A stretch of DNA of 64,000 nucleotides from Methanolobus sp. WCC4 (GTDB taxonomy: Archaea > Halobacteriota > Methanosarcinia > Methanosarcinales > Methanosarcinaceae), in contig NZ_CP150629.1 in assembly GCF_038022665.1 (NCBI RefSeq), positions 2,276,480 through 2,340,479 of the forward strand, given 5' to 3'. Below, in pieces: positions 1 through 64,000 of the stretch. Both the position numbers and the translations under genes were made by a program. Every line of letters begins with the position of its first letter. The stretch's first letter is position 1. Under the pieces are notes generated by a model. It saw only the letters and a list, made by a program, of their open reading frames with translations. It was not told the DNA's origin and did no database searches.

Positions 1-793
1 TGTATGTAACATGGTCCAGCTCATACCCTTCCGGCACATAGGATGGAACAAGTATCTCGAATTCAGAAGCATCCTGTGCTTCTTCAAGTGTCATCTCCAC
101 AGGAAGCAGATCCTCGAAATCATCGATCTCAATGACCTCTGCACCTTCAGGGATCTCAAACTCGAACTCATCATCAGATATTCCCTTGTTCACTTCAAAG
201 TCCCTGTATTCCACAGTGATCTGATATGTATCCTCTGTTCCCATTTCAATTTTCAGCGGTGTCCATGTCTCTTCATCGACCCAGACCTTCATGTCAGAAC
301 CGAATAGCTCCTCATCCTCTTTTGGGACCAGCTTTAGCACAAACGTATCCCTTCCGCCGAACTCTTCTGTTCCCAGTAGTGAGACATCAGTTTCGTTCAA
401 AAGACTTCCAATGACAGCTGCATAATCCATTTCGAGATTGTCAGGAGTCTCTGGCAATGCCATTATGGTGACCTGATCATTTATCGGATCATAGGTCCAT
501 ATTTTCTCCCCGTTTGAAACCGTGATCTGTCCTGCCATCTCTTCCGGCAGGATCGTAACACTTTTCATCTTGTCGGGATTTTTCTGGACCATCTCATATT
601 CCATTTCCTGAACGTTACCATCCATTGAAGTTGTCATATGGACCGTTGCAGAAGTATCCTCTATGTTTGCCTGTTTCTCCTGCATCTTCTCAGCTATCTG
701 ATCAGCGGTCAGATCCCCACCTATACAACCTGAATTGAAAAGTGCTAAGCACATCAGGAATAATACTAACAATATCTTACATTTCATTTTCAT
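1..793 (-). CDS. LolA/RseB-like lipoprotein (3' end outside window)
   Basis: This reading frame is open from an ATG at 793 (a second in-frame ATG is at 787) to the left edge, so the C-terminus is missing. The N-terminus is a short hydrophobic signal ending in a lipobox-like LFNSGC, which suggests a lipid-anchored protein facing the outside. The mature part has motifs typical of LolA/RseB-like outer-surface lipoprotein families: a threonine-rich opening, a GEKIWTYDP stretch, then VWVDEETWTPLKIE. The last visible part (EILVPSYVPEGYELDHV) resembles a DUF4367-type domain. Archaea have no Lol pathway, so the role is probably binding a hydrophobic ligand or sensing the envelope. It lies beside the ESCRT/SPFH locus, but a gap of about 240 bp separates it from the next gene. 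Family assignment is from motifs only. Confidence 0.7.
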   Translation of the reverse strand, partial: MKMKCKILLVLFLMCLALFNSGCIGGDLTADQIAEKMQEKQANIEDTSATVHMTTSMDGNVQEMEYEMVQKNPDKMKSVTILPEEMAGQITVSNGEKIWTYDPINDQVTIMALPETPDNLEMDYAAVIGSLLNETDVSLLGTEEFGGRDTFVLKLVPKEDEELFGSDMKVWVDEETWTPLKIEMGTEDTYQITVEYRDFEVNKGISDDEFEFEIPEGAEVIEIDDFEDLLPVEMTLEEAQDASEFEILVPSYVPEGYELDHVTY

Positions 794-1034
794 TCATCCA
801 CTCATTAATTGTCATTAGACATGCCCCATAAACAGAAAATAACAGGACATTACGAATATTAAATATAATTTTCAAATAAAGTGTAGATATTAGTGAAATA
901 ATTATATATAGTTATTATGGCCAAAAGTTCCAACTATGGACAATTGATCGAATCCAAGGTGAGAACAGAAAAATAACAGGCTCACAGGGTTTCCCTGTAA
1001 CCGGATAGTGAAATAAAAAAGAATCTAAAGAGGA

Positions 1035-1478
1035 TCAATCACACTCTTCTTTCAAAGATTCCCTTATCGCTTCGATCTTTTCCTGATCGAACAGACCCTC
1101 AACCTCATCACACATTGAAAGGATGCGTTCCATATCAGAAACCTCGGGGTCGCCGTGGAAATAGTCATCAAGGGAACAGATATCGAATATCTTGTCCAGA
1201 GACCGGATCTCTTTGTTCAGTTCTTCCGGAACCTCCATGAACATCTCTACCGTATCCATAAGGCAGGTATAATTGTGGTTGTAGGGTTCCATGTCATACA
1301 GATAGCAAAGGGCAACAAGATATCTTTCGAGTGCAAGCGAGGCCACATTGAAGACCACACTGTGGTCCTGTCCTTCACGCTGGAACTGCCTTGCTCTTCG
1401 AAGATAGGCTTTTGAATCACGATATTCCGTTTCAAAATCCTCGAATCTTGACCTCTTATCCATAAGTTCCAGTCTCAT
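1035..1478 (-). CDS. HEPN-like small helical protein
   Basis: A 147-residue all-helical, acidic protein. The ATG at 1478 is preceded by a good ribosome site (GGAGG about 8 bases upstream). The central stretch (roughly residues 25-95) has the pattern of HEPN domains: an alanine- and arginine-rich first helix, a second helix with LALERYLVAL, then a histidine (YNHNY) before a third helix. The usual RNase motif RxxxxH is not clear, so it may be a non-catalytic HEPN. HEPN proteins act as toxins, RNA-processing enzymes or scaffolds. No nucleotidyltransferase partner lies beside it. It is co-oriented with the zinc-ribbon membrane gene upstream (stop-to-start gap about 137 bp), so it may belong to the membrane-remodelling locus. 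The family call is tentative. Confidence 0.55.
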   Translation of the reverse strand: MRLELMDKRSRFEDFETEYRDSKAYLRRARQFQREGQDHSVVFNVASLALERYLVALCYLYDMEPYNHNYTCLMDTVEMFMEVPEELNKEIRSLDKIFDICSLDDYFHGDPEVSDMERILSMCDEVEGLFDQEKIEAIRESLKEECD

Positions 1479-1615
1479 ATTGTTTCCTCCGGTCCGTCCT
1501 GTAAGATAAATGATAATTTCGTTTTTGACACGGAATGCTATTTCCGTATAATACTATTTATAAATTGCTGTTGAAACAGGAGTTAAAAAATAAAAATACA
1601 GGACAGAACTTTATC

Positions 1616-3211
1616 TCAGTCAAGTCTCTGCCCACAGTTCATACAGAACTTCTCGCTGCCCTCGGCCTCCCTGCCACACTGAGGACACTTCTTCTTACCA
1701 CCACCGATATTGGAACGCTGGATAACACTATCCTGTATAGTGGTGGTATTACTGATATTGTAATGGGTCACGGAGTCATCCACAAAGAGCTTGACATCCG
1801 TTCTCTTCTCTATCTCCTCGATGATCTTATGGTAGAATCCTGTAAGGGCTTCCTCTTTCTCAGCCCATGCCTTTACTATAAGTCTGGACTTGCGTTTACC
1901 GACAACCTCGATATAAGCGGCATATTTCATGCCTGCAACACCCTCGGCATAGAACCTTGCAACACCGGTGAACAGTTGCTGTGTCGAAGTTATCTCAGGA
2001 TCGATCATGAACATGTTCATATCCTTCAGTATACGAGTGGCTATGTCGAAGAGATTCTCAGCAGGAACCTCAAGGTCTTTGGTATCCTCCTCGGCTACCA
2101 TCATGGAACTGATGCTGGACCTCCATCCTGACTCGTCCATCTGCATTACCCTGAGGACCGGACAGACGATATCCACCATCTTATCACTGAGATCCATCTG
2201 CACATGCTTCTTCTGGCTGTAATCATAATAACGGATATTACCGGATATGATGCAGTTACCACACTCCCCAGTAGGCCTTATCATGAAAGTAGCGGTCTTG
2301 GATTCACCTGGCTGAAGCATGGAAATGTTCTTCTTGTCATCCTTGAGATGGAACACATCAGGAACAAAAAGAGAGATGTTGATATCACCCATCGGCTCTT
2401 CAGAGTGGTTCTCCACCTTGATCTTGTACAGGATATTCGCACCCTTGTACTGGACGGCCGACTTGACAACTACTGCATCCTTCCCGGATGTAGCAGCTGT
2501 AGCAGTAGTAGCAGCAACACCCGCTCCGGTAGAAGTAACCGCAGCTTCGGTAGCATTCTCTGATGCAGCAGACTTCTTCTCACTTATAGGAGTGGAAGAC
2601 ATTGCAGCCCTCTGCTTTATTTCCTGTTTCCTGAGAGCTTTCTGCTCCTTCTTTTCTTTCCTGCTCTTTCCCCTCCGGAGGATCTTACGCAGTACCAGGA
2701 CAACTACAAAGACAAGGAAAAGCAGAATAAGCATCCCGAAGATCTCGTCATCTGAGGAAGTATCAGAATAATCATAATCGGATGAATCATAATCAGAATA
2801 ATAGTCAGTATCTGTTCTTGTAGTATACGTGTCATCATAGATCACAGTATAATCAGGATAGATATAGAGATCGGAGATGACCACATAGTCATACCCATAA
2901 AAAGAATCATAATAGACATCATCAACCCTGAACTCCACTATGATATTGCGATCCTCATAATAGAGGTAGTCACCGATCGCATAGTACTGGTCCAGCACCG
3001 AAGTATCATAATAGGATACAATGAACCTCGTTGTTTCACTATAGGTATCTACATCCATAACACTGAGATAGTACCCATCCTGGATCTCTGCCACCTCACC
3101 TTCTGTGAGAGTGATGTCATAATCACTGGCTGCCGCAATACCTGCACCGGAACCTAGTATCGCAAATGTCAGGAGCACTACACAAAGAAAATTAAAAGAT
3201 TTCTGTACCAA
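1616..3211 (-). CDS. Signal-anchored membrane protein with CARDB-like domain, DSVIQRS motif and C-terminal zinc ribbon
   Basis: 531 residues, starting with TTG at 3211 behind an AAGGGTG ribosome site. Visible parts in order: signal peptide (about 5-28); an extracellular domain with a Tyr/Asp-rich stretch (about 98-155); one transmembrane helix (about 158-176); a Lys/Arg-rich cytosolic segment; an Ala/Thr linker; a CARDB/Ig-like beta domain (about 245-345); an alpha/beta domain (about 375-480); a TIQDSVIQRSNI motif (about 491-502); and a zinc ribbon of two CxxC pairs (509-527). The last three parts recur in the 6665-8404 protein across the divergent promoter, so the two are related partners. 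A TATA-like box near 3262-3272 suggests its own promoter. No named family was recognised; a sensor or scaffold role at the membrane is inferred from context. Confidence 0.8.
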   Translation of the reverse strand: MVQKSFNFLCVVLLTFAILGSGAGIAAASDYDITLTEGEVAEIQDGYYLSVMDVDTYSETTRFIVSYYDTSVLDQYYAIGDYLYYEDRNIIVEFRVDDVYYDSFYGYDYVVISDLYIYPDYTVIYDDTYTTRTDTDYYSDYDSSDYDYSDTSSDDEIFGMLILLFLVFVVVLVLRKILRRGKSRKEKKEQKALRKQEIKQRAAMSSTPISEKKSAASENATEAAVTSTGAGVAATTATAATSGKDAVVVKSAVQYKGANILYKIKVENHSEEPMGDINISLFVPDVFHLKDDKKNISMLQPGESKTATFMIRPTGECGNCIISGNIRYYDYSQKKHVQMDLSDKMVDIVCPVLRVMQMDESGWRSSISSMMVAEEDTKDLEVPAENLFDIATRILKDMNMFMIDPEITSTQQLFTGVARFYAEGVAGMKYAAYIEVVGKRKSRLIVKAWAEKEEALTGFYHKIIEEIEKRTDVKLFVDDSVTHYNISNTTTIQDSVIQRSNIGGGKKKCPQCGREAEGSEKFCMNCGQRLD

Positions 3212-3309
3212 TTATTACACCCTTACCTATCCTATAATGATACTACTTTTTTTGCGCTGGTGATATATAAATCTCGCTTAAAAAAGATGAAGAATGCCTG
3301 CATATTCCA

Positions 3310-4602
3310 TCAGACATCAGTGAGCCTTTTTCCACACTGGCTGCAGAAACTTGATTCCGCCGGAACGGTCGAACCACAGCCAGGACATTTTCGGACAGTA
3401 GGCGAGCGTCTACCCTGTGCTGCTCCCATCATAGAAGCATCGAGTTCCTGCCTGCGATAGGAATCTTCACGTTCCCTGTCCTCGATCTCCATCATGAAGC
3501 TGACCTTATCCTCTTTTGCCAGTGCCTCGCTCTGTTTGACCTTTGCAAGGGCTTCAAGCTGTTCGGGTGACATGCGGCCATATTCACGACCTTCGCTCAC
3601 GGTCTTTGCAACATCCGAACCACCGGACTCTGTTACATGTTTCAGGTATTCCATGTCACGTCCGTGCTCACGGTCCTTCATATCCTGTTCGACCTCAAGT
3701 TCGGCACGCATTCCCCTTGCCTTTGCAAGCTTTAGCTCTTCCTTGAGCCTGATAGCTTCCCTGGCTTCCCTCATATCTGCTTCATGTTGCAGCCTTTCAG
3801 CCTCAAGATCGGTCTTAACATCCTTTAGTCCCTGATCACGCTGGAAATCCTTCTCAGTTGCTATGGTAGCATGATCTGCACGCAGACCGGCAACTTCTTC
3901 CCTGCCCCTGCGTTCAAGGTCACCCTCAACTGCAAGGGTATCCAGTTCAGCAAGTTCCTCGTTGGTCTGGAAGTCATTCGTTGCCTGCATTACGACACCA
4001 TAGGAACCAAGTTCCCACTGGACGGTATACTTGAGCATTTCAAGTCCCCACATGGAAAGGGTCGACCTGAGGCGCATCTCAAGTTCGTTCTCGATATTCA
4101 TACGGAGCTCACGATTACCATAGAGATTCTCTATGTCCTCCTGCCGTACCTCCGGTTCAAGGACAAGTGTAAGTACCTCGCTCTCGATACGCTTGTATAT
4201 ATCCTGTACGGAAAGTGCCCTGACGCCTTTCCTGTCTGGAGTGGAATACGAGTACAGCATCTGGAAGAAACGCTTTGCTTCCTGTATCCTGAACCTGAGA
4301 AGACCATTGCATGATACCTTCTGGTTATCACGGGTCCACAGCTCAGGCTGTTCCCAGTTCAGGTCCTTTGGAGAGGTATCCATAAGGGCAACATCCACAT
4401 CCTTCATGATATTGCCGGGTTTTAAGAGACCCCCGACCCACAGTTTTCCGCTGTCGACTATCTCATCCACTACACCATTCTTAACCATAGCCGCTTTTTC
4501 GTTAGGTGCGAGGATAACTGCTTTTCTGAAGAATCCACCAACCTGTTTCTTTGGGACCACCCTGGCTATGTCGTCTGCTTCTCTTTTCCACTTGAACGCC
4601 AT
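3310..4602 (-). CDS. SPFH/band 7 domain protein with C-terminal zinc ribbon (YdjI/'virion core protein'-like)
   Basis: 430 residues from the ATG at 4602 (MAFKWKREADDIARVVPKK). A longer frame to 4989 exists but runs across the divergent promoter. The N-terminal ~210 residues match the SPFH fold of the zinc-ribbon subclass (binding of membrane, oligomerisation). A long charged coiled coil rich in Glu/Arg/Lys follows (about 240-370), then a C-terminal zinc ribbon with CPGCG and CSQCG. Proteins of this type (Bacillus subtilis YdjI is an example) work next to PspA in envelope-stress modules and help it reach the membrane. Here the gene is divergent from an ESCRT-III/Vps4 operon, 115 bp away, which fits a scaffold that recruits the ESCRT-III protein. 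The family call is firm; the partnership is inference. Confidence 0.88.
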   Translation of the reverse strand: MAFKWKREADDIARVVPKKQVGGFFRKAVILAPNEKAAMVKNGVVDEIVDSGKLWVGGLLKPGNIMKDVDVALMDTSPKDLNWEQPELWTRDNQKVSCNGLLRFRIQEAKRFFQMLYSYSTPDRKGVRALSVQDIYKRIESEVLTLVLEPEVRQEDIENLYGNRELRMNIENELEMRLRSTLSMWGLEMLKYTVQWELGSYGVVMQATNDFQTNEELAELDTLAVEGDLERRGREEVAGLRADHATIATEKDFQRDQGLKDVKTDLEAERLQHEADMREAREAIRLKEELKLAKARGMRAELEVEQDMKDREHGRDMEYLKHVTESGGSDVAKTVSEGREYGRMSPEQLEALAKVKQSEALAKEDKVSFMMEIEDREREDSYRRQELDASMMGAAQGRRSPTVRKCPGCGSTVPAESSFCSQCGKRLTDV

Positions 4603-4717
4603 GTATTGACACCTTTTTCCAGCTAAATACCTATGACTAAATATATGAGTAAATATTATATATATTGTTTTCCATTGTATACATAGGCATACGAACTGGT
4701 GCCTGGTTGGAATAACT
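4603..4717. promoter_or_regulatory. Divergent promoter with tandem 12-bp direct repeats
   Basis: This 115-bp AT-rich spacer separates the SPFH gene (leftward) from the RHH-ESCRT operon (rightward). Two adjacent 12-bp direct repeats, TATGACTAAATA at 4632-4643 and TATGAGTAAATA at 4644-4655, differ at one base; a further CTAAATA is at 4623-4629. A TATA-like run (ATTATATATATTG) directly follows at about 4654-4667. Short tandem sites beside a TATA box are what a ribbon-helix-helix repressor binds, and such a protein is the first gene of the rightward operon. Autoregulation is inferred. Confidence 0.55.
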
Positions 4718-4873
4718 ATGGCTAGATCATATCCTGTAAGCGCAAGAATATCAGAAGATAGTAAAGTATATCTGGATACATTGGTAGAAATGGGAATAGC
4801 GATCAACAGATCAGAAGCCCTGAAGCTTTGTGTCAGATACGCGAAGCAGAAGAAAATGGAGGAGGAATTATAA
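4718..4873 (+). CDS. Small ribbon-helix-helix DNA-binding protein
   Basis: A 51-residue ORF starting at the ATG at 4718 (MARSYPVSARIS...). It has the ribbon-helix-helix layout: a short beta strand with alternating polar residues (YPVSARIS), helix 1 (EDSKVYLDTLVEMG), a turn with INRSEA, and helix 2 (ALKLCVRYAKQKK). RHH proteins dimerise and bind short DNA repeats as transcription regulators. Its stop codon directly abuts the GTG start of the ESCRT-III gene, and its last codons form that gene's ribosome site, so the two are translationally linked. Direct repeats in its own promoter (4632-4655) are plausible operators. It is too short for most gene finders and easily missed. Confidence 0.8.
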   Translation: MARSYPVSARISEDSKVYLDTLVEMGIAINRSEALKLCVRYAKQKKMEEEL

Positions 4874-5443
4874 GTGGGATTGACCAATCCATTCAAGAAA
4901 GTATCACCTGAAGAGCTTAAAACAAAACTGACGATCTCAGAACAAAGGCTTTCAACACGTGAAAGGGAACTTATCAAAAAGCAGAACAAGTCCAGAGAAG
5001 AAGCAAAGGAAGCACTGGCAAAAGGTAATGACAGAGAGTTCAGAGTTGCCTCAAGGAGATATTCACTGGTCGAGGGTCAGGTCAACACCATCAGCAGCAT
5101 GGTAGAGATGGCACAATCAATGACCGATGTAATAGAGATGCAGACAGGACTCAAGGAAGTCGTCGAAATCGGCCAGGACCTTGGAAAATGGCAGAAACAA
5201 CTTGGTTTCGATACTTCAAAGCTTGAAGGTGCGGTCACGAACATAAGAACCTCCATGGAAAAGGTCAACACTGCAACAACCATGATGACATCTTCAATGG
5301 ATGCAGCAATGAGCGGCAGCGGCGAGCTCAGTGACATGCAGGATTCACTCCGGTCGGAACTCCTAGCAGAACTCTCAAGCGAGCAGCCTGCAAAGGATGA
5401 GCTTTCAAAGAAGATAGAATCAGAGATGGCAGATACCGAATGA
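4874..5443 (+). CDS. ESCRT-III/Snf7-family (CdvB-like) membrane-remodelling protein
   Basis: 189 residues, GTG start at 4874 with GGAGGAG just upstream, inside the end of the RHH gene. The sequence is almost wholly helical and coiled-coil, with a basic N-terminal helical hairpin (about 11-75) and an acidic C-terminal third, the charge layout of ESCRT-III proteins. The KGNDREFRVASRRYSLVE stretch resembles the helix-1/2 boundary of Snf7 proteins, and MEKVNTATTMM the later helices. A leucine-spaced stretch at 155-167 (DSLRSELLAEL) could serve as a MIM-like tail for an MIT domain. The next gene encodes an MIT+AAA ATPase, the known disassembly partner of ESCRT-III, which strongly supports the call. 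ESCRT-III polymers constrict membranes in division, vesicle release and repair. Unlike the Sulfolobus cdv locus, no CdvA is seen here. Confidence 0.85.
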   Translation: MGLTNPFKKVSPEELKTKLTISEQRLSTRERELIKKQNKSREEAKEALAKGNDREFRVASRRYSLVEGQVNTISSMVEMAQSMTDVIEMQTGLKEVVEIGQDLGKWQKQLGFDTSKLEGAVTNIRTSMEKVNTATTMMTSSMDAAMSGSGELSDMQDSLRSELLAELSSEQPAKDELSKKIESEMADTE

Positions 5444-5504
5444 TCTGACATTCGATATCCGTACCATTTTTGGGGTTAACAGTTACAAATCAAGGGGTGC
5501 CTAG

Positions 5505-6665
5505 TTGAACTCAGCCATTACTTTTGCTGCACAGGCTCGTGGCTATGCAAAAGCTGCAAAGGACCTGGAAGACAAAGGGGACAAAGAAAGAGCCCGTGAG
5601 CTTTACCTGAAAGCTGCCAAGTTCTATAATGATGCTTCGATGATAGCGAGTGATGATATTGACCGGAACACCCAGCGTGACCTGGCAGAACATCTTTTCT
5701 CCAAAGCCCAGTCACTCAAGGGTTCTGAAGCAATGCCATCCGGTGGAAGACCGAATGGAAAAAGAGATTCAGGAAGCAATGACGAATCATCACTTTCAAA
5801 GGATGATCTTTTCCTTAAAGAGACACCTGACACCGGATTCTCGGACATTGGCGGTCTTGAGGATGTGAAAGAAGAGATACGCAAAGCTATAATCTATCCT
5901 TTCACCCATCAGGAACTCTATGAGATGTACGGACAGAAGGCCGGCGAAGGTATCCTGCTCTACGGACCTCCGGGTTGCGGTAAGACCATGATGGCAAAAG
6001 CAGCTGCAAAGGAATGCGGTGCGGATTTCATCAGTGTCAAGACCAGCAGTATCGTGAGCAAATGGGTCGGTGCCTCTGAAAAGAACATCAAACAGGTCTT
6101 TGACATAGCCCGTGGAGAGGAAAGGTCCATAATCTTCTTCGATGAGATCGACTCCATTGCCGGAAGGCGCAGTGAGAGCGAGGATTATGCAAAGAGGGTG
6201 GTGAACGAGCTACTTGCACAGATGGACGGTGTGGATACGGCAACCGACAATCTCCTGATACTGGCTGCTACCAACGAACCCTGGGCAATAGACCCTGCCC
6301 TGAGGCGACCGGGACGTTTCAGCAAACTCGTATTCGTACCGGAACCTGACCTTGAAGCAAGAGAGGCGATCCTCAAAATACATCTGAAAAAGCGTCCTCT
6401 GGATGAGGATGTTGATATAAAGCAACTTGCCGAACTAACCAATTCATATTCAGGTGCCGATCTTGCAGCTATATGCCAGGAAGCTGCAGACATCCCACTT
6501 GGAGAGGCACTCCGGGGCGGGGAACCAAGGAAGATAGGACTTCGAGATTTCAGGACCGTTCTGGAGAAACGAAAACCATCCATAATCAGCTGGTACATCG
6601 AAGCCAGGTCTGCCATCCGGAAGAGTGGTGAAGAACAGGTATTTTCCGAATTACTTAACAAGTGA
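5505..6665 (+). CDS. Vps4/CdvC-like AAA+ ATPase with N-terminal MIT domain
   Basis: 386 residues; TTG start at 5505 preceded by AAGGGGTG, as an upstream GTG runs straight into a stop. Residues ~1-75 form a three-helix MIT-like domain (YAKAAKDLEDKGDKERARELY), followed by a polar linker and the AAA core. Visible motifs: Walker A GPPGCGKT (154-161), pore loop KWVGA (186-190), Walker B IIFFDEID (209-216), sensor 1 ILAATN (252-257), arginine fingers RRPGR (267-271) and the sensor-2 region SGADL (316-320). The length and order match Vps4/CdvC/katanin-type meiotic-clade ATPases. It would pull apart ESCRT-III filaments built from the preceding gene product, bound through MIT. It is overlapped by the next gene (TGATG). 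MIT plus the ESCRT-III neighbour separates it from PAN or Cdc48. Confidence 0.92.
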   Translation: MNSAITFAAQARGYAKAAKDLEDKGDKERARELYLKAAKFYNDASMIASDDIDRNTQRDLAEHLFSKAQSLKGSEAMPSGGRPNGKRDSGSNDESSLSKDDLFLKETPDTGFSDIGGLEDVKEEIRKAIIYPFTHQELYEMYGQKAGEGILLYGPPGCGKTMMAKAAAKECGADFISVKTSSIVSKWVGASEKNIKQVFDIARGEERSIIFFDEIDSIAGRRSESEDYAKRVVNELLAQMDGVDTATDNLLILAATNEPWAIDPALRRPGRFSKLVFVPEPDLEAREAILKIHLKKRPLDEDVDIKQLAELTNSYSGADLAAICQEAADIPLGEALRGGEPRKIGLRDFRTVLEKRKPSIISWYIEARSAIRKSGEEQVFSELLNK

Positions 6666-8404
6666 TGCTGATGCAGTTGAAACTGTCATATTTCGACCCC
6701 CGCAACAATCTACGCATTGGGATCTACACAGGCCTGATCTTCGGAATTGGGGCCGGATTTCCCGGCATGATAAGGGGCGGAACAATAGGCCTGATACTTG
6801 CATTCATAACTGCATACATCGTTCAGAACAGACTGAACAGGAAGATCGAACAGGATGTTACGGAAGACGACATCCTTTCCCATGCTTTTGTCCTTGGTAT
6901 CTTGATAGCCATTTTCGGGGCAATTCTTTTCTCTGCTTTTAAGCCAGCGCCCCTTATAGCACTCTTCGCCTGCACCGTTGTGGCCCTGCGTTCCGGTTCA
7001 AAGATGAAGAATGTAGTAAGGGACAGGAACAGGGAAAAAGAGAATGAAAGAACGAGGCTGCTACAACTTGAAAAAGAAGCCAGTGACTCAGTGGATGTGA
7101 ACGTTGAGGTCAGGCAACCCCTGCGAACAGATACAGAGAATCCTGTGAAGATAACGGTCAATAACCCTTCCGTCCTTCCACTAAGGAATGTATCCATAAA
7201 GGCAGAATGTACCCGTCTTGTCCGGTGCGATGAACCGGAAGTCACCATTGAGACGATAGAGCCAGAATCCTCCAGATATACTGCGATATTCGTTCACCCG
7301 AGGATATCTGACAGATTAGAGCTCGGAAAGATACATGTCGGTTACCTTGTCAACAACAACTACTACAGGAAGATGCCGATCGACATAGGAACATATGAAG
7401 CTGTACAGGGTCCTTCCGTAGCTTCAGGAACAATATCAGAAGCCGATGCACACCTCCAGGTTGTAAGGGAATCTGAGTTCTACCAGGGTTTTGTCCGTTT
7501 GAAGATGGCAGTGAACAATGATTCCTCACTAGTGGTCAATGATGTGGCATTGGAATTCGATTTTGATGAACATCTTTTCAGGATAGACAGGTTCGAACCG
7601 GAATACACTGTGAAGAACAACAGACTGATGCTTGGGAATATCGAAGGCAACACTTCAAGGTCGGTCATGGTCTATTTTGACCCCCTGCTCTGTTCAAGGT
7701 CATCTGATATCAAATGCAGGATATTCTATAAGGATGCTAAGGGAAAGCTCCGGAACACCGAGATGAAAACCAAGAGGATCGAGGTCACATGTCCTATCAT
7801 GCAAACAGCCTCTGACATCAATACAGGAATGCTTCGGGAACTTCTGTCAGCACTTCCTTTCAGTGACAGCAAGGTCTATCAGGTTCGGTCCGAACTTGAT
7901 ACGAAGACTCTCATGAACATCTGTCGTGAGATGTTACAGCGACATGACATCAGGCACGTCAGGACATTGAGGACCAGGGATGGAAAGAACTACGAGACAT
8001 GGTATCACGGGAAAACGAAGGTCAATGACCATGACATAGTGCTGAAGATCAACATCTCGGAAGATACCGGGAGCATAGAGCTTTTCGGTGCAACGCAGAC
8101 GGCTGAATCACTTGTAGGTATGCTTGCAGAGTTCGGTCGCGAACTTTCCGCAGAGATGGAAGCAGGCAGCAGGGGAAAAAGTGACCTGAAACAGATAGTC
8201 AATGTGACTATCAAGGATTCTATAATCCAGCGTAGTAATCTCCTGAATTCATGCGACATCAGCGGGAATTGTTCAGGGGATGTTGTTATCGAGGACAGCG
8301 TGATACAGAGAACGGAGTTCAAAGCCAACTTCTGCCCTTCATGTGGTACAAAACTTGCAGATGGTGCGAACTTCTGCAGTGAATGCGGCACGAAAATAAA
8401 CTGA
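6665..8404 (+). CDS. Polytopic membrane protein with Ig-like domains, DSIIQRS motifs and C-terminal zinc ribbon
   Basis: About 579 residues from the ATG at 6665, which overlaps the stop of the ATPase gene (TGATG), so translation is probably coupled. The N-terminal ~110 residues hold three or four hydrophobic segments. Two consecutive Ig/CARDB-like beta domains follow (about 130-235 and 260-385), then an alpha/beta domain (about 395-500) resembling the one in the 1616-3211 protein. Next come two DSxIQR motifs (IKDSIIQRSN and IEDSVIQRTE) and a zinc ribbon with CPSCG and CSECG. The shared C-terminal module suggests that the zinc-ribbon proteins of this locus assemble together on the cytosolic face. 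No named family was recognised; the role as membrane partner of the ESCRT/Vps4 pair is inferred from operon structure. Confidence 0.82.
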   Translation: MLMQLKLSYFDPRNNLRIGIYTGLIFGIGAGFPGMIRGGTIGLILAFITAYIVQNRLNRKIEQDVTEDDILSHAFVLGILIAIFGAILFSAFKPAPLIALFACTVVALRSGSKMKNVVRDRNREKENERTRLLQLEKEASDSVDVNVEVRQPLRTDTENPVKITVNNPSVLPLRNVSIKAECTRLVRCDEPEVTIETIEPESSRYTAIFVHPRISDRLELGKIHVGYLVNNNYYRKMPIDIGTYEAVQGPSVASGTISEADAHLQVVRESEFYQGFVRLKMAVNNDSSLVVNDVALEFDFDEHLFRIDRFEPEYTVKNNRLMLGNIEGNTSRSVMVYFDPLLCSRSSDIKCRIFYKDAKGKLRNTEMKTKRIEVTCPIMQTASDINTGMLRELLSALPFSDSKVYQVRSELDTKTLMNICREMLQRHDIRHVRTLRTRDGKNYETWYHGKTKVNDHDIVLKINISEDTGSIELFGATQTAESLVGMLAEFGRELSAEMEAGSRGKSDLKQIVNVTIKDSIIQRSNLLNSCDISGNCSGDVVIEDSVIQRTEFKANFCPSCGTKLADGANFCSECGTKIN

Positions 8405-8501
8405 TGATCAGCTTGCTTAATGGATGGAATGACTAATATATTTATAATCATAGATATATAAGATAGTTATAAAGTAATTTCAGTATTAAAAGGTGGGTCA
8501 A

Positions 8502-9764
8502 ATGGATCTGGGACCTCTCAACGGTTTTTTAAAAGCACTTGTCTATTCCCTGCAAAATCAGGCAGGAGGCAGGACCGGACTGATATTCCAGTTCTACATG
8601 TTCTTCTGGATGGTCATGACGTCCTTCTTTGCAGTGACAAGGATACTTGCCGTCACAGAAAGGCCTGACCCGATCTATCTTGCCAGTGCACCGGTCTATG
8701 TGGCCCTTCTTTACATACCCATACATGTTTTCTGGCTCTACGAAAAGAATGTGGGTATCGAGAGAAGAAGAGTAAAGGAAATGGAACTTGTCGATGCTGT
8801 CAATGTGGAGTATACGTTCTCAAAGCCCGTCCATCTGGGATTTCCAAATGCGCTGTACCTGAGGATGAACAACCCCACCGAAAGGCCAGTGGAGAACATA
8901 TGGATGAGAGCGGTATTACCTGCAACCGTCCGCTGTGACAAACCTGTCCTGAACCTCGGTTCCCTTGAACCCATGTCCTCGCTGACCAATTCTTTCACTT
9001 TTACCCCCCTTCAGGCAGGGAACCTGTCAATGGGTTACTATGACCTTTATTTTGAGATCAATGGACATGAACACCAGAAACCTCCGGCATTCTTCGGGAA
9101 TACTGACATTACACACTCCTACCTTGGCATGGAATTCGATGTTCATCAACCTCTTGTGTTCGGACATGTTTCAACAATATCGATCAGGCTGAAGAACAAC
9201 TCGAACAGGAACCTGAACAATCTCCATATCAAATGCACCTTTCCGACAGGGATCAATTACGATACAGCATTTTCAGATACCAGGACAATGACACCGGGAT
9301 CCTCTTTTGATGTGACATACGAAATTACCCCTACGACAGGTGACTCGATAGACCTTGGAACCTTTGACATTATGTTCAATGTGGAAGGAAACGATTGCAG
9401 AATAGGGGATGTGTCCCTTGGTGAATACTATATACAGACACCAGAGGTCGATGTCAGGGTAAATATGCCTGCCACATTGTACAGGGAAGCTGGAAGTACC
9501 ATTGGCCTGCACGTCGATAATAAGTCTGATGAGGTGATAGAGAATATCTGCTTTAACAGCTGTTTCACTTCATTCATAGAATGTCCAAAACCCAATGTAT
9601 GTATCCATGGGATCCAACCACATTCCTCAGGATATGTCTCACTTGTCATCAAACCATTGAATTCCGGAAATATCGACCTGGGTAACCTGAACTTCTCCTT
9701 TGAGGTGAATGGAGTTGTCTTCCAGAAAGAACCAATTTACCTCGGAACCCATAAAGTATCCTGA
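8502..9764 (+). CDS. Membrane-anchored protein with tandem Ig-like domains
   Basis: 420 residues from the ATG at 8502, chosen because AGGTGGG sits five bases before it; an in-frame GTG at 8493 lies inside that site. Two hydrophobic segments occur in the first ~85 residues (around IFQFYMFFWMVMTSFFAV and PVYVALLYIPIHVFWLY). Three repeated beta domains follow, each about 105-110 residues, with recurring PVxNxxxRxxNxS and PxxSGxxxLGxLxxxFEVNG patterns, the CARDB/DUF11-like architecture of the beta domains in the neighbouring zinc-ribbon proteins. No zinc ribbon is present. It is the next gene after 6665-8404, with a 97-bp gap holding TATA-like sequences, so it may have its own promoter. Function unknown; probably a structural or sensor part of the membrane-remodelling locus. 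Confidence 0.75.
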   Translation: MDLGPLNGFLKALVYSLQNQAGGRTGLIFQFYMFFWMVMTSFFAVTRILAVTERPDPIYLASAPVYVALLYIPIHVFWLYEKNVGIERRRVKEMELVDAVNVEYTFSKPVHLGFPNALYLRMNNPTERPVENIWMRAVLPATVRCDKPVLNLGSLEPMSSLTNSFTFTPLQAGNLSMGYYDLYFEINGHEHQKPPAFFGNTDITHSYLGMEFDVHQPLVFGHVSTISIRLKNNSNRNLNNLHIKCTFPTGINYDTAFSDTRTMTPGSSFDVTYEITPTTGDSIDLGTFDIMFNVEGNDCRIGDVSLGEYYIQTPEVDVRVNMPATLYREAGSTIGLHVDNKSDEVIENICFNSCFTSFIECPKPNVCIHGIQPHSSGYVSLVIKPLNSGNIDLGNLNFSFEVNGVVFQKEPIYLGTHKVS

Positions 9765-9868
9765 GAGCATTTTACCATTAGAGCATAATTAAAACTTATA
9801 GATATAACCGACAACCGAGTAAAAATCAGTAAAGATAACATTTATACAAAGAGCCGGATGAGATCGAA

Positions 9869-11143
9869 ATGGAAGTACCAAAGGACCCTGTAGCCCTGGA
9901 ACAGGCTAATAGACAGACATTGATCGATAACCTGAGTGATGTTTATAACTCGTTAGAGAAACTCATCCAGAGAACCTATGCAAAGAGAGAGACTGAACTT
10001 AACTTCCAGCTTCGCAATATCAGGACTTCCGCATCCCAGCTCCTTGCTGACATTAAAAGTAAGGACCTTGATAGCTTCTCAGGAAAGAATGGGACACTGG
10101 ATGAGTTCTACAGCAATGAGGAACAATTGTTACAGGAATCTGCCAGAATAAAGGATGAATTCTCTTCATCAATATCTTCAGAGAACATCGATACCTTCAT
10201 GCTGGAAGGCCTTCTGGATAGCTTCAAAAGGGATCTCGATAACCGTATTGTTGTTGATAAGGACATGCAGAAAGAGTTCAAGCTCAGGCAGATGGAAGCG
10301 GATAGTGCAGAGCGTGTCATGTCAGGTGAAAGACCAGCTCAGGCCAGGAAGGACTCTGAGAAAGAGGCATCTTCCAGAGCGGCACTCACGGGAAGACTCT
10401 CGGAACCGGGAAGAGCATCCAGAACTACACTTGGGATGTCAAAGACTTCCGAGAATTCCATCACCACTGATGTCAGAACGGAAAAGGCCAGCAAGGAAGA
10501 TATTGGAACTGATACTCTCTCCAGACTCTACAACTATGTGAATGTACTGGAACATAAGTATTCCACACAGCAGCCGGAAATATCTTTTAACGGGGAATAC
10601 ACTGGTGACAGGAAATGGAAGGTCAGTATATCTGACAGGTCCGTCTCCGGGACGGTAATGGACAATGTTCTAAAACCACTCCTGACATTTGAGACCTACT
10701 GGCACCCTTTCGATGACCTCAGGACCATAATGGATTTTGTCCAGAAAGAGGCAAATTCGGTCCCGTCCGGACAATACAAAAGCGTGTGCCTTCTGAGTCC
10801 GGGATGGAACCCAGATATCCTTGAATGGGCAAAGACCTACGTACATCCACGCCTGGTCATCTACCTTTGTGATCTGGGAACAAATGAGATAACATTCAAT
10901 GCGAATGTGAACAATTCAGACAGGCTCAGGATATGGCATGACCTGGAAACCTATGTACCTCTGGAAAAACAGATCGTACCTCTTATCGAACAGGACGAAC
11001 CTTTCGATGCACCTGATGTGGCGGAGATAACAGGTCTCAGTGCAGAAGGGGCACAGAAACTCATCGTAAAGATGCTGTCAAAGAAAACAATAATAGATGT
11101 GGGATTTGGAACATCCCGTTACTCCGGGATGAAGGATAGATAA
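9869..11143 (+). CDS. Coiled-coil protein with C-terminal winged-helix-like segment
   Basis: 424 residues, ATG at 9869. No signal peptide or membrane helix is visible, so it is cytosolic. Residues ~1-190 are strongly helical and charged (coiled coil). A polar linker follows, then an alpha/beta domain (about 215-365) containing LSPGWNPDILEWAKTYVHPRLVIYLCDLG. The end (about 370-415) reads like a winged helix (VAEITGLSAEGAQKLIVKML). It is the last rightward gene of the locus and converges on rps6e. In eukaryotes ESCRT-II subunits use winged helices to bridge cargo and ESCRT-III; a comparable adaptor role here is speculation. A nuclease-like restriction fold in the alpha/beta part is another possibility. 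No named family was recognised. Confidence 0.72.
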   Translation: MEVPKDPVALEQANRQTLIDNLSDVYNSLEKLIQRTYAKRETELNFQLRNIRTSASQLLADIKSKDLDSFSGKNGTLDEFYSNEEQLLQESARIKDEFSSSISSENIDTFMLEGLLDSFKRDLDNRIVVDKDMQKEFKLRQMEADSAERVMSGERPAQARKDSEKEASSRAALTGRLSEPGRASRTTLGMSKTSENSITTDVRTEKASKEDIGTDTLSRLYNYVNVLEHKYSTQQPEISFNGEYTGDRKWKVSISDRSVSGTVMDNVLKPLLTFETYWHPFDDLRTIMDFVQKEANSVPSGQYKSVCLLSPGWNPDILEWAKTYVHPRLVIYLCDLGTNEITFNANVNNSDRLRIWHDLETYVPLEKQIVPLIEQDEPFDAPDVAEITGLSAEGAQKLIVKMLSKKTIIDVGFGTSRYSGMKDR

Positions 11144-11165
11144 GAGTAATAAAAAAAGACATCAG

Positions 11166-11184
11166 AGAGTGAGAGACTCACTCT
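11166..11184. terminator. Hairpin between convergent genes
   Basis: A perfect 8-bp inverted repeat (AGAGTGAG, three-base loop, CTCACTCT) lies between the convergent 9869-11143 gene and rps6e and overlaps the last codons of rps6e. It could end transcription or protect 3' ends in both directions. Confidence 0.4.
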
Positions 11185-11594
11185 TCTGCTGGTGCTTCCT
11201 CAACTGCCTCTTCTTCAGGGCCTGCAAGGATCTTCTCGATGGTCTCGTTGCCATACTCTACAACAACGGTGTTGATCTGGATTATGTCAGGTGCAATTTC
11301 GTTTCCGCGCATCATCTTTCTGCGGCGTACACCCTTTGCTACAGGTGAATAACCCTTTCCGTTTGCAACAAGTATCCTCTGTCTCCTTGGACCTGGAAGA
11401 TCTGGTCTCATGACCATTCCACTCTTGTCGCTTCCACCGGTTATCTTAATAGAATAACCAGGAAGACCTACTGCTGCTCCTTCAACGGTTTCGCCTATTG
11501 ACTTTCCAATGAACTTGTTGGCTTCAGCACCTGTGACATCGAACTGGTATGATTTTGTCTTAGGATCTGCAACCACTACTTTAAAATCTGCCAT
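11178..11594 (-). CDS. rps6e: 30S ribosomal protein S6e
   Basis: 138 residues beginning [20 protein letters not shown]. Conserved S6e features include the [21 protein letters not shown] stretch (key residues GYxxxxTGGxDxxGxxMRPD), then [13 protein letters not shown] and the basic [12 protein letters not shown] motif; the tail is acidic. It is a small-subunit ribosomal protein shared by archaea and eukaryotes. It lies downstream of infB on the same strand, separated by about 70 bp, as the last gene of the translation cluster. GGAGG precedes the start. Annotation is secure. Confidence 0.97.
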
Positions 11595-11664
11595 ATTTTT
11601 TCCTCCTTATTGGTTTTATTGTTCCTGTTTGTTATGATATGTTTAAATTGATCGTGCATCCTCA

Positions 11665-13440
11665 TTATTTAGCCCAGAAGGCATTGTCCCTTCTTTTAAT
11701 GGCAAGGAATGCATCTAATGTTTCTAATTCATCTGCCGACATCGAGTCGTAGATCTCATGTTCCATTCTCTTTGCGTGCCTCTCGGGTACATTGACAAAG
11801 AGAGTATCCCCTTCTTTGATCTGTCTTCCAACTGTAGCTCCTTCAATGGCCATTGCAACTTCCATGCCTATATTTGCCGTGGAGACATTTTCCCCGCGAA
11901 CCTGCAGACCTTTGACCTTGCCAACGACCTCACCTTCCGTATTGGTAACATCCACACCTGTCTTCACCACACCGCCGATTATCTTTACACCTACAACAGC
12001 AGGCTTGCTCTGGCGGAATATGCAGTCAGGCATTATCTGGAACCTTCCGGGTTTTGTGATAGTATCGGATATCTCCTTTTCAGCAAGTTCCTTCTGCTCC
12101 TTCACCCAATCCTTATAGTCATCTATCAAACGATATATGACATCGTTCCTGAAAAGGGTTACATCAGTGGACTGGAGCTTCTCTTTTGCATCAGGAAGGA
12201 TATTCACATTGAACCCAACTATCACAGTAAAGAACGAATCCTCGATAGCTGTTACCTCAACGATATCCCTGTTGCTGATATCACCAACACTTGCCTTCCT
12301 GATAGGGATCTCCTCTTTCTTAAGCTCATTAACGAGAGCCTCAAGGGAGCCTATAGTATCAGCTTTGATAGTGATACCCACGGTATCGGTGTCTATCTGG
12401 ACATCCTCTATCTCGCTCTTGATCTCCTCGGTGATAGCATCGACCGTCTCAGGACTTACAACCCTTACAGGTGCTCCTGCAAGTGCGCCGTCCAGATTCG
12501 GAGCTGATATCTTGACACCGACCGCTGCTGTGACATCATTTATCTGCTGGAATTTCTCCTCAGCTTTGATCTCAGAGAGAGGACGTGGTTTGAGCAATGC
12601 CCTGATCTTTGTCTGGATTGGTTCTCCAAGGGTTCCGACAACTATCGTATCACCCTTTTTGATGGTACCATCATAAAGGATGGTGTCAATGGTAGTTCCA
12701 AGACCTTTTTCTTCTTTTACCTCAAGTACCGTTCCGATCCCCGGGGCCTTTGCATCATAATGCAGGTTGCCCTCAAGGAATTTCTGGGCAAGTCCGAGAA
12801 GGATCATGAGTACATCAGGGATACCTTCACCTGTTGCTGCACTGATAGGGATGATACCGATATTACGCTGGAAATCACTTACCCTGTCGTACCTCTCAGA
12901 ATTGAATCCCAGATTGTAGAGTTCACCTACAACCTCATAGAACCTGTTGTCAAGATCGGACCTTACACTCTCGCTCTGCTTATTATATGAAGCAAGGAAA
13001 GGAAGGTTCTTATGTGGCTCCCAGCCGTGTATACGGTCGATCTTATTCGCAACGACTACAAAAGGAGTCTTGAATCTCTTGAGTATCTGAAGACTTTCGA
13101 TGGTCTGAGGCATGAAACCTTCATTGATATCAACGATAACAATAGCAAGGTCCGCAAGTGCACCTCCTCTGCTTCTCAGGGAAGTGAATGCATGATGTCC
13201 GGGAGTATCAATGAAAAGAAGGCCCGGTACAATGAACCTGTCCTTAAGTGAAGGATCCCCACATTTGTTCACAATGTTCTCTATGGGAACCTCTGTTGCA
13301 CCTATATGTTGAGTAATGGCACCTGCTTCTCCCTCGGCAACGGAGCTTCCCCTGATCCTGTCAAGTAAGGTCGTTTTACCGTGGTCGACGTGTCCCATTA
13401 CCGAAACTATTGGTGTACGTAGATTTTCATTTACAGCCAT
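11665..13440 (-). CDS. infB: Translation initiation factor aIF5B (IF-2 homologue)
   Basis: 591 residues from the ATG at 13440 with a GAAGGGG ribosome site; an in-frame TTG six bases upstream is less likely. The GTPase domain opens the protein: G1 GHVDHGKT, G3 DTPGH, G4 NKID. The beta-barrel domain II, the alpha/beta domain III (around residues 330-450) and the C-terminal barrel and helices follow. Length fits archaeal aIF5B, which lacks the long eukaryotic N-terminal extension. It promotes subunit joining and initiator-tRNA handling. No intein interrupts it, although archaeal infB genes sometimes carry one. It lies between ndk and rps6e in the usual archaeal cluster. Confidence 0.97.
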   Translation of the reverse strand: MAVNENLRTPIVSVMGHVDHGKTTLLDRIRGSSVAEGEAGAITQHIGATEVPIENIVNKCGDPSLKDRFIVPGLLFIDTPGHHAFTSLRSRGGALADLAIVIVDINEGFMPQTIESLQILKRFKTPFVVVANKIDRIHGWEPHKNLPFLASYNKQSESVRSDLDNRFYEVVGELYNLGFNSERYDRVSDFQRNIGIIPISAATGEGIPDVLMILLGLAQKFLEGNLHYDAKAPGIGTVLEVKEEKGLGTTIDTILYDGTIKKGDTIVVGTLGEPIQTKIRALLKPRPLSEIKAEEKFQQINDVTAAVGVKISAPNLDGALAGAPVRVVSPETVDAITEEIKSEIEDVQIDTDTVGITIKADTIGSLEALVNELKKEEIPIRKASVGDISNRDIVEVTAIEDSFFTVIVGFNVNILPDAKEKLQSTDVTLFRNDVIYRLIDDYKDWVKEQKELAEKEISDTITKPGRFQIMPDCIFRQSKPAVVGVKIIGGVVKTGVDVTNTEGEVVGKVKGLQVRGENVSTANIGMEVAMAIEGATVGRQIKEGDTLFVNVPERHAKRMEHEIYDSMSADELETLDAFLAIKRRDNAFWAK

Positions 13441-13536
13441 GTGCAAACCCCTTCAAAGATCACTCATATAGTTGGAAATGATTTTAGTAAAGGATATCTC
13501 AGGACGCTTGATACAAGCATCCCGGAACTTCCCTGG

Positions 13537-13986
13537 TTACTCGTAGAGACAGACCTCATCGATCTTTGTATAGTCAGCGATCTCTGAATCCTTGAAGTGG
13601 ATAGCGATCTCACGCTGTGCGGATTCGGTAGAATCAGAAGCATGTACAACATTTCTGCCGGTCTCGACAGCAAAGTCTCCTCTGATAGTACCAGGGAGTG
13701 CTTCTACAGGATTCGTTGCACCGTTCACTGCACGCATGATAGCGATAGCGTTCTTTCCTTCAACGACAAGGGAAACTGATGGACCTGATGTCACATACTC
13801 GATAAGTGAAGCGAAGAATGGTCTTTCGACATGTTCCTTATAGTGCTCCTTTGCACTTTCCTCACTCATGACACCGAGTCTCATGGCTGCGATCTTAAGA
13901 CCACGTTTCTCTATTCTTGAGATGATCTCGCCCATAAGCCCGCGCTGTACTGCGTCAGGCTTTATCATAATGTATGTCTGTTCCAT
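13537..13986 (-). CDS. ndk: Nucleoside diphosphate kinase
   Basis: 149 residues starting [21 protein letters not shown]. It transfers the gamma phosphate from NTPs to NDPs through a phosphohistidine; the active-site histidine is in NVVHASDS, followed by the usual EIAIHF. The KPDAVQRGL and [17 protein letters not shown] signatures are present. It lies between rpl24e and infB, 13 bp from rpl24e, and belongs to the same transcription unit, an arrangement common in methanogens. Confidence 0.97.
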
Positions 13987-13999
13987 TTAGAACACCCGA

Positions 14000-14188
14000 T
14001 CATGCTTTCTTCAGGTAGATCCTGCCCTGTTCGGTCCAGACGGTACGCCTTGGTAACCTTCCAAGTTTGAAGTTGCTTTCGCATTTTGATGAGCAGAAAT
14101 AGTAGGTAGAACCATCCTTCTTTACAAAGAGCTTACCTGTTCCTGCCTCAAGTAATTCACCGCAAAAAGAACATTTTCTCTGTTCCAT
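14000..14188 (-). CDS. rpl24e: 50S ribosomal protein L24e
   Basis: 62 residues from the ATG at 14188, which has GAGGTGA five bases upstream; a GTG three codons earlier overlaps that site. A four-cysteine zinc finger is visible (CSFCGE near the start, CSSKCE near residue 36), followed by the L24e signature [11 protein letters not shown]. The length equals typical archaeal L24e. It lies 10 bp downstream of rps28e in the ribosomal cluster. Confidence 0.95.
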
Positions 14189-14198
14189 TATAGTCACC

Positions 14199-14414
14199 TC
14201 ATCTGGTAGTCAGTTTCTTGGCCTCTCTGGAGGTCTCGATCAACATCAAAATGTCACCGATCCTTACAGGACCAACACAATTACGGGTGATTATACGACC
14301 CTTGTCACGTCCTTCAAGTACGCGGCACTGGATCTGGCTGGCCTCACCATGCATACCGGTGTTACCGATGATGTCAATGACCTCAGCCGCAAAGCCTGTA
14401 TCTTCATCTGCCAT
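14199..14414 (-). CDS. rps28e: 30S ribosomal protein S28e
   Basis: 71 residues with the S28e core: [20 protein letters not shown] followed by VRVLEGRD-type and [13 protein letters not shown] motifs (here [20 protein letters not shown], key residues VLEGRxxGRxxxRNxxGPVRxGDIL). It is a small OB-fold ribosomal protein near the mRNA exit of the small subunit. It sits between rpl7Ae and rpl24e with short spacers. Secure. Confidence 0.96.
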
Positions 14415-14436
14415 AACGATACCTCACGTATCAGTA

Positions 14437-14793
14437 TTATTTAAGTGCACTTACTTTCTGTGCGATGTCATCTACGAGTTCTGCGCCCTTACCAGCGTCA
14501 ATGATAGCTACTGCAGAGCAAGCAACACCTATTCCACAAGCTGCACCGAGCTCTTTCTGTTCCTTTACATAGATGTATGCTGCGTTCTTCTCTTCACAGA
14601 GAGGTGCGATGTGTGCAATGACCTCGGCTGGGTCGACATCCTCTGCAATTACTGCGAGCTTTGTGATGCCTCTCTCAATAGCTTTGGTAACTTCATTGAT
14701 ACCTTTCTTTAATTTGCCTGTGTCTCTTGCAAGTTCTACACTCTCGAGTGCTTTGTTAACGAGTTCTTCTGGAACGTCAAATTTAGCTGCCAT
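14437..14793 (-). CDS. rpl7ae: 50S ribosomal protein L7Ae, k-turn binding
   Basis: 118 residues from the ATG at 14793 ([18 protein letters not shown]), chosen for its GGAGA ribosome site and because this matches the family length; an upstream ATG at 14829 would add 12 odd residues within a 5' hairpin. L7Ae binds kink-turn RNA in 23S rRNA, box C/D and H/ACA guide RNPs and RNase P. The [28 protein letters not shown] and ACGIGV motifs are intact. It is the first gene of the translation cluster rpl7Ae-rps28e-rpl24e-ndk-infB-rps6e. Confidence 0.96.
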
Positions 14794-14810
14794 ATTATTT
14801 TCTCCTTCGA

Positions 14811-14833
14811 AACCATGCTGTTTACTCATGGTT
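14811..14833 (-). promoter_or_regulatory. 5' leader hairpin upstream of rpl7Ae
   Basis: On the minus strand a perfect 7-bp stem (AACCATG / CATGGTT) with a nine-base loop AGTAAACAG lies just upstream of the rpl7Ae ribosome site. A second GC hairpin (GCCGG-CTTT-CCGGC, 14852-14865 region) lies further up. L7Ae represses its own mRNA through a leader k-turn in some archaea; whether this hairpin forms a k-turn is not clear, as no unambiguous tandem sheared G-A pairs are visible. Confidence 0.3.
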
Positions 14834-15090
14834 CTTCATTATTCATTGGGTGCCGGAAAGCCGGCTAATTTGGCCAATTACGATCGTAACAATTCATATC
14901 AATAAATTAACTGACACAACTTATTATGCCAAAGTAATGGCTGTGGATCACTGCATTCATATTTATACGTTTTTACAGAATGCGCAATTGGAGTCATTAA
15001 ATAACCTGTTCAGGTATAAACCTTGTGGCAGAAAAAAGGGAAAAAAGAACGAATGGGAACTGGTATCCCATCCATGATCCTTAGTGATCC

Positions 15091-15942
15091 TTAGTAGTAT
15101 TGTTCTGTGACCAGATTCAGGAAATTAGACGTATTGGCCGTAACCACAACTTTAACGATCCTGCCATCATCAAAGGTGCTGGTATTATAGACCAGGCCCC
15201 TTTCAGTACTATTGGCCTCAAGTCCTGAAATAGAGTCAACAGTAGTGTCCAGTGGATTAAGGAATATCTCGGTCTTTGAGTAGTTACCATCACCCATGTT
15301 CCTGTACTCCAGATAATGCTGATCTGCAAGCGGATCTACTGAAGTGACTATCTGATATTCAGCTCCTGAGTCAGCATAGCCCAGAATCTCCGTGAAATCA
15401 GTTGATGCAGTAGCTGTACCTGACTTTACATCTATTATATCTTCCAGGGTAGCCTGATCTCCCAGAAGGGTAGGTGTTCCGATCACATTGAAGACACCTG
15501 ATCCTCTTGACAGAAGGGAATATCCATTGTAATTGTCAGAAACCACATAATTAAAGCCCACTGTCTCAGGATTTAGTATATGTGCCTCGAATCCGAAATT
15601 TGATCCTACATTGTATGCTGAGAACCTTCTGATCATCATTGTGTTATAATAGACATACAGATCAGTCACATTATAATCCTGAAGCGGAGTTCCATAAGTA
15701 CGGGAATAATCCACATATATTGCATTCGTTACAGATCCGGGAGTAAATGCAAGTCCGTCTGAAACTGAATCCAGTTCTGCATTAAAATGTGTTCCTTCGA
15801 TAACTTCAAAGCCCGGTGCATCCTCTATGTCCGTTGTTCCTTCATCAGTGCCGGAATCACCCATTAAGCTGGCAACAAAAAATGAAAAAACAGACATTAC
15901 CATGATAGCAGCCAGAAACAATGCTGCGTATTTTTGATTCAT
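15091..15942 (-). CDS. Exported protein of unknown function
   Basis: 283 residues with an N-terminal hydrophobic segment (about 6-27) that is a signal peptide or single membrane anchor, followed by an acidic, Asn/Tyr/Ser/Thr-rich extracellular domain. Several N-glycosylation sequons (for example NVT, NYS, NST, NTS) suit a surface protein. No cysteines or catalytic motifs stand out after the anchor, and no family was recognised. It lies downstream of sufB on the same strand (gap ~70 bp) and before the rpl7Ae leader; a functional link to iron-sulfur assembly is not apparent. Confidence 0.7.
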   Translation of the reverse strand: MNQKYAALFLAAIMVMSVFSFFVASLMGDSGTDEGTTDIEDAPGFEVIEGTHFNAELDSVSDGLAFTPGSVTNAIYVDYSRTYGTPLQDYNVTDLYVYYNTMMIRRFSAYNVGSNFGFEAHILNPETVGFNYVVSDNYNGYSLLSRGSGVFNVIGTPTLLGDQATLEDIIDVKSGTATASTDFTEILGYADSGAEYQIVTSVDPLADQHYLEYRNMGDGNYSKTEIFLNPLDTTVDSISGLEANSTERGLVYNTSTFDDGRIVKVVVTANTSNFLNLVTEQYY

Positions 15943-16014
15943 TCATTCTCCTCATATAATTTTATTTCGTAAATGTGATAAAAATAATGAAAAAAATAAT
16001 ATCAGAGAGAAACT

Positions 16015-17238
16015 TCAGATAGCATTCTCCCCTATCTTTGCTATTGTAGCATCGATATCCGCTTTGAGTTCATCAGGAATACCCTGAATACCGACATCAA
16101 GGAATCCTCTTACGATCATACCTACGGCATCTTCCTCGGTAAGACCTCTTGCCATCAGGTATTCGATCTGCTCCCTTGCGATCCTTCCAACTGCAGCTTC
16201 GTGTGACAGTTCGATATCCTCCACATTGGCCTCAAGTACAGGGATCGCTCTCTGCATTCCACCACCGAGCACAAGACCATGGCATTCAAGATGACCCTTG
16301 GCATTGTTGGCATTACCTACCATCTCACCACGGGCAATAGCATCGCCACCTGTGGTGATGGTTCTTGAGATAAGCTCGGCCTTCGTATCCTCTGCATTGA
16401 ACACTACCTTACTTCCAAGATCGAGCTCTGATCCAGGATGTGCCACAGCTATGGTGTTCAATCTTGCAAATGCACCCTTTCCCTCAAGGATCACAGTTGG
16501 ATAGGATTGAACTGACTTCACAGGTTTAAGGGTGACATAGTTACTGATGTATGAACCGCCTTCTTCTACATGAACAACAGTTCTTGGCCTGACACCTATC
16601 TCTTCACCCCAGTTGTGGATCATAGTGAAATTAAGAGTAGCGCCCTTTTTCACATACATCTCGGAGATACCAAGGTGAAGTCCCTTGTCAACACCATGCT
16701 TTGTAGAGCAGCCCGTGATCACATCAAGTTCAGCTCCCTCTTCCACAATAACAATATTGTGAACGGTCTGGGATACCTCTTTGGAACCAATAAGAAGACA
16801 TGTCTGTACAGGCATCTTTGACTTCTTGCCTGCCGGTGCCCTTATGAAATATCCGTTCGCATCCTGAAGGTAGCTCATTGCAGTGTACTTATCCTTATCC
16901 GGCTCTACAAGCTTCCATGAATAGTCCTTTACCCAGTCATGGACCTTCATAGCATCCCTTAAGGACATCAGTTCCACAACATCATCATCACGCAGGGATG
17001 AATGTGTCACAGCATTGTTGAGCATTATAAAGCTGCCTGCCCTGTTATCCTCAGAAGGTGTGAACCCGACATTAAGGAGTGTTCTCTGGTCCTCCTCACT
17101 GAGTTCTTCAAGGTCATCAGCCCGTTCTTCTTCCTCTGATGCAAGTCCGTAATCATTCAGATCGAAGTCCTCACCGTATGTTGCGGACTTTTTGAGAGCT
17201 TCTTCAGCCTTCTTTCTCATATCTTCATCAGCTTGCAT
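16015..17238 (-). CDS. sufB: SufB/SufD-family Fe-S scaffold protein
   Basis: About 407 residues. The ATG at 17238 has GAGGAG upstream; an alternative ATG at 17220 forms an ATGA overlap with the sufC stop. The centre and C-terminus have the SufBD beta-helix pattern, including AHPGSELDLGSKVVF, the HLECHG stretch, SHEAAVGRI and the closing YLMARGLTEEDAVGMIVRGF. SufBC complexes assemble Fe-S clusters for transfer to apo-proteins. Only sufC and this gene are present here, with no cysteine desulfurase, as in the minimal archaeal two-gene systems (called SMS in recent work), where sulfide can be used directly. Methanogens need many Fe-S proteins, for example the ACDS complex encoded at the right edge of this window. 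Confidence 0.93.
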   Translation of the reverse strand: MQADEDMRKKAEEALKKSATYGEDFDLNDYGLASEEEERADDLEELSEEDQRTLLNVGFTPSEDNRAGSFIMLNNAVTHSSLRDDDVVELMSLRDAMKVHDWVKDYSWKLVEPDKDKYTAMSYLQDANGYFIRAPAGKKSKMPVQTCLLIGSKEVSQTVHNIVIVEEGAELDVITGCSTKHGVDKGLHLGISEMYVKKGATLNFTMIHNWGEEIGVRPRTVVHVEEGGSYISNYVTLKPVKSVQSYPTVILEGKGAFARLNTIAVAHPGSELDLGSKVVFNAEDTKAELISRTITTGGDAIARGEMVGNANNAKGHLECHGLVLGGGMQRAIPVLEANVEDIELSHEAAVGRIAREQIEYLMARGLTEEDAVGMIVRGFLDVGIQGIPDELKADIDATIAKIGENAI

Positions 17239-17963
17239 TTGATACACTCCTCATATCCCTGTTCCTTTATCTCTGTGAGCATCTCGCGTGGGTTTCCTGA
17301 GCACATGACTGTTCCGTTACAAAGGATATATCCCCTGTCAGCTTCGATGTAGTCGAGAACCTGACCTGTATGTGTAATGACCAGCGATGATTTGCCATGT
17401 TTGCACCTGTCACCTGCACATTTACAGTCTTTCTGAAGAAGCTGGTTTATGGTTTGACCCAGTTGCTCGATGCTTACAAGGTCAACACCTGATTCAGGTT
17501 CATCAAGAAGTATGAAATCAGGGTTCTGTGCAGAAAGCTGGAGAAGTTCCGATCTCTTGATCTCTCCACCTGAGAATCCTACATTGACATCCCTTTCAAA
17601 GAACCGGACCATGTCCAGAGTATCAGCAAGTTCCTCTGTATCCTTTATGTCCTTTGAGATGACATTCAGCAGGTCATAGAGTTTGACACCACTCATATTG
17701 GGTGGTCTCTGGGTCATTATACCCATACCCATCTGCGCTCTTTCGTAGACCGACATATTGGTTATATCCTCTCCTTTGAAGATTATCTCTCCCTCTACAA
17801 CATCATAACCACTGAACCCCATCAGGGTCATCAGAAGTGCGGATTTACCCGCACCGTTCGGTCCGAAAAGAACGTTGGTGTAACCGGCTTCGACATCCAG
17901 GTCGACGCCTTTCAGTATCCTTCGGCCGCCGATCTCAACTGTTAGATTATTGATCTCCAGCAT
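17217..17963 (-). CDS. sufC: SufC-family ABC ATPase with cysteine-rich insert
   Basis: 248 residues from the ATG at 17963 with GGAGG upstream (an earlier frame opening at 18008 lacks such a site). Walker A FGPNGAGKS, signature FSGGEIKRSELLQL, Walker B FILLDEPESGVD and the H-loop ITHTGQ are all visible. It powers SufB during Fe-S cluster assembly. Two features are unlike ordinary SufC: an insert CKCAGDRCKHGKS between Walker B and the H-loop, and a C-terminal CIKC. These cysteines could hold a metal or an Fe-S cluster, or sense redox state. The stop overlaps the sufB start region, so the pair is translationally coupled. Confidence 0.95.
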   Translation of the reverse strand: MLEINNLTVEIGGRRILKGVDLDVEAGYTNVLFGPNGAGKSALLMTLMGFSGYDVVEGEIIFKGEDITNMSVYERAQMGMGIMTQRPPNMSGVKLYDLLNVISKDIKDTEELADTLDMVRFFERDVNVGFSGGEIKRSELLQLSAQNPDFILLDEPESGVDLVSIEQLGQTINQLLQKDCKCAGDRCKHGKSSLVITHTGQVLDYIEADRGYILCNGTVMCSGNPREMLTEIKEQGYEECIKCKLMKI

Positions 17964-18166
17964 AATTTGGCCTCCTTTTTTTGTGATAATAATATACCCA
18001 TATGACATCAGGTCTGTGGGAATGGTGCTTTATTATACTGGTTATCGGTTAAAAAGCTATTGAAATTTTAAAATAGAATGACAGATCACACTGGCAGCAA
18101 CATGATGAATATATAAAAAGATAGTGAGTTAGAGAGTGAACATGATCGATTAGCCTCACTTATCAC

Positions 18167-18364
18167 TCACAAACCCAGTTCTTTAGCAATTTCCTGGAAT
18201 TCCTTTCCTTTATTGGTAGTAACGTAGATATTATCTTTCTGTTCTATCAAACCCCTTTCAGATAAATATGAAAGATACCTGTTGACAACTTCAAAGTTGA
18301 GATTCGCCTGATAGACAATATGTGTTTTTTTCGCTCCCCCTAATGCAGCCCTTAAGATCTCCAC
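18167..18364 (-). CDS. Small winged-helix regulator (ArnR1/HTH_45-like)
   Basis: 65 residues from a GTG at 18364: an ILRAAL helix, then NFEVVNRYLSYLSERGLIEQ as recognition helix, and a wing with NIYVTTNKGKEF. It is a close paralogue of the protein at 27370-27639; the last ~65 residues are nearly the same. The similarity continues upstream of the GTG in frame (GC-x-x-IRRS-x-T-x-IS), yet there is no ATG, GTG or TTG there before a stop, so either a non-standard start is used or the N-terminus has decayed. This type of small winged helix is common in Methanosarcinales. It precedes artB on the same strand orientation and may act on surface genes, which is inference. Confidence 0.75.
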   Translation of the reverse strand: MEILRAALGGAKKTHIVYQANLNFEVVNRYLSYLSERGLIEQKDNIYVTTNKGKEFQEIAKELGL

Positions 18365-18533
18365 ACTTATGGCTGTCTTACTTCTTCTGATTATATTATC
18401 ACACCCCCGATATACAATAAAAAATAAAATCTATGAATATGTCCGGGATAGACATACCATCAAAGGTCATCGATCCCAAAGCAGAGCATCACATCGACCA
18501 TATCACCCCATAATTACCCGTAGTTAATTACTT

Positions 18534-19130
18534 TCATTCAATAGCTCCATTCTTGACGACATTCTCTATCCATAATAGCAGGAGCAGGATGATCAGAAAA
18601 ATAAACGTCACCTGCCACAGGTAATAATGCACATAACTAAAAAGTGAAGGATACATCAAACCCACAAAGGAAAGGAATACAAGCCTGAACATATTTATTG
18701 TCAGCATTGCAGGTATACCCAGAACTATACCAAGTGATCTTTTACGCATTGTGGTCGGATAAGCAAGCACACAGCCAGCATAGACCAATAGTTCATACAT
18801 CCCTGTACATTCATCTATGACCATTACAGAAAAGCCATTCATGTAAACTGACTGACCGGATGCAAAACTATCCACTCCGAACAATGACATCAGAACTGAA
18901 AGAGCATTTGCAGTCATCGCACTAAGGAATGTGAATCTATCCTGAAAAATTATATAGATCGCTGTGAAGAGTGCAATATACAACAAATAAGGACCTACGA
19001 ATCCAATGATATTTTCATGCCGGGCAAGAAAAGATGGTAAATAGTCCTTTAAGTGTATTGAAGGAACAGAATCCATTTCTGTTCCCTTGTGCTTCCTGGT
19101 ACCCTTTGGTTTCCTGCCTTTATTAGCCAT
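18534..19130 (-). CDS. artB: Archaeosortase, ArtB-like (VPxxxP-CTERM specific)
   Basis: 198 residues from the ATG at 19130 with GGAGG upstream. After a basic N-terminus (GRKPKGTRKHKG) there are about five or six membrane helices. The archaeosortase/exosortase catalytic triad is visible: Cys108 in DECTGMYE, Arg149 in NMFRLVFL and His168 in YVHYYLW. These enzymes cut C-terminal sorting signals and attach surface proteins to a lipid. The two genes directly upstream (19175-20719 and 20963-25255) encode exported proteins ending in VPxxxP, a membrane helix and a basic tail, the signal assigned to the ArtB class, so enzyme and substrates are side by side. The subclass is deduced from that pairing. 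Confidence 0.88.
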   Translation of the reverse strand: MANKGRKPKGTRKHKGTEMDSVPSIHLKDYLPSFLARHENIIGFVGPYLLYIALFTAIYIIFQDRFTFLSAMTANALSVLMSLFGVDSFASGQSVYMNGFSVMVIDECTGMYELLVYAGCVLAYPTTMRKRSLGIVLGIPAMLTINMFRLVFLSFVGLMYPSLFSYVHYYLWQVTFIFLIILLLLLWIENVVKNGAIE

Positions 19131-19174
19131 ATATCCTCCGGAAAATAAAGGAACTATTAAAAAAGAAGATGGAA

Positions 19175-20719
19175 TCAATCACGCTTTCTCAGTGTGATCA
19201 TTCCAAGGAAACCGAGTGCACCGATCATAGCCAGTATACCAACAGGTGTCAGTATCGGGACAACAGGCTGGCAGTAGAAATGACTTGGATCCTCATCTGT
19301 TACGACAGTACCCTGATCATCTTCACCAGTAACATCGGCAATGTTCTCATATTGAGGGATACAGTCATCAAGGGTGTCAGTGACAACATAGGTCCATACT
19401 TCCCCTACATCAAGGATGTCATCATTGTTAATGCTCTTGTCAACGATCTTATCGTCACCGATCGTACCGATCATATCATCCACAACAACGATATTGTTCA
19501 ATGGTACATCACCATTATTGGTTACGAAGTACTCCCAGGTTATGGTCTCACCAACCTCGATCTGAGGACCATTGGGGTAATCTGCATCCATTCCATTGGT
19601 GTGCTTCTCAATATCAATATCAGGTTCGCACCTTACAATATAGTGGCTTGGGTCCTCATCAGTTACCGGAATTACACCATAGAAACCTATGACATCGCCA
19701 ATATTGGCATACTGACCACATTCTGCCGTACCTTCAGCCTCATACGTCCAGGTTTCAGTAAGGTCAAGGATATCATCACCATTAGTATCACCACTCTGGT
19801 AGACTGGAACTACACCCTGATCATCTGTGACGACCACATTGCTCAGTGGCACATCTCCTTCATTTGTTACCACATATGTCCATGTGACATCAGCTCCATT
19901 CACCAGTTCAGGACCAGGTGGATTGTCAGCATTAACTCCATTTGTTGACTTCTCAATATCAATATCCGGATTTGGAACTACAATAGTTATAAGTGCCTGG
20001 TCCTCACCAGGAATATCAAGGTTTCCTCCGGCAGTTACTTCAACCTCGAATTCTTCACCGCCTGTAAGGTCGAAATAATTGCTAAGACCTGCTACCGATA
20101 TCTCATATACTGCATCTCCACTCTGACTGTTGGCAGCAACTACATCATTTTCATCGAAACCAGGGAAAGAACCTTCCAGAACGCTTACGCTCACATCATT
20201 GTTAGTAACAAGTAGAAGAACTCTCTGTGAACCCTGCCTGATAACTATACTGAACTGTTCACCAATACCAATACCTGTGATAGGTCGTGCAGTAACAGCA
20301 CCTGCGGTATCACCGTTATCTACAACGCTGGATATACTTGTATCTCCATCAAGATCACCCGGGAGACCATATACCGTAGACATACCGTAGAGTACATCGC
20401 CTACAGGATCATAACGTGCATAGAAACCCTTGAGATCATATCCGCTTTCAGCCGGACCTTCAGTGGCCATACTTTCAGAGAAACTCGTACCTGAATCCGT
20501 TAGTGGGTCCTCATCATACCAATTCCCATCCTGGAATATAACCATTTTATCTCCAAAAGGACCATTTACATCATAACCAGTACCTTCTGATTGCCCAAAA
20601 GCCCAGTTCTCGTCCCACTCATCCACTCCACGCACCCCATCCACGGTTATTGCTGCCATGGCACTGGGGACGGAGAATAGAATTACCAATATTCCGAACA
20701 TTACATGTAATCTGTTCAT
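19175..20719 (-). CDS. VPxxxP-CTERM surface protein with two DUF11-like repeats
   Basis: 514 residues from the ATG at 20719 with GGAG upstream. It opens with a signal peptide (ending SAMAA), then an N-terminal domain of about 210 residues (ITVDGVRGVDEWDENWAFGQ...) shared with the larger neighbour. Two beta-sandwich repeats of ~115 residues follow, each starting DIDIEK-TNG-ADxxPGP and carrying WxYVVTNxGDVPL and DEDPSHY, as in DUF11/DUF7507-type conserved repeats. It ends in VPILTP, a membrane helix and RKRD, an archaeosortase B sorting signal. The first gene downstream is that archaeosortase, 44 bp away. It is a short version of the ten-repeat protein upstream. A structural or adhesive surface role is inferred. 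Confidence 0.88.
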   Translation of the reverse strand: MNRLHVMFGILVILFSVPSAMAAITVDGVRGVDEWDENWAFGQSEGTGYDVNGPFGDKMVIFQDGNWYDEDPLTDSGTSFSESMATEGPAESGYDLKGFYARYDPVGDVLYGMSTVYGLPGDLDGDTSISSVVDNGDTAGAVTARPITGIGIGEQFSIVIRQGSQRVLLLVTNNDVSVSVLEGSFPGFDENDVVAANSQSGDAVYEISVAGLSNYFDLTGGEEFEVEVTAGGNLDIPGEDQALITIVVPNPDIDIEKSTNGVNADNPPGPELVNGADVTWTYVVTNEGDVPLSNVVVTDDQGVVPVYQSGDTNGDDILDLTETWTYEAEGTAECGQYANIGDVIGFYGVIPVTDEDPSHYIVRCEPDIDIEKHTNGMDADYPNGPQIEVGETITWEYFVTNNGDVPLNNIVVVDDMIGTIGDDKIVDKSINNDDILDVGEVWTYVVTDTLDDCIPQYENIADVTGEDDQGTVVTDEDPSHFYCQPVVPILTPVGILAMIGALGFLGMITLRKRD

Positions 20720-20962
20720 ATTTTCCGCTCCCATATCACTTATAAAGAGTATATTACTCAATAATGATTTAGTCAGCACAATATATATCGATGCAGCAAA
20801 CAAAGTTCAGTATTATCTTTAAGTAAAAATGTTCCTGAAAATGCATTTCAAGTTAAAACAAATATAAAAGGAATACCCTACTTCAAAAAATTTATGGAAA
20901 AAAAGTTTAATTGTTGATGCCAGGTAAAATCAGAACTTATTTTAAGAAAATAAAAGGAGGAA

Positions 20963-23900
20963 TTAATCCCTCCTTCTAAGATAGAATGACCCTACCAGTC
21001 CAAGAGATGATATGAATACCATCATTCCAACAGGACTCAACAGTGGTACTACAGGCTGGCAGTAGTAATTAGCTGCATCCTCATCTGTAACTTCATTGCC
21101 TTCAAACTCGCCTGTAACAACTGCAGTGTTCGTGTGCTGTGGAACACATTCCTGCATGCTATCACTTAGCTCGTATGTCCATACCTCACCCGGATCAAGA
21201 ATATCATCATTGTTGATGCTCTTTGAAATAATACTTGAAGGGGAGATCGTTCCCAGTTTGTCATCAACAACAACTATGTTCTCCAATGGAACATTGCCTG
21301 TGTTTTCCACAACAAAGGTCCAGATGATCCCATCACCCACAGCAAGCAGAATTCCAGGAGCCTGATCAGCATCATTTCCATTGATATATTTCTCAATATC
21401 AATGTCAGGTCCACATTCCACATTGTAATGACTTGGATCTTCATCGGTCACCGGAATGGCACCATAATGACCCACAACATCACCAATATTTTCGTACTGG
21501 CCACATTCAGCGGTTCCGTTTGCCTGATAGACCCAAACCTCACCTGGCATAAGCGTATCATCACCACTTCCCTGATCAGTGATAGTGGTTATGATACCAA
21601 GCTGGTCATCAGTGACGGTCACATTGGTAAGAGGTACATTACCTGTATTCGTGACAACATATTCCCAGATAACATCTGACTTGTAGACAAGTGTTGGTCC
21701 AGGTGCAACATCGGCATTAACGCCATTGGTTGATTTCTCAATATCAATGCGAGGTATACAGACGACATTATAGTGACTTGGGTCCTCATCAGCTACAGTG
21801 ACATCACCATAGTCACCGGTAACAGTACCGATGTTTGCATAGTCACCACATTCGGCTGTGCCGGTAGCTTCAAGGGTCCAGGTCTCACCAACTGCAAGGA
21901 TATCGTCACCATCTCCCTGATCGATGATAGTGGTAACAGTTCCAAGGATGTTGTCACTTACCTGGATATTGCTAAGATCGACGTTACCTGTGTTCTCAAT
22001 GACATAGGTCCACGTAACAGCATCACCACGATCCAGTGTAGGTCCCGGAGCACTATCTGCATCTTCACCGTTAGTGGCTTTCTCGATGTCGATGTCAGGA
22101 CATTCACCGAAGTAATGACTTGGGTCAGCGTCAGTTACAGTGACATCACCATAGTCACCGGTAACGGTACCGAGGTTGGCATACTGGCCACATTCAGCTG
22201 TACCTTCAGCCTCATAGGTCCAGGTCTCAGTAAGGTCAAGGATACCATCAGCATTGGTATCGCCACCCTGGAAGACAGCGATAACGCTCTGGTTATCAGT
22301 AACCACAATATTGCTCAAAGGAACATTACCGGTGTTGGTCACAACATAGGTCCACGTAACAGCATCACCTTCAGGGATACCGGGACCGGGACCAGTATCA
22401 GCATCTTCACCATTGGTAGCCTTCTCAATATCGATATCAGGACATTCACCGAAGTAATGACTCGGATCAACGTCAGTTACAGTTATATCACCATAGTCAC
22501 CGGTAACAGTACCGAGGTTGGCATACTGACCACATTCAGCTGTACCTTCAGCCTCATAGGTCCAGGTCTCAGTAAGATCAAGGATACCATCAGCATTGGT
22601 ATCGCCACCCTGGAAGACAGCGATAACGCCCTGATCATCAGTAACTACAACATTGCTCAGAGGAACATTACCAGTGTTGGTCACAACATAGGTCCAGATA
22701 ACAGCATCACCCTCTGGAATGCCAGGGCCGGGACCAGTATCAGCATCTTCACCGTTAGTTGCTTTCTCTATGTCGATTCCAGAACATTCACCGAAGTAAT
22801 GACTTGGGTCAGCGTCAGTTACAGTGACATCACCATAGTCACCGGTAACGGTACCGAGGTTGGCATACTGACCACATTCAGCTGTACCTTCAGCCTCATA
22901 GGTCCAGGTCTCAGTAAGATCAAGGATACCATCAGCATTGGTATCGCCACCCTGGAAGACAGCGATAACGCTCTGGTTATCAGTAACCACAACATTGCTC
23001 AAAGGAACATTACCTGTGTTTGTCACAACATAGGTCCACGTAGCAGCATCACCCTCGGGAATGCCGGGGCCGGGACCAGTATCAGCATCTTCGCCGTTAG
23101 TGGCTTTCTCAATGTCGATGTCAGGACATTCACCGAAGTAGTGACTTGGATCAGCGTCAGTTACAGTGACATCACCATAGTCACCGGTAACGGTACCGAG
23201 GTTGGCATACTGACCACATTCAGCTGTACCTTCGGCCTCATAGGTCCAGGTCTCAGTAAGATCAAGGATACCATCAGCATTGGTATCGCCACCCTGGAAG
23301 ACAGCGATAACGCTCTGGTTATCAGTAACCACAACATTGCTCAAAGGAACATTACCTGTGTTTGTCACAACATAGGTCCACGTAGCAGCATCACCCTCGG
23401 GAATGCCGGGGCCGGGACCAGTATCAGCATCTTCGCCGTTAGTGGCTTTCTCAATGTCGATGTCAGGACATTCACCGAAGTAGTGACTTGGATCAGCGTC
23501 AGTTACAGTGACATCACCATAGTCACCGGTAACGGTACCGAGGTTGGCATACTGACCACATTCAGCTGTACCTTCGGCCTCATAGGTCCAGGTCTCAGTA
23601 AGATCAAGGATACCATCAGCATTGGTATCGCCACTCTGGAAGACAGCGATAACGCTCTGGTTATCAGTAACCACAACATTGCTCAAAGGAACATTACCTG
23701 TATTGGTTACGACATAGGTCCAGATAACAGCATCACCTTCTGGGATACCGAGACCAGGACCAATATCAGCATCCTCACCATTTGTAGCTTTCTCTATGTC
23801 GATCTCAGGACATTCACCGAAGTAGTGACTTGGGTCCTCATCAGTGACTGTAATGTCACCAGAATCACCGGTAACATTACCCATGTTAGCATACTGGCCA

Positions 23901-25255
23901 CATTCAGCTGTACCTTCGGCCTCATAGGTCCAGGTCTCAGTAAGGTCAAGGATTCCATCAGCATTGGTATCACCACCCTGGAAGACAGCGATAACACCCT
24001 GGTCATCAGTAACTACAACATTGCTCAGAGGAACATTACCGGTGTTGGTCACGACATAGGTCCATGTAACAGCATCTCCCTCTGGAATGCCGGGACCAGG
24101 ACCAACATCAGCATCCTCGCCGTTAGTTGCTTTCTCGATATCGATGTCAGGACATTCACCGAAGTAGTGACTTGGATCAGTATCAAAAACAGGTATAACA
24201 TCAAAGAAGCCAACTGCTGTAGCATTGTTCTCGTACTGACCACATTCTGCAATTCCAGTTGCAATATAGATCCATGTCTCTCCGAGGTCCAGTGTCGAAT
24301 CACCATTTCCATTCGTGATTATGTCAGTAATTGGACCGAGTTTGTCATCTGTGACAGATACGTTCTCCAATGGCACATTACCGGTGTTGGTTACAACATA
24401 GGTCCAAAGTAGTTCATTACCCTGAGGTATTCCTGGACCTGGTGCTTCATCAGCATCCTCACCGTTGGTTGATTTTTCAATATCAATAACAGGGTTTGGT
24501 ATTTCAAAGAATACTGCCGCAATATCTTCGCCTACAATATCAAGGTTTCCGCCGGCACTTGAAGCCACACTGAATCCCTGACCAGGAGTCATATTGAAAT
24601 ACTGAGACAGATTCTGTACTGATATCTCATATACACAACTACTACAGTTATCAGGGCCAGCTGCATTGCTATTTGCTGCAACCACATCATTTTCATCCAG
24701 TCCTGTAAAACCTACTGTGCTAACAGTCCAGTTATTATTTGTGATCACTATCATCAGTGCTTTACCACCCTGGGATATCATGATACTCCATTGTTCCCCG
24801 GGACCGATTCCTGTAATATCTTTTCCAGTAACCGGCCCAAGTATATCACCATTTTCAGTAAGTCCAATTATGTTCCCATCACCATCAAGATCACCTGGAA
24901 GACCATATACAGTGGACATACCATACAGAGTGTCATTGATTATGTCATAATGAGCATATTGTCCTTTAATATCATATCCACTGGGATAAGGACCCTCAGT
25001 ACTTAGATTCTCATTGAAGTTGGTACCTGCATCAGCAGGAAGATCTTCATCATACCAGCTTCCATTCTGGAATACAACCATTTTATCTCCGAAAGGACCA
25101 TTTGGATCATAACTGCTACCATTTACCTGACCAAAGTTCCAGTCTTCACTCCATTCACCCGTACTTCGCTCTCCATCTACACTAATAGCTGCTGCAGTAC
25201 CCGATATCACAAGCATTGCCAGAGCTATCACAAAAATTAAATTATATTTTGTCAT
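20963..25255 (-). CDS. Giant VPxxxP-CTERM surface protein with ten DUF11-like repeats
   Basis: 1430 residues from the ATG at 25255 (GGGTGGGG upstream). Order: signal peptide; an N-terminal domain of ~220 residues, paralogous to that of the 514-aa neighbour; ten repeats each beginning xIDIEK-TNG-DAD; then VPLLSP, a membrane helix and RRRD (archaeosortase B signal). Repeats 2-7 are nearly identical to each other (114 residues each) and repeats 1 and 8-10 are more diverged. The repeat has two conserved cysteines (AECGQY and HYFGEC) that could form a disulfide, and many acidic residues that could bind Ca2+. It is likely an extended stalk on the cell surface, an adhesin or a self-recognition protein. 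The copy number of the 342-bp units is probably variable between strains. Confidence 0.9.
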   Translation of the reverse strand: MTKYNLIFVIALAMLVISGTAAAISVDGERSTGEWSEDWNFGQVNGSSYDPNGPFGDKMVVFQNGSWYDEDLPADAGTNFNENLSTEGPYPSGYDIKGQYAHYDIINDTLYGMSTVYGLPGDLDGDGNIIGLTENGDILGPVTGKDITGIGPGEQWSIMISQGGKALMIVITNNNWTVSTVGFTGLDENDVVAANSNAAGPDNCSSCVYEISVQNLSQYFNMTPGQGFSVASSAGGNLDIVGEDIAAVFFEIPNPVIDIEKSTNGEDADEAPGPGIPQGNELLWTYVVTNTGNVPLENVSVTDDKLGPITDIITNGNGDSTLDLGETWIYIATGIAECGQYENNATAVGFFDVIPVFDTDPSHYFGECPDIDIEKATNGEDADVGPGPGIPEGDAVTWTYVVTNTGNVPLSNVVVTDDQGVIAVFQGGDTNADGILDLTETWTYEAEGTAECGQYANMGNVTGDSGDITVTDEDPSHYFGECPEIDIEKATNGEDADIGPGLGIPEGDAVIWTYVVTNTGNVPLSNVVVTDNQSVIAVFQSGDTNADGILDLTETWTYEAEGTAECGQYANLGTVTGDYGDVTVTDADPSHYFGECPDIDIEKATNGEDADTGPGPGIPEGDAATWTYVVTNTGNVPLSNVVVTDNQSVIAVFQGGDTNADGILDLTETWTYEAEGTAECGQYANLGTVTGDYGDVTVTDADPSHYFGECPDIDIEKATNGEDADTGPGPGIPEGDAATWTYVVTNTGNVPLSNVVVTDNQSVIAVFQGGDTNADGILDLTETWTYEAEGTAECGQYANLGTVTGDYGDVTVTDADPSHYFGECSGIDIEKATNGEDADTGPGPGIPEGDAVIWTYVVTNTGNVPLSNVVVTDDQGVIAVFQGGDTNADGILDLTETWTYEAEGTAECGQYANLGTVTGDYGDITVTDVDPSHYFGECPDIDIEKATNGEDADTGPGPGIPEGDAVTWTYVVTNTGNVPLSNIVVTDNQSVIAVFQGGDTNADGILDLTETWTYEAEGTAECGQYANLGTVTGDYGDVTVTDADPSHYFGECPDIDIEKATNGEDADSAPGPTLDRGDAVTWTYVIENTGNVDLSNIQVSDNILGTVTTIIDQGDGDDILAVGETWTLEATGTAECGDYANIGTVTGDYGDVTVADEDPSHYNVVCIPRIDIEKSTNGVNADVAPGPTLVYKSDVIWEYVVTNTGNVPLTNVTVTDDQLGIITTITDQGSGDDTLMPGEVWVYQANGTAECGQYENIGDVVGHYGAIPVTDEDPSHYNVECGPDIDIEKYINGNDADQAPGILLAVGDGIIWTFVVENTGNVPLENIVVVDDKLGTISPSSIISKSINNDDILDPGEVWTYELSDSMQECVPQHTNTAVVTGEFEGNEVTDEDAANYYCQPVVPLLSPVGMMVFISSLGLVGSFYLRRRD
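22101..24152 (-). repeat. Six tandem 342-bp repeat units inside the giant surface gene
   Basis: The marker CATTCACCGAAGTA recurs at 22101, 22443, 22785, 23127, 23469, 23811 and 24153, a spacing of exactly 342 bp each time (114 codons). Units starting at 23127 and 23469 are almost identical at DNA level. The constant length and high identity indicate recent duplication or ongoing homogenisation by recombination. Confidence 0.97.
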
Positions 25256-25438
25256 TTGCCCCACCCTTATAAGTAAAAGATTTATTTCTATCAGGGAATA
25301 GTTTAACTAGAACCCTATTTAGCAGTGTAGCAAACAAATATCAGTAGGAATCCTCCGCAGCATACTGAAGAAGGATAGTTCCAGAACATAGAGCCGAAAG
25401 AAAAAGTTGCAAATATAAGGGATTTTTAGAAAGGCTTT

Positions 25439-26122
25439 TTAATCTTGATCCTTAACTTTAAGGTCAAGTTTTCCGGATAGTATGTCTTCAATTATTTTAA
25501 GGGACTCATCATCTATCTTTGTTCTTTTACCTTTATCCGTTCTTTCCATGTTATTATAATCAAAGATATTCTTGCATACACCATGACCTTTATCAAGAGG
25601 ATCCTGATCCTTAAGGAATATCATACAGCCTTCAAGGCCAATTTCTTTTTGGATATATTTCAATGCATAACCTACACCATAATGACATCCTACCCCAGGT
25701 AGAAAATAGTTGTAACCTTCCCTCTTTTTCATTTCAAGCCAGGGAAAGAGATTGGAATCACTATCAATTATAAATATCCGGTCTTTCGTGAAGCCTTTAG
25801 CCATTAAAAGGTCAACCAATCTACCAAGGGAACAGGGGACATTACACTTTTTACCTTCCAGTTTCAAACATTTCCTGTTTTTCCTGATCATCACATTATC
25901 AGATACAGGACAAACGTAATTGACGGAGGGTTTTGCACAATAAGGAATAAAAGAGACACAACTATCCAGCTCATCATCAACTATTCTCTGAATATCAAGA
26001 GAAGGTGTGGACAGAGCTACGGCAGAGCAAAGTAAATCCCTGTTCGCCTGGTTGAAACTCAACCTCTTTTCGATCATCCTCCTATTCAGCGAATAGGGAA
26101 CGAATGAATATAATTTTTCCAA
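25439..26122 (-). CDS. DUF116-like cysteine-rich protein (paralogue 1)
   Basis: 227 residues from a TTG at 26122; this start keeps the alignment with the paralogue at 26347-27075 (EKLYSFVPYSLNRRM versus RELIYGLIPYSIHQM). Conserved cysteines lie in YCAKP, CPVSD, CLKLEGKKCNVPCSLG, GVGCHYG, GCMIFL and GVCKN. The core from KCNVPCSLGRLVDLLMAKGF to the GC motif resembles DUF116 proteins of methanogens and bacteria, which may bind metal. It has no signal peptide, so it is cytosolic. It is the second gene of a tandem duplicate and lies in the surface-protein region. Function unknown. Confidence 0.65.
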   Translation of the reverse strand: MEKLYSFVPYSLNRRMIEKRLSFNQANRDLLCSAVALSTPSLDIQRIVDDELDSCVSFIPYCAKPSVNYVCPVSDNVMIRKNRKCLKLEGKKCNVPCSLGRLVDLLMAKGFTKDRIFIIDSDSNLFPWLEMKKREGYNYFLPGVGCHYGVGYALKYIQKEIGLEGCMIFLKDQDPLDKGHGVCKNIFDYNNMERTDKGKRTKIDDESLKIIEDILSGKLDLKVKDQD

Positions 26123-26309
26123 TACCGTTAATTTCGTTAGTTATCCCTTCCCCGAATTTGACCCTTATCAAGTATATGTCACACATCCCCATAAAACTAT
26201 AGACAAATAATGATTCTAAAATCTTGGCATTACAATAAAATAGTGCATACATCAGCTATTTTTGCTGTATAAAGGAAATATACAAATGATGAAACAAAAT
26301 AGAGAGATC

Positions 26310-26334
26310 CAATGGTATTTAGCGAATACCATTG
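26310..26334 (-). terminator. Hairpin after the second DUF116-like gene
   Basis: A perfect 10-bp inverted repeat (CAATGGTATT, loop TAGCG, AATACCATTG) lies about 12 bp beyond the stop of the 26347-27075 gene on its strand. The following sequence is only moderately T-rich, so this is either a terminator or a 3'-end protecting hairpin. Confidence 0.5.
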
Positions 26335-26346
26335 AAAATAACAGGC

Positions 26347-27075
26347 TTATGTGCTTGAAGGAATATCATTCGTATGGGGAGATCTTTGAGGAACATCAAC
26401 CATATCCTGATAATCACCAGATAGTATGCGGTCCATCAGAATGACAGTTTCCTTGTGGATCTTGGTTCTCTTTCCCTTATCCAGGCCTTCCATTCCCAGA
26501 TAATCATTCATGCACTTACAGACACCATTCTCTTTGTCTTCCGGACAAAAGTCATCTACAAATGCTATGCAACCCTTATAGCCAAGCTTCTTGCCAATAT
26601 AGTCGATCGCATAGGATACACCATACTTGCAGCCAGTACCCGGCATGAAATACTCATATCCTTCTTCCCTCTTTTGTTTAAGCCATGGGAAAAGATTGGA
26701 ATCACGGTCTATTATGAATATCTGATCCTTTGTGAAGCCATGTTTCAAAAGAACATCCACCATATCTCCAAGAGAGCAGGGAACCTTACATTTTCCGCCT
26801 GACACCTTGATACAGTTTTGATTTTTGCGATTGTGCTCCTTGTCCGATGTTGGACATTCATGGTCACCCATAGGTTTTGCACAATAAGGTAAAAAAGCAA
26901 CACACTTATCCAGATCATTCCTGACAACTTTGTTAATGTCAAGAGAATGAGGATACAAAGCAAGATGATTTTCTATAATTGTACTATCCTGTCTTTCAAA
27001 ATTACACTTCCATCTCACGATCATTTGATGAATTGAGTAGGGGATCAATCCATATATTAATTCTCGGATTAGCAT
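26347..27075 (-). CDS. DUF116-like cysteine-rich protein (paralogue 2)
   Basis: 242 residues from the ATG at 27075 with GGAGG five bases upstream. It is collinear with the 25439-26122 protein over nearly its full length and keeps every cysteine motif: YCAKP, CPTSDKEHN, CIKVSGGKCKVPCSLG, GTGCKYG, GCIAFV and CKCMN (an extra Cys here). The KCxVPCSLGxxVD core is DUF116-like. The aspartate-rich DRDSNLFPWL and DLDKGKRTKI-type stretches are shared too. The gap between the paralogues holds a hairpin (26310-26334), so they may be expressed separately. A palindrome lies ~120 bp upstream of this gene. Function unknown. Confidence 0.68.
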   Translation of the reverse strand: MLIRELIYGLIPYSIHQMIVRWKCNFERQDSTIIENHLALYPHSLDINKVVRNDLDKCVAFLPYCAKPMGDHECPTSDKEHNRKNQNCIKVSGGKCKVPCSLGDMVDVLLKHGFTKDQIFIIDRDSNLFPWLKQKREEGYEYFMPGTGCKYGVSYAIDYIGKKLGYKGCIAFVDDFCPEDKENGVCKCMNDYLGMEGLDKGKRTKIHKETVILMDRILSGDYQDMVDVPQRSPHTNDIPSST

Positions 27076-27196
27076 TTTTCCTCCATTGACGTTTTGGGTG
27101 TGCTTTCATAGAGCTGCCCTGAGAAAACTACGTACCCATATTGAGATTATAATATATTGGTTATTTGTACATGACTATAAACATCATGACCCTATA

Positions 27197-27212
27197 TACA
27201 TGTATTCATGTA
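27197..27212. promoter_or_regulatory. Palindrome TACATG-N4-CATGTA in the leader region
   Basis: A perfect 6-bp inverted repeat with a 4-base spacer. Several more TGTACA/ACATG half-sites are scattered around it (27165-27300). It lies upstream of the DUF116-like gene (27075) and downstream of a winged-helix regulator gene, so it may be that regulator's operator. Confidence 0.4.
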
Positions 27213-27369
27213 CATGCACATCCATAGATAATATATAGTGTGCACATAGTTATAAATAATTCAGAAAGATACTGTACAAAGTTACTCTATTTTATGTACA
27301 AGTTAATGTAAAATAAAAGGCAAATTAACTTTGAAAGAATAAAAGGGAATATGAATATAGTTAAAATGA

Positions 27370-27639
27370 TCAAAGACCTAATTCTTTTGCAATCTCCTGG
27401 AACTCCTTCCCTTTTGAAGTTGTTACATACAGGTTTCCTTTGCGCTCTATCAAACCTTTTTCTTCTAACATCTCAAGATACCTGTTTACCATGTCAAAGT
27501 TCAAATTTGCACTGTAAACTATATGTGTTTTCTTAGCCCCCTCCAATGCAGCTTTTAATATCTCCACACTAATGGTAGTTCTGCTTCTTCTAATACAACC
27601 ACATCCATTAGTCACAACCCTTATACCTGCACTCCCCAT
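27370..27639 (-). CDS. Winged-helix regulator, paralogue of 18167-18364
   Basis: 89 residues from the ATG at 27639; the conserved part starts around residue 16. It has a helix (VEILKAALEGAKK), a recognition helix (NFDMVNRYLEMLEEKGLIE) and a wing (GNLYVTTSKGKEF), and the last 65 residues match the regulator at 18167-18364 closely. A short CGC sequence near the N-terminus (NGCGCIRRS) could bind metal, and a similar GC-x-x-IRRS is encoded ahead of the other paralogue's GTG. Alternative starts exist at the GTG codons inside. The paralogues bracket the archaeosortase/VPxxxP/DUF116 region, which suggests duplication of a regulator along with its target genes. Confidence 0.78.
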   Translation of the reverse strand: MGSAGIRVVTNGCGCIRRSRTTISVEILKAALEGAKKTHIVYSANLNFDMVNRYLEMLEEKGLIERKGNLYVTTSKGKEFQEIAKELGL

Positions 27640-27702
27640 TCCAGTAAAAGTTGGAAGAAAAAATCAATCCCAACTTTCAGATCTCATCTATTTTTTGAAT
27701 CC

Positions 27703-28353
27703 CTATTTTTTGAATCCATACTTATAGGAAACAACAACAACTCCCACAAGGATAAGACCAAATATTGCGAGCGTACTACTTGCGCCATTTACAGGCGAAG
27801 ATCCTTCTTCAGCAATATCTTCCTCTTCTTCTACCGGACTTTCCAGTATTGTTTCCTCAATTGCAGATGATCCCGAGCTCTCAGCTTCCTCCTCTACAGC
27901 ACTTTCCGTAGTAGAAGCACTACCAAAACCTCCACCACCTCCACCTCCTGAAGAGGTCGATCTGGTTTCTTCTGTTGCTGTTGGCGGAGGAGAAGTTGCA
28001 CTAAGGTCAAGGGAAACCATTTCACCGGTCTGATAATCACTGAGATCTAATGTAGCTGTTTCCACGCCATTTACTTCGACCGTGACAACACTATGATCAG
28101 AACTCACTCCAAGCCTGTTACTTCGTTCATCCCCATAAAGACCTGCAGTTGTTACAGTTGTTGTAGCAACTGTCTGCCCATCATCAACAATCGTCACTTC
28201 TGTTCCTACAGGTGCAGGATTCCCATCCACCAATAAGTTCCCTCCTAATACTATTGGAGGGGCAACGGCTACAGCGGGTGCAGCTACCACTATGAGTGAG
28301 AACAGAATAATCAGTACTTTTAATGAAACACCATATATTTTACCACTTATCAT
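27703..28353 (-). CDS. Exported Ig-like protein with C-terminal membrane anchor
   Basis: 216 residues, ATG at 28353 preceded by GAGGTGG. It has a signal peptide (about 8-31), a small beta domain (about 35-115) that resembles a carboxypeptidase-regulatory/Ig-like fold (LLVDGNPAPVGTEVTIVDDG), then a Gly/Ser-rich linker and a long acidic Glu-rich linker. It ends in a membrane helix and YKYGFKK. No VPxxxP or PGF signal is clear before the anchor. It follows the cohesin gene (gap ~70 bp) in the same direction and may be the third gene of that surface operon. Function unknown. Confidence 0.75.
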   Translation of the reverse strand: MISGKIYGVSLKVLIILFSLIVVAAPAVAVAPPIVLGGNLLVDGNPAPVGTEVTIVDDGQTVATTTVTTAGLYGDERSNRLGVSSDHSVVTVEVNGVETATLDLSDYQTGEMVSLDLSATSPPPTATEETRSTSSGGGGGGGFGSASTTESAVEEEAESSGSSAIEETILESPVEEEEDIAEEGSSPVNGASSTLAIFGLILVGVVVVSYKYGFKK

Positions 28354-28424
28354 ACGTCCACCTCTGATAAATTAAAAAAGCAGTGAGTAAAACCTCACTG
28401 CAAATATTTCATTTGTCTTTCACT

Positions 28425-29906
28425 TCAGCCTAGCAGACACTCCTGGTCCACGAATACATAATATCCTTCATACATATTCATATCAAAGATATCAGTACCT
28501 ATCTGGTTACCATTGATGACTCCTTCCTCTCCATTGTAGCCCACATAAGCGAATTCATTTGTAGAAGCCACCCATGGTCCCTGAACCTTACTGTAGCAGT
28601 CGTCAATAGTAGACAGAGCGACCTCTGCAGGCAGTTCTACCATAGCAGTATGGCCAATCGCATTCCATCCAGGATAGAGCATCAGGGATGGTGGTGTGGA
28701 TGGTACCATTGGTATGAGATAGTCCTCATTGATGACCACTGTCTCGTCCAGGTTGTTGTGTACCCAGTAAGCCTTGAGTGGCTCAAAGTCGGTTGGTACT
28801 ACCATCATGCCTGTAGATGCGTCATCATAGAACACACTGTCAACTACACTGCTGTTGAAGTCCTGAAGCACGTAGTCAATGTTTCCATTCTCAAGTGTCT
28901 CTGGAATTGATATCAGGTTCCAGCCAGGCAGGAGGTCTATTCCTTCCGGCACGGGTATACTGCTTATTTCCACAGAATCATCAATTACATCGACATCTGG
29001 AATTACAGCTCCACCGTTTACAAGTGTGGCATCGTCAAGATCCAGACTATATGTTCCATCTGATGCACCTGCCTTGACCATAAAGTCGATGGTAAGTAGG
29101 GTACCAGCCTGCATGGTAGGTGTTGCATCTCCTGCTGCAAATGAGATCATTCCATCATCTGTGAAGTCTTTGACAACGATCACATCTGATCCTTCAGCTC
29201 CCATAAGTCCACTGTAGCTGGCTCCTGTAACACTAAGTGCACTGGAGTCATATATGAGGCTAAGGTCTACAGCAGAAATTGTGCTGTCCTCAGAGTCCAT
29301 TACTATAGTTGCCTGGAAGGTATCTCCTATTGAGAAAACACCTGCATCAGCTATGACCTGAACAAATGGATCATCTGAAGGAATTACTACATCATCACCA
29401 ATTTCTGCCTGTCCATCGTTGACCACAACACCTGGTATATCAGCTCCACCACTTATCAGTCTTGCATCTTTCAGATCAAGATCATACATTCCATCTGATG
29501 CACCTGCTTTTACAGCAAAGTTTACTGTAACAGCACTTCCTGCTTGTGCAGCAGGAGTTCCATCACCAGCTGAGAATGATATTTCTCCATCATCTGTGAA
29601 GTCCTTGACAACGATCACATCTGATCCTTCAGGACCCATAAGCCCATCGTAGGTAGCACTTGTTACACTAAATGCGCTTGTATCATATGCCATCTTAAAC
29701 GCCATTGCCTCAAGGGATGCTCCATCTGAATCAACATCTACTGTTACTGAGAACGTATCAGTAGGGGCAAGTCCATCAGTGAGTTCTGGATTAATTGATA
29801 ACGATGGTGCTGCTGCTGCAAATCCAATACCCACCATGAAACATGCACAAAATATCAAAAGGGAGATGGATGATGCCACCTTTCCCTTTATTTTTTCATT
29901 TGTCAT
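28425..29906 (-). CDS. Secreted protein with two cohesin-like domains
   Basis: 493 residues from the ATG at 29906 (GAGGTGA upstream); an earlier ATG overlaps the preceding gene. After a signal peptide (ends FAAAAP) come two cohesin-like domains of ~145 residues each. Both carry the pattern DTFSVTVDVDSDG, then YDTSAFSVTSATYDG, GPEGSDVIVVKDFTDDGEISF, and AVKAGASDGMYDLDLKDA. The C-terminal ~170 residues (PGWNLISIP, LKAYWVH, PGWNAIGH) match a domain type frequent in archaeal surface proteins. Cohesins bind dockerins, and the gene directly upstream, 13 bp away, encodes a protein ending in a dockerin; the two are very probably co-expressed partners. No C-terminal anchor is seen, so attachment may depend on the partner. 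Confidence 0.88.
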   Translation of the reverse strand: MTNEKIKGKVASSISLLIFCACFMVGIGFAAAAPSLSINPELTDGLAPTDTFSVTVDVDSDGASLEAMAFKMAYDTSAFSVTSATYDGLMGPEGSDVIVVKDFTDDGEISFSAGDGTPAAQAGSAVTVNFAVKAGASDGMYDLDLKDARLISGGADIPGVVVNDGQAEIGDDVVIPSDDPFVQVIADAGVFSIGDTFQATIVMDSEDSTISAVDLSLIYDSSALSVTGASYSGLMGAEGSDVIVVKDFTDDGMISFAAGDATPTMQAGTLLTIDFMVKAGASDGTYSLDLDDATLVNGGAVIPDVDVIDDSVEISSIPVPEGIDLLPGWNLISIPETLENGNIDYVLQDFNSSVVDSVFYDDASTGMMVVPTDFEPLKAYWVHNNLDETVVINEDYLIPMVPSTPPSLMLYPGWNAIGHTAMVELPAEVALSTIDDCYSKVQGPWVASTNEFAYVGYNGEEGVINGNQIGTDIFDMNMYEGYYVFVDQECLLG

Positions 29907-29919
29907 GATTTCACCTCGG

Positions 29920-32900
29920 TTAGAACTCATATACTCCAGCGAACTGTGCAAGGTCGATGACATCTATAGCTCCATCCTCATTGAAGTCGAAGATAGCATT
30001 ATAGTTACTATCGCCTTCTACACTGTCATATGCCTGAGCAAATGCAGCCAGGTCGAGAATATCGACAACCTCATCACCGTTGCTGTCACCCTTCATCTCA
30101 CTAGTTGGTGGTGCTATTGGTACAGCTCCGCCGTTCATGTAGATTCCAGTTCCATCTGTTGGATCATATGTGAACATCATCCTTGGATAGACTGGCTGGA
30201 TCTCGACATTGTCACATATCACAGTGTTTGGTGCTGTGAATGAACTTGTCAGCAGATAGTCACCGTCTCCGCCTGCATTTGGTACATCCGGATAGACAAA
30301 CTCCTTGTAGAAGTCTGGCATTGTGTAGATGTGTAGCCACTTCCAGGTCTCATATGATTCAACTGGAGTAGTGTCTGCAGAAGTACCAACTATACCACAA
30401 CCCTCCCTGAGTATCTCAAGCAGGTTGGTGTGGAATCTGTCCTCATAGTCCTTGCCTGTGAAGTAGATCTCAGTTGCTGGCACCTCGAACATGCGTTCTG
30501 CGATGGTGTCATATGGTGTGTCGATGTTCATGTCGTGATACCAGAGCAGGTCATCAGTTTCACTTGAATCATACCACTGTCCGTAATAGCAGGTCATAGC
30601 CTCTGCCTCATCGGATAGAGTATGTGGAATGTCGATGTCATCGATCATAATGTGGTCACCATTGAATGGTGGAAGCACAGGAATGATCTCACCGTCATAT
30701 ACAGCCTTCTTGACAACAGAAAGGTCGTTCAGTGAAACATCTGCATGTTCTGGCAGTGGGTTTCTGATAGTAATGTACTTGACATTGTTCTCTTCAGGAC
30801 CATAGATCATGGCAACATCGTATTCAGCACCATCTACAAAGAATGTTTCACTGGTGTGAAGCAGACGTCCGACACGCATCAGTACCTTGCTACTGTCTAC
30901 ACTGGTACCAAGGACCTGCATTGCCCATGGATCATAGAAGTCTGGAGAGTCCATTACCACAGTGTGACGTCCTGCACTAAGGATACCCTGCTCAACATTA
31001 AGGCTGTGCAGTCCACCTATCTGTTCAGGAAGCACATTACCGTTGTAGTATACTTCGACTGCAACTCTGTCGATCTCACCCTCACCATCATAGTAGATAC
31101 CTTCGATCTCTACAATGTGATCAAGGAACTGTATCCTATCACCGACAGCAACTGCGAATATTTCAGAACCAATGGCTACATCCTTCCTTCCATCAGCATT
31201 GAAGTCAGTTGCTCCAAGCAGGTAGGTCATGTCGTCTTCACCATCGTAGTTCATGTCAAAGCTGTCAAGACCTATCTGAGTATCATCCATGTCGGATACC
31301 GGGAACCAGAAGTATGTCCAGAGTCCTGCATCCTGGTCCATGAAGTCCTTGAAGCTGTCAGGGTTACCTTCGGAAGTTGCCATACCTGCGGTTGGCTGGT
31401 AGTGCTTGTCAATGAACATGTATGTGTACTCATTGATCACATCCTCCCAGACATAATGGTTGTGCTTGTCAATATATGTTCCATATACCTCATCAAGCCA
31501 TACCATACCGGTAGGTTCGGTGTATTCAGGAACGAACCACTGTCTGAAGAATACCTTCTCATGGGAATCCTTGTTATCCACTACAATTCCTGCCTTGATC
31601 TTGGCTGGGTTGAGTGTTACAAAGTCCTTCTGTGGAGCTTCAGAGCTCAATGGATCGAATGGTGCTTCAGGATCAGTGTATGGGAATGCGGCACCAATAC
31701 CGTCTTCACCATAGACTCTGAGTCCATTGGTTTCGGTGTCGATCTCATTTACATAGATATCCTCAACTCCTGTCTCCTGGTCATAGACGAACATGAGTCT
31801 CTGTGGCCAGACGAAGTTGTCAACGTCGCAGAGGTATTCATAGAAGTAATCACACTTCTTTGAGTTCTCTGCTCTGAATGAACTTGTGAGCAGGAAGTCA
31901 CCTGTACCATCATCTGCATCAGGCAGCTCTGGGTATACGAATGTCTTGTAGAAATCAGGCATTGTGTGGATGTGTAGCCACTTCCATGCTTCAGTGCCTT
32001 CTATCTTACTAAGGATCGGATCCTCATCAAGAATCTCGAGAAGGTCTGTGTGGAATCTAGGTTCAATGTCCTTGTCTGTGAAGTAGATAAGCAATGGATC
32101 TACATCGTATATCTTACGCTCTTCTACAGTATCGTATGCATCAAGTATACATTCATCCTCATACCATTCTCCATCAGGAGCATCAGAGTTCAAAATTGAA
32201 CCTATATATCCTGTGTACTCACAGCAGTTTTCTGTGTGTGGAATGTTGATGTCATCAACCATTGTGTGCACCTTGTTGAATGGTGGCAGCAATGGGAGAT
32301 ACTCCTCGTTGTCGACCATTTCCTTGACAACTGAGAGGTCATTGAGTGAAACATCAGCGTGCTCTGGAACTGGGTTTCTTATGGTGATGTATTTAACACT
32401 GTTATACTCTGGACCATAGATCCTTGCAACGTCATATTCTGCACCATCTACGAAGAATGTCTCTCTTTCGTAGAGCTGGCGACCTACTGTAAGAAGGATC
32501 TTCTCACTACCTACACTGGTAGCTTCTACCTCAAGGTACCATGGTTCATAGAACTGTGGCTTATCAAGGGTTACAGTATGACGACCTGCACTAAGAATTC
32601 CCTGCTCGACATTGACTACGTGCAGTCCACCTATCTGCTCAGGTTCCTTGTTACCATTGTAGTATACATAGAATGCAACTCTGTCGATCTCGCCTTCACC
32701 ATCGTAGTAGACACCTTCTACCTCTACAATGTGATCAAGGAACTGGACAGACTCACCGACACCTACAGCCATAAGTTCGGAACTTATCTTTATGTCCTTG
32801 TAGCCATCGTAATTAAAGTCCCCTACTTTCTTGAGTATGATCATGTCGTCTTCGTTATCTCCGTCGATATCACAGCCATCAAGACCGATCTGTGCATCGT

Positions 32901-33516
32901 CATTGTCTGCAACCGGGAACCAGAATGTTGTCCAGTAAGCACCTGATGTGCTCATTGCTGTTGCAGCCCTTGGCTCATAGTGCTTGTCAACGAACATGTA
33001 GGTATACTCTGTGACCACATCTTCCCATGTGTACTCGTTGTGATCAGGTTCCCATACAACCTTTTTAATAGGCTTCTGGAACTCATCAAGAGAGATTTCC
33101 CTCAGTTCATCATCGGTTAACAGCTCTGATGCTTCCTCTACAGTTCCGTCATCAAGTGTACGATCAAAACAGCGTCTGAAATCATCGAGCCAGACCATAC
33201 CGGTTGGTTCAACGTACTCAGGTACGAACCACTGTGTTGCAAAGACCTTCTGCTTGGAGTCGATATTATTTACAACAATATCATCCTCCATTAAGGCCGG
33301 ATTGAACGTTACAAAATCTTTTATTGGCGATTCATTGTTCATTGGATCGAACGGAGCTTCCGGATCAGTGTACGGGAATGCCGCACTGAGTCCATCTTCT
33401 CCATAGATACGCAATGAACTTACATTATCTTGAGCACTTGCAATTGCTGCTATTGAAAATATAGTAATGAGAGCAATAGCAACCACTAAAAGCTCGTGCT
33501 GGAACTTCACTTTCAT
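29920..33516 (-). CDS. Large duplicated surface protein with C-terminal dockerin
   Basis: 1198 residues from the ATG at 33516 with GGAGG upstream. It consists of a signal peptide (1-29), two homologous halves of ~550 residues each (both starting LRxYGEDG-AAFPYTDPEAPFDP and containing FVPEYxEPTGMVWLD, GEGEIDRVA, ILSAGRHTV and FFVDGAEYDVA), and a type I dockerin at 1143-1198 with two calcium loops (DSNGDEVVDILDL and DFNEDGAIDVIDL). It is likely a surface-layer or S-layer-associated protein. The dockerin could dock to the cohesin protein encoded next. No C-terminal membrane anchor is present. The repeated halves are diverged, so the duplication is old. Confidence 0.88.
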   Translation of the reverse strand: MKVKFQHELLVVAIALITIFSIAAIASAQDNVSSLRIYGEDGLSAAFPYTDPEAPFDPMNNESPIKDFVTFNPALMEDDIVVNNIDSKQKVFATQWFVPEYVEPTGMVWLDDFRRCFDRTLDDGTVEEASELLTDDELREISLDEFQKPIKKVVWEPDHNEYTWEDVVTEYTYMFVDKHYEPRAATAMSTSGAYWTTFWFPVADNDDAQIGLDGCDIDGDNEDDMIILKKVGDFNYDGYKDIKISSELMAVGVGESVQFLDHIVEVEGVYYDGEGEIDRVAFYVYYNGNKEPEQIGGLHVVNVEQGILSAGRHTVTLDKPQFYEPWYLEVEATSVGSEKILLTVGRQLYERETFFVDGAEYDVARIYGPEYNSVKYITIRNPVPEHADVSLNDLSVVKEMVDNEEYLPLLPPFNKVHTMVDDINIPHTENCCEYTGYIGSILNSDAPDGEWYEDECILDAYDTVEERKIYDVDPLLIYFTDKDIEPRFHTDLLEILDEDPILSKIEGTEAWKWLHIHTMPDFYKTFVYPELPDADDGTGDFLLTSSFRAENSKKCDYFYEYLCDVDNFVWPQRLMFVYDQETGVEDIYVNEIDTETNGLRVYGEDGIGAAFPYTDPEAPFDPLSSEAPQKDFVTLNPAKIKAGIVVDNKDSHEKVFFRQWFVPEYTEPTGMVWLDEVYGTYIDKHNHYVWEDVINEYTYMFIDKHYQPTAGMATSEGNPDSFKDFMDQDAGLWTYFWFPVSDMDDTQIGLDSFDMNYDGEDDMTYLLGATDFNADGRKDVAIGSEIFAVAVGDRIQFLDHIVEIEGIYYDGEGEIDRVAVEVYYNGNVLPEQIGGLHSLNVEQGILSAGRHTVVMDSPDFYDPWAMQVLGTSVDSSKVLMRVGRLLHTSETFFVDGAEYDVAMIYGPEENNVKYITIRNPLPEHADVSLNDLSVVKKAVYDGEIIPVLPPFNGDHIMIDDIDIPHTLSDEAEAMTCYYGQWYDSSETDDLLWYHDMNIDTPYDTIAERMFEVPATEIYFTGKDYEDRFHTNLLEILREGCGIVGTSADTTPVESYETWKWLHIYTMPDFYKEFVYPDVPNAGGDGDYLLTSSFTAPNTVICDNVEIQPVYPRMMFTYDPTDGTGIYMNGGAVPIAPPTSEMKGDSNGDEVVDILDLAAFAQAYDSVEGDSNYNAIFDFNEDGAIDVIDLAQFAGVYEF

Positions 33517-33822
33517 CGTTAGTATCCTCCTTTCTTAAGCCATACGACCTTGATATCACCAAACAAACATGACTCCGTCTCCAATCGTTCAATGATACCC
33601 CAGTGAAGTTGCCCTGGATTAAATCCCACCGACAACCCCAATTATTCATATGAAGCCAGATGTTATAAACCGATAAGAAATAGATTTTCAGAATACTAAT
33701 AGCAAACAAAAGTACGAAACAATTGTAAGAAACAAAGTTACTCATCATTAAATAGATATGGATAAACAATAGCGTCTCAGCTCTTAAAAATGAAAAAGAA
33801 AGGCCATTTCTTTTTTACCAGC
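33517..33822. other. Intergenic leader of the surface operon
   Basis: About 300 bp between the membrane gene at 33823-34221 and the dockerin gene start. AT-rich (for example AATAAATAGATATGG) with probable promoter elements for the leftward dockerin-cohesin operon; no gene or clear structured RNA is seen. Confidence 0.5.
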
Positions 33823-34221
33823 CTAATTCTGTAATTCAATAGCTACTGTATCATATGCGAAAATGATCCACAGAAGGAACGGATAAGCTATCCTTCCAAT
33901 GGCATAAATATAAAGTAATTGCTCCTGATAATAGATAAAAAGCAACTGCAAGTAGACTATCAGCAAATTGAAGGAAATGGTCAGTAAAAGACCAATAAAA
34001 AGAACCTTTATAGTCTTTTTCTTTTCAAAACCAGTCGCAAGTACAAGAGCTACGAAAGGGATGAAATTCAAGGGGAGATAGAATAAAAAAAAATTCGTGA
34101 GATCTACAACAATAACGGAAGCAGCAAAATACCTCCCGCCAATAGGGATCCATACTATGAACAAAATAGTCAGATAAATAAAAAACCTTTTTAAGAAAGG
34201 TATCATTCTTATCGTGTTCAT
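33823..34221 (-). CDS. Small polytopic membrane protein, unknown
   Basis: 132 residues, mostly hydrophobic, with about four membrane helices (around 11-28, 38-62, 70-92 and 104-124). The loops are short and basic on the cytosolic side (FLKRFF, GFEKKKTIK). No motif of an enzyme or transporter was recognised, and it lacks the Cys/Arg/His triad of archaeosortases. It follows the PGF-CTERM-like cohesin gene by 22 bp on the same strand, so it may help that protein's export or processing; this is inference. Confidence 0.68.
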   Translation of the reverse strand: MNTIRMIPFLKRFFIYLTILFIVWIPIGGRYFAASVIVVDLTNFFLFYLPLNFIPFVALVLATGFEKKKTIKVLFIGLLLTISFNLLIVYLQLLFIYYQEQLLYIYAIGRIAYPFLLWIIFAYDTVAIELQN

Positions 34222-34243
34222 AATTATTCCTTCTTATCATCCC

Positions 34244-35746
34244 TCATGAATTACGTTTCTGAAACCTTATTGCCATGTAACATACCATTGATATGGACAG
34301 GAGGAACATAGTAGAATTGAAACCTGGTACTTCCTGTGTCTGGATTCCAGCATCCTCCATTTCTTCCACCACTTCTTCTGAAGTTGATGTCAACGAATCG
34401 GTTTCATCAGGAGTGGCCAATTTGAAAACTACCGGAACATCGGTTATTCCGATATTTGAAGCCTCCCTGTTAATTATTGCATATATCTCATCCATCAATG
34501 GTTCTCTGTCGATATCTGCAGCCTGGTTGATGTTTATCTCAAAGTATCCATCAGGAGACAATCCTGTACTCAGAAGCACGCCACCCTGCAAATAACTGTC
34601 CATCTCATCATTGATGTTAAGTGAGATATCATATGAATCCTGGTAATACCATTGCCAGCATTCTTTTTCAGTCCTGATATCAGGGATATCACCGACTGTA
34701 CCTATAACCATCGGATCGTACAGGGAACTCTGATCATTCGTGAGATTCTCAATACCCTCATTCTCCATTTCCTGCACCCTCATCAGTAATTCCTGAAGAT
34801 CAGCACTTATTGCAGTGGTCGTACCTTCACCAAATTCCACAGGTACGTTCTCTATACCCGCATCCTTTGCTTCTTCATCGATCATTTCATAGATATTCTC
34901 CACCTCTGAACTTTCAACCATGAGAGGTTCATAGAATACGACCACCAGGTATCCTGCAGAATTTGTGCCAAGGGACATGATCTTGCCCTGCCAGAAAAGG
35001 TATTCCCCTTCAAACTCATTCATGATCCTGCTTTCCAATACAAGAATATCCTGAGACCAGTCCTCTCCATTCTGTACCTGCCCACGCCTGCTCAATACTT
35101 TGTAATCATCAGGAATAGAACCAAAAAGGTACGAATACTCAAACTGTGCTTCTGAGGGCAAAGACGATGAACTCAAACTTGACATACTCTCTGAAGACTT
35201 ACCAAAATCGAGAGTATCGGGTTCTGTCATAGCAGCACCTTCCACATCCCCGATTACTATAATACTACCTGTCGCCTTACCACTGAGTTCATCAAGGTCC
35301 GTATCTATAAGTTCGACCTCTGTGAAACGTATACTGTGCATACCATTTTCTACAGTGTCTTTCACCTGGAACTCAATACCTGACATTTGCATGGGTTGTA
35401 ATATAGAGATACCACTTCCAAATGCAAAACCATAGTTAATGGTACCGGCACCATCATCACCACTCCCGGGTTCCAAAAGTATATCTGTATCAAAAATGCT
35501 TCCTTTTGTTATTCCAACTACTTCAAAGACACCGGGATCATAATCAATTTGTACATGTGCCGCCCTTAGCTGCTCACCATCTGAGTCAATAATGATATCT
35601 ACAAAAAAAGTCTCATCAGGAGACAGGCCAATTTGAGATTCTGGCGATATTAAAGCAACTGCCTCTGCCGATACAATTCCAGTGGTCATCAGTAAAATGA
35701 AAACTGTCAGGACTAAGAATTTGAAAGATCCGTAATTACTCCTCAT
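34244..35746 (-). CDS. Cohesin-domain surface protein with PGF-CTERM-like tail
   Basis: 500 residues, ATG at 35746 behind AAGGGGTTG. Signal peptide (ends GIVSAEA), then one cohesin-like domain (about 30-165) with the DETFFVDIIIDSDGEQLRAA and VQIDYDPGVFEVVG pattern, and a long alpha/beta region with two similar segments (around 225-290 and 365-430; VLLSTGLSPDGYFEINI versus KIMSLGTNSAGYLVVVF). The end reads QEVPGFNSTMFLLSISM followed by a basic RFQKRNS, a PGF-CTERM-type sorting signal handled by archaeosortase A rather than ArtB. It is a second potential dockerin receptor, here anchored to the membrane, near the dockerin protein at 29920-33516. Confidence 0.83.
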   Translation of the reverse strand: MRSNYGSFKFLVLTVFILLMTTGIVSAEAVALISPESQIGLSPDETFFVDIIIDSDGEQLRAAHVQIDYDPGVFEVVGITKGSIFDTDILLEPGSGDDGAGTINYGFAFGSGISILQPMQMSGIEFQVKDTVENGMHSIRFTEVELIDTDLDELSGKATGSIIVIGDVEGAAMTEPDTLDFGKSSESMSSLSSSSLPSEAQFEYSYLFGSIPDDYKVLSRRGQVQNGEDWSQDILVLESRIMNEFEGEYLFWQGKIMSLGTNSAGYLVVVFYEPLMVESSEVENIYEMIDEEAKDAGIENVPVEFGEGTTTAISADLQELLMRVQEMENEGIENLTNDQSSLYDPMVIGTVGDIPDIRTEKECWQWYYQDSYDISLNINDEMDSYLQGGVLLSTGLSPDGYFEININQAADIDREPLMDEIYAIINREASNIGITDVPVVFKLATPDETDSLTSTSEEVVEEMEDAGIQTQEVPGFNSTMFLLSISMVCYMAIRFQKRNS

Positions 35747-35899
35747 TATGCAACCCCTTGTAACCCCCGTTACAGTTTTGGCATGAACTCATAGATCATT
35801 CATAGCCAATATCAGATTTTACCTGTGATGATATATAGATTGCTATTTTATTTTTATATCTGCAACACCCGATAATAAAGAAAATAAGAATAATTGTTA

Positions 35900-36070
35900 G
35901 AAATAAATGGCATCAAGCCATTTATTTCTCAATTCTGTTTGGGTGGTACGTTGGTGGCATTTCTTATAAAGGATATGCTCTTGTATTGTAGGTTTGGAGA
36001 CAAATCATGCCTACCAATAGATACATCTGTATTTACAGGAAATAAAGGCTAAGGAAACTATATTCAGAAG
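35900..36070 (+). repeat. Intergenic element A: hairpin plus conserved downstream block
   Basis: A perfect 12-bp inverted repeat (GAAATAAATGGC, loop ATCAA, GCCATTTATTTC, 35900-35928) precedes a block containing GGTGGCATTTCTTATAAAG, GGAGACAAATCATGCCTACCAAT and AGGAAATAAAGGC. The block recurs in diverged form about 440 bp downstream (element B). CTTATAAAG could serve as a rightward TATA box. No ORF lies here. It could be a small-RNA gene, a degraded mobile element or duplicated regulatory DNA. Confidence 0.5.
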
Positions 36071-36340
36071 AAAAGCATCTTAACTATAATTACTTATAAA
36101 CCATACCTGAAGTCCCCCCTTTTTATAAACATGCACCTATAAATTAAAACTTAAACTGTTTTGTCTTAAATTTGATGCCCTTATTATCAAATTCAACCTG
36201 AACTTGCTCGCTGAGCACCTGTTTCCATAAAAATAGTGTTCAGCTGTAAAATTGGGATATAAAGAAAAGACATAAGCACAAGTTCCTTCTTTTAAACTGA
36301 TCAATGGAGGGTTGATCTATCCAATAATAAGCAGATTCTC

Positions 36341-36500
36341 AAAGTAAGAGGCAGTGAAGATCTTCTGCCTCTTACTTTTCTTTATTGCTTGCTGGTGGCA
36401 TCTCTTATATAGTGGTACATATTCTATTGTCCCTTCAAGTCAGGGGTATATCGGAGACAATCGGATCTGCCAATCCTTATTATGCTTTTAAATGAAATAA
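36341..36500 (+). repeat. Intergenic element B: second copy with its own hairpin
   Basis: Begins with a 13-bp stem (AAAGTAAGAGGCA / TGCCTCTTACTTT, 36341-36378) whose bases differ wholly from those of element A while hairpin position is kept. Then follow GGTGGCATCTCTTATATAG, GGAGACAATCGGATCTGCCAAT and ATGAAATAAAACC, aligning with element A. The surrounding 820-bp interval (35747-36567) has no supported gene. Confidence 0.5.
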
Positions 36501-36567
36501 AACCTGAAGAAACACTTTTGCTTAAGATTCATCCGTATGCATTTTAAGTAAAACACAAATATGGAAA

Positions 36568-36795
36568 TTACATTTTCAACTGTTTCCTGGCATTGAAACT
36601 GGTAACTGTAGTATAGGCGAATGTGATTATACCAAGCCATAATATCGGCTCTCCGATGCCCTCATATCCAATATATGAAAGCGCAAGTCCAATACTCAGA
36701 ATAAGTATGTTGACCTTGTGGAGTTGTCTGTTGCGCCTGAGAACTGACACGTGCTTTTCCCTTTCATAGACTATCTGTTTCTTGTTCTTATTCAT
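36568..36795 (-). CDS. Small two-helix membrane protein
   Basis: 75 residues. A basic N-terminal third (NKNKKQ, REKHVSVLRRNRQLHK) is followed by two membrane helices (about 29-45 and 50-67) and a basic tail. No family was recognised. It starts 7 bp after the stop of the Sua5 gene on the same strand, so it is almost surely co-transcribed with it. A role linked to tRNA modification is not supported by the sequence. Confidence 0.6.
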   Translation of the reverse strand: MNKNKKQIVYEREKHVSVLRRNRQLHKVNILILSIGLALSYIGYEGIGEPILWLGIITFAYTTVTSFNARKQLKM

Positions 36796-36802
36796 AAGAT
36801 CA

Positions 36803-37861
36803 CTATACCTTGATAATCATATCAGCTGCTTTACGAACCCTGTTAAAGACCGCCATCCCTATTCCATCCTGCCTGAAGGAACCATCCACTATTATTATAT
36901 CCATACCTTCCTCATCAAGACGCCTGAGTCCGAAGAAAAGATTCCTTGCTGCCTGTTCAGGCATATCCTTGCGACCAAGCGAATGTGAAATGACCGATGG
37001 AAAAGCTGGAATACTCTCTTCTGTGAGTAACATACCTGCCTTTGCACCCCTCTGCTTAAGATCTGCAAGTATCTCCTTCATCCGGGAAAGGACATTTCCA
37101 TGTTCACCTTCCACAAGGATGACAGTTGAATCAGGAGAATAATGAGTATATTTCATGCCGGGAGAACGGACGGTCTCACTTTCGGGATGGGTTTTATCAT
37201 CATATCCAACCTTCACTTCCCCGATACATGCTTCAAGGTCCTCTTTGCTGACCTTTCCGGGTCTTAATATGACAGGGATGTTCGAAGTAACATCAACCAC
37301 AGTGGATTCAAGTCCTATATCAACTTCCCCACCATCAACGATAGCATCTATCCTTCCGGAAAGATCATGCAGCACATGGTCTGCAGTGGTAGGACTTGGT
37401 CTTCCTGACAGATTGGCACTTGGTGCTGCTACCGGAACCCCCGAGTATTCGATTAGTTCCAGAGCGATCCTGTTCTCAGGCATCCTTATGGCTACCGTGT
37501 CAAGTCCACCTGTAGTCACATCAGGAACTATATCCTTCCTTTCCATTACCAGTGTCAATGGACCTGGCCAGAAACTATCCATGAGAACAGATGCTTTTTC
37601 AGATACGCTTTTTACAAGCTTCAGGCAGCTTTCCTTTGAATGTACATGGACTATCAGAGGATTATCAGCTGGCCTTCCCTTTGCCTCGAATATCTGCATG
37701 ACTGCCCTTTCGTTAAGAGCATCAGCTCCAAGGCCATATACAGTTTCAGTTGGAAAGGCAACAAGACCGCCTTCTTTCAGGATCCTGGATGCTTCCTTTA
37801 TGCGCTCTTCACGAGCTTTGTCATCTACATAAAATACTCTGGTGTCCTTTTTCATGTTCAT
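36803..37861 (-). CDS. sua5: Threonylcarbamoyl-AMP synthase, Sua5 type
   Basis: 352 residues (start at ATG 37861 or the ATG two codons later). The YrdC domain covers ~10-210: ILKEGGLVAFPTETVYGLGADA, KGRPADNPLIVH, PGPLTLVM, AVRMP-type (AIRMPEN), PSANLSGRPSPT and the STVVDVT stretch. The extra C-terminal Sua5 domain (about 230-350, starting PGMKYTHYSP) distinguishes it from short TsaC. It makes threonylcarbamoyl-AMP from threonine, bicarbonate and ATP for the universal t6A37 modification of ANN-reading tRNAs. The next gene downstream is a small membrane protein of unknown role. Confidence 0.95.
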   Translation of the reverse strand: MNMKKDTRVFYVDDKAREERIKEASRILKEGGLVAFPTETVYGLGADALNERAVMQIFEAKGRPADNPLIVHVHSKESCLKLVKSVSEKASVLMDSFWPGPLTLVMERKDIVPDVTTGGLDTVAIRMPENRIALELIEYSGVPVAAPSANLSGRPSPTTADHVLHDLSGRIDAIVDGGEVDIGLESTVVDVTSNIPVILRPGKVSKEDLEACIGEVKVGYDDKTHPESETVRSPGMKYTHYSPDSTVILVEGEHGNVLSRMKEILADLKQRGAKAGMLLTEESIPAFPSVISHSLGRKDMPEQAARNLFFGLRRLDEEGMDIIIVDGSFRQDGIGMAVFNRVRKAADMIIKV

Positions 37862-38112
37862 ATGTTGAAAAATTGATAAGTGATAGATATTATTTGGTAG
37901 ATATTATTTTCAGACTGAAAGTATGATCAAGAAGCTGACCAAAACCATACTGTTCAATGGGATGTAGCCATATTATACAATAAGGGTCATAAGTTTTTGT
38001 GTTCCGAAATGAACCTATATCTATAAATTTGATATGACAATTATGATATTGGAATTAGTTTTTTGTCCTGATACGACATACATCTGATATTTTGACTCAC
38101 AAAAAGACAATA

Positions 38113-38120
38113 CTTATATA
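38113..38120 (+). promoter_or_regulatory. TATA box for a rightward transcript
   Basis: CTTATATA in an A-rich context, ~25 bp ahead of a GC-rich inverted repeat (38142-38204) in a 500-bp interval without genes. The spacing fits an archaeal promoter with initiation near 38140-38145. Confidence 0.5.
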
Positions 38121-38139
38121 GTATAGTTACCTCTATCAC

Positions 38140-38206
38140 GCCGTGAGCGGGCCTATTTTTTAACCCCACTCCCACACTAACCCCCACTCCCCAGCCCGCT
38201 CACGCA
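38140..38206 (+). ncRNA. Candidate structured small RNA with C-rich loop
   Basis: A perfect 11-bp stem (CGTGAGCGGGC at 38142-38152 and GCCCGCTCACG at 38194-38204) closes a 41-base loop rich in CCCCACTCCC-type runs. The stem is GC-rich in otherwise AT-rich flanking DNA, a good sign of a conserved RNA in a low-GC intergenic region, and a TATA box lies at the expected distance. The C-rich loop could pair with GGAGG/GGGTG ribosome sites. No ORF covers it. The strand is deduced from the TATA position; the stem itself is symmetric. Confidence 0.55.
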
Positions 38207-38326
38207 AAAACAATGGGAAGATGAACAAGGTTAAGGGAAAACTTCTGTTTAAAATAACACGTAAGCAATGCTTTGATTAGTTGCAGCTATTGACAGAGCA
38301 TTGATAAAAGAAAAAAGAGAAAAGGG

Positions 38327-38356
38327 CGTTCCGGCATTCACCAGAACCCGGAAACG
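38327..38356 (-). terminator. Terminator of the mrp operon
   Basis: Beyond the mrpG stop, on the minus strand, an imperfect GC stem (CGTTTCCGG / CCGGAACG, one bulge) is followed by a T-rich stretch (CCCTTTTCTCTTTTTTC). This is the expected layout for an archaeal terminator. Confidence 0.5.
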
Positions 38357-38367
38357 ATCATTCAGTA

Positions 38368-38742
38368 TTACTCATCCTCAACCGGCGGCGGACATGCTGC
38401 TTCACATGCCTTGCCATATTCATCGATGACGGACTCCTTACAGAGACCGACACCATGCCTGTGAGCTGCACGGCTTATCATATGAGCCGCCACAGGAGAT
38501 GTGATCAGGATGAAAAGAGCTACAGTAATTGCCTTTACACCCATAGGGGACAAGCCAACTTTGAGCAGGATACTAAGCATTACACTAAATGCACCAAGTG
38601 TTCCGATCTTCGTGGTTGTATGCAGCCTGTTGTAAACATCAGGAAGCCTTGCAAGTCCGAGCATGGCAAGGAACACGAAGAAAAGTCCTAAGATCAGAAC
38701 TGCGTTGCTCAGCAGCTCAAGGATCATTGAAAGAGTGCTCAA
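38368..38742 (-). CDS. mrpG: Mrp Na+/H+ antiporter subunit G
   Basis: 124 residues with three membrane helices and the MnhG/MrpG signature LGLARLPDVYNRLHTTTKIGTLG (key residues RLPDxYxRLHxxTKxxTLG). The soluble C-terminus is longer than usual and acidic, with three cysteines (LCKES, CEAACPP). It is the last gene of the seven-gene mrp operon and overlaps mrpF by 4 bp. MrpG is a small structural part of the membrane antiporter complex. Confidence 0.93.
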   Translation of the reverse strand: MSTLSMILELLSNAVLILGLFFVFLAMLGLARLPDVYNRLHTTTKIGTLGAFSVMLSILLKVGLSPMGVKAITVALFILITSPVAAHMISRAAHRHGVGLCKESVIDEYGKACEAACPPPVEDE

Positions 38743-38999
38743 AATACCACCCCTTCGTCAAGATACTTTGCAATGGTCACCGTTCCCACAAAGGATATGA
38801 TAGCAAGTACAAGTGCCACATCCATGAAGAAAACAGATTCCTGCACGTATGAGTAGATACCGAGCATGACAACAATGACCGTTGTCATTGCATCCAGGGC
38901 TACGACCCTGTCAGGAATGGTCGGTCCTTTGATGACCCTGTACAGACAGGGTATAAAGGATATAACCATGAAGATAAGTGAATATTCAAGCAGGTTCAT
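38739..38999 (-). CDS. mrpF: Mrp Na+/H+ antiporter subunit F
   Basis: 86 residues, three membrane helices, with the family motif YRVIKGPTIPDRVVALDAM (key residues RxxxGPTxPDRVxALD). It overlaps mrpE and mrpG by 4 bp each. In the complex, MrpF lies next to MrpE and G and takes part in the Na+ pathway as proposed from Mrp structures. Confidence 0.93.
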   Translation of the reverse strand: MNLLEYSLIFMVISFIPCLYRVIKGPTIPDRVVALDAMTTVIVVMLGIYSYVQESVFFMDVALVLAIISFVGTVTIAKYLDEGVVF

Positions 39000-39490
39000 T
39001 CGAATGCCTCCATTGTGTATTTTTCCAGGTCCTCACTTATGGACCGGGCAATGCCTTCCGGATCGGTTGCATCTATTGCATGCACATACAGGATGGACCT
39101 GTCATCAGATACATCGATAGTCAGTGTACCAGGTGTAAGGGTGATAGTGTTCGCAATGGCTGTGATACCAAGATCGGTCTTTGAATCGATCGGTACTGCG
39201 ATGATACCAGGCTTTATGTCGATCTTCGGCTGAAGCACGATCTTCGCTACCATTATGTTAGCCTTGATGATCTCCACTATAAGCACGTAAAGGAACTTGA
39301 TCTGTGCCGGGATCTTCTTCACAGCGTTACCGAAGGAGAAATCCTGGTCGAACGGGAACAGGACCTTGAATGGCCTGATAATGAATGGTGCGATTAGAAC
39401 TCCAAGTATGAAGTTGTTCACATTTACAGTACCATGAACGAAGCACCATACAAGACCGAGTACGGCTGAATAGGCAATATATCTCTTCAT
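38996..39490 (-). CDS. mrpE: Mrp Na+/H+ antiporter subunit E
   Basis: 164 residues. Two membrane helices at the N-terminus, then a soluble domain with the family's GIIAVPIDSKTDLGITAIANTITLTPGT (key residues ITLTPGT) and DVSDDRSILYVHAID. It overlaps mrpD and mrpF by 4 bp. MrpE is a structural subunit required for assembly and function of the antiporter. Confidence 0.93.
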   Translation of the reverse strand: MKRYIAYSAVLGLVWCFVHGTVNVNNFILGVLIAPFIIRPFKVLFPFDQDFSFGNAVKKIPAQIKFLYVLIVEIIKANIMVAKIVLQPKIDIKPGIIAVPIDSKTDLGITAIANTITLTPGTLTIDVSDDRSILYVHAIDATDPEGIARSISEDLEKYTMEAFE

Positions 39491-41028
39491 CTTACCACCC
39501 TCGTCATCACAGCATCGATATATGGCTGCGGATCAAGTATCTGGTTCGCCGTTGCTTCTGCAAGGGCGATCAGTGGTTCTGCGTAAATACCAAAAGCAAA
39601 GATCATCAGTGCAAGGACGACTATCGGAAGTGCTATCATCGGAGATGTACCATGTGAGGAATACTCCCCGTGCTCTGCAACATCCCTTTTCTCGCCCCAG
39701 AACATCAGCAGCATTGCCCTGAACATGTAGAACAGGGTGAAGATCGCAAAGATAAGTGCGATTGCTATGGCAAAGTAGTAGCCCTCACCAATACCTGCAT
39801 CAAAGAGCTGGAACTTGGCAATGAACCCTCCTGTAGGGGGCAGTCCTGCAATGGACATTGCACCTGCAAGGAACACCAATGACATAAATGGTGCACTATC
39901 TACCATGCCACCCATCTTTCTCATGTCCCTGGTACCTGCATGGTGTATGATACCACCTGAGGTAAGGAAAAGCATGGACTTTGCGATCGCGTGGTTCACA
40001 AGATAGACCAGTGCCGCTGTGAGACCATATACACTGCCAAAGCCAATTCCAAGGAAGACATATCCTATCTGGCTGACACTGGAGTATGCAAGCAGACGTT
40101 TTACATCGGTCTGTGCAACGGCTGATATCGCTCCTACAACGATGGTCGCCAGTGCAAGATAGATTATCACAGGTTTGAATATATAGAGCGTGTCAATGAA
40201 TATCAGGAAGAACACCCTGAGCATTCCGTATGCTCCGACCTTTATCAGCACACCACTAAGCATTGCGCTTATGGGTGAGGGTGCGGTTGGGTGCACATCC
40301 GGAAGCCAGTAGTGAAGCGGGAATATCGCGGCCTTGTTACCGAACACAACCACGAACATCAGGGCTATAGCGAACACGTGCCAAGGAAGCGTTCCTGCTG
40401 CACTCATTGCGCTGAGCTTCACAGAGATATCTGCCATGTTAAGTGTACCTGTTGTGGCATAAAGGGAAGCTACTGCGATGAGCATGACAATGGAACTTAC
40501 CATGTTCAGTACAAGATACTTGAAGGTGGCTTCCATCTTGTCAGAGCTTTTTGTAACTCCTCCCTTCTCGTTGGCAACTACAAGTGCACATGATGAGAGC
40601 AGAAGGATCTCAAAGAATACGAAGAGATTGAATATGTCACCTGTGAGGAAGGAACCGTTAAGTCCTGCCACAAGCAGACTGAAGAGCGGATAATAGGATG
40701 CGCTCAGTGACCTCTCTTCTATATAGTCAAGTGAATAGATAAGTGCCAGGAATGACACGAATGATGTCAGTACCACCATTCCGGAACTGAGCAGATCGGC
40801 AACCAGTATGATACCGTATTTGCCCCATTCTCCTACCTCATAGGCCTGTATACCTCCTGACCAGACCTGAAGAAGCAGAAGTACACTTAATATTGCAAGT
40901 ATGAACGAGACTGAAACACTCAATACCTTCTGTATTCCCGGCTGTTTCCTCAAAAGCACCATGAGGGATGCCATGAGTATCGGGGTTGCTATCAGAATGA
41001 TAGGCAGGTGATTCTCCAGTGCGATCAT
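39487..41028 (-). CDS. mrpD: Mrp Na+/H+ antiporter subunit D
   Basis: 513 residues with about 14 membrane helices; a NuoN/NuoM-like proton-channel subunit. Visible family features are the conserved glutamate helix (FNLFVFFEILLLSS), the HYWLPDVHPTAPSPISAMLSG loop with its lysine helix nearby, and the AVAQTDVKRLLAYSSVSQIGYV segment. It pairs with MrpA for proton transport and overlaps both neighbours (mrpC and mrpE) by 4 bp. Confidence 0.95.
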   Translation of the reverse strand: MIALENHLPIILIATPILMASLMVLLRKQPGIQKVLSVSVSFILAILSVLLLLQVWSGGIQAYEVGEWGKYGIILVADLLSSGMVVLTSFVSFLALIYSLDYIEERSLSASYYPLFSLLVAGLNGSFLTGDIFNLFVFFEILLLSSCALVVANEKGGVTKSSDKMEATFKYLVLNMVSSIVMLIAVASLYATTGTLNMADISVKLSAMSAAGTLPWHVFAIALMFVVVFGNKAAIFPLHYWLPDVHPTAPSPISAMLSGVLIKVGAYGMLRVFFLIFIDTLYIFKPVIIYLALATIVVGAISAVAQTDVKRLLAYSSVSQIGYVFLGIGFGSVYGLTAALVYLVNHAIAKSMLFLTSGGIIHHAGTRDMRKMGGMVDSAPFMSLVFLAGAMSIAGLPPTGGFIAKFQLFDAGIGEGYYFAIAIALIFAIFTLFYMFRAMLLMFWGEKRDVAEHGEYSSHGTSPMIALPIVVLALMIFAFGIYAEPLIALAEATANQILDPQPYIDAVMTRVVR

Positions 41029-41450
41029 CCCCAGAGCCTCCTGAGTTCCCTGATGTCAGTTGTTCCATACTCCTCGTAGATACGATAAGCAAGGATCAGT
41101 ATGAATGCGGTTGTTGCCAGACTGATAACAATGGCTGTAAGTACAAGAGCCTGTACCAGCGGATCAACGAAATCCACATGATGACCGGCTTCAAGCACAG
41201 GTGCAAGGACGCCCTGTGACAGAGTATCTGTAAAGACAGTGCCGGTCGCCTCGGCAGCTCCGTGTCCGCCATCATCCGTGATGATAGGGACCTTTCCTTC
41301 GAAGACCCCTGTTGAAACGATCAGCAGGTTGACCGCATGGGACATTATACCCAATCCTATGATCACCCTGACTATATCACGACGAAGGATAAGGAACGTA
41401 CCTATACCGAAGAGTATGGCAATTGTAAGGGAAAGCAGTGTACTGTTCAT
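41025..41450 (-). CDS. mrpC: Mrp Na+/H+ antiporter subunit C
   Basis: 141 residues, NuoK-like, three membrane helices. The VIIGLGIMSHAVNLLIVSTG helix and the DPLVQALVLTAIVISLATTAFIL segment (key residues DPLxQALVLTAIVI) are typical of MrpC/MnhC. An acidic loop between helices 2 and 3 is longer than in NuoK. It overlaps mrpB and mrpD by 4 bp. Confidence 0.95.
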   Translation of the reverse strand: MNSTLLSLTIAILFGIGTFLILRRDIVRVIIGLGIMSHAVNLLIVSTGVFEGKVPIITDDGGHGAAEATGTVFTDTLSQGVLAPVLEAGHHVDFVDPLVQALVLTAIVISLATTAFILILAYRIYEEYGTTDIRELRRLWG

Positions 41451-41863
41451 CTGTCATCACCTACATTCTTGAAAATGGAAAGCAATCCACCAATTACCAC
41501 GAAGTAGACACCGATATCGAACAGTCCTGCAGATACCAGTTCGATCTCCCCAAAGAAGGGGAGATGGACGAATTCAACTGCACTCCTGAAGAAGTTATGT
41601 GAAAAGGCCATGGCCGCAAAGGCCGTTACTGAGGCCAGCAGCAGACCAAAACCGAACCAATTACCCCAGTCAGGGTTGAAGAACGATTTGATGAAATCCA
41701 GACCATATGCCACGTATGTCAGTGCTATCACCGACGCGAACATGACACCACCAATGAATCCTCCTCCCGGGTTGTTGTGTCCCGCAAGTAAGAGGGATAT
41801 TGAAAAGAGGATGACCAAAGGCAAACATATCTTTGTTATTGTTTTTGTTATCAAGGTTGTCAC
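41447..41863 (-). CDS. mrpB: Mrp Na+/H+ antiporter subunit B
   Basis: 138 residues with four membrane helices and the MnhB motif HNNPGGGFIGGVMFASVIALTY (key residues GHNxPGGGFxGG). It overlaps mrpA and mrpC by 4 bp. It forms part of the MrpA-B-C interface of the complex. Confidence 0.95.
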   Translation of the reverse strand: MTTLITKTITKICLPLVILFSISLLLAGHNNPGGGFIGGVMFASVIALTYVAYGLDFIKSFFNPDWGNWFGFGLLLASVTAFAAMAFSHNFFRSAVEFVHLPFFGEIELVSAGLFDIGVYFVVIGGLLSIFKNVGDDR

Positions 41864-44229
41864 TGATCATCACCTCTGCTGTGAATAAGGTTGTAGACAC
41901 CAAATGCTGCAAGACAGAGAACCGAGATCTCACCAAGTGTATCATATCCTCTGAAGTCCACAATGATCACATTCACAATGTTGTGACCTCCTGCAAGCGG
42001 AAGGCTCTTCTCAATGAAGTAATGTGAAAGGGACTCGAATGGTGGGACTATTCCCTGTGTTGCATTGATAAGCATTATGAATACTATCGAGGCTATTGTA
42101 ACGGATATCAGAAGGTCCCTGACAAGAGTTGAAGCGGGAATATGTTCCCTGAACTTCTGCGGGATCTTCACTATAGCCAGCAGGAAGATAATTGTCGAAA
42201 GTGTCTCCACAAGTACCTGTGTCAGAGCAAGGTCCGGTGCCTGCAGGTATATGAACAGGAGAGCTACCAGATAGCCAAGTCCTGAAAGGGATATTATCGC
42301 AGGTATGTACCTTGGAAGTAGTGCAGCTCCAAGTGCTGAAACCACCATGAACAGGAAGATGAGGCTTTCGTACAGTGGTACGTCGAAGTTGAGGTTCTGC
42401 GGGATAAAGCTCGTTGCCAGCAGTGCTGCAGGTATTGCGAACATTGCAATGACAAGCAGCAGAAGTGCAACCACATATGTCTTTACCGGACCGGGCTGCA
42501 TCCTGTTGGAGAACTTTGCTGTAACGTTCTTTGCGTTCTCCACGGTTGCATCATAGTAGTAATTGACACTTATCCATGGGAACTTTGCATTGAACCTGTC
42601 CTGCCAGTCTGCTATCTTACCGTATTGTGTGTATGTAAGGATACCCAGTGCGAAAGTGACTATTGTCATAATAAGTGACGGGGTGATCCCATGCCACAGC
42701 TTTACATGCAGATGGGCCTCTTCGAGCAGTATGCCGGAAACCGTAGGTCCGACGAAATAGTGTACCGGAATTGAAGGTACAAGTCCGAATAGTATAATAA
42801 GACCTGCAAGGAAGATCGCAGGTGCGAGCATGATCATCGAAGGATCGTGTATGTGATCAGGCAATCCCTTTGAAGGTCTCTTACCAAGGAATATGCCGTC
42901 TATCAGTTTAATCGAATAAGCGAATGTGAACACACCACCAAGCACTGCAAGTGCCGGAATGAGTATGCTCCATGGTCCGCCAAGAAGGTGACCCATCTCA
43001 ACAGATGACTCGTAGAACATCTCCTTACTTAAGAATCCGTTAAGAGGCGGAATTCCAGCCATGGAGAGAGCTCCGATGGTAGCCACAATGAAGGTGATCG
43101 GCATCTCCTTCCGCAAACCACCCATTTTCGTGATATCCCTTGTGGCAGTCTCATGGGCCACTATACCGGCTACAAGGAAGAGACATGCCTTGAAGGTTGC
43201 GTGGTTAAGAAGATGGAAAGTTGCAGCAGCAACACCGATACCCGGATGGTGATGAGTGGTGTAACCGTACATTGTCATAAGATATGCAAGCTGACTGATG
43301 GTTGAATATGCAAGTATTCCTTTTATGTCAGTCTGCCTGAAAGCAAGGAAACCTGCAAGGAGCATCGTAAATATACCGATACCGCTTACCATGATGAACC
43401 ATGCATCGGTTCCTGAGAATATCGGGTGTATCCTTGCAACGAGATAGATACCTGCCTTGACCATAGTAGCAGAGTGCAGGAACGCACTGACAGGTGTTGG
43501 TGCTTCCATAGCGTTTGGAAGCCATATGTAGAAGGGACCCTGTGCTGATTTAGAAGCAGCCCCTATGAATATAAGAATGAGTGCAGCCAGGAAGAGATCA
43601 TGGCCATGTAACATTTCCTTTATGGATTCGCTATGCATTATAGTAGGAATGTCAAATGTACCGGTAATAGCATGTAATACAAGGAAACCGGCAAGCATGA
43701 ACAGACCACCTGTTGCCGTGATGAGCATAGATTTCGTTGCACCATACACCGACATTGGCCTGTTGCGCCAGTATCCGATAAGCATGAATGATGTAACACT
43801 GGTGAGTTCCCAGAAAATGAACAGCTGGATCGTGTTGGCAGAGAATACCATACCAAGCATTGAACCCATGAAGAAGAGGAGTTGCTGATAGTATCGTGGA
43901 AGATCTTCTTTCTTTGACATGTACCCGTTGGAGTATGACATGATGATAACACCAATGCCGGATACGATGAAACCGAACATGACGCTCAGGCCATCAATAT
44001 AGAAAGAGAAGTCAATTCCCACTGAAGGAAGCCATTCTATAGATCCCTGAATGGTCTCCCCATGTATGATCTCCGGTGCAGCCTGAGCAACCAATAATAA
44101 ACTCAGGAATGCAACTGCGGAAGCGTACCAACCTATTTTATCCTTTAGAAGTTTTTCCACGGCAGGCAATATACCGGCCAAAACAAATGGCAAAAAAACC
44201 GCTAGAGTAATTGCTGTAAACGGATCCAT
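41860..44229 (-). CDS. mrpA: Mrp Na+/H+ antiporter subunit A (NuoL-like with C-terminal extension)
   Basis: 789 residues, about 20 membrane helices. The NuoL-like half contains the glutamate-bearing helix FIFWELTSVTSFMLIGYW, LPNAMEAPTPVSAFLHSATMVKAG (key residues APTPVSAxLHSATMVKAG) and the RQTDIKGILAYSTISQLAYL segment. The C-terminal ~170 residues are the MbhE/MrpB-like extension (APDLALTQVLVETLSTIIFLL). With the other six subunits it exchanges Na+ for H+ across the membrane; in Methanosarcina acetivorans Mrp supports growth on acetate at low Na+. This is the first gene of the operon, with AAGGTGAC before the ATG and a TATA-like TATATATAAC at 44251-44260 reading leftward. Confidence 0.96.
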   Translation of the reverse strand: MDPFTAITLAVFLPFVLAGILPAVEKLLKDKIGWYASAVAFLSLLLVAQAAPEIIHGETIQGSIEWLPSVGIDFSFYIDGLSVMFGFIVSGIGVIIMSYSNGYMSKKEDLPRYYQQLLFFMGSMLGMVFSANTIQLFIFWELTSVTSFMLIGYWRNRPMSVYGATKSMLITATGGLFMLAGFLVLHAITGTFDIPTIMHSESIKEMLHGHDLFLAALILIFIGAASKSAQGPFYIWLPNAMEAPTPVSAFLHSATMVKAGIYLVARIHPIFSGTDAWFIMVSGIGIFTMLLAGFLAFRQTDIKGILAYSTISQLAYLMTMYGYTTHHHPGIGVAAATFHLLNHATFKACLFLVAGIVAHETATRDITKMGGLRKEMPITFIVATIGALSMAGIPPLNGFLSKEMFYESSVEMGHLLGGPWSILIPALAVLGGVFTFAYSIKLIDGIFLGKRPSKGLPDHIHDPSMIMLAPAIFLAGLIILFGLVPSIPVHYFVGPTVSGILLEEAHLHVKLWHGITPSLIMTIVTFALGILTYTQYGKIADWQDRFNAKFPWISVNYYYDATVENAKNVTAKFSNRMQPGPVKTYVVALLLLVIAMFAIPAALLATSFIPQNLNFDVPLYESLIFLFMVVSALGAALLPRYIPAIISLSGLGYLVALLFIYLQAPDLALTQVLVETLSTIIFLLAIVKIPQKFREHIPASTLVRDLLISVTIASIVFIMLINATQGIVPPFESLSHYFIEKSLPLAGGHNIVNVIIVDFRGYDTLGEISVLCLAAFGVYNLIHSRGDDQ

Positions 44230-44474
44230 GTCACCTTAGATTCAAGTCCCTATATATAACGGTTTTTAATGTGAATTATTATTTATGAAAGATTATACAG
44301 AATAGTATTTTCATGTATATTATATAAAAACGGAAATAGCTCAACGCGCATTAAACTTATATAATAGAAAATAAAGGCCTCGTGTGCCAAAAAGTATCAA
44401 CAGGAATTGCCAATATGGTAATAGAGATATACAATGCATATCATTAGTTCATATCTATTTATTACTGTGATACA

Positions 44475-45455
44475 ATGAACAGAAAAACAGCTTTTGATGT
44501 TACCTTACCCATTATGGCCATAGAACGATGCATCCCCATGTTCTTTATATTATGCATCTGCTCCCTCTTTCTCATCACGCCTGCAATTGCATTTCCTGAT
44601 GATGCTGATAATTCATCTGCAAGCACCATTGCTGAAGATGTTGGAATCACAGAATACAGTCATCTGATAGAGATGTATTTTGAGGATGATAACTATATTT
44701 TAGTTGGAGAATCAGTAGTTTATTCCACAGGTTCTGCAAATGAAAGTGGAGAACTTGTATTCTATGTCCCGGAGAATGCAAATATAATGTATCTCCAGGT
44801 AACAGATATGGCCGGCAGTATCCCTGCCACTTCTGTGAACTATTCAAGAGAAGATGACTTCATATACTTCTCACCGGTTGGTCTTACAGGGTCAGGCGGA
44901 ATGCCCCTCATCTATGATACAAGATACACGGTGCACAGCCATGAAGAAGTACCAACCTTCAACAAGGTGATCAGAGAAAACGGAGTATTGGACTATCCTA
45001 TATCAAGGCTTATCATAGTTGTCAATCATGACAATGAAGAGATCCCATCCATCACTTCTGCAGACGGGATCATACTTGTTGCTGACGAGGTCATGAGTGG
45101 AACGAACAAGACATCATATATATGGTCCTCACCTGATTTCGACGAGGTCAATGTCATACTCGAAAAACACAATACAGGACCTACGGCAGGAGGCGTACCT
45201 AATTACAGTATTATAGTAGGTATAATACTGCTGGTCATTGTGATAGCTGCAGTACTATATTATAAGAAGGGAAGTTCAGGAAAACTGAATGAACTTGAAG
45301 ATATATATGAAGCTGAGCTTGTAGTCCTTGCAAAGATAGATGAAGACAGGAAAAAGAAGAAACTCAGCAAGGAAGATTTCGAGCGTATCCACAAGAAACA
45401 CAGCGATAATGCTGAAAAGATAAAGCAAAAGATGGAGAAACTCAAAAGGACCTGA
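44475..45455 (+). CDS. Signal-anchored membrane protein with cytosolic coiled coil
   Basis: 326 residues. N-terminal signal (about 20-40), an extracellular beta-rich domain (about 55-245; LVGESVVYSTGSANESGELVFYVPE), one membrane helix (about 252-272) and a short Lys/Glu-rich cytosolic coiled coil (about 280-326). This layout, outer beta domain plus inner coil, suits a sensor or surface anchor. The start at 44475 has no clear ribosome site; internal ATGs at 44514 or 44529 are possible. It is divergent from mrpA (245 bp between, with an AT-rich TATA-like region) and converges with the zinc-ribbon gene at 45459. No named family was recognised. Confidence 0.72.
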   Translation: MNRKTAFDVTLPIMAIERCIPMFFILCICSLFLITPAIAFPDDADNSSASTIAEDVGITEYSHLIEMYFEDDNYILVGESVVYSTGSANESGELVFYVPENANIMYLQVTDMAGSIPATSVNYSREDDFIYFSPVGLTGSGGMPLIYDTRYTVHSHEEVPTFNKVIRENGVLDYPISRLIIVVNHDNEEIPSITSADGIILVADEVMSGTNKTSYIWSSPDFDEVNVILEKHNTGPTAGGVPNYSIIVGIILLVIVIAAVLYYKKGSSGKLNELEDIYEAELVVLAKIDEDRKKKKLSKEDFERIHKKHSDNAEKIKQKMEKLKRT

Positions 45456-45458
45456 TAC

Positions 45459-45686
45459 CTAATGGTCCAGTTCCCCATACACCTCTTCTTTTTTAACCTT
45501 CAGTTCAGGGACATCAGCAGTGAGCCAGCCTATATCATAGCTCTGTCCACAGTTAGGACATATCAGTCCAAGTCTTGCCTTTCCTTCGGAGACATCCTTG
45601 AAATGGACATGAAAACCACGCTGGTACCCACAACTAGGACATACCCTGAAAGAGTTTACAGTTTTTTCTTCCACATTCTCACCCAT
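45459..45686 (-). CDS. Small zinc-ribbon protein
   Basis: 75 residues with two CxxC pairs, CPSCGYQRGF and CPNCGQSYDIGW, about 28 residues apart, which fits one zinc-ribbon domain binding one Zn2+. The tail is charged (KVKKEEVYGE). It may bind nucleic acid or protein; no named family was recognised. It is convergent with the gene on its right-hand strand partner (44475-45455), whose stop is 3 bp away. Confidence 0.7.
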   Translation of the reverse strand: MGENVEEKTVNSFRVCPSCGYQRGFHVHFKDVSEGKARLGLICPNCGQSYDIGWLTADVPELKVKKEEVYGELDH

Positions 45687-45858
45687 AATTAGAACTTATG
45701 TTCCCGGATAAATCATTGTCGATATAATCGGTCTGTGAAGGAAACTAGAATTGATCATCAGGAATATTATCCATAATAAAGCTTTATAGTACATTTAATC
45801 AATAAAATATCAATAATTATAGCTTTAATTATATTTCAAACCTTTATTCTCTTTTAAT

Positions 45859-46146
45859 ATGAGATTAAAGCTTTATTTCACCTTTTTTATTGCAAGTATC
45901 TTTATATTTGCATTTGACAATCCTCGAATTGTAAGATCGCATGTTAGCGTAACACCAACCACCATCATCACTAACCATCAACAATGTACCACCATACATG
46001 TCGTACACCAGATAACATGTGATCTTTCTGACAATCACAGATCATCACAGATCATCACAGATCTATACCGTGTGCCACTAAAAGGGCACCGGGAAAAACA
46101 CCACCAAGGGATCTTTGGAGACGATCAAAATTATAGGAGGAAAGGA
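45859..46146 (+). promoter_or_regulatory. Leader of the VTC-DUF4956 operon with 10-bp tandem repeats
   Basis: A non-coding 5' region: an extended frame from 45859 would add 96 residues of low-complexity sequence, unlike VTC proteins, while a strong ribosome site (GGAGG) sits right before the ATG at 46147. It contains three head-to-tail copies of ATCACAGATC (46034-46063). Three AAGCTTTA/AGCTTTAA motifs lie at about 45778-45870 around the likely promoter. The repeats could be regulator binding sites or part of an RNA leader. Confidence 0.4.
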
Positions 46147-46893
46147 ATGGAACCAATCCGAAAGTTCAATCGGTTCGAATTGAAGTATCTGCTTTCAATG
46201 GAGCAGACACGCGAATTTAAACAGCAGCTTGAGGCGTATATGCTCCCTGACCAGTATGCATGGGATTCAGGGGACTATGTGATCTCAAGTCTGTACTATG
46301 ATAGTCCGGATCTTCAATGCTATTGGGAAAAGATCGATGGGCTTAAATTCAGGAAAAAGCTCAGAGTTCGCATATACGAGACCGAAGAGAGCATAACGGA
46401 CGATTCCATGGTTTTCGTCGAGATCAAACAACGTTACGACAAGACGATACAGAAACGCAGGATCGCAGTACCTTACAGAGATGCTATGATACTCTGCGAC
46501 GAGCGTCGCCTTCCCGATGAGTATGACGAGAGAGACAGACCCGTCATGGAAGAGGTTCTCGGAATGATCGAGGAAAGAAACCTCCAGCCAACACTCATCA
46601 CAAGTTATTTCAGACACGCTTATACCGGAACGGATTACGACAACGGCCTGAGGATAACCTTTGACTCGAACATAAGATACAGGATCAATGACCTGGACCT
46701 GGCCTCCAAGAATCCAGGAAGATATATAGTATCACCTGACCGGGTGATCCTGGAGATCAAAGCCAATGAGAAGGTACCTTACTGGCTTACAGAGCTCATC
46801 GCCCAGAACAACTACAGACTTGTCAGAATTAGCAAATACTGTACTGGACTGGATGTGGAGAACGAGTTCCCCCGAAAGATCGAGGTTTATTAA
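46147..46893 (+). CDS. VTC-domain protein (polyphosphate polymerase-like)
   Basis: 248 residues from the ATG at 46147 with GGAGG six bases upstream. The VTC domain covers the whole length: FNRFELKYLLS near the start, SLYYDSPDLQCYWEKI, the basic strand KFRKKLRVRIYE, VFVEIKQRYDKTIQKRR, and RVILEIKANEKVPYWL near the end. The Lys/Arg strands form the tunnel of the yeast Vtc4 polyphosphate polymerase, and the Glu in EIK binds metal. Neighbour genes are a DUF4956 membrane protein and a Cthe_2159-like protein, a combination seen in many bacteria and archaea, sometimes with CotH kinases. It may polymerise phosphate, or act on a surface polymer. Stop and start of the next gene are adjacent. Confidence 0.88.
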   Translation: MEPIRKFNRFELKYLLSMEQTREFKQQLEAYMLPDQYAWDSGDYVISSLYYDSPDLQCYWEKIDGLKFRKKLRVRIYETEESITDDSMVFVEIKQRYDKTIQKRRIAVPYRDAMILCDERRLPDEYDERDRPVMEEVLGMIEERNLQPTLITSYFRHAYTGTDYDNGLRITFDSNIRYRINDLDLASKNPGRYIVSPDRVILEIKANEKVPYWLTELIAQNNYRLVRISKYCTGLDVENEFPRKIEVY

Positions 46894-47589
46894 ATGGCAG
46901 TAGATATTGAAAGTCTATTGGATTTCGAAGACTTGAGCGGAACTTTCACAGGCACCGACGTTTTTGTTGGTCTTGTTTTAGGTTTCATATTGTTATCAGC
47001 CATCGGATGGCTGTACAAACGCACGCACAAAGGAACATCCTACACCCAGAGTTACGTCCACACTCTCATCATGATGGGACTGGTCGTAGATGTCATCATG
47101 CTTATTGTGGGTTCGAACATTGCACGTGCATTCTCACTTGTAGGTGCATTGTCCATCATACGTTTCAGGAATGCAGTGAAAGAGATCCGTGATATCGGTT
47201 TCATATTCTTCGCTATGGCGATCGGTATGGCAACAGGTACAAAGTTCTACATGCTGGCGATAATCGCAACCTGTGTGATAGGTGCCCTTCTCTTCATAAT
47301 GTTCGAATTTGACTGGTTTGCAAGACCTGCCATGAGCCAGATACTGAAGATACAGATCGACAAGGATGTTGATTTTGAAGAACTATTTGACAGGACATTC
47401 GTCAAATACACACAATCAGCAGAACTCATAGGAATAGATTCAGTCCGCTCAGGAACAGTGACAGAACTCGTCTACAGCATAATACTCAAGAAAAATGCCA
47501 GCAAGCATGAGTTCATTCAATCTATCAAAAGTCAGAATGGAAATCAGAAAGTGTTCCTGATAACCGGTTACAACACCACAGACCTATGA
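46894..47589 (+). CDS. DUF4956 membrane protein
   Basis: 231 residues, ATG directly after the VTC stop. Three or four membrane helices (about 23-42, 55-75, 85-125) with the DUF4956 core SLVGALSIIRFRNAVKEIRDIGFIFFAMAIGMATG (key residues GALxIxRFRxxxKxxxDxxFIFxAxxxGxA). The C-terminal ~90 residues are soluble. DUF4956 proteins accompany VTC-domain proteins in operons and probably form the membrane part of the same system, perhaps a channel for the polymer product; the exact function is unknown. Confidence 0.9.
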   Translation: MAVDIESLLDFEDLSGTFTGTDVFVGLVLGFILLSAIGWLYKRTHKGTSYTQSYVHTLIMMGLVVDVIMLIVGSNIARAFSLVGALSIIRFRNAVKEIRDIGFIFFAMAIGMATGTKFYMLAIIATCVIGALLFIMFEFDWFARPAMSQILKIQIDKDVDFEELFDRTFVKYTQSAELIGIDSVRSGTVTELVYSIILKKNASKHEFIQSIKSQNGNQKVFLITGYNTTDL

Positions 47590-47609
47590 AATTATAAGAG
47601 GGAACTAAA

Positions 47610-48854
47610 ATGAAAAAGTATATTTTAATAGGGGGATCTTTACTGGCCCTATTACTTATTTTTATAAGTGTGGGAGGAAGTATTGTCCCTTCAACTACAG
47701 AAGAAAATAATAATGATCTGAGTGATGAGGGAAGTATTATCTCTACAATTACAGGAGACAGTAATGAAGATATTTCTATATATGCAGCAAGCTCAGAATT
47801 CACTTCCAGGGATCTGGAACAGGAAACTGATCTGGAAGATGCAACATATATAGAAGCTGAGTCAGACACTGATATTACTATCTCTGAAGAAGGAGCTTAT
47901 GTAATAAGTGGAGAGGCTACTGAAGTTACTATTTATGTAGATGCAGAAGATGAAAGCAAGGTCCAGATCGTTCTGGATGGTGTGAATATCGTTAATGAGG
48001 ATATGCCAGTTATCTATGTTAAGTCAGCAGACAAGGTATTCATTACTACCACAGATAGTGAGAATTATATGGAAACGGCAGGGTCTTTTGTCAGCGATGG
48101 AGATACGAATCTCGATGCAGTCATATTTTCAAAAGATGACCTGGTCTTCAATGGTATAGGTTCTTTAGAAATTGTTTCTTCAGAAAACGGAATTAGCAGT
48201 AAAGATGACATTAAGGTAACCGGAGGAACTTATTACGTAACTTCAGAACTGGATTCTTTCGAAGCTAATGACAGGATATTGATCTATGATGGAACATTTA
48301 CTGTCGATTCTTCAAAAGATGCATTCCATTGTGAAAATGATGAGGACGATAGTTTAGGGAACATCTACATTTACTATGGAACGTTTGAGATCAATGCAGC
48401 TGATGACGGGATAACCGCTGCCGGATTTATACAGATCGATGGCGGAGATATCACTATTACAAAAGCCTCTGAAGGAATTGAAGCGACCTATATCGTGATC
48501 AATGATTGTAATATAGATATTTACGCGACCGATGACGGGATCAATGCTGCCAGGAAAAGTACTGCTTATGATGTTGAAATTATCATTAATGGCGGGACGA
48601 TCAATATAGAGATGGCTAGCGGAGACACAGATGGGATCGATGCAAATGGCACGGTAACCATTAATGATGGTTACATAACGATCACATGTAATTCCGGAAT
48701 TGATGTAGATGAAGAATCTTACATAAACGGAGGAACTGTTATCGTAAATGGTGTGCAGATATATGAGATACAGGCAGAAATGATGGGCGGTGGAAACAGG
48801 CCAGGAGGACCCGGAGATGGAAATATGCCACCCGGAGGAGGAATGCGAAGATAA
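47610..48854 (+). CDS. Cthe_2159-like beta-helix (carbohydrate-binding) protein
   Basis: 414 residues. Signal peptide or anchor (about 4-24), then a repetitive beta-helix region in which motifs such as GxYxISG, DAVFSKDDLVFNG, NGISSKDDIKVTGGTY, DAFHCENDED, DDGITAAG and DDGINAA recur. These are the calcium-binding, carbohydrate-binding Cthe_2159/DUF4353 features. The tail is Gly/Pro/Asn-rich (GGGNRPGGPGDGNMPPGGGMRR key composition). It lies 20 bp after DUF4956 as the third gene of the operon, and a strong terminator follows at 48865. In bacteria, similar proteins are found with VTC, DUF4956 and CotH; here they may make or bind a surface or stored polymer. Confidence 0.85.
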   Translation: MKKYILIGGSLLALLLIFISVGGSIVPSTTEENNNDLSDEGSIISTITGDSNEDISIYAASSEFTSRDLEQETDLEDATYIEAESDTDITISEEGAYVISGEATEVTIYVDAEDESKVQIVLDGVNIVNEDMPVIYVKSADKVFITTTDSENYMETAGSFVSDGDTNLDAVIFSKDDLVFNGIGSLEIVSSENGISSKDDIKVTGGTYYVTSELDSFEANDRILIYDGTFTVDSSKDAFHCENDEDDSLGNIYIYYGTFEINAADDGITAAGFIQIDGGDITITKASEGIEATYIVINDCNIDIYATDDGINAARKSTAYDVEIIINGGTINIEMASGDTDGIDANGTVTINDGYITITCNSGIDVDEESYINGGTVIVNGVQIYEIQAEMMGGGNRPGGPGDGNMPPGGGMRR

Positions 48855-48864
48855 TGATCCAATT

Positions 48865-48896
48865 ACAGTATAAAGCGTGCCTTTATACTGTTTTTT
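48865..48896 (+). terminator. Intrinsic terminator of the VTC operon
   Basis: A perfect 11-bp stem (ACAGTATAAAG, loop CGTGC, CTTTATACTGT) leads directly into a run of six T residues, ten bases beyond the stop codon of the Cthe_2159-like gene. Confidence 0.85.
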
Positions 48897-49085
48897 CTTC
48901 ATCTAGTGCAAAGTTCCCTTTGAAGAAACTAGCATTTTTCGATCAGAATAAGAAATACTGAGTCTTTTCTGTCGTTTGTCCCTTTATCGATCAAACTCCC
49001 TTATCTCCAACAACAGAGCACAATTCCACATAACTGATCGTCTCTACTAAAACTCTTATCTTATATGGAGGAATATGGGAGTCAA

Positions 49086-50018
49086 ATGTGGATCGATGCT
49101 CTGTACTCATCTTTTGATTATCTCATTAAGGTCATCCCTCCCATCGTAGTAGGGACCATTATAATGGATATTCTCGTGGAAATGGGATGGGTCAAAAAAC
49201 TGGGTTTCCTTGCATCCCCTGTGATGCGTTTTGGCAATCTCAGGGAGGAGCTGGGTGTGAGTTTCCTCACATCCTTTGGCTCATCTGCTGCGGGAAATTC
49301 CATGATAGCAAAGCTGCATGATAATAACTACATCGATAGAAAGGAGACCATCATCGCCACAATGGTCAACTCGTTCCCATCAAGCATAGTGCTCTCAAGG
49401 GATCTGCTGCCCGTTGTTGTCGTACTGCTTGGCAGCACCGGTCTTATCTATCTGGGCATAGTGGTGCTTATCGGCTTTCTGAAGACATTGATGGCTCTGG
49501 TCGCTGCTCGTGTTCTTCTTGAACCCAAACCCTACGGAGAGATCCATGCAAACATCGAGAAGGTCCCCTTCATGCAAGCACTTGAAAAGGCCTCCAAAAG
49601 ATCAGGGAAATCCCTGAAAAAAATAGTCCTCACCATGGCAGTGGTATCTATAATTGTTTTCCAGCTCATGGAGACGGGTATATTTGACTGGGTATCATCC
49701 TTGATGAGCAACTCTTTTCTGATCGGATATGTACCAGCCGAGGGTTTGCCCATTGTGGCAGGATGGTTTGCCAGCAATATCGCTGCCTATACCATAGCTG
49801 GCAATCTTCTAACGGCAGAGATGCTTACACCAAAGGATGTTATACTTGCTCTTATCGTTGGAAGGATACTGGCCAGTGTTCCCAGGATCAAGAGCATGCT
49901 GCCATATTATGCAGGTATATTCAGCCCCAGGCTTGGAGTGAAAATCATGTTTGTATCCCTGATGATGCAGAACGGTATAATGGTCGGGATTGTGGCTTTT
50001 ATCATAATGTTCTGGTGA
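49086..50018 (+). CDS. Nucleoside-recognition (Gate) domain membrane protein
   Basis: About 310 residues, eight or so membrane helices, with the Gate signature ELGVSFLTSFGSSAAGNSMIA and IATMVNSFPSSIV. The ATG at 49086 has GGGAG upstream; an ATG at 49065 would add seven residues but overlaps a TATA-like CTTATATGG. Such proteins are distant relatives of concentrative nucleoside transporters and of the ferrous-iron transporter FeoB core; the substrate is not clear. It has no partner gene here. Two GC palindromes lie in the 500 bp behind it. Confidence 0.8.
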   Translation: MWIDALYSSFDYLIKVIPPIVVGTIIMDILVEMGWVKKLGFLASPVMRFGNLREELGVSFLTSFGSSAAGNSMIAKLHDNNYIDRKETIIATMVNSFPSSIVLSRDLLPVVVVLLGSTGLIYLGIVVLIGFLKTLMALVAARVLLEPKPYGEIHANIEKVPFMQALEKASKRSGKSLKKIVLTMAVVSIIVFQLMETGIFDWVSSLMSNSFLIGYVPAEGLPIVAGWFASNIAAYTIAGNLLTAEMLTPKDVILALIVGRILASVPRIKSMLPYYAGIFSPRLGVKIMFVSLMMQNGIMVGIVAFIIMFW

Positions 50019-50194
50019 AGTCACCAGATAATCACGTTTTTTGGTCTCTGTAGAGATTATCACTTCAAATTTTACGAAATCGTGCATACCTGGCATGATC
50101 GTAAATCTTTAATTGTTTACTGATTACGGCTTTTAATTACACTTATGCAGAAAAACAGTTAAAGCGAAGATTCTTTTTTCCATCTTTTCGAATC

Positions 50195-50210
50195 GTGCCG
50201 GCTTCGCCGG
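50195..50210 (+). repeat. REP-like palindrome copy 1
   Basis: GTGCCGGCTTCGCCGG, a short GC hairpin with TTC loop in AT-rich DNA, one of four related palindromes flanking the HAD gene. The 50019-50514 interval has no supported gene. Confidence 0.7.
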
Positions 50211-50329
50211 ATCTTTCAGGATGGTTTAAGTGATTCACGACTTTTGATTGATATATCTTATTGTTCCCTGTACTCCTGTGCTTCTGATAGCTCTACAAAA
50301 ATAATTGAAATAACTAACAAGGCCACCAT

Positions 50330-50345
50330 CCGCCGCAGGCGGCAC
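50330..50345 (-). repeat. REP-like palindrome copy 2
   Basis: CCGCCGCAGGCGGCAC; on the minus strand it reads GTGCCGCCTGCGGCGG, matching the GTGCCGSCTKCGSCGG pattern of the other copies. Confidence 0.7.
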
Positions 50346-50514
50346 GCTCCTTTCCCATTGATTGAAAACAATCGATTTCATTCATTAATTGATAATTGTT
50401 GACCCCAAAAAAATGCGATTAGCAGGATTTCTACAGATCCATCATTTCCCTATCTATTAAAAAAGAATGGACACTTCCAAAACACTTATCAGAGAATATA
50501 CTCAAGGGACACAC

Positions 50515-51165
50515 ATGTTCAAAGGGATTATCTTTGACTCTGACGGGGTCCTTGTAAATTCAATGCCATATCATGCAAAGGCATGGGTAGACGTGTTCGC
50601 AGAATTCGATATCGATGTCACCGAAGAGGAGATCTACGAGATAGAGGGCTCCAATCATGTTGGTGTTATCAACATATTCTTTGAGAAAGCAGGAAGAAAA
50701 CCTGAACCTGAGATATATGATATCATACTTGAAAAGAAAAGGACACATTTCATGGAAAACAACAGGGCAGAAATCTTCGATGGCATGTACGAATGCCTCA
50801 AGTCCCTTAAACCAGCATTCAAATTAGCTGTCGCATCAGGTGCCGACAGAACGATAGTGACATCCCTAATGGACAGATTCTATCCTGGAATATTCGATGC
50901 CATAATCTCCGGGGAGGATGTGCAGAATGGTAAACCGAATCCTGAACCATATGACAGAGCTGTTGAGAGACTTGGTCTGGAAAAAAGTGAATGCCTTGTA
51001 GTAGAAAATGCACCTCTTGGTGTGAAGGCTGCTAAGAATGCCGGTCTTTTCTGCGTGGGAATCCCAACCTACCTTGACCCCTCTCAGCTTCATGAAGCTG
51101 ATATTGTACTAAATGACCATTCAGAGCTAATCGGTTACCTGAGTAATCTGATGAAAAAAGATTGA
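50515..51165 (+). CDS. HAD-family phosphatase (phosphoglycolate phosphatase / beta-PGM-like)
   Basis: 217 residues from the ATG at 50515 (MFKGIIFDSDGVLVNS), chosen for the AAGGGACAC upstream and family length. Motif I FDSDGVLVNS carries the two catalytic aspartates, motif II is VASGAD, motif III the ENGKPNPEPYD-type lysine (NGKPNPEPYDRAV) and motif IV VVENAPLGVKAAKNAG (the usual VEDS is VENA here, so one acidic residue is replaced). The cap is the four-helix type of phosphoglycolate phosphatase and beta-phosphoglucomutase. The substrate cannot be told. It is flanked on both sides by paired REP-like palindromes and long non-coding gaps, so it may be a recent arrival. Confidence 0.88.
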   Translation: MFKGIIFDSDGVLVNSMPYHAKAWVDVFAEFDIDVTEEEIYEIEGSNHVGVINIFFEKAGRKPEPEIYDIILEKKRTHFMENNRAEIFDGMYECLKSLKPAFKLAVASGADRTIVTSLMDRFYPGIFDAIISGEDVQNGKPNPEPYDRAVERLGLEKSECLVVENAPLGVKAAKNAGLFCVGIPTYLDPSQLHEADIVLNDHSELIGYLSNLMKKD

Positions 51166-51210
51166 TGAAACTTAAGTAATTCGTGAATAACTTAAATCAT
51201 CCCGAAGGGC

Positions 51211-51226
51211 CCGGCGAAGCCGGCAC
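51211..51226 (-). repeat. REP-like palindrome copy 3
   Basis: CCGGCGAAGCCGGCAC, the reverse complement of GTGCCGGCTTCGCCGG (copy 1), 45 bp after the HAD gene. The 51166-51599 interval has no supported gene. Confidence 0.7.
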
Positions 51227-51378
51227 AATCCGAAAAAGTGCATTAAATAATCTCTTGTTCTCACTTTTATTTCTACACGCAAATGAGGATATCCACTGAA
51301 CTCCCATGAATTGTAACTTTGAATCCAGCAATTATTAACAGCTGCATATTTTAATAGTATTCATGGCAGTGAAGGAAA

Positions 51379-51394
51379 GTGCCGCCTGCGGCGG
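51379..51394 (+). repeat. REP-like palindrome copy 4
   Basis: GTGCCGCCTGCGGCGG, the reverse complement of copy 2. Copies 3 and 4 mirror copies 1 and 2 but keep the order A-B. Confidence 0.7.
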
Positions 51395-51405
51395 GTGGTT
51401 GCTTT

Positions 51406-51457
51406 GTTCTTTGTTTGCCAATGGTTCTTTGTTTGCCAATGGTTCTTTGTTTTCACC
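51406..51457 (+). repeat. 18-bp tandem repeat, about 2.7 copies
   Basis: GTTCTTTGTTTGCCAATG occurs at 51406-51423 and 51424-51441, followed by a partial third copy (GTTCTTTGTTTTC). It adjoins palindrome copy 4 in a non-coding gap and probably arose by replication slippage. Confidence 0.85.
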
Positions 51458-51599
51458 CTTTTCTACACACTAGTAACTTAAAGCTGCAATGTATCCTACA
51501 AAATTGAGAATCTGCAATAATGACAGACATCACAATCGCATGGATCAGTAAATAAGAAATTCTACAAAACCAAAATAGAAAAAGAAGAAATATGTACGG

Positions 51600-53510
51600 T
51601 TATACCAACCGTACTGTTTCGAGATTTGTAAGTGCCTTTGTCTCCATCTTATTTCTCTTGTGGATGGAGCTTGCAAGGTCTATGCATGAACGTTCGTCAC
51701 CGTGTTCGGTGTACACCCTTTCAGGACGTGGCTTCATCTTCTGGATATAGGACATCAGTTGTCTCCTGTCGGAGTGACCGGAGAAACCATCTACAACCTC
51801 GACGTTCATGTTCATTTTAACGACATGAGTGCCATTTCTGGTGGAGATAGGGATCTCCTTCCATCCCTTCTGTATCCTTCTACCAAGGGTTCCGTCCGCC
51901 TGATAACCTACAAAGACAAGCGTATTATTCTCGTTCTCTGCGAAAGCCTTGAAGTACTCAATTACCGGACCTGCATTCATCATACCTGATGTTGACAGGA
52001 TAACACATGGATGTGGTTCTTCAATGATCTTCTGCCTCAGTTCATTTGAGTCAACCGGCTTGAAGCATTCTGAAAGGAACGGATTCTGGCCTTTCTGGAA
52101 GATAAGCTTACGCAGGTCGTTGTTGAGATATTCAGGATATGTGGCATGGATAGCCGTTGCTTCCCAGATCATACCATCGAGATACACAGGAACGTTCGGA
52201 ATGATGCCTTTACGTATCGCATCCTCAAGAACGATCATTACTTCCTGACTCCTTCCCACAGCAAACGCAGGGATAAGCACTATTCCATCATTCTTCAGGG
52301 TGGAATTGACTATATTCTGCAGGTTCTTCTCAGCTTCCTTAAGAGAAGGCTGTGTGGCATTGGAGTTTCCATAAGTGGATTCCATGATGACACTCTCAAC
52401 ACGAGGGAACCTGTTGACCGCTGCATCGAAGAGCCTTGTCTTCTCATACTTGAAGTCACCTGTGACAACAACATTGTGCAGTCCGTCACCGATGTGGAAA
52501 TGGGAAACAGCAGAACCGAGAATATGTCCTGCGTTGTGGAAAGTAAGCTTGATATCAGGAGCGATATCAGTAACTTCCTCATAATCAAGAACAATGGTGT
52601 GTTTAAGTCCCTGCCTTACATCTGCAGAAGCATATGGAGGTCTCTTGCCTTCCTTTGCAGCTACATCTATGTAGTCGAGCTGCAGAAGTGCCATGAGATC
52701 CCTGGTTGGCGGGGTACAGTAGATAGGACCTTCAAAACCATACTTGTAAAGAAGTGGCACAAGACCCTGGTGATCAAGGTGCGCATGTGTGAGTACCACA
52801 GCATCGATCTGGTTGATCGGGAATGCTTCAGGTACATAGAGATAAGGGGTCATATTGTCATCTGAACCGACATTGACACCACAATCGATCATTATACGGG
52901 ATTCCGGGGTCGAGATGATAAAACAACTTCTTCCTACCTCCTTTGCACCACCAAGTGATGTTACCCTTACCCATTCATCCTTGGAAGTGCATCCTCTGTG
53001 GATCTTTCGTCCTACGGATTTGAGGATATCTTTCCTCTCTTTATGATTGGTACGCATGAACTCACGTATGTTCTTTACAGTACGTGATTTAATAGGAGGT
53101 GTCCTTACGACCTTCGGGGTCCAGCCTATCTTCTTTGTGATCTCCCTTAGGGTCTCTCCGTGTTTACCTATTACAAGACCCGGCTTTTCAGCTTCGATTA
53201 TAACTTCACCGACATCCGGATCGAAATGATAATTTGACACACCTGACTCATCAGGTACTGTCTGCAGGATCTTATTAATTGATTCCTCAGGTGGCATAAG
53301 CACACTGGGATCAGGACGCACTACTATGCGTGTCCTCAATGCCTTTGCCAGGTTCCTGACTATATTGCCGTTATCTGCAAACTTCTTGGGCTCTTCTGTA
53401 TAAACAACAAGTTGGGGGCCTTCAAACTCAACACCAGAAATAGTAGTACCGCTAGGTAGTTTTTCTTCTATTTTCTTCTTCAGATCAGATAGTACTTCTT
53501 CTACCGCCAT
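51600..53510 (-). CDS. aCPSF1, archaeal beta-CASP ribonuclease with KH domains
   Basis: 636 residues. Order: N-terminal KH domains (about 1-140; [14 protein letters not shown] is a KH GxxG loop), metallo-beta-lactamase core with motif 2 [10 protein letters not shown] and downstream [10 protein letters not shown], beta-CASP domain, and C-terminal metal ligands ([12 protein letters not shown] and YTEHGDE). It belongs to the CPSF73-like family. In methanogens aCPSF1 cleaves mRNA 3' ends at U-rich sites to end transcription and matures RNA. It is the first recognised gene right of a 430-bp gap, and convergence on that gap suggests its 3' end lies there. The length and all motifs are full. Confidence 0.97.
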
Positions 53511-53618
53511 TAAAACAGCCTTCCTTATGAAAAAATGAGAAATGTAATATAGTTAAAGAACTATATTTGAAATATAATATTACATTAAATAAGAGATAAA
53601 GGATTGTTAAATACCTGT

Positions 53619-54248
53619 TTAGAGTGTTTCCCTCATCTTTTTGACGTCTTCCATGTCAAGCCTTGTGTAGGAATCCTTCTTAATTACAACCACATCGATG
53701 TTCTCACCGGATGCAGAGTCCCTCTTCATTGCATTGTGAAGTGCTCTGACAGCAAGTTCAATACCTTCCTCTGTGGACATATCCTCTCTGTACCTGTCCT
53801 CAAGTACACCGTATGCAAAAGGAGAACCTGAACCTGTGGATACAGCCTTTGTCTCTTCGATGCTTCCACCAAGAGCATCAAGTGAATAAATGGAAGGTCC
53901 GTTCTTGTCATATCCTCCTACGAGGAGTTGTACCATCAATGGATAATATCTCTGTCCGCTGAGCATGTTCGACAACAATGTTGTAAGACCTTTGATGGTC
54001 ATGGATTCCTTGCGTCTCATTTTGTATAATTTGGACTCCACACTCATTACCCTTACGATCTGCTGTGCATCCCCAACAGAACCTGCAATGGTCATCGCAA
54101 CCCTGTCATCTATCTTATAGACCTTCTTTGCGGTCTTACTTGCAATGAAATTCCCCATTGTTGCACGCTGCTCGGTTGCAAGAACAACACCGTCATTGCA
54201 AACTATACCTACAGTGGTTGTACCTTTGTAATGTTTATCATTAACCAT
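53619..54248 (-). CDS. psmB: Proteasome subunit beta
   Basis: 209 residues. A nine-residue propeptide ends in KG before the nucleophile Thr10 ([11 protein letters not shown]), which is exposed by self-cleavage. The catalytic Asp/Lys pattern ([14 protein letters not shown]) and [11 protein letters not shown] loop are conserved. It is the protease core of the archaeal 20S proteasome. The ATG at 54248 has GAGGT upstream. It lies in the aCPSF1-psmB-HD-tfe neighbourhood. Confidence 0.97.
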
Positions 54249-54370
54249 TAATTATACCTCATACAAAAATGAGAAAATAAATTTCAAAAATGTGCTATGC
54301 ATGACAATGCATTAACCAGTTACTCATTAGTAATTTTTATATATATATTTATCCCTTGCAGGATAGTGAC

Positions 54371-54877
54371 TCAGTAAGTACCAAGTTCTTCAGCAAGTGC
54401 TTTTACACGTTCGATGCTTTCAGGGTCAAGGTTGTTTTCCTGCATCTTCAGGATACGCTCTTCCAGTGTTATCCTCTTCGTACCCTTTACAAGATTATCA
54501 GCATGTGCAACTATCATCTGTTCAATCGTCACCGGCATATAATCATCATCAGGAAGGCCAAGTTCTTTTGCATCCTCCCTGGTGATCCCCGCACCTATAT
54601 GGCGCTTGATTATCTCTATTATCGCCTGATCGATGCCATTCTGCTCTGCGACCTCAACACCGGCTATGGCATGGGTGATATCATGTGTCCTCGCCCTTCC
54701 AAGATCATGGAGTAAAGCACCTGCTTCCACAAGAGCTACATCCACATCCCTGCCACTGCTCCTGAGCTTCAGGGCCATCTCCAGAGCAAGATCTGCAACA
54801 GCTACGCAGTGAGCTATTACTTTTTCACTGCAACCCGATGATCCAAGTATATCCAGTGCATCCTGACGCGAGAGCAT
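54371..54877 (-). CDS. HD-domain phosphohydrolase (TIGR00295-like)
   Basis: 168 residues. HD motifs: H at SEKVIAHCVAVADLA, HD in GALLHDLGRA, then the distal H/D residues (THDITHAIAGVEVAEQNG, IIKRHIGAG, AHADNLVKG). The family is widespread in archaea, with an unknown nucleotide substrate. It follows tfe with no gap (the ATG begins right after the tfe stop), so the two are translationally coupled; a shared role is not established. Confidence 0.88.
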   Translation of the reverse strand: MLSRQDALDILGSSGCSEKVIAHCVAVADLALEMALKLRSSGRDVDVALVEAGALLHDLGRARTHDITHAIAGVEVAEQNGIDQAIIEIIKRHIGAGITREDAKELGLPDDDYMPVTIEQMIVAHADNLVKGTKRITLEERILKMQENNLDPESIERVKALAEELGTY

Positions 54878-55375
54878 CTATTTATCTTTATCAAGGAATT
54901 GAAGTCTTTTTTCGATCTTGCTTATGAATTCACTGTTGTCATCGTACATCATATCCTCACCACAGTAAGGACAGAGGAACTCACACTCAGTAGCTTCATT
55001 GAAATTCAGACGAAGGCAACCTTCGGGACAGGCATAGAATACATTCTCGCCCTCGAATTCAAGCCTTGTCTTCAGATGCTTGACAAGCCTCTTCTTCTCT
55101 TTGACCAGTTGAGGTCCGATGTCGGTCATATCAAGGGTCCAGAGATATGTAAGCCAGCCACTGCTGGAGTCACGTTCACGCCTGCATACTGCAAGTTTGT
55201 TCTCATTAAGGATAAAAAGAGTTCTTCTGACAATGTTAAGTAGAATACCTGTTGCCTCAGCTATTTGTTCATCGGTTACCTCGCCCTCGGGCATGTCAAT
55301 TATCATCTGCAGTCCATCTTCACCAACCAGACGAATAAGATACCCTCTGACAACCGGATCATTCAAGTCTATCAA
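54878..55375 (-). CDS. tfe: Transcription factor E, alpha subunit
   Basis: 165 residues with a TTG start at 55375 and GAGGTGA upstream. The N-terminal winged helix (about 1-90; DEQIAEATGILLNIVRRTLFILNE) is followed by a zinc ribbon with CPEGC and CPYCG. TFE aids promoter opening by archaeal RNA polymerase. The domain order and length match the archaeal TFE-alpha/TFIIE-alpha homologue. Confidence 0.96.
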   Translation of the reverse strand: MIDLNDPVVRGYLIRLVGEDGLQMIIDMPEGEVTDEQIAEATGILLNIVRRTLFILNENKLAVCRRERDSSSGWLTYLWTLDMTDIGPQLVKEKKRLVKHLKTRLEFEGENVFYACPEGCLRLNFNEATECEFLCPYCGEDMMYDDNSEFISKIEKRLQFLDKDK

Positions 55376-55483
55376 AAAATTTCACCTCATGATATGCATG
55401 CTTAATGCAATGTATTCAAATATTAACCTTTGCTTGCAATTCCTGCCTGATCAGAACCTTTGGAATTGTGTCCATGTATTTGT

Positions 55484-56665
55484 TCAGGAATCTAGTAGAT
55501 TCAATGTTTCACGTATAAACATAACGCTTTCTTTAACCCTGGAAAGAACATCCTCACGACATTTACCGGAAGATAGTACTGAGATCACCGGTTCACCGGG
55601 ACCTATAGCCTGTCCTGTATTTGGAACATCGCATACATCCAGTTGAAGCAGTTCCTTTTGTACATCCCCGGTCATCCTGATATCCCTGTCGGCATAAAGA
55701 ACCGCGCGACAGGCATACTTCATCCTATCATCCGTTCCTCTTCCATCCTTCCCTGCGACCATAGTTCCTTCAAAGGCCTGAAGATGGGCCGCCAGCAAAT
55801 TAATCCCTGTTGCCGCTTCAACCGTATCAAGACTGCCCTGAAAACGTGCATTGACCTCGATGACCACCGGACCATCTTCGGATATTATGAAGTCCACACC
55901 ACTGGAACCCACAAGTCCCAGCTCAAGTATGATCCTCTCGGACATATCTGCCATTTCCGAAGCACATGGGATCTCATAGGGTGTTATATTCCCGCAGTAA
56001 GCGAATGGTGAATCGGTGAGCCATGGCGTTCCTATCAACTGCTCATTCACAGCAATTGCAAGCGCCTCATCCTTTGTAGATACAACAGACACGCTGGCAG
56101 GCACACCTTCAACATATTCCTGAGCTATGAGCTTGTTCTTACCCGGCGGCATCCCCACATCCTGCAATCTCTTATGAAGTACATTCACATCATCATCACT
56201 CTCAAGCTTCATATTGAATATGCCGCCACCTGAACATGCAGGCTTGACGATCACAGGAAAGCCCAGTTCATTGATATCAGGAAGAAGAACGGTCTTTGGA
56301 TGGGGCATGTCCATCTTTCCCATCAGCTTTGAAAAACAATATTTGTCCGAGGCATCCCTCATTATACCGGGATCATTGGAGAGCACCCGATATGGCAGTC
56401 CTTCAAGGTCCAGCATCTCAAAACCGGAACCGGGAATTATAGCATCGAACTCAACACCGAAACTCAGTACCATCCCGGCAAGTTCATCAAGGCTGACAGC
56501 ACTGGCATCAAATGAACCATTGATATCAAGCCTTCTTGCATCTGTAGCAAAACGCATGAGGTCATGGTCACAGAAAGCATCGATGGCATACATGTTATAT
56601 CCGGCTTTGCTGCCGGAACAAACAATGTTGCGGGTGCTGAAACCTATAACAAGGATATTCTTCAT
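55484..56665 (-). CDS. ATP-grasp enzyme (COG2232-like carboligase)
   Basis: 393 residues. An N-terminal Rossmann-like part (ILVIGFSTRNIVCSGSKAGYNMYAIDAF), then ATP-grasp: the PVIVKPACSGGGIFNM loop, IAQEYVEGVPASVSVVS, and the metal site FIISEDGPVVIEVNARFQGSLDTVE. It joins a carboxylate to an amine or thiol via acyl phosphate. The substrate is unknown; relatives in methanogens are linked to coenzyme or peptide-like ligations. It lies 34 bp downstream of nmd3 on the same strand. Confidence 0.88.
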   Translation of the reverse strand: MKNILVIGFSTRNIVCSGSKAGYNMYAIDAFCDHDLMRFATDARRLDINGSFDASAVSLDELAGMVLSFGVEFDAIIPGSGFEMLDLEGLPYRVLSNDPGIMRDASDKYCFSKLMGKMDMPHPKTVLLPDINELGFPVIVKPACSGGGIFNMKLESDDDVNVLHKRLQDVGMPPGKNKLIAQEYVEGVPASVSVVSTKDEALAIAVNEQLIGTPWLTDSPFAYCGNITPYEIPCASEMADMSERIILELGLVGSSGVDFIISEDGPVVIEVNARFQGSLDTVEAATGINLLAAHLQAFEGTMVAGKDGRGTDDRMKYACRAVLYADRDIRMTGDVQKELLQLDVCDVPNTGQAIGPGEPVISVLSSGKCREDVLSRVKESVMFIRETLNLLDS

Positions 56666-56699
56666 GATATACGGCCTTTATCAAAATTGTTAGAAGCAC

Positions 56700-57764
56700 T
56701 CAGGAATTATCAGGAACAGCAAGGATTCCCTTTTCTGTTTTGACAACTGGTATCTCCGTACCTGCCTCTGCATTGAACATTACCGGCTTTTTGATCGTCA
56801 CGGTCTCGTAGGTATCCGGATCAAGAACAAGAAGGTCATCATTCTCGATAGCCACCAGCATTGTCTTTCGCAGGTCCTTCCTTTTTGTCAGGAGGGTCGC
56901 TCCCTCAAGTTCATCGGCCTTGCCTGTGAAACGGGAACCTGTCTCGATATCGATACCTGTGACATTCTTACCGAACTTCCTGACCTCGATCACCCTGCCT
57001 TTGTGCTCTATGATATCCTGAGGCATGAATTCAGGAAGTCTGAGTGACAGAGTAGTACGATACACGTTCTTGCCATCCTTCATTCCCTGTAATGAGGCTG
57101 ACTCGGTAAAGGTCCCTCCTAAGCGGGAGGTGATCTCCCTGCATATATGCCGGGCTGCATTCGAGGAACCAACGTAGAGATCAGTACCCTCTTTAATTTC
57201 AAGGCTGCTGGATATGAAGGCAAGCCTGTCGCCCTTGTTACATAACCTTTCAAGTACCACTGCAGCGATCTCAAGACATTCATTCTTCTCTTCATCGGTC
57301 GGGATACGGTTGGCAGCCCTTATCTGGATTATAGCCTCGAAATACCCGCCTGAAATGCGACTGCACATGTCGCACGCTTCACGAACCACCCGTATCTCGG
57401 TCTCGAGGTCCTGATGGAACATCTCATCAAGCACATTGGCATCCACTTCAATATGCACCTTATAAAGATACGGGGTACGGGCATGAGGTTCGATATATAG
57501 CTCGATATCCCCGGCCATCTCATGTACAAAAAGAGCATCCTCAGCGGTCTGGATAACAATATCCTCAAGACTGCCTTCATTCACCCACCGGTTCCTGACA
57601 TTGCGTGCTCCGCAGGTGGCACATATCTTTGCATGCAGGACCTGAGGTATTTCCGCAAGGGTGAAATTTTCCAGGAAACAACTTTTGCAGCGTCCCTGGA
57701 ATAGTCTGGGAGTTCCTTTTCCGCATTTTGGACAAATGGTGCTGTTCATTGGCTCTGATACCAT
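56700..57764 (-). CDS. NMD3-family protein (60S-export/ribosome-binding homologue)
   Basis: 354 residues with an N-terminal four-CxxC zinc region (CPKCGKG, CKSC, CATCG and a later CDMCS), then the eIF5A-like/OB domain typical of archaeal NMD3 (IDIETGSRFTGKADELEGATLLTKRKD, key residues). Archaeal NMD3 binds the large subunit; an eukaryotic-type export role is not needed here. No clear ribosome site precedes the ATG at 57764; an internal ATG at 57749 is possible. Confidence 0.9.
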   Translation of the reverse strand: MVSEPMNSTICPKCGKGTPRLFQGRCKSCFLENFTLAEIPQVLHAKICATCGARNVRNRWVNEGSLEDIVIQTAEDALFVHEMAGDIELYIEPHARTPYLYKVHIEVDANVLDEMFHQDLETEIRVVREACDMCSRISGGYFEAIIQIRAANRIPTDEEKNECLEIAAVVLERLCNKGDRLAFISSSLEIKEGTDLYVGSSNAARHICREITSRLGGTFTESASLQGMKDGKNVYRTTLSLRLPEFMPQDIIEHKGRVIEVRKFGKNVTGIDIETGSRFTGKADELEGATLLTKRKDLRKTMLVAIENDDLLVLDPDTYETVTIKKPVMFNAEAGTEIPVVKTEKGILAVPDNS

Positions 57765-57807
57765 AGTTAATTAGATATTGTTTTCGCCTGACATAAGATC
57801 GTCCGTT

Positions 57808-58866
57808 TCAACGGACCAGTTCATATTCCATACTTCCGGCACCGATACTCTGCGCATGTTCAAGATGAATGACAGGATCGATACCCCATACATCATTAAC
57901 GCAACCTTTCTTCTCATGACCCATCCTCTCATTTATCAGATCAAGGCTTGCCATGTCAATTGCAACAGGATCCTTTGAAGCGGTTATACCTATATCACCT
58001 GCAAAGGTCGGTGCCGAGAAGTTGAAACAGTCACATCCCGGCGTGAGGTCGAATATCCAGTTGATATACCCTATCCTGCCGGAAAGAGCCTTTACAGGAC
58101 CCATTGCAGCCTCACCTAGACGCTCCTGTAGTCTAACAGGACCATCTGCCGGAGGAACTATAGCCTGATAGTTACAGCTTCCAAGGCATGATAATTCCCC
58201 TTTGCAAATATCATAGTTCACATGTGCTTTCTCATTTTCAACACTAATAGCATCCCATGGGCATGCTTTCATACATTTTTTGCATCCCACACATTTTTCG
58301 ATATCTATGTCCGGTTGTGAGACCTCATGAACAGCAGTTTTCCCTTCTTTGTCCAGACAACCCATACCAAGATTCTTCACCGCTCCTCCAAATCCTGAAG
58401 CAGGGTGACCTTTGCAATGTGATATCATTATCATGGAATCGGCTTTTGCGATAGCTGCTGCAACGGTGATCTCGCTGAGTATATCCCCGTCGATCTCCAC
58501 CGGAACCGAGTCATCACCCTGAAGTCCGTCAGCACATATAACAGGAGCCCCCATACCTGCATGTGTGAAACCATTCACGGCAGCGGTGCTGATAAGATCA
58601 GGAGCGTTGAAACGTCTTCCATTGTACAGAACGGTCGTGTCAGTCACAAAGGGAATTCCTCCGGCCTCCTTCACAAGGTCTACAACGGTTCTCACTATCA
58701 CAGGGCGTACGTAGGTGGTATTGCCATATTCACCGGGGTGTATCTTCACAGCGACGAGATCACCTTCTTTTACAGGTGATATCTTCGGGAAAAGGTCTTT
58801 TATCTGGTCTACCTGTGTCTGTTCAGGTCCAATATCTTCAGCAGGTTTGAAATAAACTTCACTCAT
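57808..58866 (-). CDS. DUF362 protein with 4Fe-4S ferredoxin domain
   Basis: 352 residues from the ATG at 58866. An N-terminal DUF362 domain (about 1-180; VAVKIHPGEYGNTTYVRPV, MISHCKGHPASGFGGAVKNLGMGC) surrounds an inserted ferredoxin-like region with CVGCKKCMKACPWDAI and CKGELSCLGSC, i.e. probably two clusters. The DUF362 domain continues after it (ITASKDPVAIDMASLDLIN). The protein is cytosolic and probably redox-active; its substrate is unknown. It is common in methanogens. Confidence 0.92.
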   Translation of the reverse strand: MSEVYFKPAEDIGPEQTQVDQIKDLFPKISPVKEGDLVAVKIHPGEYGNTTYVRPVIVRTVVDLVKEAGGIPFVTDTTVLYNGRRFNAPDLISTAAVNGFTHAGMGAPVICADGLQGDDSVPVEIDGDILSEITVAAAIAKADSMIMISHCKGHPASGFGGAVKNLGMGCLDKEGKTAVHEVSQPDIDIEKCVGCKKCMKACPWDAISVENEKAHVNYDICKGELSCLGSCNYQAIVPPADGPVRLQERLGEAAMGPVKALSGRIGYINWIFDLTPGCDCFNFSAPTFAGDIGITASKDPVAIDMASLDLINERMGHEKKGCVNDVWGIDPVIHLEHAQSIGAGSMEYELVR

Positions 58867-59245
58867 AGGGATGCCTCGATACATACTATACGATATTTTC
58901 AGTGACAGGGTCTGTAGTACAGATGATATTTATTGTATACAGAACTGTGCTGTACTTTGACTACAGGTATAGACAAAGCATCCGAATAACTTATACTTGT
59001 CCTTGAAGAGAACATTTCAGTCTGCAACAGAAGGAGAGAATGAACGTTAGAAACCTGAATATAAGCACTTTGAACCGGTAAGCTATTTTTCGGATCATGA
59101 AAGGACATTGTTACACAAATATAGTGCATACACACTGGCAAATATAATCTATATATTTTGTAGTGATATATATTGATTATTTGCATCGAATATATCTATT
59201 CTCGCCACAATTCTGGAATTGGAAAGAGAAAGGAGAATCCATAAA

Positions 59246-59410
59246 ATGCAAAAACTTCAAAATGACCTGAAAAAGTATAAGTACGATCATTCAAATAATT
59301 ATACAAATGACAGTTTGAAAACAATTGTTAATGGACACTATGAAATTACAGAAGATCCCGAAGACATCGAACTGATCAGGTTCATGGTCGGCGGGATGGT
59401 GGGAAAGTAA
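59246..59410 (+). CDS. Small protein, 54 aa, unknown
   Basis: ATG at 59246 with AAGGAGAATCC upstream. The protein is charged at both ends, with Lys/Tyr/Asn-rich first half (LKKYKYDHSNNYTNDS) and an acidic second half (ITEDPEDIELIRF) ending in GGMVGK. It is the first of three closely spaced small ORFs. No family was recognised. Confidence 0.6.
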   Translation: MQKLQNDLKKYKYDHSNNYTNDSLKTIVNGHYEITEDPEDIELIRFMVGGMVGK

Positions 59411-59449
59411 AAGAAACCGGTGGGGTGCCGGCAAGTGTGGGATGATTAC

Positions 59450-59617
59450 ATGAATGTACAAGAGAACATTTGTTGTGAATTTTGTGAGACCGAACTGAAA
59501 CGTCAGTTAATAGGATCGAATGTGTTCTACTACTGCAAGGATTGTGGCAGGATCACATCTGTTAAGGACAGGGTAACGATAACTACAGACGACAGGGGAG
59601 CAGGAATATGTGTATGA
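59450..59617 (+). CDS. Small zinc-ribbon-like protein, 55 aa
   Basis: ATG at 59450 (a GTG at 59420 would add ten residues). Two Cys pairs, CEFCE and CKDCG, 15-20 residues apart, fit one zinc ribbon. It overlaps the next small ORF by 10 bases (or by an ATGA if the later ATG is used), so the two are coupled. Confidence 0.6.
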   Translation: MNVQENICCEFCETELKRQLIGSNVFYYCKDCGRITSVKDRVTITTDDRGAGICV

Positions 59618-59787
59618 TAGAGGAAGTGGGGTACTCTGAAGAGAATAAAAAACTTTATTGTACGAAATGCGTGATACACGTAAGAACAGGCAAATGTGAA
59701 TACCTGAAATACCTTGAATCAAAGGTATCTGTTGACCTCAGCAGAGAATATTTACAGGAAATACTTATACATGAATGTGGTCTCTGA
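59608..59787 (+). CDS. Small cysteine-containing protein, 59 aa
   Basis: ATG at 59608 with GGGGAG seven bases upstream; a second ATG at 59614 forms an ATGA overlap with the preceding stop. The product has YCTKC, then C at KCEYLKYLES and at HECGL, so four or five cysteines that may bind zinc. It is the third ORF of the set. Too short for most gene finders. Confidence 0.55.
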   Translation: MCMIEEVGYSEENKKLYCTKCVIHVRTGKCEYLKYLESKVSVDLSREYLQEILIHECGL

Positions 59788-59852
59788 CCGACCGCATCAT
59801 CATACTTTTTTAATGATTATAATAACTACTAAGGATATGGGCGATCCACTGA

Positions 59853-60200
59853 TCAATCTATGAACCAATCCACGTAGGCAAGAAGCTCTTTCTTATCCCA
59901 GTTATCAAGTTTTACAGGACTGTCCTTCTGTGCCCCTCCAAAGAGAGCTGCCTTCTGGTCACCATCAAGGACATGTACCTTATATGTTCCCTCATCGCTA
60001 TCCCGGATGAAATAACCCGGAGTCGCCGAATCTGATTTCTTCCACATTGTGATCCTGTCATAGTCCCACATGCATGTTGCCCATTCAACCATTTTTTCAA
60101 TATGTTCATCCCTGACCTCATCAACATCACCAACAATGACGCAGTGTTTTCCATCCTTTGTCAGTTCGATACTATTGTGAGTACGTATGATCAGATCCAT
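59853..60200 (-). CDS. Small soluble protein, 115 aa, unknown
   Basis: ATG at 60200 with GTGGGA upstream. The protein is acidic with several tryptophans (VEWATCMWDYD, DNWDKKELLAYVDWFID) and no signal, membrane helix or metal motif. No family was recognised. It is convergent with the small-ORF set and lies just beyond the cdh terminator. Confidence 0.55.
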   Translation of the reverse strand: MDLIIRTHNSIELTKDGKHCVIVGDVDEVRDEHIEKMVEWATCMWDYDRITMWKKSDSATPGYFIRDSDEGTYKVHVLDGDQKAALFGGAQKDSPVKLDNWDKKELLAYVDWFID

Positions 60201-60300
60201 TTTTATCCCACGTAAAACGACATGTAAATAGTATAAGAATTTTTTGTTTCAAATTATACTACCTTACCAGGGCAGAGATAGTACAGAATAAATTGTAAAA

Positions 60301-60329
60301 AGAAAGATGCATTTTTACGCGCATCTTTC
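60301..60329 (-). terminator. Terminator of the cdh operon
   Basis: An 8-bp stem (AAAGATGC and GCATCTTT with a 10-base loop) on the minus strand, followed by a U-rich tail (CTTTTTAC), 17 bases beyond the cdhE stop. Confidence 0.7.
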
Positions 60330-60345
60330 AAAATAGTATATTCGT

Positions 60346-61755
60346 TTATTTCTTCTGTGGTGGCCAGTTCTTTTCCATCCAGCCAGGGATCCTACCGGAA
60401 TCTGCAGGACCTACCATCACATTAGCACCTGTTGCATCTTCCACATCACCCTGCAGACGTGCTGCAAGTCCGGGGATCACAACGGTGTTGTGGCTTGTGT
60501 CCTTCTTAAGGTCAAAGCCTGCGTCCTCGATTCCCTTCTTGATCTTCTCGGCGGTAAGCTGTCCACCTGCCACTGCTGCCTCTACACCGATACCGTCGGT
60601 ATCAATTGCCCAGAGGAAACAGTCGATCTTGTTGGATGCGATATCACTCTCTACTGTGTAGTATGTAAGAGCGAAGTTGGTTGTGACGAGAACTGGTGAA
60701 TCTGCGGTTGGCTCTCCTACCTTATACATACCCGGATCTACTGTGACCGGCTTTCTTGGGTCAGTGTAGATGGTGTCACGGATGTGCAATTCAGGCAGCA
60801 TTGCATATGGCTCTGTGCTGTGGAGGATCATTATGTCACCGTACTTGATGGTGAATACTGAAGCAACCACTGTTTCCCAGTAAGATGCACTTACAGGGTC
60901 ATCGTGTGCCATCCATGCTGTGAGCGGAACTGCCATTATCGGATATGCGATCTCACGGTCGCCGTCAAGACCTGCCCTGCGTACCTTGATGAAGTTTGTG
61001 AAGGTCTGCTTGAGCTGCTTTCCGGTCGGGAATGTTCCCGGATCGAGTACAAGTTTCTCGGTTCCCATTTCTGCAAAGGTCTTTGCCAGTGTCTTGAGCA
61101 TGTCAAGGTCATTTGGTGCAAAGAGTGTTACAGGTACATCGTACTCAAGTACAAGGTCTGCAACTTCCTTCCAGTTGTCCTTGGTTGCTGCATAGAGCAA
61201 TGGGTTCCTGTCCTTTGATACCTCAAGACCAGCCTTTAAGACTGCAGGATCGAATGAACAGAGAATGATAGGCAGATCTGTTGTCTCAACTACCTTCTTA
61301 ACAGCAGCTGCGAACTTTGCAGGGTCGCCGGATGTGCAGCGCACTGCTATCATATCCACGGTGAGGAAGTTTCCTACATAGAACTTCTTGAAGTCCTGGA
61401 TGTATTTTACCCTCTCAACGAGGTCCTTCTCATCCATGCTATCAGTAACATCGTATGCATACTGTGTCTCGTTGAAGAATGTGAGCTTGTGCCTGTATGG
61501 GACATCGTCCCCACCGATCTTTGCGATCTTGTCACCGACACCTATCTCCACTTCCCTGATCTCAGGGGCAAGGAGGGCGTCTAGCTCTTCATACTTCTTC
61601 TTGAATTTAGCATCAAGAATAGGCTTACAGTCAGTAAGTTTGTGTGACCTGTCGATAAGGTGTGCTGCAAAGGCCATACATGTTGCTTCACCACACTCAC
61701 CACAGTTGGTGGCTGGCAGGAATTTATATGCTTCAAGTGGACTGTTGATCTTCAT
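60346..61755 (-). CDS. cdhE: ACDS complex subunit gamma (large corrinoid Fe-S protein)
   Basis: 469 residues. The N-terminal 4Fe-4S motif is CGECGEATCMAFAAHLIDRSHKLTDC (four cysteines). A TIM-barrel methyltransferase-like part and C-terminal corrinoid-binding domain follow. With the delta subunit it carries the methyl group between tetrahydrosarcinapterin and the beta subunit of acetyl-CoA decarbonylase/synthase. This is the last gene of the cdh operon, three bases after cdhD, with a hairpin terminator behind it. Homologous to AcsC of acetogens. Confidence 0.97.
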   Translation of the reverse strand: MKINSPLEAYKFLPATNCGECGEATCMAFAAHLIDRSHKLTDCKPILDAKFKKKYEELDALLAPEIREVEIGVGDKIAKIGGDDVPYRHKLTFFNETQYAYDVTDSMDEKDLVERVKYIQDFKKFYVGNFLTVDMIAVRCTSGDPAKFAAAVKKVVETTDLPIILCSFDPAVLKAGLEVSKDRNPLLYAATKDNWKEVADLVLEYDVPVTLFAPNDLDMLKTLAKTFAEMGTEKLVLDPGTFPTGKQLKQTFTNFIKVRRAGLDGDREIAYPIMAVPLTAWMAHDDPVSASYWETVVASVFTIKYGDIMILHSTEPYAMLPELHIRDTIYTDPRKPVTVDPGMYKVGEPTADSPVLVTTNFALTYYTVESDIASNKIDCFLWAIDTDGIGVEAAVAGGQLTAEKIKKGIEDAGFDLKKDTSHNTVVIPGLAARLQGDVEDATGANVMVGPADSGRIPGWMEKNWPPQKK

Positions 61756-61758
61756 TTA

Positions 61759-63084
61759 TCACACCTCCGCTCCTACCCAGTTGGTGATGTCTATCTCTTC
61801 GGACTCGATGGAACCGTAGAGTGTCTGTGTAATTTCCTTGAGCACCTGTACGGATGTTGGATGCATCATCATGAACATATCGTTACCTGCAAGTGAGAGT
61901 GCAAGACCTGTGACGATCTCCCAGATCGGTCCACGGTATTCCCTTGGTCCCCAGTCGGAGTCCTGGTTGAGAGGGGAAGAGACCATCCATGCCTCACGGG
62001 CACCCCATGCGTTGGTGGTACCGGATGACATTGGGAATGTCAGTTCGTCGTCGCCCATAAGACCGGCAAGTCTTATACGCTCCATGTTGGTGTAAGCGTA
62101 GTCAAGACCGTAACCCAGAGCTGCTGTGGTTGGGTCCATTACTATTCTGTCCCTTGGGACATTACACTGCTTCATAAGCTTCCTGTTAAGCTCTTTCTGA
62201 GCGTTGATCTCAAGCTGTGTCCAGGAAAGGACATTGTGTCCGTAGTCCATGGCTGCCTTTGCGATCCTCTCGTAGTCAAGGTTCAGACTTGCGGATGCGA
62301 GAAGTACTCTCTCTCCTTCTGCAACTTCTGCTGCCTTCTCGAGTACTTCAGGGTCCTTCTCAGGGTTACCTGAACCACCGATAACGATAGGTACGTCAAC
62401 TGCCTGAAGTACATCTTCGACGACCTTTGCTGCTTCCTTTGCAGGGGTGTCGCTGATGAGCGGGTCAGTTGAGATAAGGTGAATTGTTACCATGTCTGCG
62501 TTAAAGTCACGCACGACCTTCTTTGCCCACTCGGCAGGATCGTTGATAACATCCTCGTAGTTGCCCTTTACTGCCTTTGCCATACCTATCGGCATGTCGA
62601 AAACGTCCATTGTGACGTAGTTCCTGTGTGGCATCTCGGCATCGAAGTAATATGGAAGTGCGTTCTCTCCACCAATGGTCACAGTGCTCTTTCTCGTTCC
62701 ACCGTCACCTGATGTTGCACCAAGTGTTACTTCCTGGATAGGGTTCTTCCAGTTGTCTACCTTTGAAACCTCGAATTTGGAAGCAAGGAGTTCCTGTATC
62801 TTCGGGGAAGTTGGTAGTGCTCCTGCCTGTGGTGCTTCTGCCATTCCGAAAGCAGATGCGAACAACTGTTCAGCAGGGAATCCAAGCATCCTTCCGATGT
62901 TGGCCATGTGCAGGGATATCTGGGATATCTCATTTCCCAGTGCATAAGCGAGTGCAGGATTAAGTCCTCCACCGCCGGATATGTTAAGCTCGATGTCACC
63001 TTCGATGGTCACACCTTCCAGTGACTCCACATCGAGGTCCTGCAACATATCACTAAGCTGTGATAATTTCATTTTCTTTGTCAT
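61759..63084 (-). CDS. cdhD: ACDS complex subunit delta (small corrinoid Fe-S protein)
   Basis: 441 residues from the ATG at 63084 ([13 protein letters not shown]); an ATG two codons earlier lies too near GGTGG. It is a TIM-barrel protein that forms the CdhD-CdhE corrinoid pair. The [26 protein letters not shown] and [17 protein letters not shown] stretches are typical of CdhD/AcsD. It lies between cooC and cdhE, in the usual cdhABC-cooC-cdhDE order of Methanosarcinales. Confidence 0.96.
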
Positions 63085-63110
63085 GTGCATTCCACCATAT
63101 GATATATTTG

Positions 63111-63863
63111 TTACAAACCAAGTTTCTGAGCGATCTTCTCAACTTCCTGTACTGCAATGGAATCGTCAGGAAGATCGAATAAAGGTTCCCCGGCAAGATC
63201 TCTCTCCACGATCATCTCATCCACGGGGATCATTCCTATCAGTTCAAGACCGAGTTCTTCAGCAGTACTGGAGATCCTCTCACGGTTTGCATCTGTGACC
63301 TTGTTCGCAATGACGTAGATGTTGGAAACGTCTGTTTCCAGCTCGTTAACAAGTTCCCTGATACGCTCAGCGGTCCGAAGACCCCTGCGTGAACCATCCG
63401 TAACAACTACAAGATCATCAACGTTCCTGAAGATCTTCCTGCTGAAATGTTCCAGACCGGCTTCAGCATCGATGATGAGTACATCATAGTTTGTCACAAG
63501 CTTGTTCATGATACCACGAAGCAGATTGTTCACATAACAGTAACATCCTGAACCTTCAGGCCTTCCCATGACCAGCAGGTCATATCCTGGCATCTCTTCA
63601 AGGATCTCATAGAGTTTTCCTTCCAATATGGATTCCTTGTTGACATCAGGAGGGAGATTGTCACGTTCCTCGTGCATGTACTCTTTTATGTCACCAATTG
63701 TCTTTGTAGTATCACATCCCAGAGTTTCCGGGAGATTTGTATCAGGGTCCGCATCAACGGCAAGGACTACCTTATCACCTTTTGTAAGTTGGCGAATGAG
63801 AAGACTGGTCGTTGCCGTCTTCCCTGTTCCGCCTTTACCTGTCACTGCAATTATCTTAGCCAC
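63111..63863 (-). CDS. cooC: CooC-type nickel-insertion ATPase of the cdh operon
   Basis: 250 residues, MinD/ParA-like P-loop ATPase. The P-loop is TGKGGTGKT near the start, switch II is [12 protein letters not shown]-type ([17 protein letters not shown]) and VADGSRRG-type ([12 protein letters not shown]). Cysteines ([10 protein letters not shown]) can bind Ni2+ at the dimer interface. It activates the Ni-containing CODH (CdhA) or the A cluster of CdhC. Its position between cdhC and cdhD matches known cdh operons. Confidence 0.94.
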
Positions 63864-63875
63864 AGAAGACCTCTC

Positions 63876-64000
63876 TTAGTCCTGTTTCTTAATGATTACC
63901 TTGTCAATGCTTACCTTTGCATTCTTAAGGACGATCTTTACACCGCCAGATCCGCCGCCGCTCATCATTGGCATGGATGGCATGAAGCCGCCAGTTGGCA
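63876..64000 (-). CDS. cdhC: ACDS complex subunit beta, C-terminal end
   Basis: Only the last 41 codons are inside the window, running off the right edge. The translation ends with MPMMSGGGSGGVKIVLKNAK (key residues) and then VSIDKVIIKKQD, which matches the C-terminus of the CdhC acetyl-CoA synthase subunit of Methanosarcinales; the Met/Gly-rich stretch is characteristic. The stop is at 63876, 13 bp upstream of cooC. CdhC forms or cleaves the acetyl C-C and C-S bonds on the Ni-Ni-[4Fe-4S] A cluster. Confidence 0.85.
   Translation of the reverse strand, partial: PTGGFMPSMPMMSGGGSGGVKIVLKNAKVSIDKVIIKKQD

Follow-up and report, generated by a model that had tools for sequence, protein, structure and literature searches.

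A conserved dockerin-cohesin gene pair in Methanolobus as a candidate non-cellulosomal connector of the cell envelope

Why a methanogen should encode a dockerin and a set of cohesins in neighboring genes, and whether these modules, best known as the connectors of cellulosomes, serve each other, is the question raised by a locus in a 64-kb stretch (here called the window; C1:2276480-2340479) of a closed 2.85-Mb Methanolobus genome. We consider it likely that the two gene products, DOC and COH2, form an extracellular, non-cellulosomal cohesin-dockerin complex that contributes an accessory envelope layer or an adhesin array rather than an enzyme complex.

The genes considered here, COH1m, TM132, DOC, COH2, and SP216, all lie on the minus strand. 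DOC (29920..33516, identified as an open reading frame) encodes a secreted protein of 1198 amino acids with a signal peptide, a tandem module of ~550 amino acids, and a C-terminal dockerin. COH2 (28425..29906; open reading frame and Pfam) encodes a secreted small scaffoldin of 493 amino acids. Its start is the ATG at 29906, which lies 13 nt past the DOC stop with GAGGTG just 5' of it; the listed open reading frame begins at 29963, which would overlap DOC in another frame, and the ATG at 29906 was taken instead. Because a 306-nt gap precedes DOC and a stem-loop followed by TTTTTT (28380..28401, minus strand; consensus match only) lies 3' of COH2, the two genes may form a single transcript, with the stem-loop and T run as its possible end. 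Farther downstream, SP216 (27703..28353) is recognized by synteny and hydropathy and has a signal peptide, a Ser/Gly-rich stretch, and a C-terminal membrane segment. On the upstream side are TM132 (33823..34221), a small multispan membrane protein between COH1m and DOC (hydropathy, and synteny in the main clade only), and COH1m (34244..35746), a cohesin with a PGF-CTERM-like tail. A previous sequence-only reading of this DNA had described a duplicated 1198-amino-acid protein ending in a two-loop dockerin and, 13 bp downstream, a gene with two cohesin-like domains, and both descriptions held up. It had also placed a third cohesin gene with a membrane anchor ~2 kb away; the cohesin was confirmed and an anchor-like tail was seen, but the distance was not, as COH1m lies upstream of DOC with its end 0.73 kb from the DOC start and ~4.3 kb from COH2.

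The halves of the DOC body (residues 37-590 and 601-1128) are 55% identical (BLASTP, 561 bits); self-comparison of the halves and the alignment place repeat 1 at 31723..33423 and repeat 2 at 30097..31743, both on the minus strand. Conserved Asp-rich D.N.DG.DD motifs are evident in the alignment. The body had no significant match in Pfam, PDB profiles, or Foldseek, and its predicted model is poor (pLDDT 41) and too weak to read. A relationship to the PF07752 S-layer proteins was considered and rejected, with no Pfam match and an hhalign probability of 0.25%. Of the records that match DOC at 63-78% identity, almost all come from Methanolobus. The dockerin that follows the body (residues 1142-1198; 29923..30093, minus strand) matched Dockerin_1 (PF00404) at residues 1142-1191 with 27.6 bits against a curated cut-off of 22.9, and its best PDB match is the dockerin chain 2y3n_B (E=2.4e-4). 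Both of its calcium loops, DSNGDEVVDILD and DFNEDGAIDVID, are canonical, with D/N at positions 1, 3, 5, 9, and 12, and the corresponding recognition segments read ILDLAAFAQ and VIDLAQFAG.

COH2 consists of a signal peptide, two cohesins (cohesin 1, residues 36-169, 29400..29801; cohesin 2, residues 183-314, 28965..29360; both on the minus strand and recognized by Pfam, our own HMM, and Foldseek), and a C-terminal domain (28428..28943, minus strand) that we call GWN after its two GWNLI...GYY/YWV repeats. The cohesins matched PF00963 above the cut-off with 55.9 bits over two stretches (6.9e-15) and gave profile matches to the solved cohesins 4ums, 2vn5, and 1g1k. Although the predicted COH2 model is modest (pLDDT 51.6 overall, about 70 in the cohesins), Foldseek matched it to the type II cohesin dyad 3l8q (E=3e-11) and to single cohesins with target-TM values of 0.71 to 0.75. 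The GWN domain is covered by no Pfam model, and no membrane anchor was predicted or recognizable in COH2. Repeats resembling GWN are also present in other surface proteins. Two relatives, G033 and G073, encode a second scaffold in which a PF07752 S-layer domain is joined to three cohesins and the same GWN domain, and this architecture is the best hint that COH2-type proteins act at the S-layer.

COH2 was found in 15/27 Methanolobus genomes and was absent from 12/27. DOC was present in the sampled carriers of COH2 and in none of the sampled noncarriers, and G150 and G152 also carry both; in G139, a fragmented draft that is one of the 15, only a related cohesin-dockerin protein was seen. This shared distribution indicates that the pairing of the two genes is not a coincidence. 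(The loci compared below are L053 from G033; L054 and L050 from G120; L055 and L046 from G093, M. vulcani; L048 from G150, M. bombayensis; L049 and L058 from G135, M. psychrotolerans; L052 from G152; L057 from G077; L059 from G073; L060 from G065; L061 from G061; L062 from G124; and L063 from G087; more distant families are labeled f3, f4, f5, f9, f10, and f20.) The gene order DOC-COH2-SP216 is conserved in Methanolobus, and DOC is also directly upstream of COH2 in families f3, f4, f5, and f20, with two such pairs in one f20 genome. In f3, f4, and f5 the DOC tail is a dockerin or dockerin-like and the following gene encodes cohesins or a cohesin-like domain; Pfam misses some of these distant modules (L065 and L064) and scores L068 below the cut-off. 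Other parts of the cassette vary. The number of cohesins per COH2 is two in the window and three in most main-clade relatives, and extra domains come and go, including VWA (L051), fasciclin (L054), MopE (L065), and cytochrome-c-like and cupredoxin domains (L069). The constant element of the cassette is the predicted connector.

Positions 10 and 11 of dockerins are established determinants of specificity (PMC8063739). In 14 representative homologs, the two halves of the DOC dockerin were compared at recognition positions 10, 11, and 13-19, with an expectation obtained by pairing halves from different species. The halves carried the same residue at 98/126 positions against 40.9 expected (sd 6.5; 0/20000 shuffles reached 98), and Methanolobus alone gave 56/72 against 29.2 expected (1/20000). 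Loop positions 2-9 showed a weaker effect (55/112 against 41.4 expected), which was not significant in Methanolobus alone. The recognition residues are thus equal within a protein but vary freely between species, the window dockerin being among the less symmetric homologs (I/V, L/I, A/Q). In most species the codons for identical residues in the two halves are silently different, which indicates that amino acids rather than DNA are conserved between the halves and rules out gene conversion as the source of the symmetry for most homologs. The dockerin halves of L068 are near-identical in DNA, and a recent conversion is possible there. The relevance of dual binding by dockerins has been described as still elusive, perhaps a by-product of duplication, with a symmetry that is perhaps functionless (PMC8063739). 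Here, the recognition residues of the halves track each other through several changes of specificity while the codons drift, which argues that the symmetry is a signature of dual binding with both dockerin faces under selection.

Changes in dockerin recognition are matched by changes in cohesin sequence, independently of the DOC body. Across 13 Methanolobus loci, dockerin recognition was compared with a COH2 cohesin segment spanning approximately strands 3 to 6, a candidate for the dockerin-binding face. In Mantel tests, which do not fully remove the effects of the tree, the partial correlation was r=0.90 (p=1e-4) with the DOC body controlled and r=0.61 (p=1e-4) with the rest of the cohesin controlled as well; seven representatives alone gave r=0.78 (p=1e-4), and recognition against the GWN domain of the same COH2 gave r=0.12 (p=0.21). 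Individual comparisons are nonetheless clear. Between the window and its closest relative, L053, the DOC body is 83% and GWN 75% identical, but recognition is only about 10% and the cohesin segment about 30% identical; within the dockerin, 33/45 framework positions are shared versus 1/12 recognition positions. The window and L062 agree at 51% in the body, 40% in recognition, and 57% in the cohesin segment, and L062 and its clade-mate L060 agree at 83% in the body and 84% in GWN but at 0% in recognition and 30% in the cohesin segment. Cohesins 1 and 2 of the window are sisters of cohesins 1 and 2 of L062 in the cohesin tree (support 0.94 and 0.99); in the DOC body tree, L062 groups with L060, L061, and L063 (support 100), in a clade other than that of the window. 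Loci in which dockerin position 15 is acidic are also those with Arg at one cohesin site, and loci without the one lack the other; this holds for 20/20 loci, or 11/11 after collapsing by lineage (p=0.006), the site having been chosen after inspection.

The matched parts are physically adjacent, since doc encodes the dockerin at its 3' end and coh2 encodes the cohesins at its 5' end, and sliding identity shows a divergent block that spans the dockerin and both cohesins and stops short of GWN. A swap of the whole block as the sole cause in the window was ruled out, as the dockerin framework stayed L053-like. In L062, the cohesin tree and the coh2 start region suggest exchange between clades. Substitution and exchange both seem to contribute to the switching, because in the window the framework remained like that of L053 while recognition changed.

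Further dockerin proteins in the genome, a search for which the sequence-only reading had suggested, bring the total to 7 dockerin matches, alongside 14 cohesin matches. Those examined carry the DOC body, a CAP domain, a NosD-like beta-helix, or cohesins with lectin-like domains. No glycoside hydrolase family was found on them, in agreement with the earlier observation that glycosidases are lacking, and on this count the system is not a cellulosome. Two further clusters (C1:2.62 and 2.76 Mb) have a different dockerin type, GDxNGDxxLTALDAL. The CAP protein at C1:416584 is a second candidate client with window-type residues (IIDLGAF/ILDLGAF), which agree with those of the DOC dockerin in residue class and not in identity. 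Unlinked dockerin proteins of main-clade genomes (CAP-domain proteins, NosD-like beta-helix proteins, and small cohesin-dockerin adaptors) tend to share the type of the host DOC: in G120, DOC and the two clients share Ile at position 11, where most FDDFVEF genomes have Asp and G152 an aromatic residue, and in G077 Arg occupies position 14 of DOC as well as of the CAP protein. Clients in G135 and CAP2 in G073 and G033 do not exactly match their host DOC. The observed level of matching was reached in 7/20000 genome shuffles and is used as support only, because shared descent contributes to it.

It could be argued that the DOC dockerin is captured mainly by an anchored COH1m or by another cohesin, that COH2 binds other dockerins, and that the adjacency is incidental. 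COH1m shares the gene cluster with DOC, has one cohesin (PF00963, 35.4 bits, 1.5e-8, above the cut-off), and ends in a tail, VPGFNSTMFLL..FQKR, which in orthologs reads APGF... or TPGF...; the tail matched no NCBIfam PGF-CTERM model though the PGF motif is seen, an archaeosortase A (ArtA, 265 bits) is encoded in the genome, and COH1m is possibly a lipid-anchored cohesin. In G077 (L057) its cohesin switched along with those of COH2, and the 14 cohesins of the genome provide other potential partners. In the window, however, the DOC dockerin has switched together with the two cohesins of COH2, and the COH1m cohesin still belongs to the Arg/GSGDDGAGTI type; COH1m is therefore a doubtful partner for DOC and probably does not bind the window dockerin. 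DOC-COH2 is moreover retained in the L060-L063 clade, where COH1m is missing beside DOC, and we regard capture by COH1m or another cohesin as unlikely. A very improbable account is that these are decaying or purely structural modules with no current binding, their symmetry and adjacency being relics of duplication and descent and their matched divergence the product of block recombination alone. The published view that dockerin symmetry may lack a function (PMC8063739) would allow this, as would the contiguity of the divergent block (dockerin, signal peptide, and cohesins) across the gene boundary and its edges in L062 versus L060, which are compatible with a single recombination tract. Yet calcium loops and recognition symmetry are retained in nearly all homologs despite synonymous divergence of the codons, dockerins of the same type occur unlinked in several genomes, and block replacement does not predict a window dockerin in which the recognition positions alone have changed. 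That the dockerin and the adjoining cohesins are a working pair is strongly supported by the combination of coevolution, retained dual-binding symmetry, and conserved adjacency.

In the scheme that we propose for this pair, DOC would be exported and its calcium-loaded C-terminal dockerin would dock on the COH2 cohesins in either of two orientations related by 180 degrees. A COH2 could carry at least two DOC proteins, or a single DOC together with a different client, for example the CAP-domain protein, and the GWN domain may fasten the assembly to the S-layer or to glycans. The result would be an accessory envelope layer or an adhesin array, with the DOC body in a presumed envelope or adhesin role. 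Service to the envelope rather than to an enzyme complex fits dockerin proteins that, as far as examined, have no glycosidase domains, and also the signal peptides, the sorting-signal tails, and the PF07752-linked COH2-type cohesins of relatives. To that extent, the initial suggestion that the pair may assemble the cell surface instead of an enzyme complex is supported in part. It does not extend to replacement of the S-layer, which was ruled out by PF07752 S-layer proteins in the same genomes (148/150 genomes of the order, this genome included) and by the lack of the cassette in 12/27 Methanolobus. Because PF07752 proteins are present regardless of DOC, the DOC body is accessory.

These observations also bear on the idea that DOC is the main S-layer lattice protein and COH2 its subunit linker. 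DOC is large, duplicated, and exported, and in G033 and G073 PF07752 proteins do carry COH2-type cohesins, but the co-occurrence of PF07752 proteins with DOC, the patchy distribution of the cassette, and a body without profile similarity to PF07752 make a lattice role improbable. There is a similarly small chance that the complex is catalytic or transfers electrons, the DOC body being an unrecognized enzyme or redox carrier. The conserved Asp-rich motifs of the body could be read in this way, and one relative, L069, pairs a DOC that contains a cytochrome-c-like domain with a COH2 that contains a cupredoxin; however, such redox-type additions are confined to single lineages, and the body matched no enzyme family or fold. 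An accessory envelope complex remains our preferred reading.

A phylum-wide search revealed f10 proteins with a DOC body and no recognized dockerin, mostly without a cohesin neighbor, whose C-terminal domain is GWN-like; a homemade profile matched it in five proteins (E 4e-8 to 6e-5), and the resemblance to the GWN domain of COH2 is weak. In G287 (f9), the DOC body ends in a different EF-hand-like module and the next gene encodes two copies of a different beta-sandwich followed by GWN; no further copies of these modules were found in G287 and none in four other genomes. We tentatively suggest, as a possibility that we rate below even, that the joint between the DOC body and GWN is exchangeable: a single polypeptide in f10, a dockerin-cohesin bond in Methanolobus, f3, f4, f5, and f20, and in G287 an EF-hand/beta-sandwich pair that may be an undescribed analog of cohesin and dockerin, with the specificity of the Methanolobus joint turning over by matched replacement of adjoining gene ends. 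If the fused forms are true equivalents, body and GWN are held together in the paired forms by the dockerin-cohesin bond in place of a covalent connection; given the wider occurrence of GWN-like repeats in surface proteins, the fused forms are suggestive only.

Cohesins and dockerins are found in archaea whether or not these use cellulose, and PMC5244752 describes what they do there as not known; PMC9012536, for its part, calls for experiments on which dockerin binds which cohesin. The operon offers a concrete candidate pair with natural mismatched controls (the window, L053, L057, L060, and L062), and matched natural variants could supply orthogonal connector pairs. A literature search, with most subscription journals outside its reach, found no paper on the doc-coh2 operon. 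What appears to be new is the conserved operon, the evolutionary evidence for archaeal dual binding and for specificity that switches in matched pairs, and the variants in which the joint may be covalent or rely on another connector. Archaeal cohesin-dockerin pairs outside cellulosomes are already known, and specific binding of archaeal modules is reported in the references of PMC9012536.

Among these, the cohesins and dockerins of Archaeoglobus fulgidus (Bayer 1999, Haimovitz 2008, and Peer 2009, as cited in PMC9012536) likewise form an archaeal pair without cellulose degradation; a conserved operon and paired switching of specificity distinguish the present system from those reports as they are cited there. 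The repertoires of ANME archaea, as surveyed in PMC9012536 and PMC5244752, come from related organisms and include scaffoldin-like multi-cohesin proteins and S-layer/dockerin proteins, which have been proposed to fix proteins to the outer layer. Those surveys, as far as their accounts of domain content go, list no pairings, whereas one pairing is proposed here from coevolution. In ScaB of Bacteroides cellulosolvens (PMC8063739), an SLH domain is combined with cohesins, so that cohesins are tied to the S-layer much as in the PF07752-cohesin-GWN proteins of G033 and G073; PF07752, however, is the archaeal S-layer protein itself and not an SLH domain, and the window COH2 has no PF07752. With the type I, dual-binding clostridial cellulosome (PDB 2vn5/2vn6, 1g1k, and 6kgc), the window system shares both module families, a two-loop dockerin with internal recognition symmetry, and tandem cohesins on a noncatalytic scaffoldin. 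It differs in the dockerin proteins examined, which carry neither a glycosidase nor a cellulose-binding domain, in a scaffoldin of two to three cohesins plus GWN, and in a main candidate client, DOC, that matches no enzyme and is encoded directly upstream.

An archaeosortase B gene (18537-19178, minus strand; TIGR04144, 185 bits against a cut-off of 150) lies directly downstream of two genes on the same strand that encode DUF7507/DUF11 repeat proteins (19175-20803 and 20963-25264). The second of these proteins has 1,433 amino acids and about 10 similar DUF7507 repeats. Both end in VPxxxP-type tails, VPLLSP and VPILTP; the archaeosortase would be a dedicated sortase, and the two adjoining proteins are its likely substrates. 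At 21773-24412, the opposite strand of the larger gene holds a long open reading frame, which probably arises only as a side effect of the DUF7507 repeats.

The dockerin-cohesin gene cassette is adjoined in most Methanolobus loci by a gene for an Sso10a-family chromatin protein (27370-27639), which also occurs near the cassette in loci L051, L067, and L068. Two mutually homologous Cys-containing proteins (25439-26122 and 26347-27075) show conserved synteny with this cassette across the main Methanolobus clade; a Pfam scan of the first returned no match.

Elsewhere in this genome, two paralogous clusters (C1:2624000-2629000 and 2764000-2769500) carry another cohesin/dockerin type, with laminin-G/ConA-like domains and with proteins that combine cohesin and dockerin. 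In two other Methanolobus genomes (L112 of G073 and L113 of G033), a single protein combines three cohesins with a PF07752 S-layer domain, PKD, and the GWN domain (the C-terminal repeat domain of the window's two-cohesin protein), with NosD repeats additionally in one of the two; by domain content, each is an S-layer protein with cohesins built on.

Two homologs of the dockerin protein (L152 of G287 and L154 of G309) end in a different EF-hand-like module, and the genes beside them encode a DLPxG..LPxGW/F beta-sandwich-like domain. The module and this domain may form an alternative Ca-dependent connector. At L069 (G090), the dockerin-protein homolog contains a cytochrome-c-like domain, and a cupredoxin domain is present in the homolog of the two-cohesin protein; the pair may exist here in a redox form.

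Follow-up and report, generated by a model that had tools for sequence, protein, structure and literature searches.

Within the window, i.e. the whole 64,000-nt stretch of Methanolobus DNA that was analysed, the hairpin of a putative small RNA (sRNA) gene, referred to here as copy A, sits between the genes for Sua5 and MnhG, both of which are on the minus strand (Table 1). The original prediction of a perfect 11-bp stem closing a 41-nt loop, with a TATA box at promoter distance, was borne out by the sequence and by folding of positions 38113-38210, for which an energy of -22.9 kcal/mol was obtained as compared with a mean of -9.9 (sd 2.45) for shuffled sequences (z -5.29). None of 200 shuffles matched the stability of this fold. 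One stem with a large loop is predicted for copy A, and ACUCCCCA is unpaired in the predicted fold, placing UCCC in the unpaired loop. No plus-strand ORF of at least 40 aa overlaps the hairpin. Comparison of the whole window with Rfam 15 gave no matches at the gathering score, and at E values up to 10 the hairpin itself was unmatched, with three chance matches below threshold close by.

Table 1. Features of the copy A locus, its neighbouring genes and a candidate target in the window.
Feature	Position in window	Strand	Basis or remark
sRNA hairpin, copy A	38142-38204	+	transcript predicted to begin at the stem or immediately 5' of it
TATA box TTATATA of the putative sRNA gene	38114-38120	+	sequence; 28 nt 5' of the stem
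5' stem arm CGTGAGCGGGC	38142-38152	+	11 bp with the 3' arm; covariation
3' stem arm GCCCGCTCACG	38194-38204	+	pairs with the 5' arm; covariation
Loop, 41 nt	38153-38193	+	sequence
U-tract (U6), 5' side of the loop	38156-38161	+	candidate Sm/Lsm (SmAP) site
First C-rich repeat AACCCCACTCCC	38162-38173	+	
Loop core CACTAACCCCCACTCCCCA, 19-mer	38175-38193	+	
Sua5/YrdC threonylcarbamoyl-AMP synthase, neighbour	36803-37861	-	PF01300, PF03481
MnhG subunit of Mrp Na+/H+ antiporter, neighbour	38368-38742	-	PF03334
Cohesin-domain surface protein, candidate target	34244-35746	-	PF00963; 2.4 kb away
GGGGGTTA at the cohesin gene translation start	35761-35768	-	complement of loop UAACCCCC

Conservation of the loop in related genomes had been named in the original prediction as one of its checks. 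With a 301-bp query, the hairpin was recovered from 18/18 other genomes of the same genus, and matches to a covariance model, designated R1, extend across the class. Some match to the query was present in 26 of the 30 genomes searched, a set that includes the genome under study, and most of these genomes carry further loci in which the loop is shared, the stem differs and a separate TATA box is present. Three copies are found in this genome: A lies in the window, B at 2436979-2437031, and C, which is divergent, at 2192324-2192403. Copies A (64.3 bits, E 3.7e-10, G000:2314622-2314682, equivalent to window positions 38143-38203) and B (68.1 bits) match R1 by construction, as both are in its alignment. 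Copy C scored only 18.3 bits (E 4.33), although on visual inspection a stem and loop of its own are evident.

The exact 19-mer CACTAACCCCCACTCCCCA was detected in 97 stretches of a collection of 84,980 species genomes (96 stretches bear archaeal titles), and its holders comprise Methanolobus, Methanomethylovorans, Methanococcoides, Methanoperedens, ANME-2, other Methanosarcinales/Methanosarcinaceae and uncultured archaea. One contig labelled Desulfuromonadales (L061) bears a hairpin of the ANME-2 type, and hence is likely to be mis-binned. Model R1 matched 171/185 genomes of the order (116/117 good genomes; 25/27 genera) and 216/237 genomes of the class (146/150 good genomes; 35/39 genera). 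In a sample of the phylum, 82/392 genomes gave a match, all 82 being within the class, and none of the 309 sampled genomes outside the class (a number obtained by subtraction) was matched by R1.

The number of copies per genome ranges from 1 to 12. The maximum of 12 occurs in two Methanoperedens-like genomes (G085 and G089), Methanolobus genomes have 2-3 copies each as judged by R1, and 3-4 copies were seen in six genomes of a Methanosarcina-like genus, g22, that were viewed closely (E up to 1). ANME-2 and Methanoperedens also have copies in tandem. No family member was found with R1 in two genera, g15 (G104-G109, 6/6 genomes) and g17 (G121 and G122, 2/2 genomes), three of these genomes giving no match even at E up to 1. 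Both genera have small genomes (1.3-1.8 Mb) and lie inside an otherwise positive family. Virus-borne copies were also considered and rejected; the 15-mer AACCCCCACTCCCCA occurs in 27 viral contigs, yet 26 of these are partial model matches only and the sole full-length alignment scored 18.7 bits.

The stem shows compensatory changes. A first alignment (A1, 28 sequences) gave 7 pairs, 6 of them with double changes, despite misaligned 3' arms in the ANME-2 and the divergent copies. To obtain the model alignment (A2, 18 sequences), 11 rows of A1 were removed and one was added, and the covariation counts on A2 thus come from an easier subset. In A2, both sides are changed in 7/10 core stem pairs and 97.8% of the cells are paired. 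The paired cells, the double-changed pairs and the covariation score were each reached by 0/500 shuffles, and the number of pair types was unremarkable (199/500 shuffles). Among 34 matches from diverse genera (27 distinct) in an alignment fitted to R1, double changes were present in 5/10 pairs and 94.1% of the cells were paired. Part of the stem, GAGCGGG, is kept beyond what pairing needs.

The loop core AACCCCCACUCCCC, which follows the U-tract, is nearly fixed and varies less than the stem, and one loop core recurs on differing stems. A set of 94 non-redundant hairpins was taken from 125 loci, with the core and a stem score required and loci without these excluded. In all 94 of them, a run of 4-7 U residues lies ahead of the C motif; some class members, e.g. 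L325-L327, have lost this run. U-tracts are preferred by Sm/Lsm (SmAP) proteins. The C-rich repeat AACCCCACTCCC is carried by most copies of the copy A type in Methanolobus and Methanomethylovorans and is missing from Methanoperedens copies, and the number of C-motif repeats ranges from one to three (three in L014). Some loops in genus g22 are looser arrays of C-tracts with variable A/U spacers. In family f7 the loop core is kept, but U replaces the last A.

A TATA-like motif was found no more than 45 nt upstream in 80/94 hairpins, and in 78/94 it lies 25-36 nt 5' of the stem, a family rule that copy A follows with TTATATA 28 nt before its stem. A T5 run occurs within 40 nt 3' of the stem in 26/91 cases versus 16/91 upstream controls, a weak terminator signal. 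The genes next to copies in relatives were named by reading of translations, except where a profile search is stated. Copy B lies between genes for topoisomerase VI subunit B-like and RFC large subunit-like proteins in L252, L213, L217 and L229, whereas copy A adjoins MnhG in L001 (profile search) and has an MnhF/MnhG-like flank in L211, which is from another genus. In L251 and L226 the neighbour of a copy is a membrane pyrophosphatase gene, and most of the 13 copies in family f7 (L315-L327) adjoin a LarB-like gene, which we take to be involved with the nickel-pincer cofactor. Two loci of the Methanoperedens type (L069 and L045) have two copies each, adjoining a riboflavin-synthase-like gene by reading. 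A palindrome, TCATCATnATnATGATGA, lies directly 5' of the copy B TATA box and is conserved in Methanolobus (L252:2380-2535 and relatives), where it was seen in seven aligned rows that include repeats of one genome. It is likely the operator of a regulator. Given the kept genomic places and the palindrome at copy B, the copies are old and stable, and are probably regulated separately.

An element acting at the DNA level (a repeat, a mobile hairpin, or a G-quadruplex on the other strand) instead of an RNA gene could account for the four G-tracts on the strand opposite copy A and for the tandem copies in ANME-2 and Methanoperedens. However, the compensatory stem changes, the fixed TATA distance and the conserved neighbours argue against such an element, as does the finding that Methanoperedens copies have just two G-tracts on the strand facing the loop, and we consider such an element very improbable. 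An sRNA gene is strongly supported because the stem covaries, the TATA distance is fixed, the copies have separate promoters and conservation spans the class, and this part of the predicted sRNA that masks ribosome sites stands. That these hairpins constitute a real RNA gene family is considered almost certain. The family, with its fold, covariation, promoter motifs and distribution, is established at the level of sequence, and its members are presumably transcribed. It seemingly has not been catalogued before; a literature search, for which the subscription literature was mostly out of reach, returned no report of it.

The other part of the prediction, general masking of ribosome sites, fared differently. 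Against the 50 translation starts in the window, the mean duplex energy of the real loop was -9.8 versus -11.3 for composition-matched shuffled loops, and 39/40 shuffled loops bound these starts as well or better. Loop-complementary k-mers at 1132 starts from three genomes were not significantly over-represented (p 0.06-0.68), and generic masking is not supported by these two tests. Among 8466 7-mers, TGGGGGT has the largest excess at starts (9 versus 1.3), with TATGGGG and others close behind. Complements of the full-length loop in this genome are confined to family members, and rRNA and other stable RNAs were rejected as targets, as the loop complement is unmatched there. With up to one mismatch allowed, GGGAGTGGGG is rarer than the control (60 versus 78). 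The pattern GGAGTGGGG N0-12 ATG occurs 60 times versus 32 in controls over 21 genomes. About 13 of the 60 sites are, by reading, antisense to the sRNA copies themselves, and for the remaining sites no spacer recurred in more than three genomes at a gene likely to be shared. Individual G-rich start sites may still be masked.

One such site is at the start of the cohesin-domain gene (Table 1). The motif GGGGGUUA is a perfect complement of UAACCCCC in the loop, and is close to GGAGGUGA, the canonical ribosome site. The cohesin gene start has the best duplex energy of the 50 window starts (-25.3 kcal/mol), a value equalled by 67/200 shuffled loops. In 8/10 cohesin orthologues, GGGGGUUA (exactly GGGGGTTA) is at the start, and the other two have GGGGUUA and GGGGGUUU; the eight include L265, with its site at G010:C4:95010. 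Among shuffled loops, 44/2000 attain 8 nt with the cohesin leader consensus. A cohesin orthologue is present in only 11/27 genomes of the genus, and hence this target cannot explain the class-wide conservation of the loop. Within the cohesin leader, GUAAC-GGGG-GUUAC is able to fold at the translation start into a short stem capped by a G4 loop (window 35755-35775, L260-L268), and several orthologues have a second inverted repeat in the leader. The gene belongs to a surface-protein region (19175-35746) that also includes a dockerin domain (29920-33516) and DUF7507 repeat proteins (19175-20803 and 20963-25264).

Beyond this gene, GGGGGTTA N0-14 ATG occurs 10 times versus 2 in controls in this genome and 110 versus 73 times in 15 genomes, and genes with GGGGGUUA starts recur as orthologues, namely lipoproteins, a 152-aa protein and a 122/124-aa protein. 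A total of 40 sites with GGGGGTTA starts, partly picked for shared spacers, were examined together with loci L277-L314, and 43 distinct ones give an ORF of at least 60 aa. A signal-like N-terminus is encoded by 16/43 of these genes versus 136/1132 sampled genes (p 3e-5) when orthologues are counted separately, and by about 8/31 when orthologues are collapsed by eye. In an unselected sample, it was seen in 1/16 genes with GGGG(G)TTN starts versus 11% overall, which counts against the idea of an envelope regulon. The apparent secretory enrichment among genes with GGGGGUUA starts is regarded as a lead, not as proof.

The main rival to a loop that pairs with mRNA is an RNA that binds a protein recognising C-tracts, i.e. 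a sponge or scaffold in which the loop would provide the binding sites and the stem would act as a clamp. This would fit a loop core that is nearly fixed across families, yet for which a conserved complementary target set was not found, as well as the variation from one to three repeats, the several C-tracts with variable A/U spacers in Methanosarcina-like copies, and the conservation of GAGCGGG. However, a protein partner is not known here, and the contiguous, fixed 14-nt core in most families exceeds what a short C-tract binder would need. We consider this explanation unlikely, though it deserves serious consideration.

The explanation we favour, with a probability of about 0.48, is a trans-acting sRNA, present in several copies, that uses its C-rich loop to pair with G-rich translation starts. 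It is consistent with the covariation, the class-wide distribution, the fixed TATA distance and the recurrence of one loop core on differing stems, and finds further support in the start motif shared by most cohesin orthologues, the recurring orthologues with GGGGGUUA starts and the signal-like N-termini among them, the excess of GGGGGTTA near ATG, and the published precedent of LhrC. The evidence from targets themselves is confined to conserved GGGGGUUA starts, above all that of the cohesin-domain gene. Against it stand the confinement of the full loop complement to the family in this genome and the rarity of GGGAGTGGGG, the worse than shuffled binding to starts on average and the lack of significant k-mer enrichment, the low signal-like fraction in the unselected sample and the limited occurrence of the cohesin orthologue, and the looser C-tract arrays of Methanosarcina-like loops.

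According to this pairing model, the hairpins would form an ancient family of small non-coding RNA genes, present in multiple copies and characteristic of the archaeal class that includes Methanolobus, Methanosarcina-like genomes, Methanoperedens and ANME-2. Each RNA would be transcribed from its own TATA promoter, beginning at the stem, and a hairpin of 9-17 bp would hold open a loop consisting of the U-tract and then AACCCCCACUCCCC. The U-tract may bind an Sm/Lsm protein, and the loop would serve as the seed that pairs with G-rich start regions such as GGGGGUUA, blocking ribosome entry. Several copies with different promoters could feed one pool. A bolder version, which seems rather unlikely to us, is that a near-universal and hitherto unnoticed sRNA of the class controls proteins, those of the envelope among them, via ribosome sites rewritten from GGAGGUGA to GGGGGUUA, where the ribosome would read the site by G-U wobble and loop UAACCCCC by perfect pairing.

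To our knowledge, the mechanism is known for few archaeal sRNAs. If true, a structured RNA kept in 146/150 good genomes of a class of methanogens and methane oxidisers would represent a major missing piece of gene regulation. The hairpin family, with its loop core and three copies in one genome, offers a defined handle on archaeal sRNA target finding, and its absence from the two small-genome genera g15 and g17 provides a natural test.

Among known systems, sRNA41 of Methanosarcina mazei is an archaeal intergenic sRNA that, in the available part of a review, is described as masking ribosome sites within the polycistronic ACDS mRNA (PMC5867862), and the comparison with the hairpin family is by description only. 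The ACDS mRNA, raised as a target in the original prediction, was not supported. At the six starts of the cdh/cooC region, the best energy for the copy A loop was -18.8 kcal/mol (cdhE), which ranks third against the 50 window starts and is far from an outlier, and the other five ranged from -7.2 to -15.9. It is possible that sRNA41 and the cold-induced sRNAs of Methanolobus psychrophilus R15 are published members of the family. The fuller proposal that Methanosarcina-like copies include sRNA41, and that the family is thus partly known and masks ribosome sites in polycistronic mRNAs, would agree with the review and with the 3-4 copies in Methanosarcina-like genomes; given that the loop shows no clear preference for the ACDS starts of this genome, the proposal is considered improbable. 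For R15, nine highly conserved cold-induced sRNAs with a shared upstream motif are described in the accessible text (PMC5378194); the genus is the same by name, the comparison being by description only, and in contrast the hairpin family has 2-3 copies per Methanolobus genome by R1.

M. mazei sRNA162 similarly masks a ribosome site, as proposed for the hairpin family, but it is set apart by its description, in the part of the report available, as an RNA of 191 nt that has three stem-loops plus a single-stranded linker of variable sequence, as opposed to one stem with a large loop here, and its homologues are reported there only in two other Methanosarcina species (PMC3510493). A protein sponge of the CsrB/RsmZ type, with repeated sites for a known RNA-binding protein, would be comparable if the one to three C-motif repeats were to act as such sites. 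A likeness in mechanism is to Listeria LhrC1-5 and other sRNAs with UCCC motifs (RsaE and others), which, according to the available portion of the source, are multicopy and have C-rich single-stranded UCCC sites repeated in each molecule; in LhrC these sites bind G-rich sequence upstream of the start codon in the mRNA for a surface protein (PMC4132741). The surface-protein target is only a candidate in the present case. The LhrC RNAs are bacterial and present their sites in loops, a single-stranded stretch and a terminator loop, and the resemblance is drawn solely as a mechanistic parallel, with no claim of homology.
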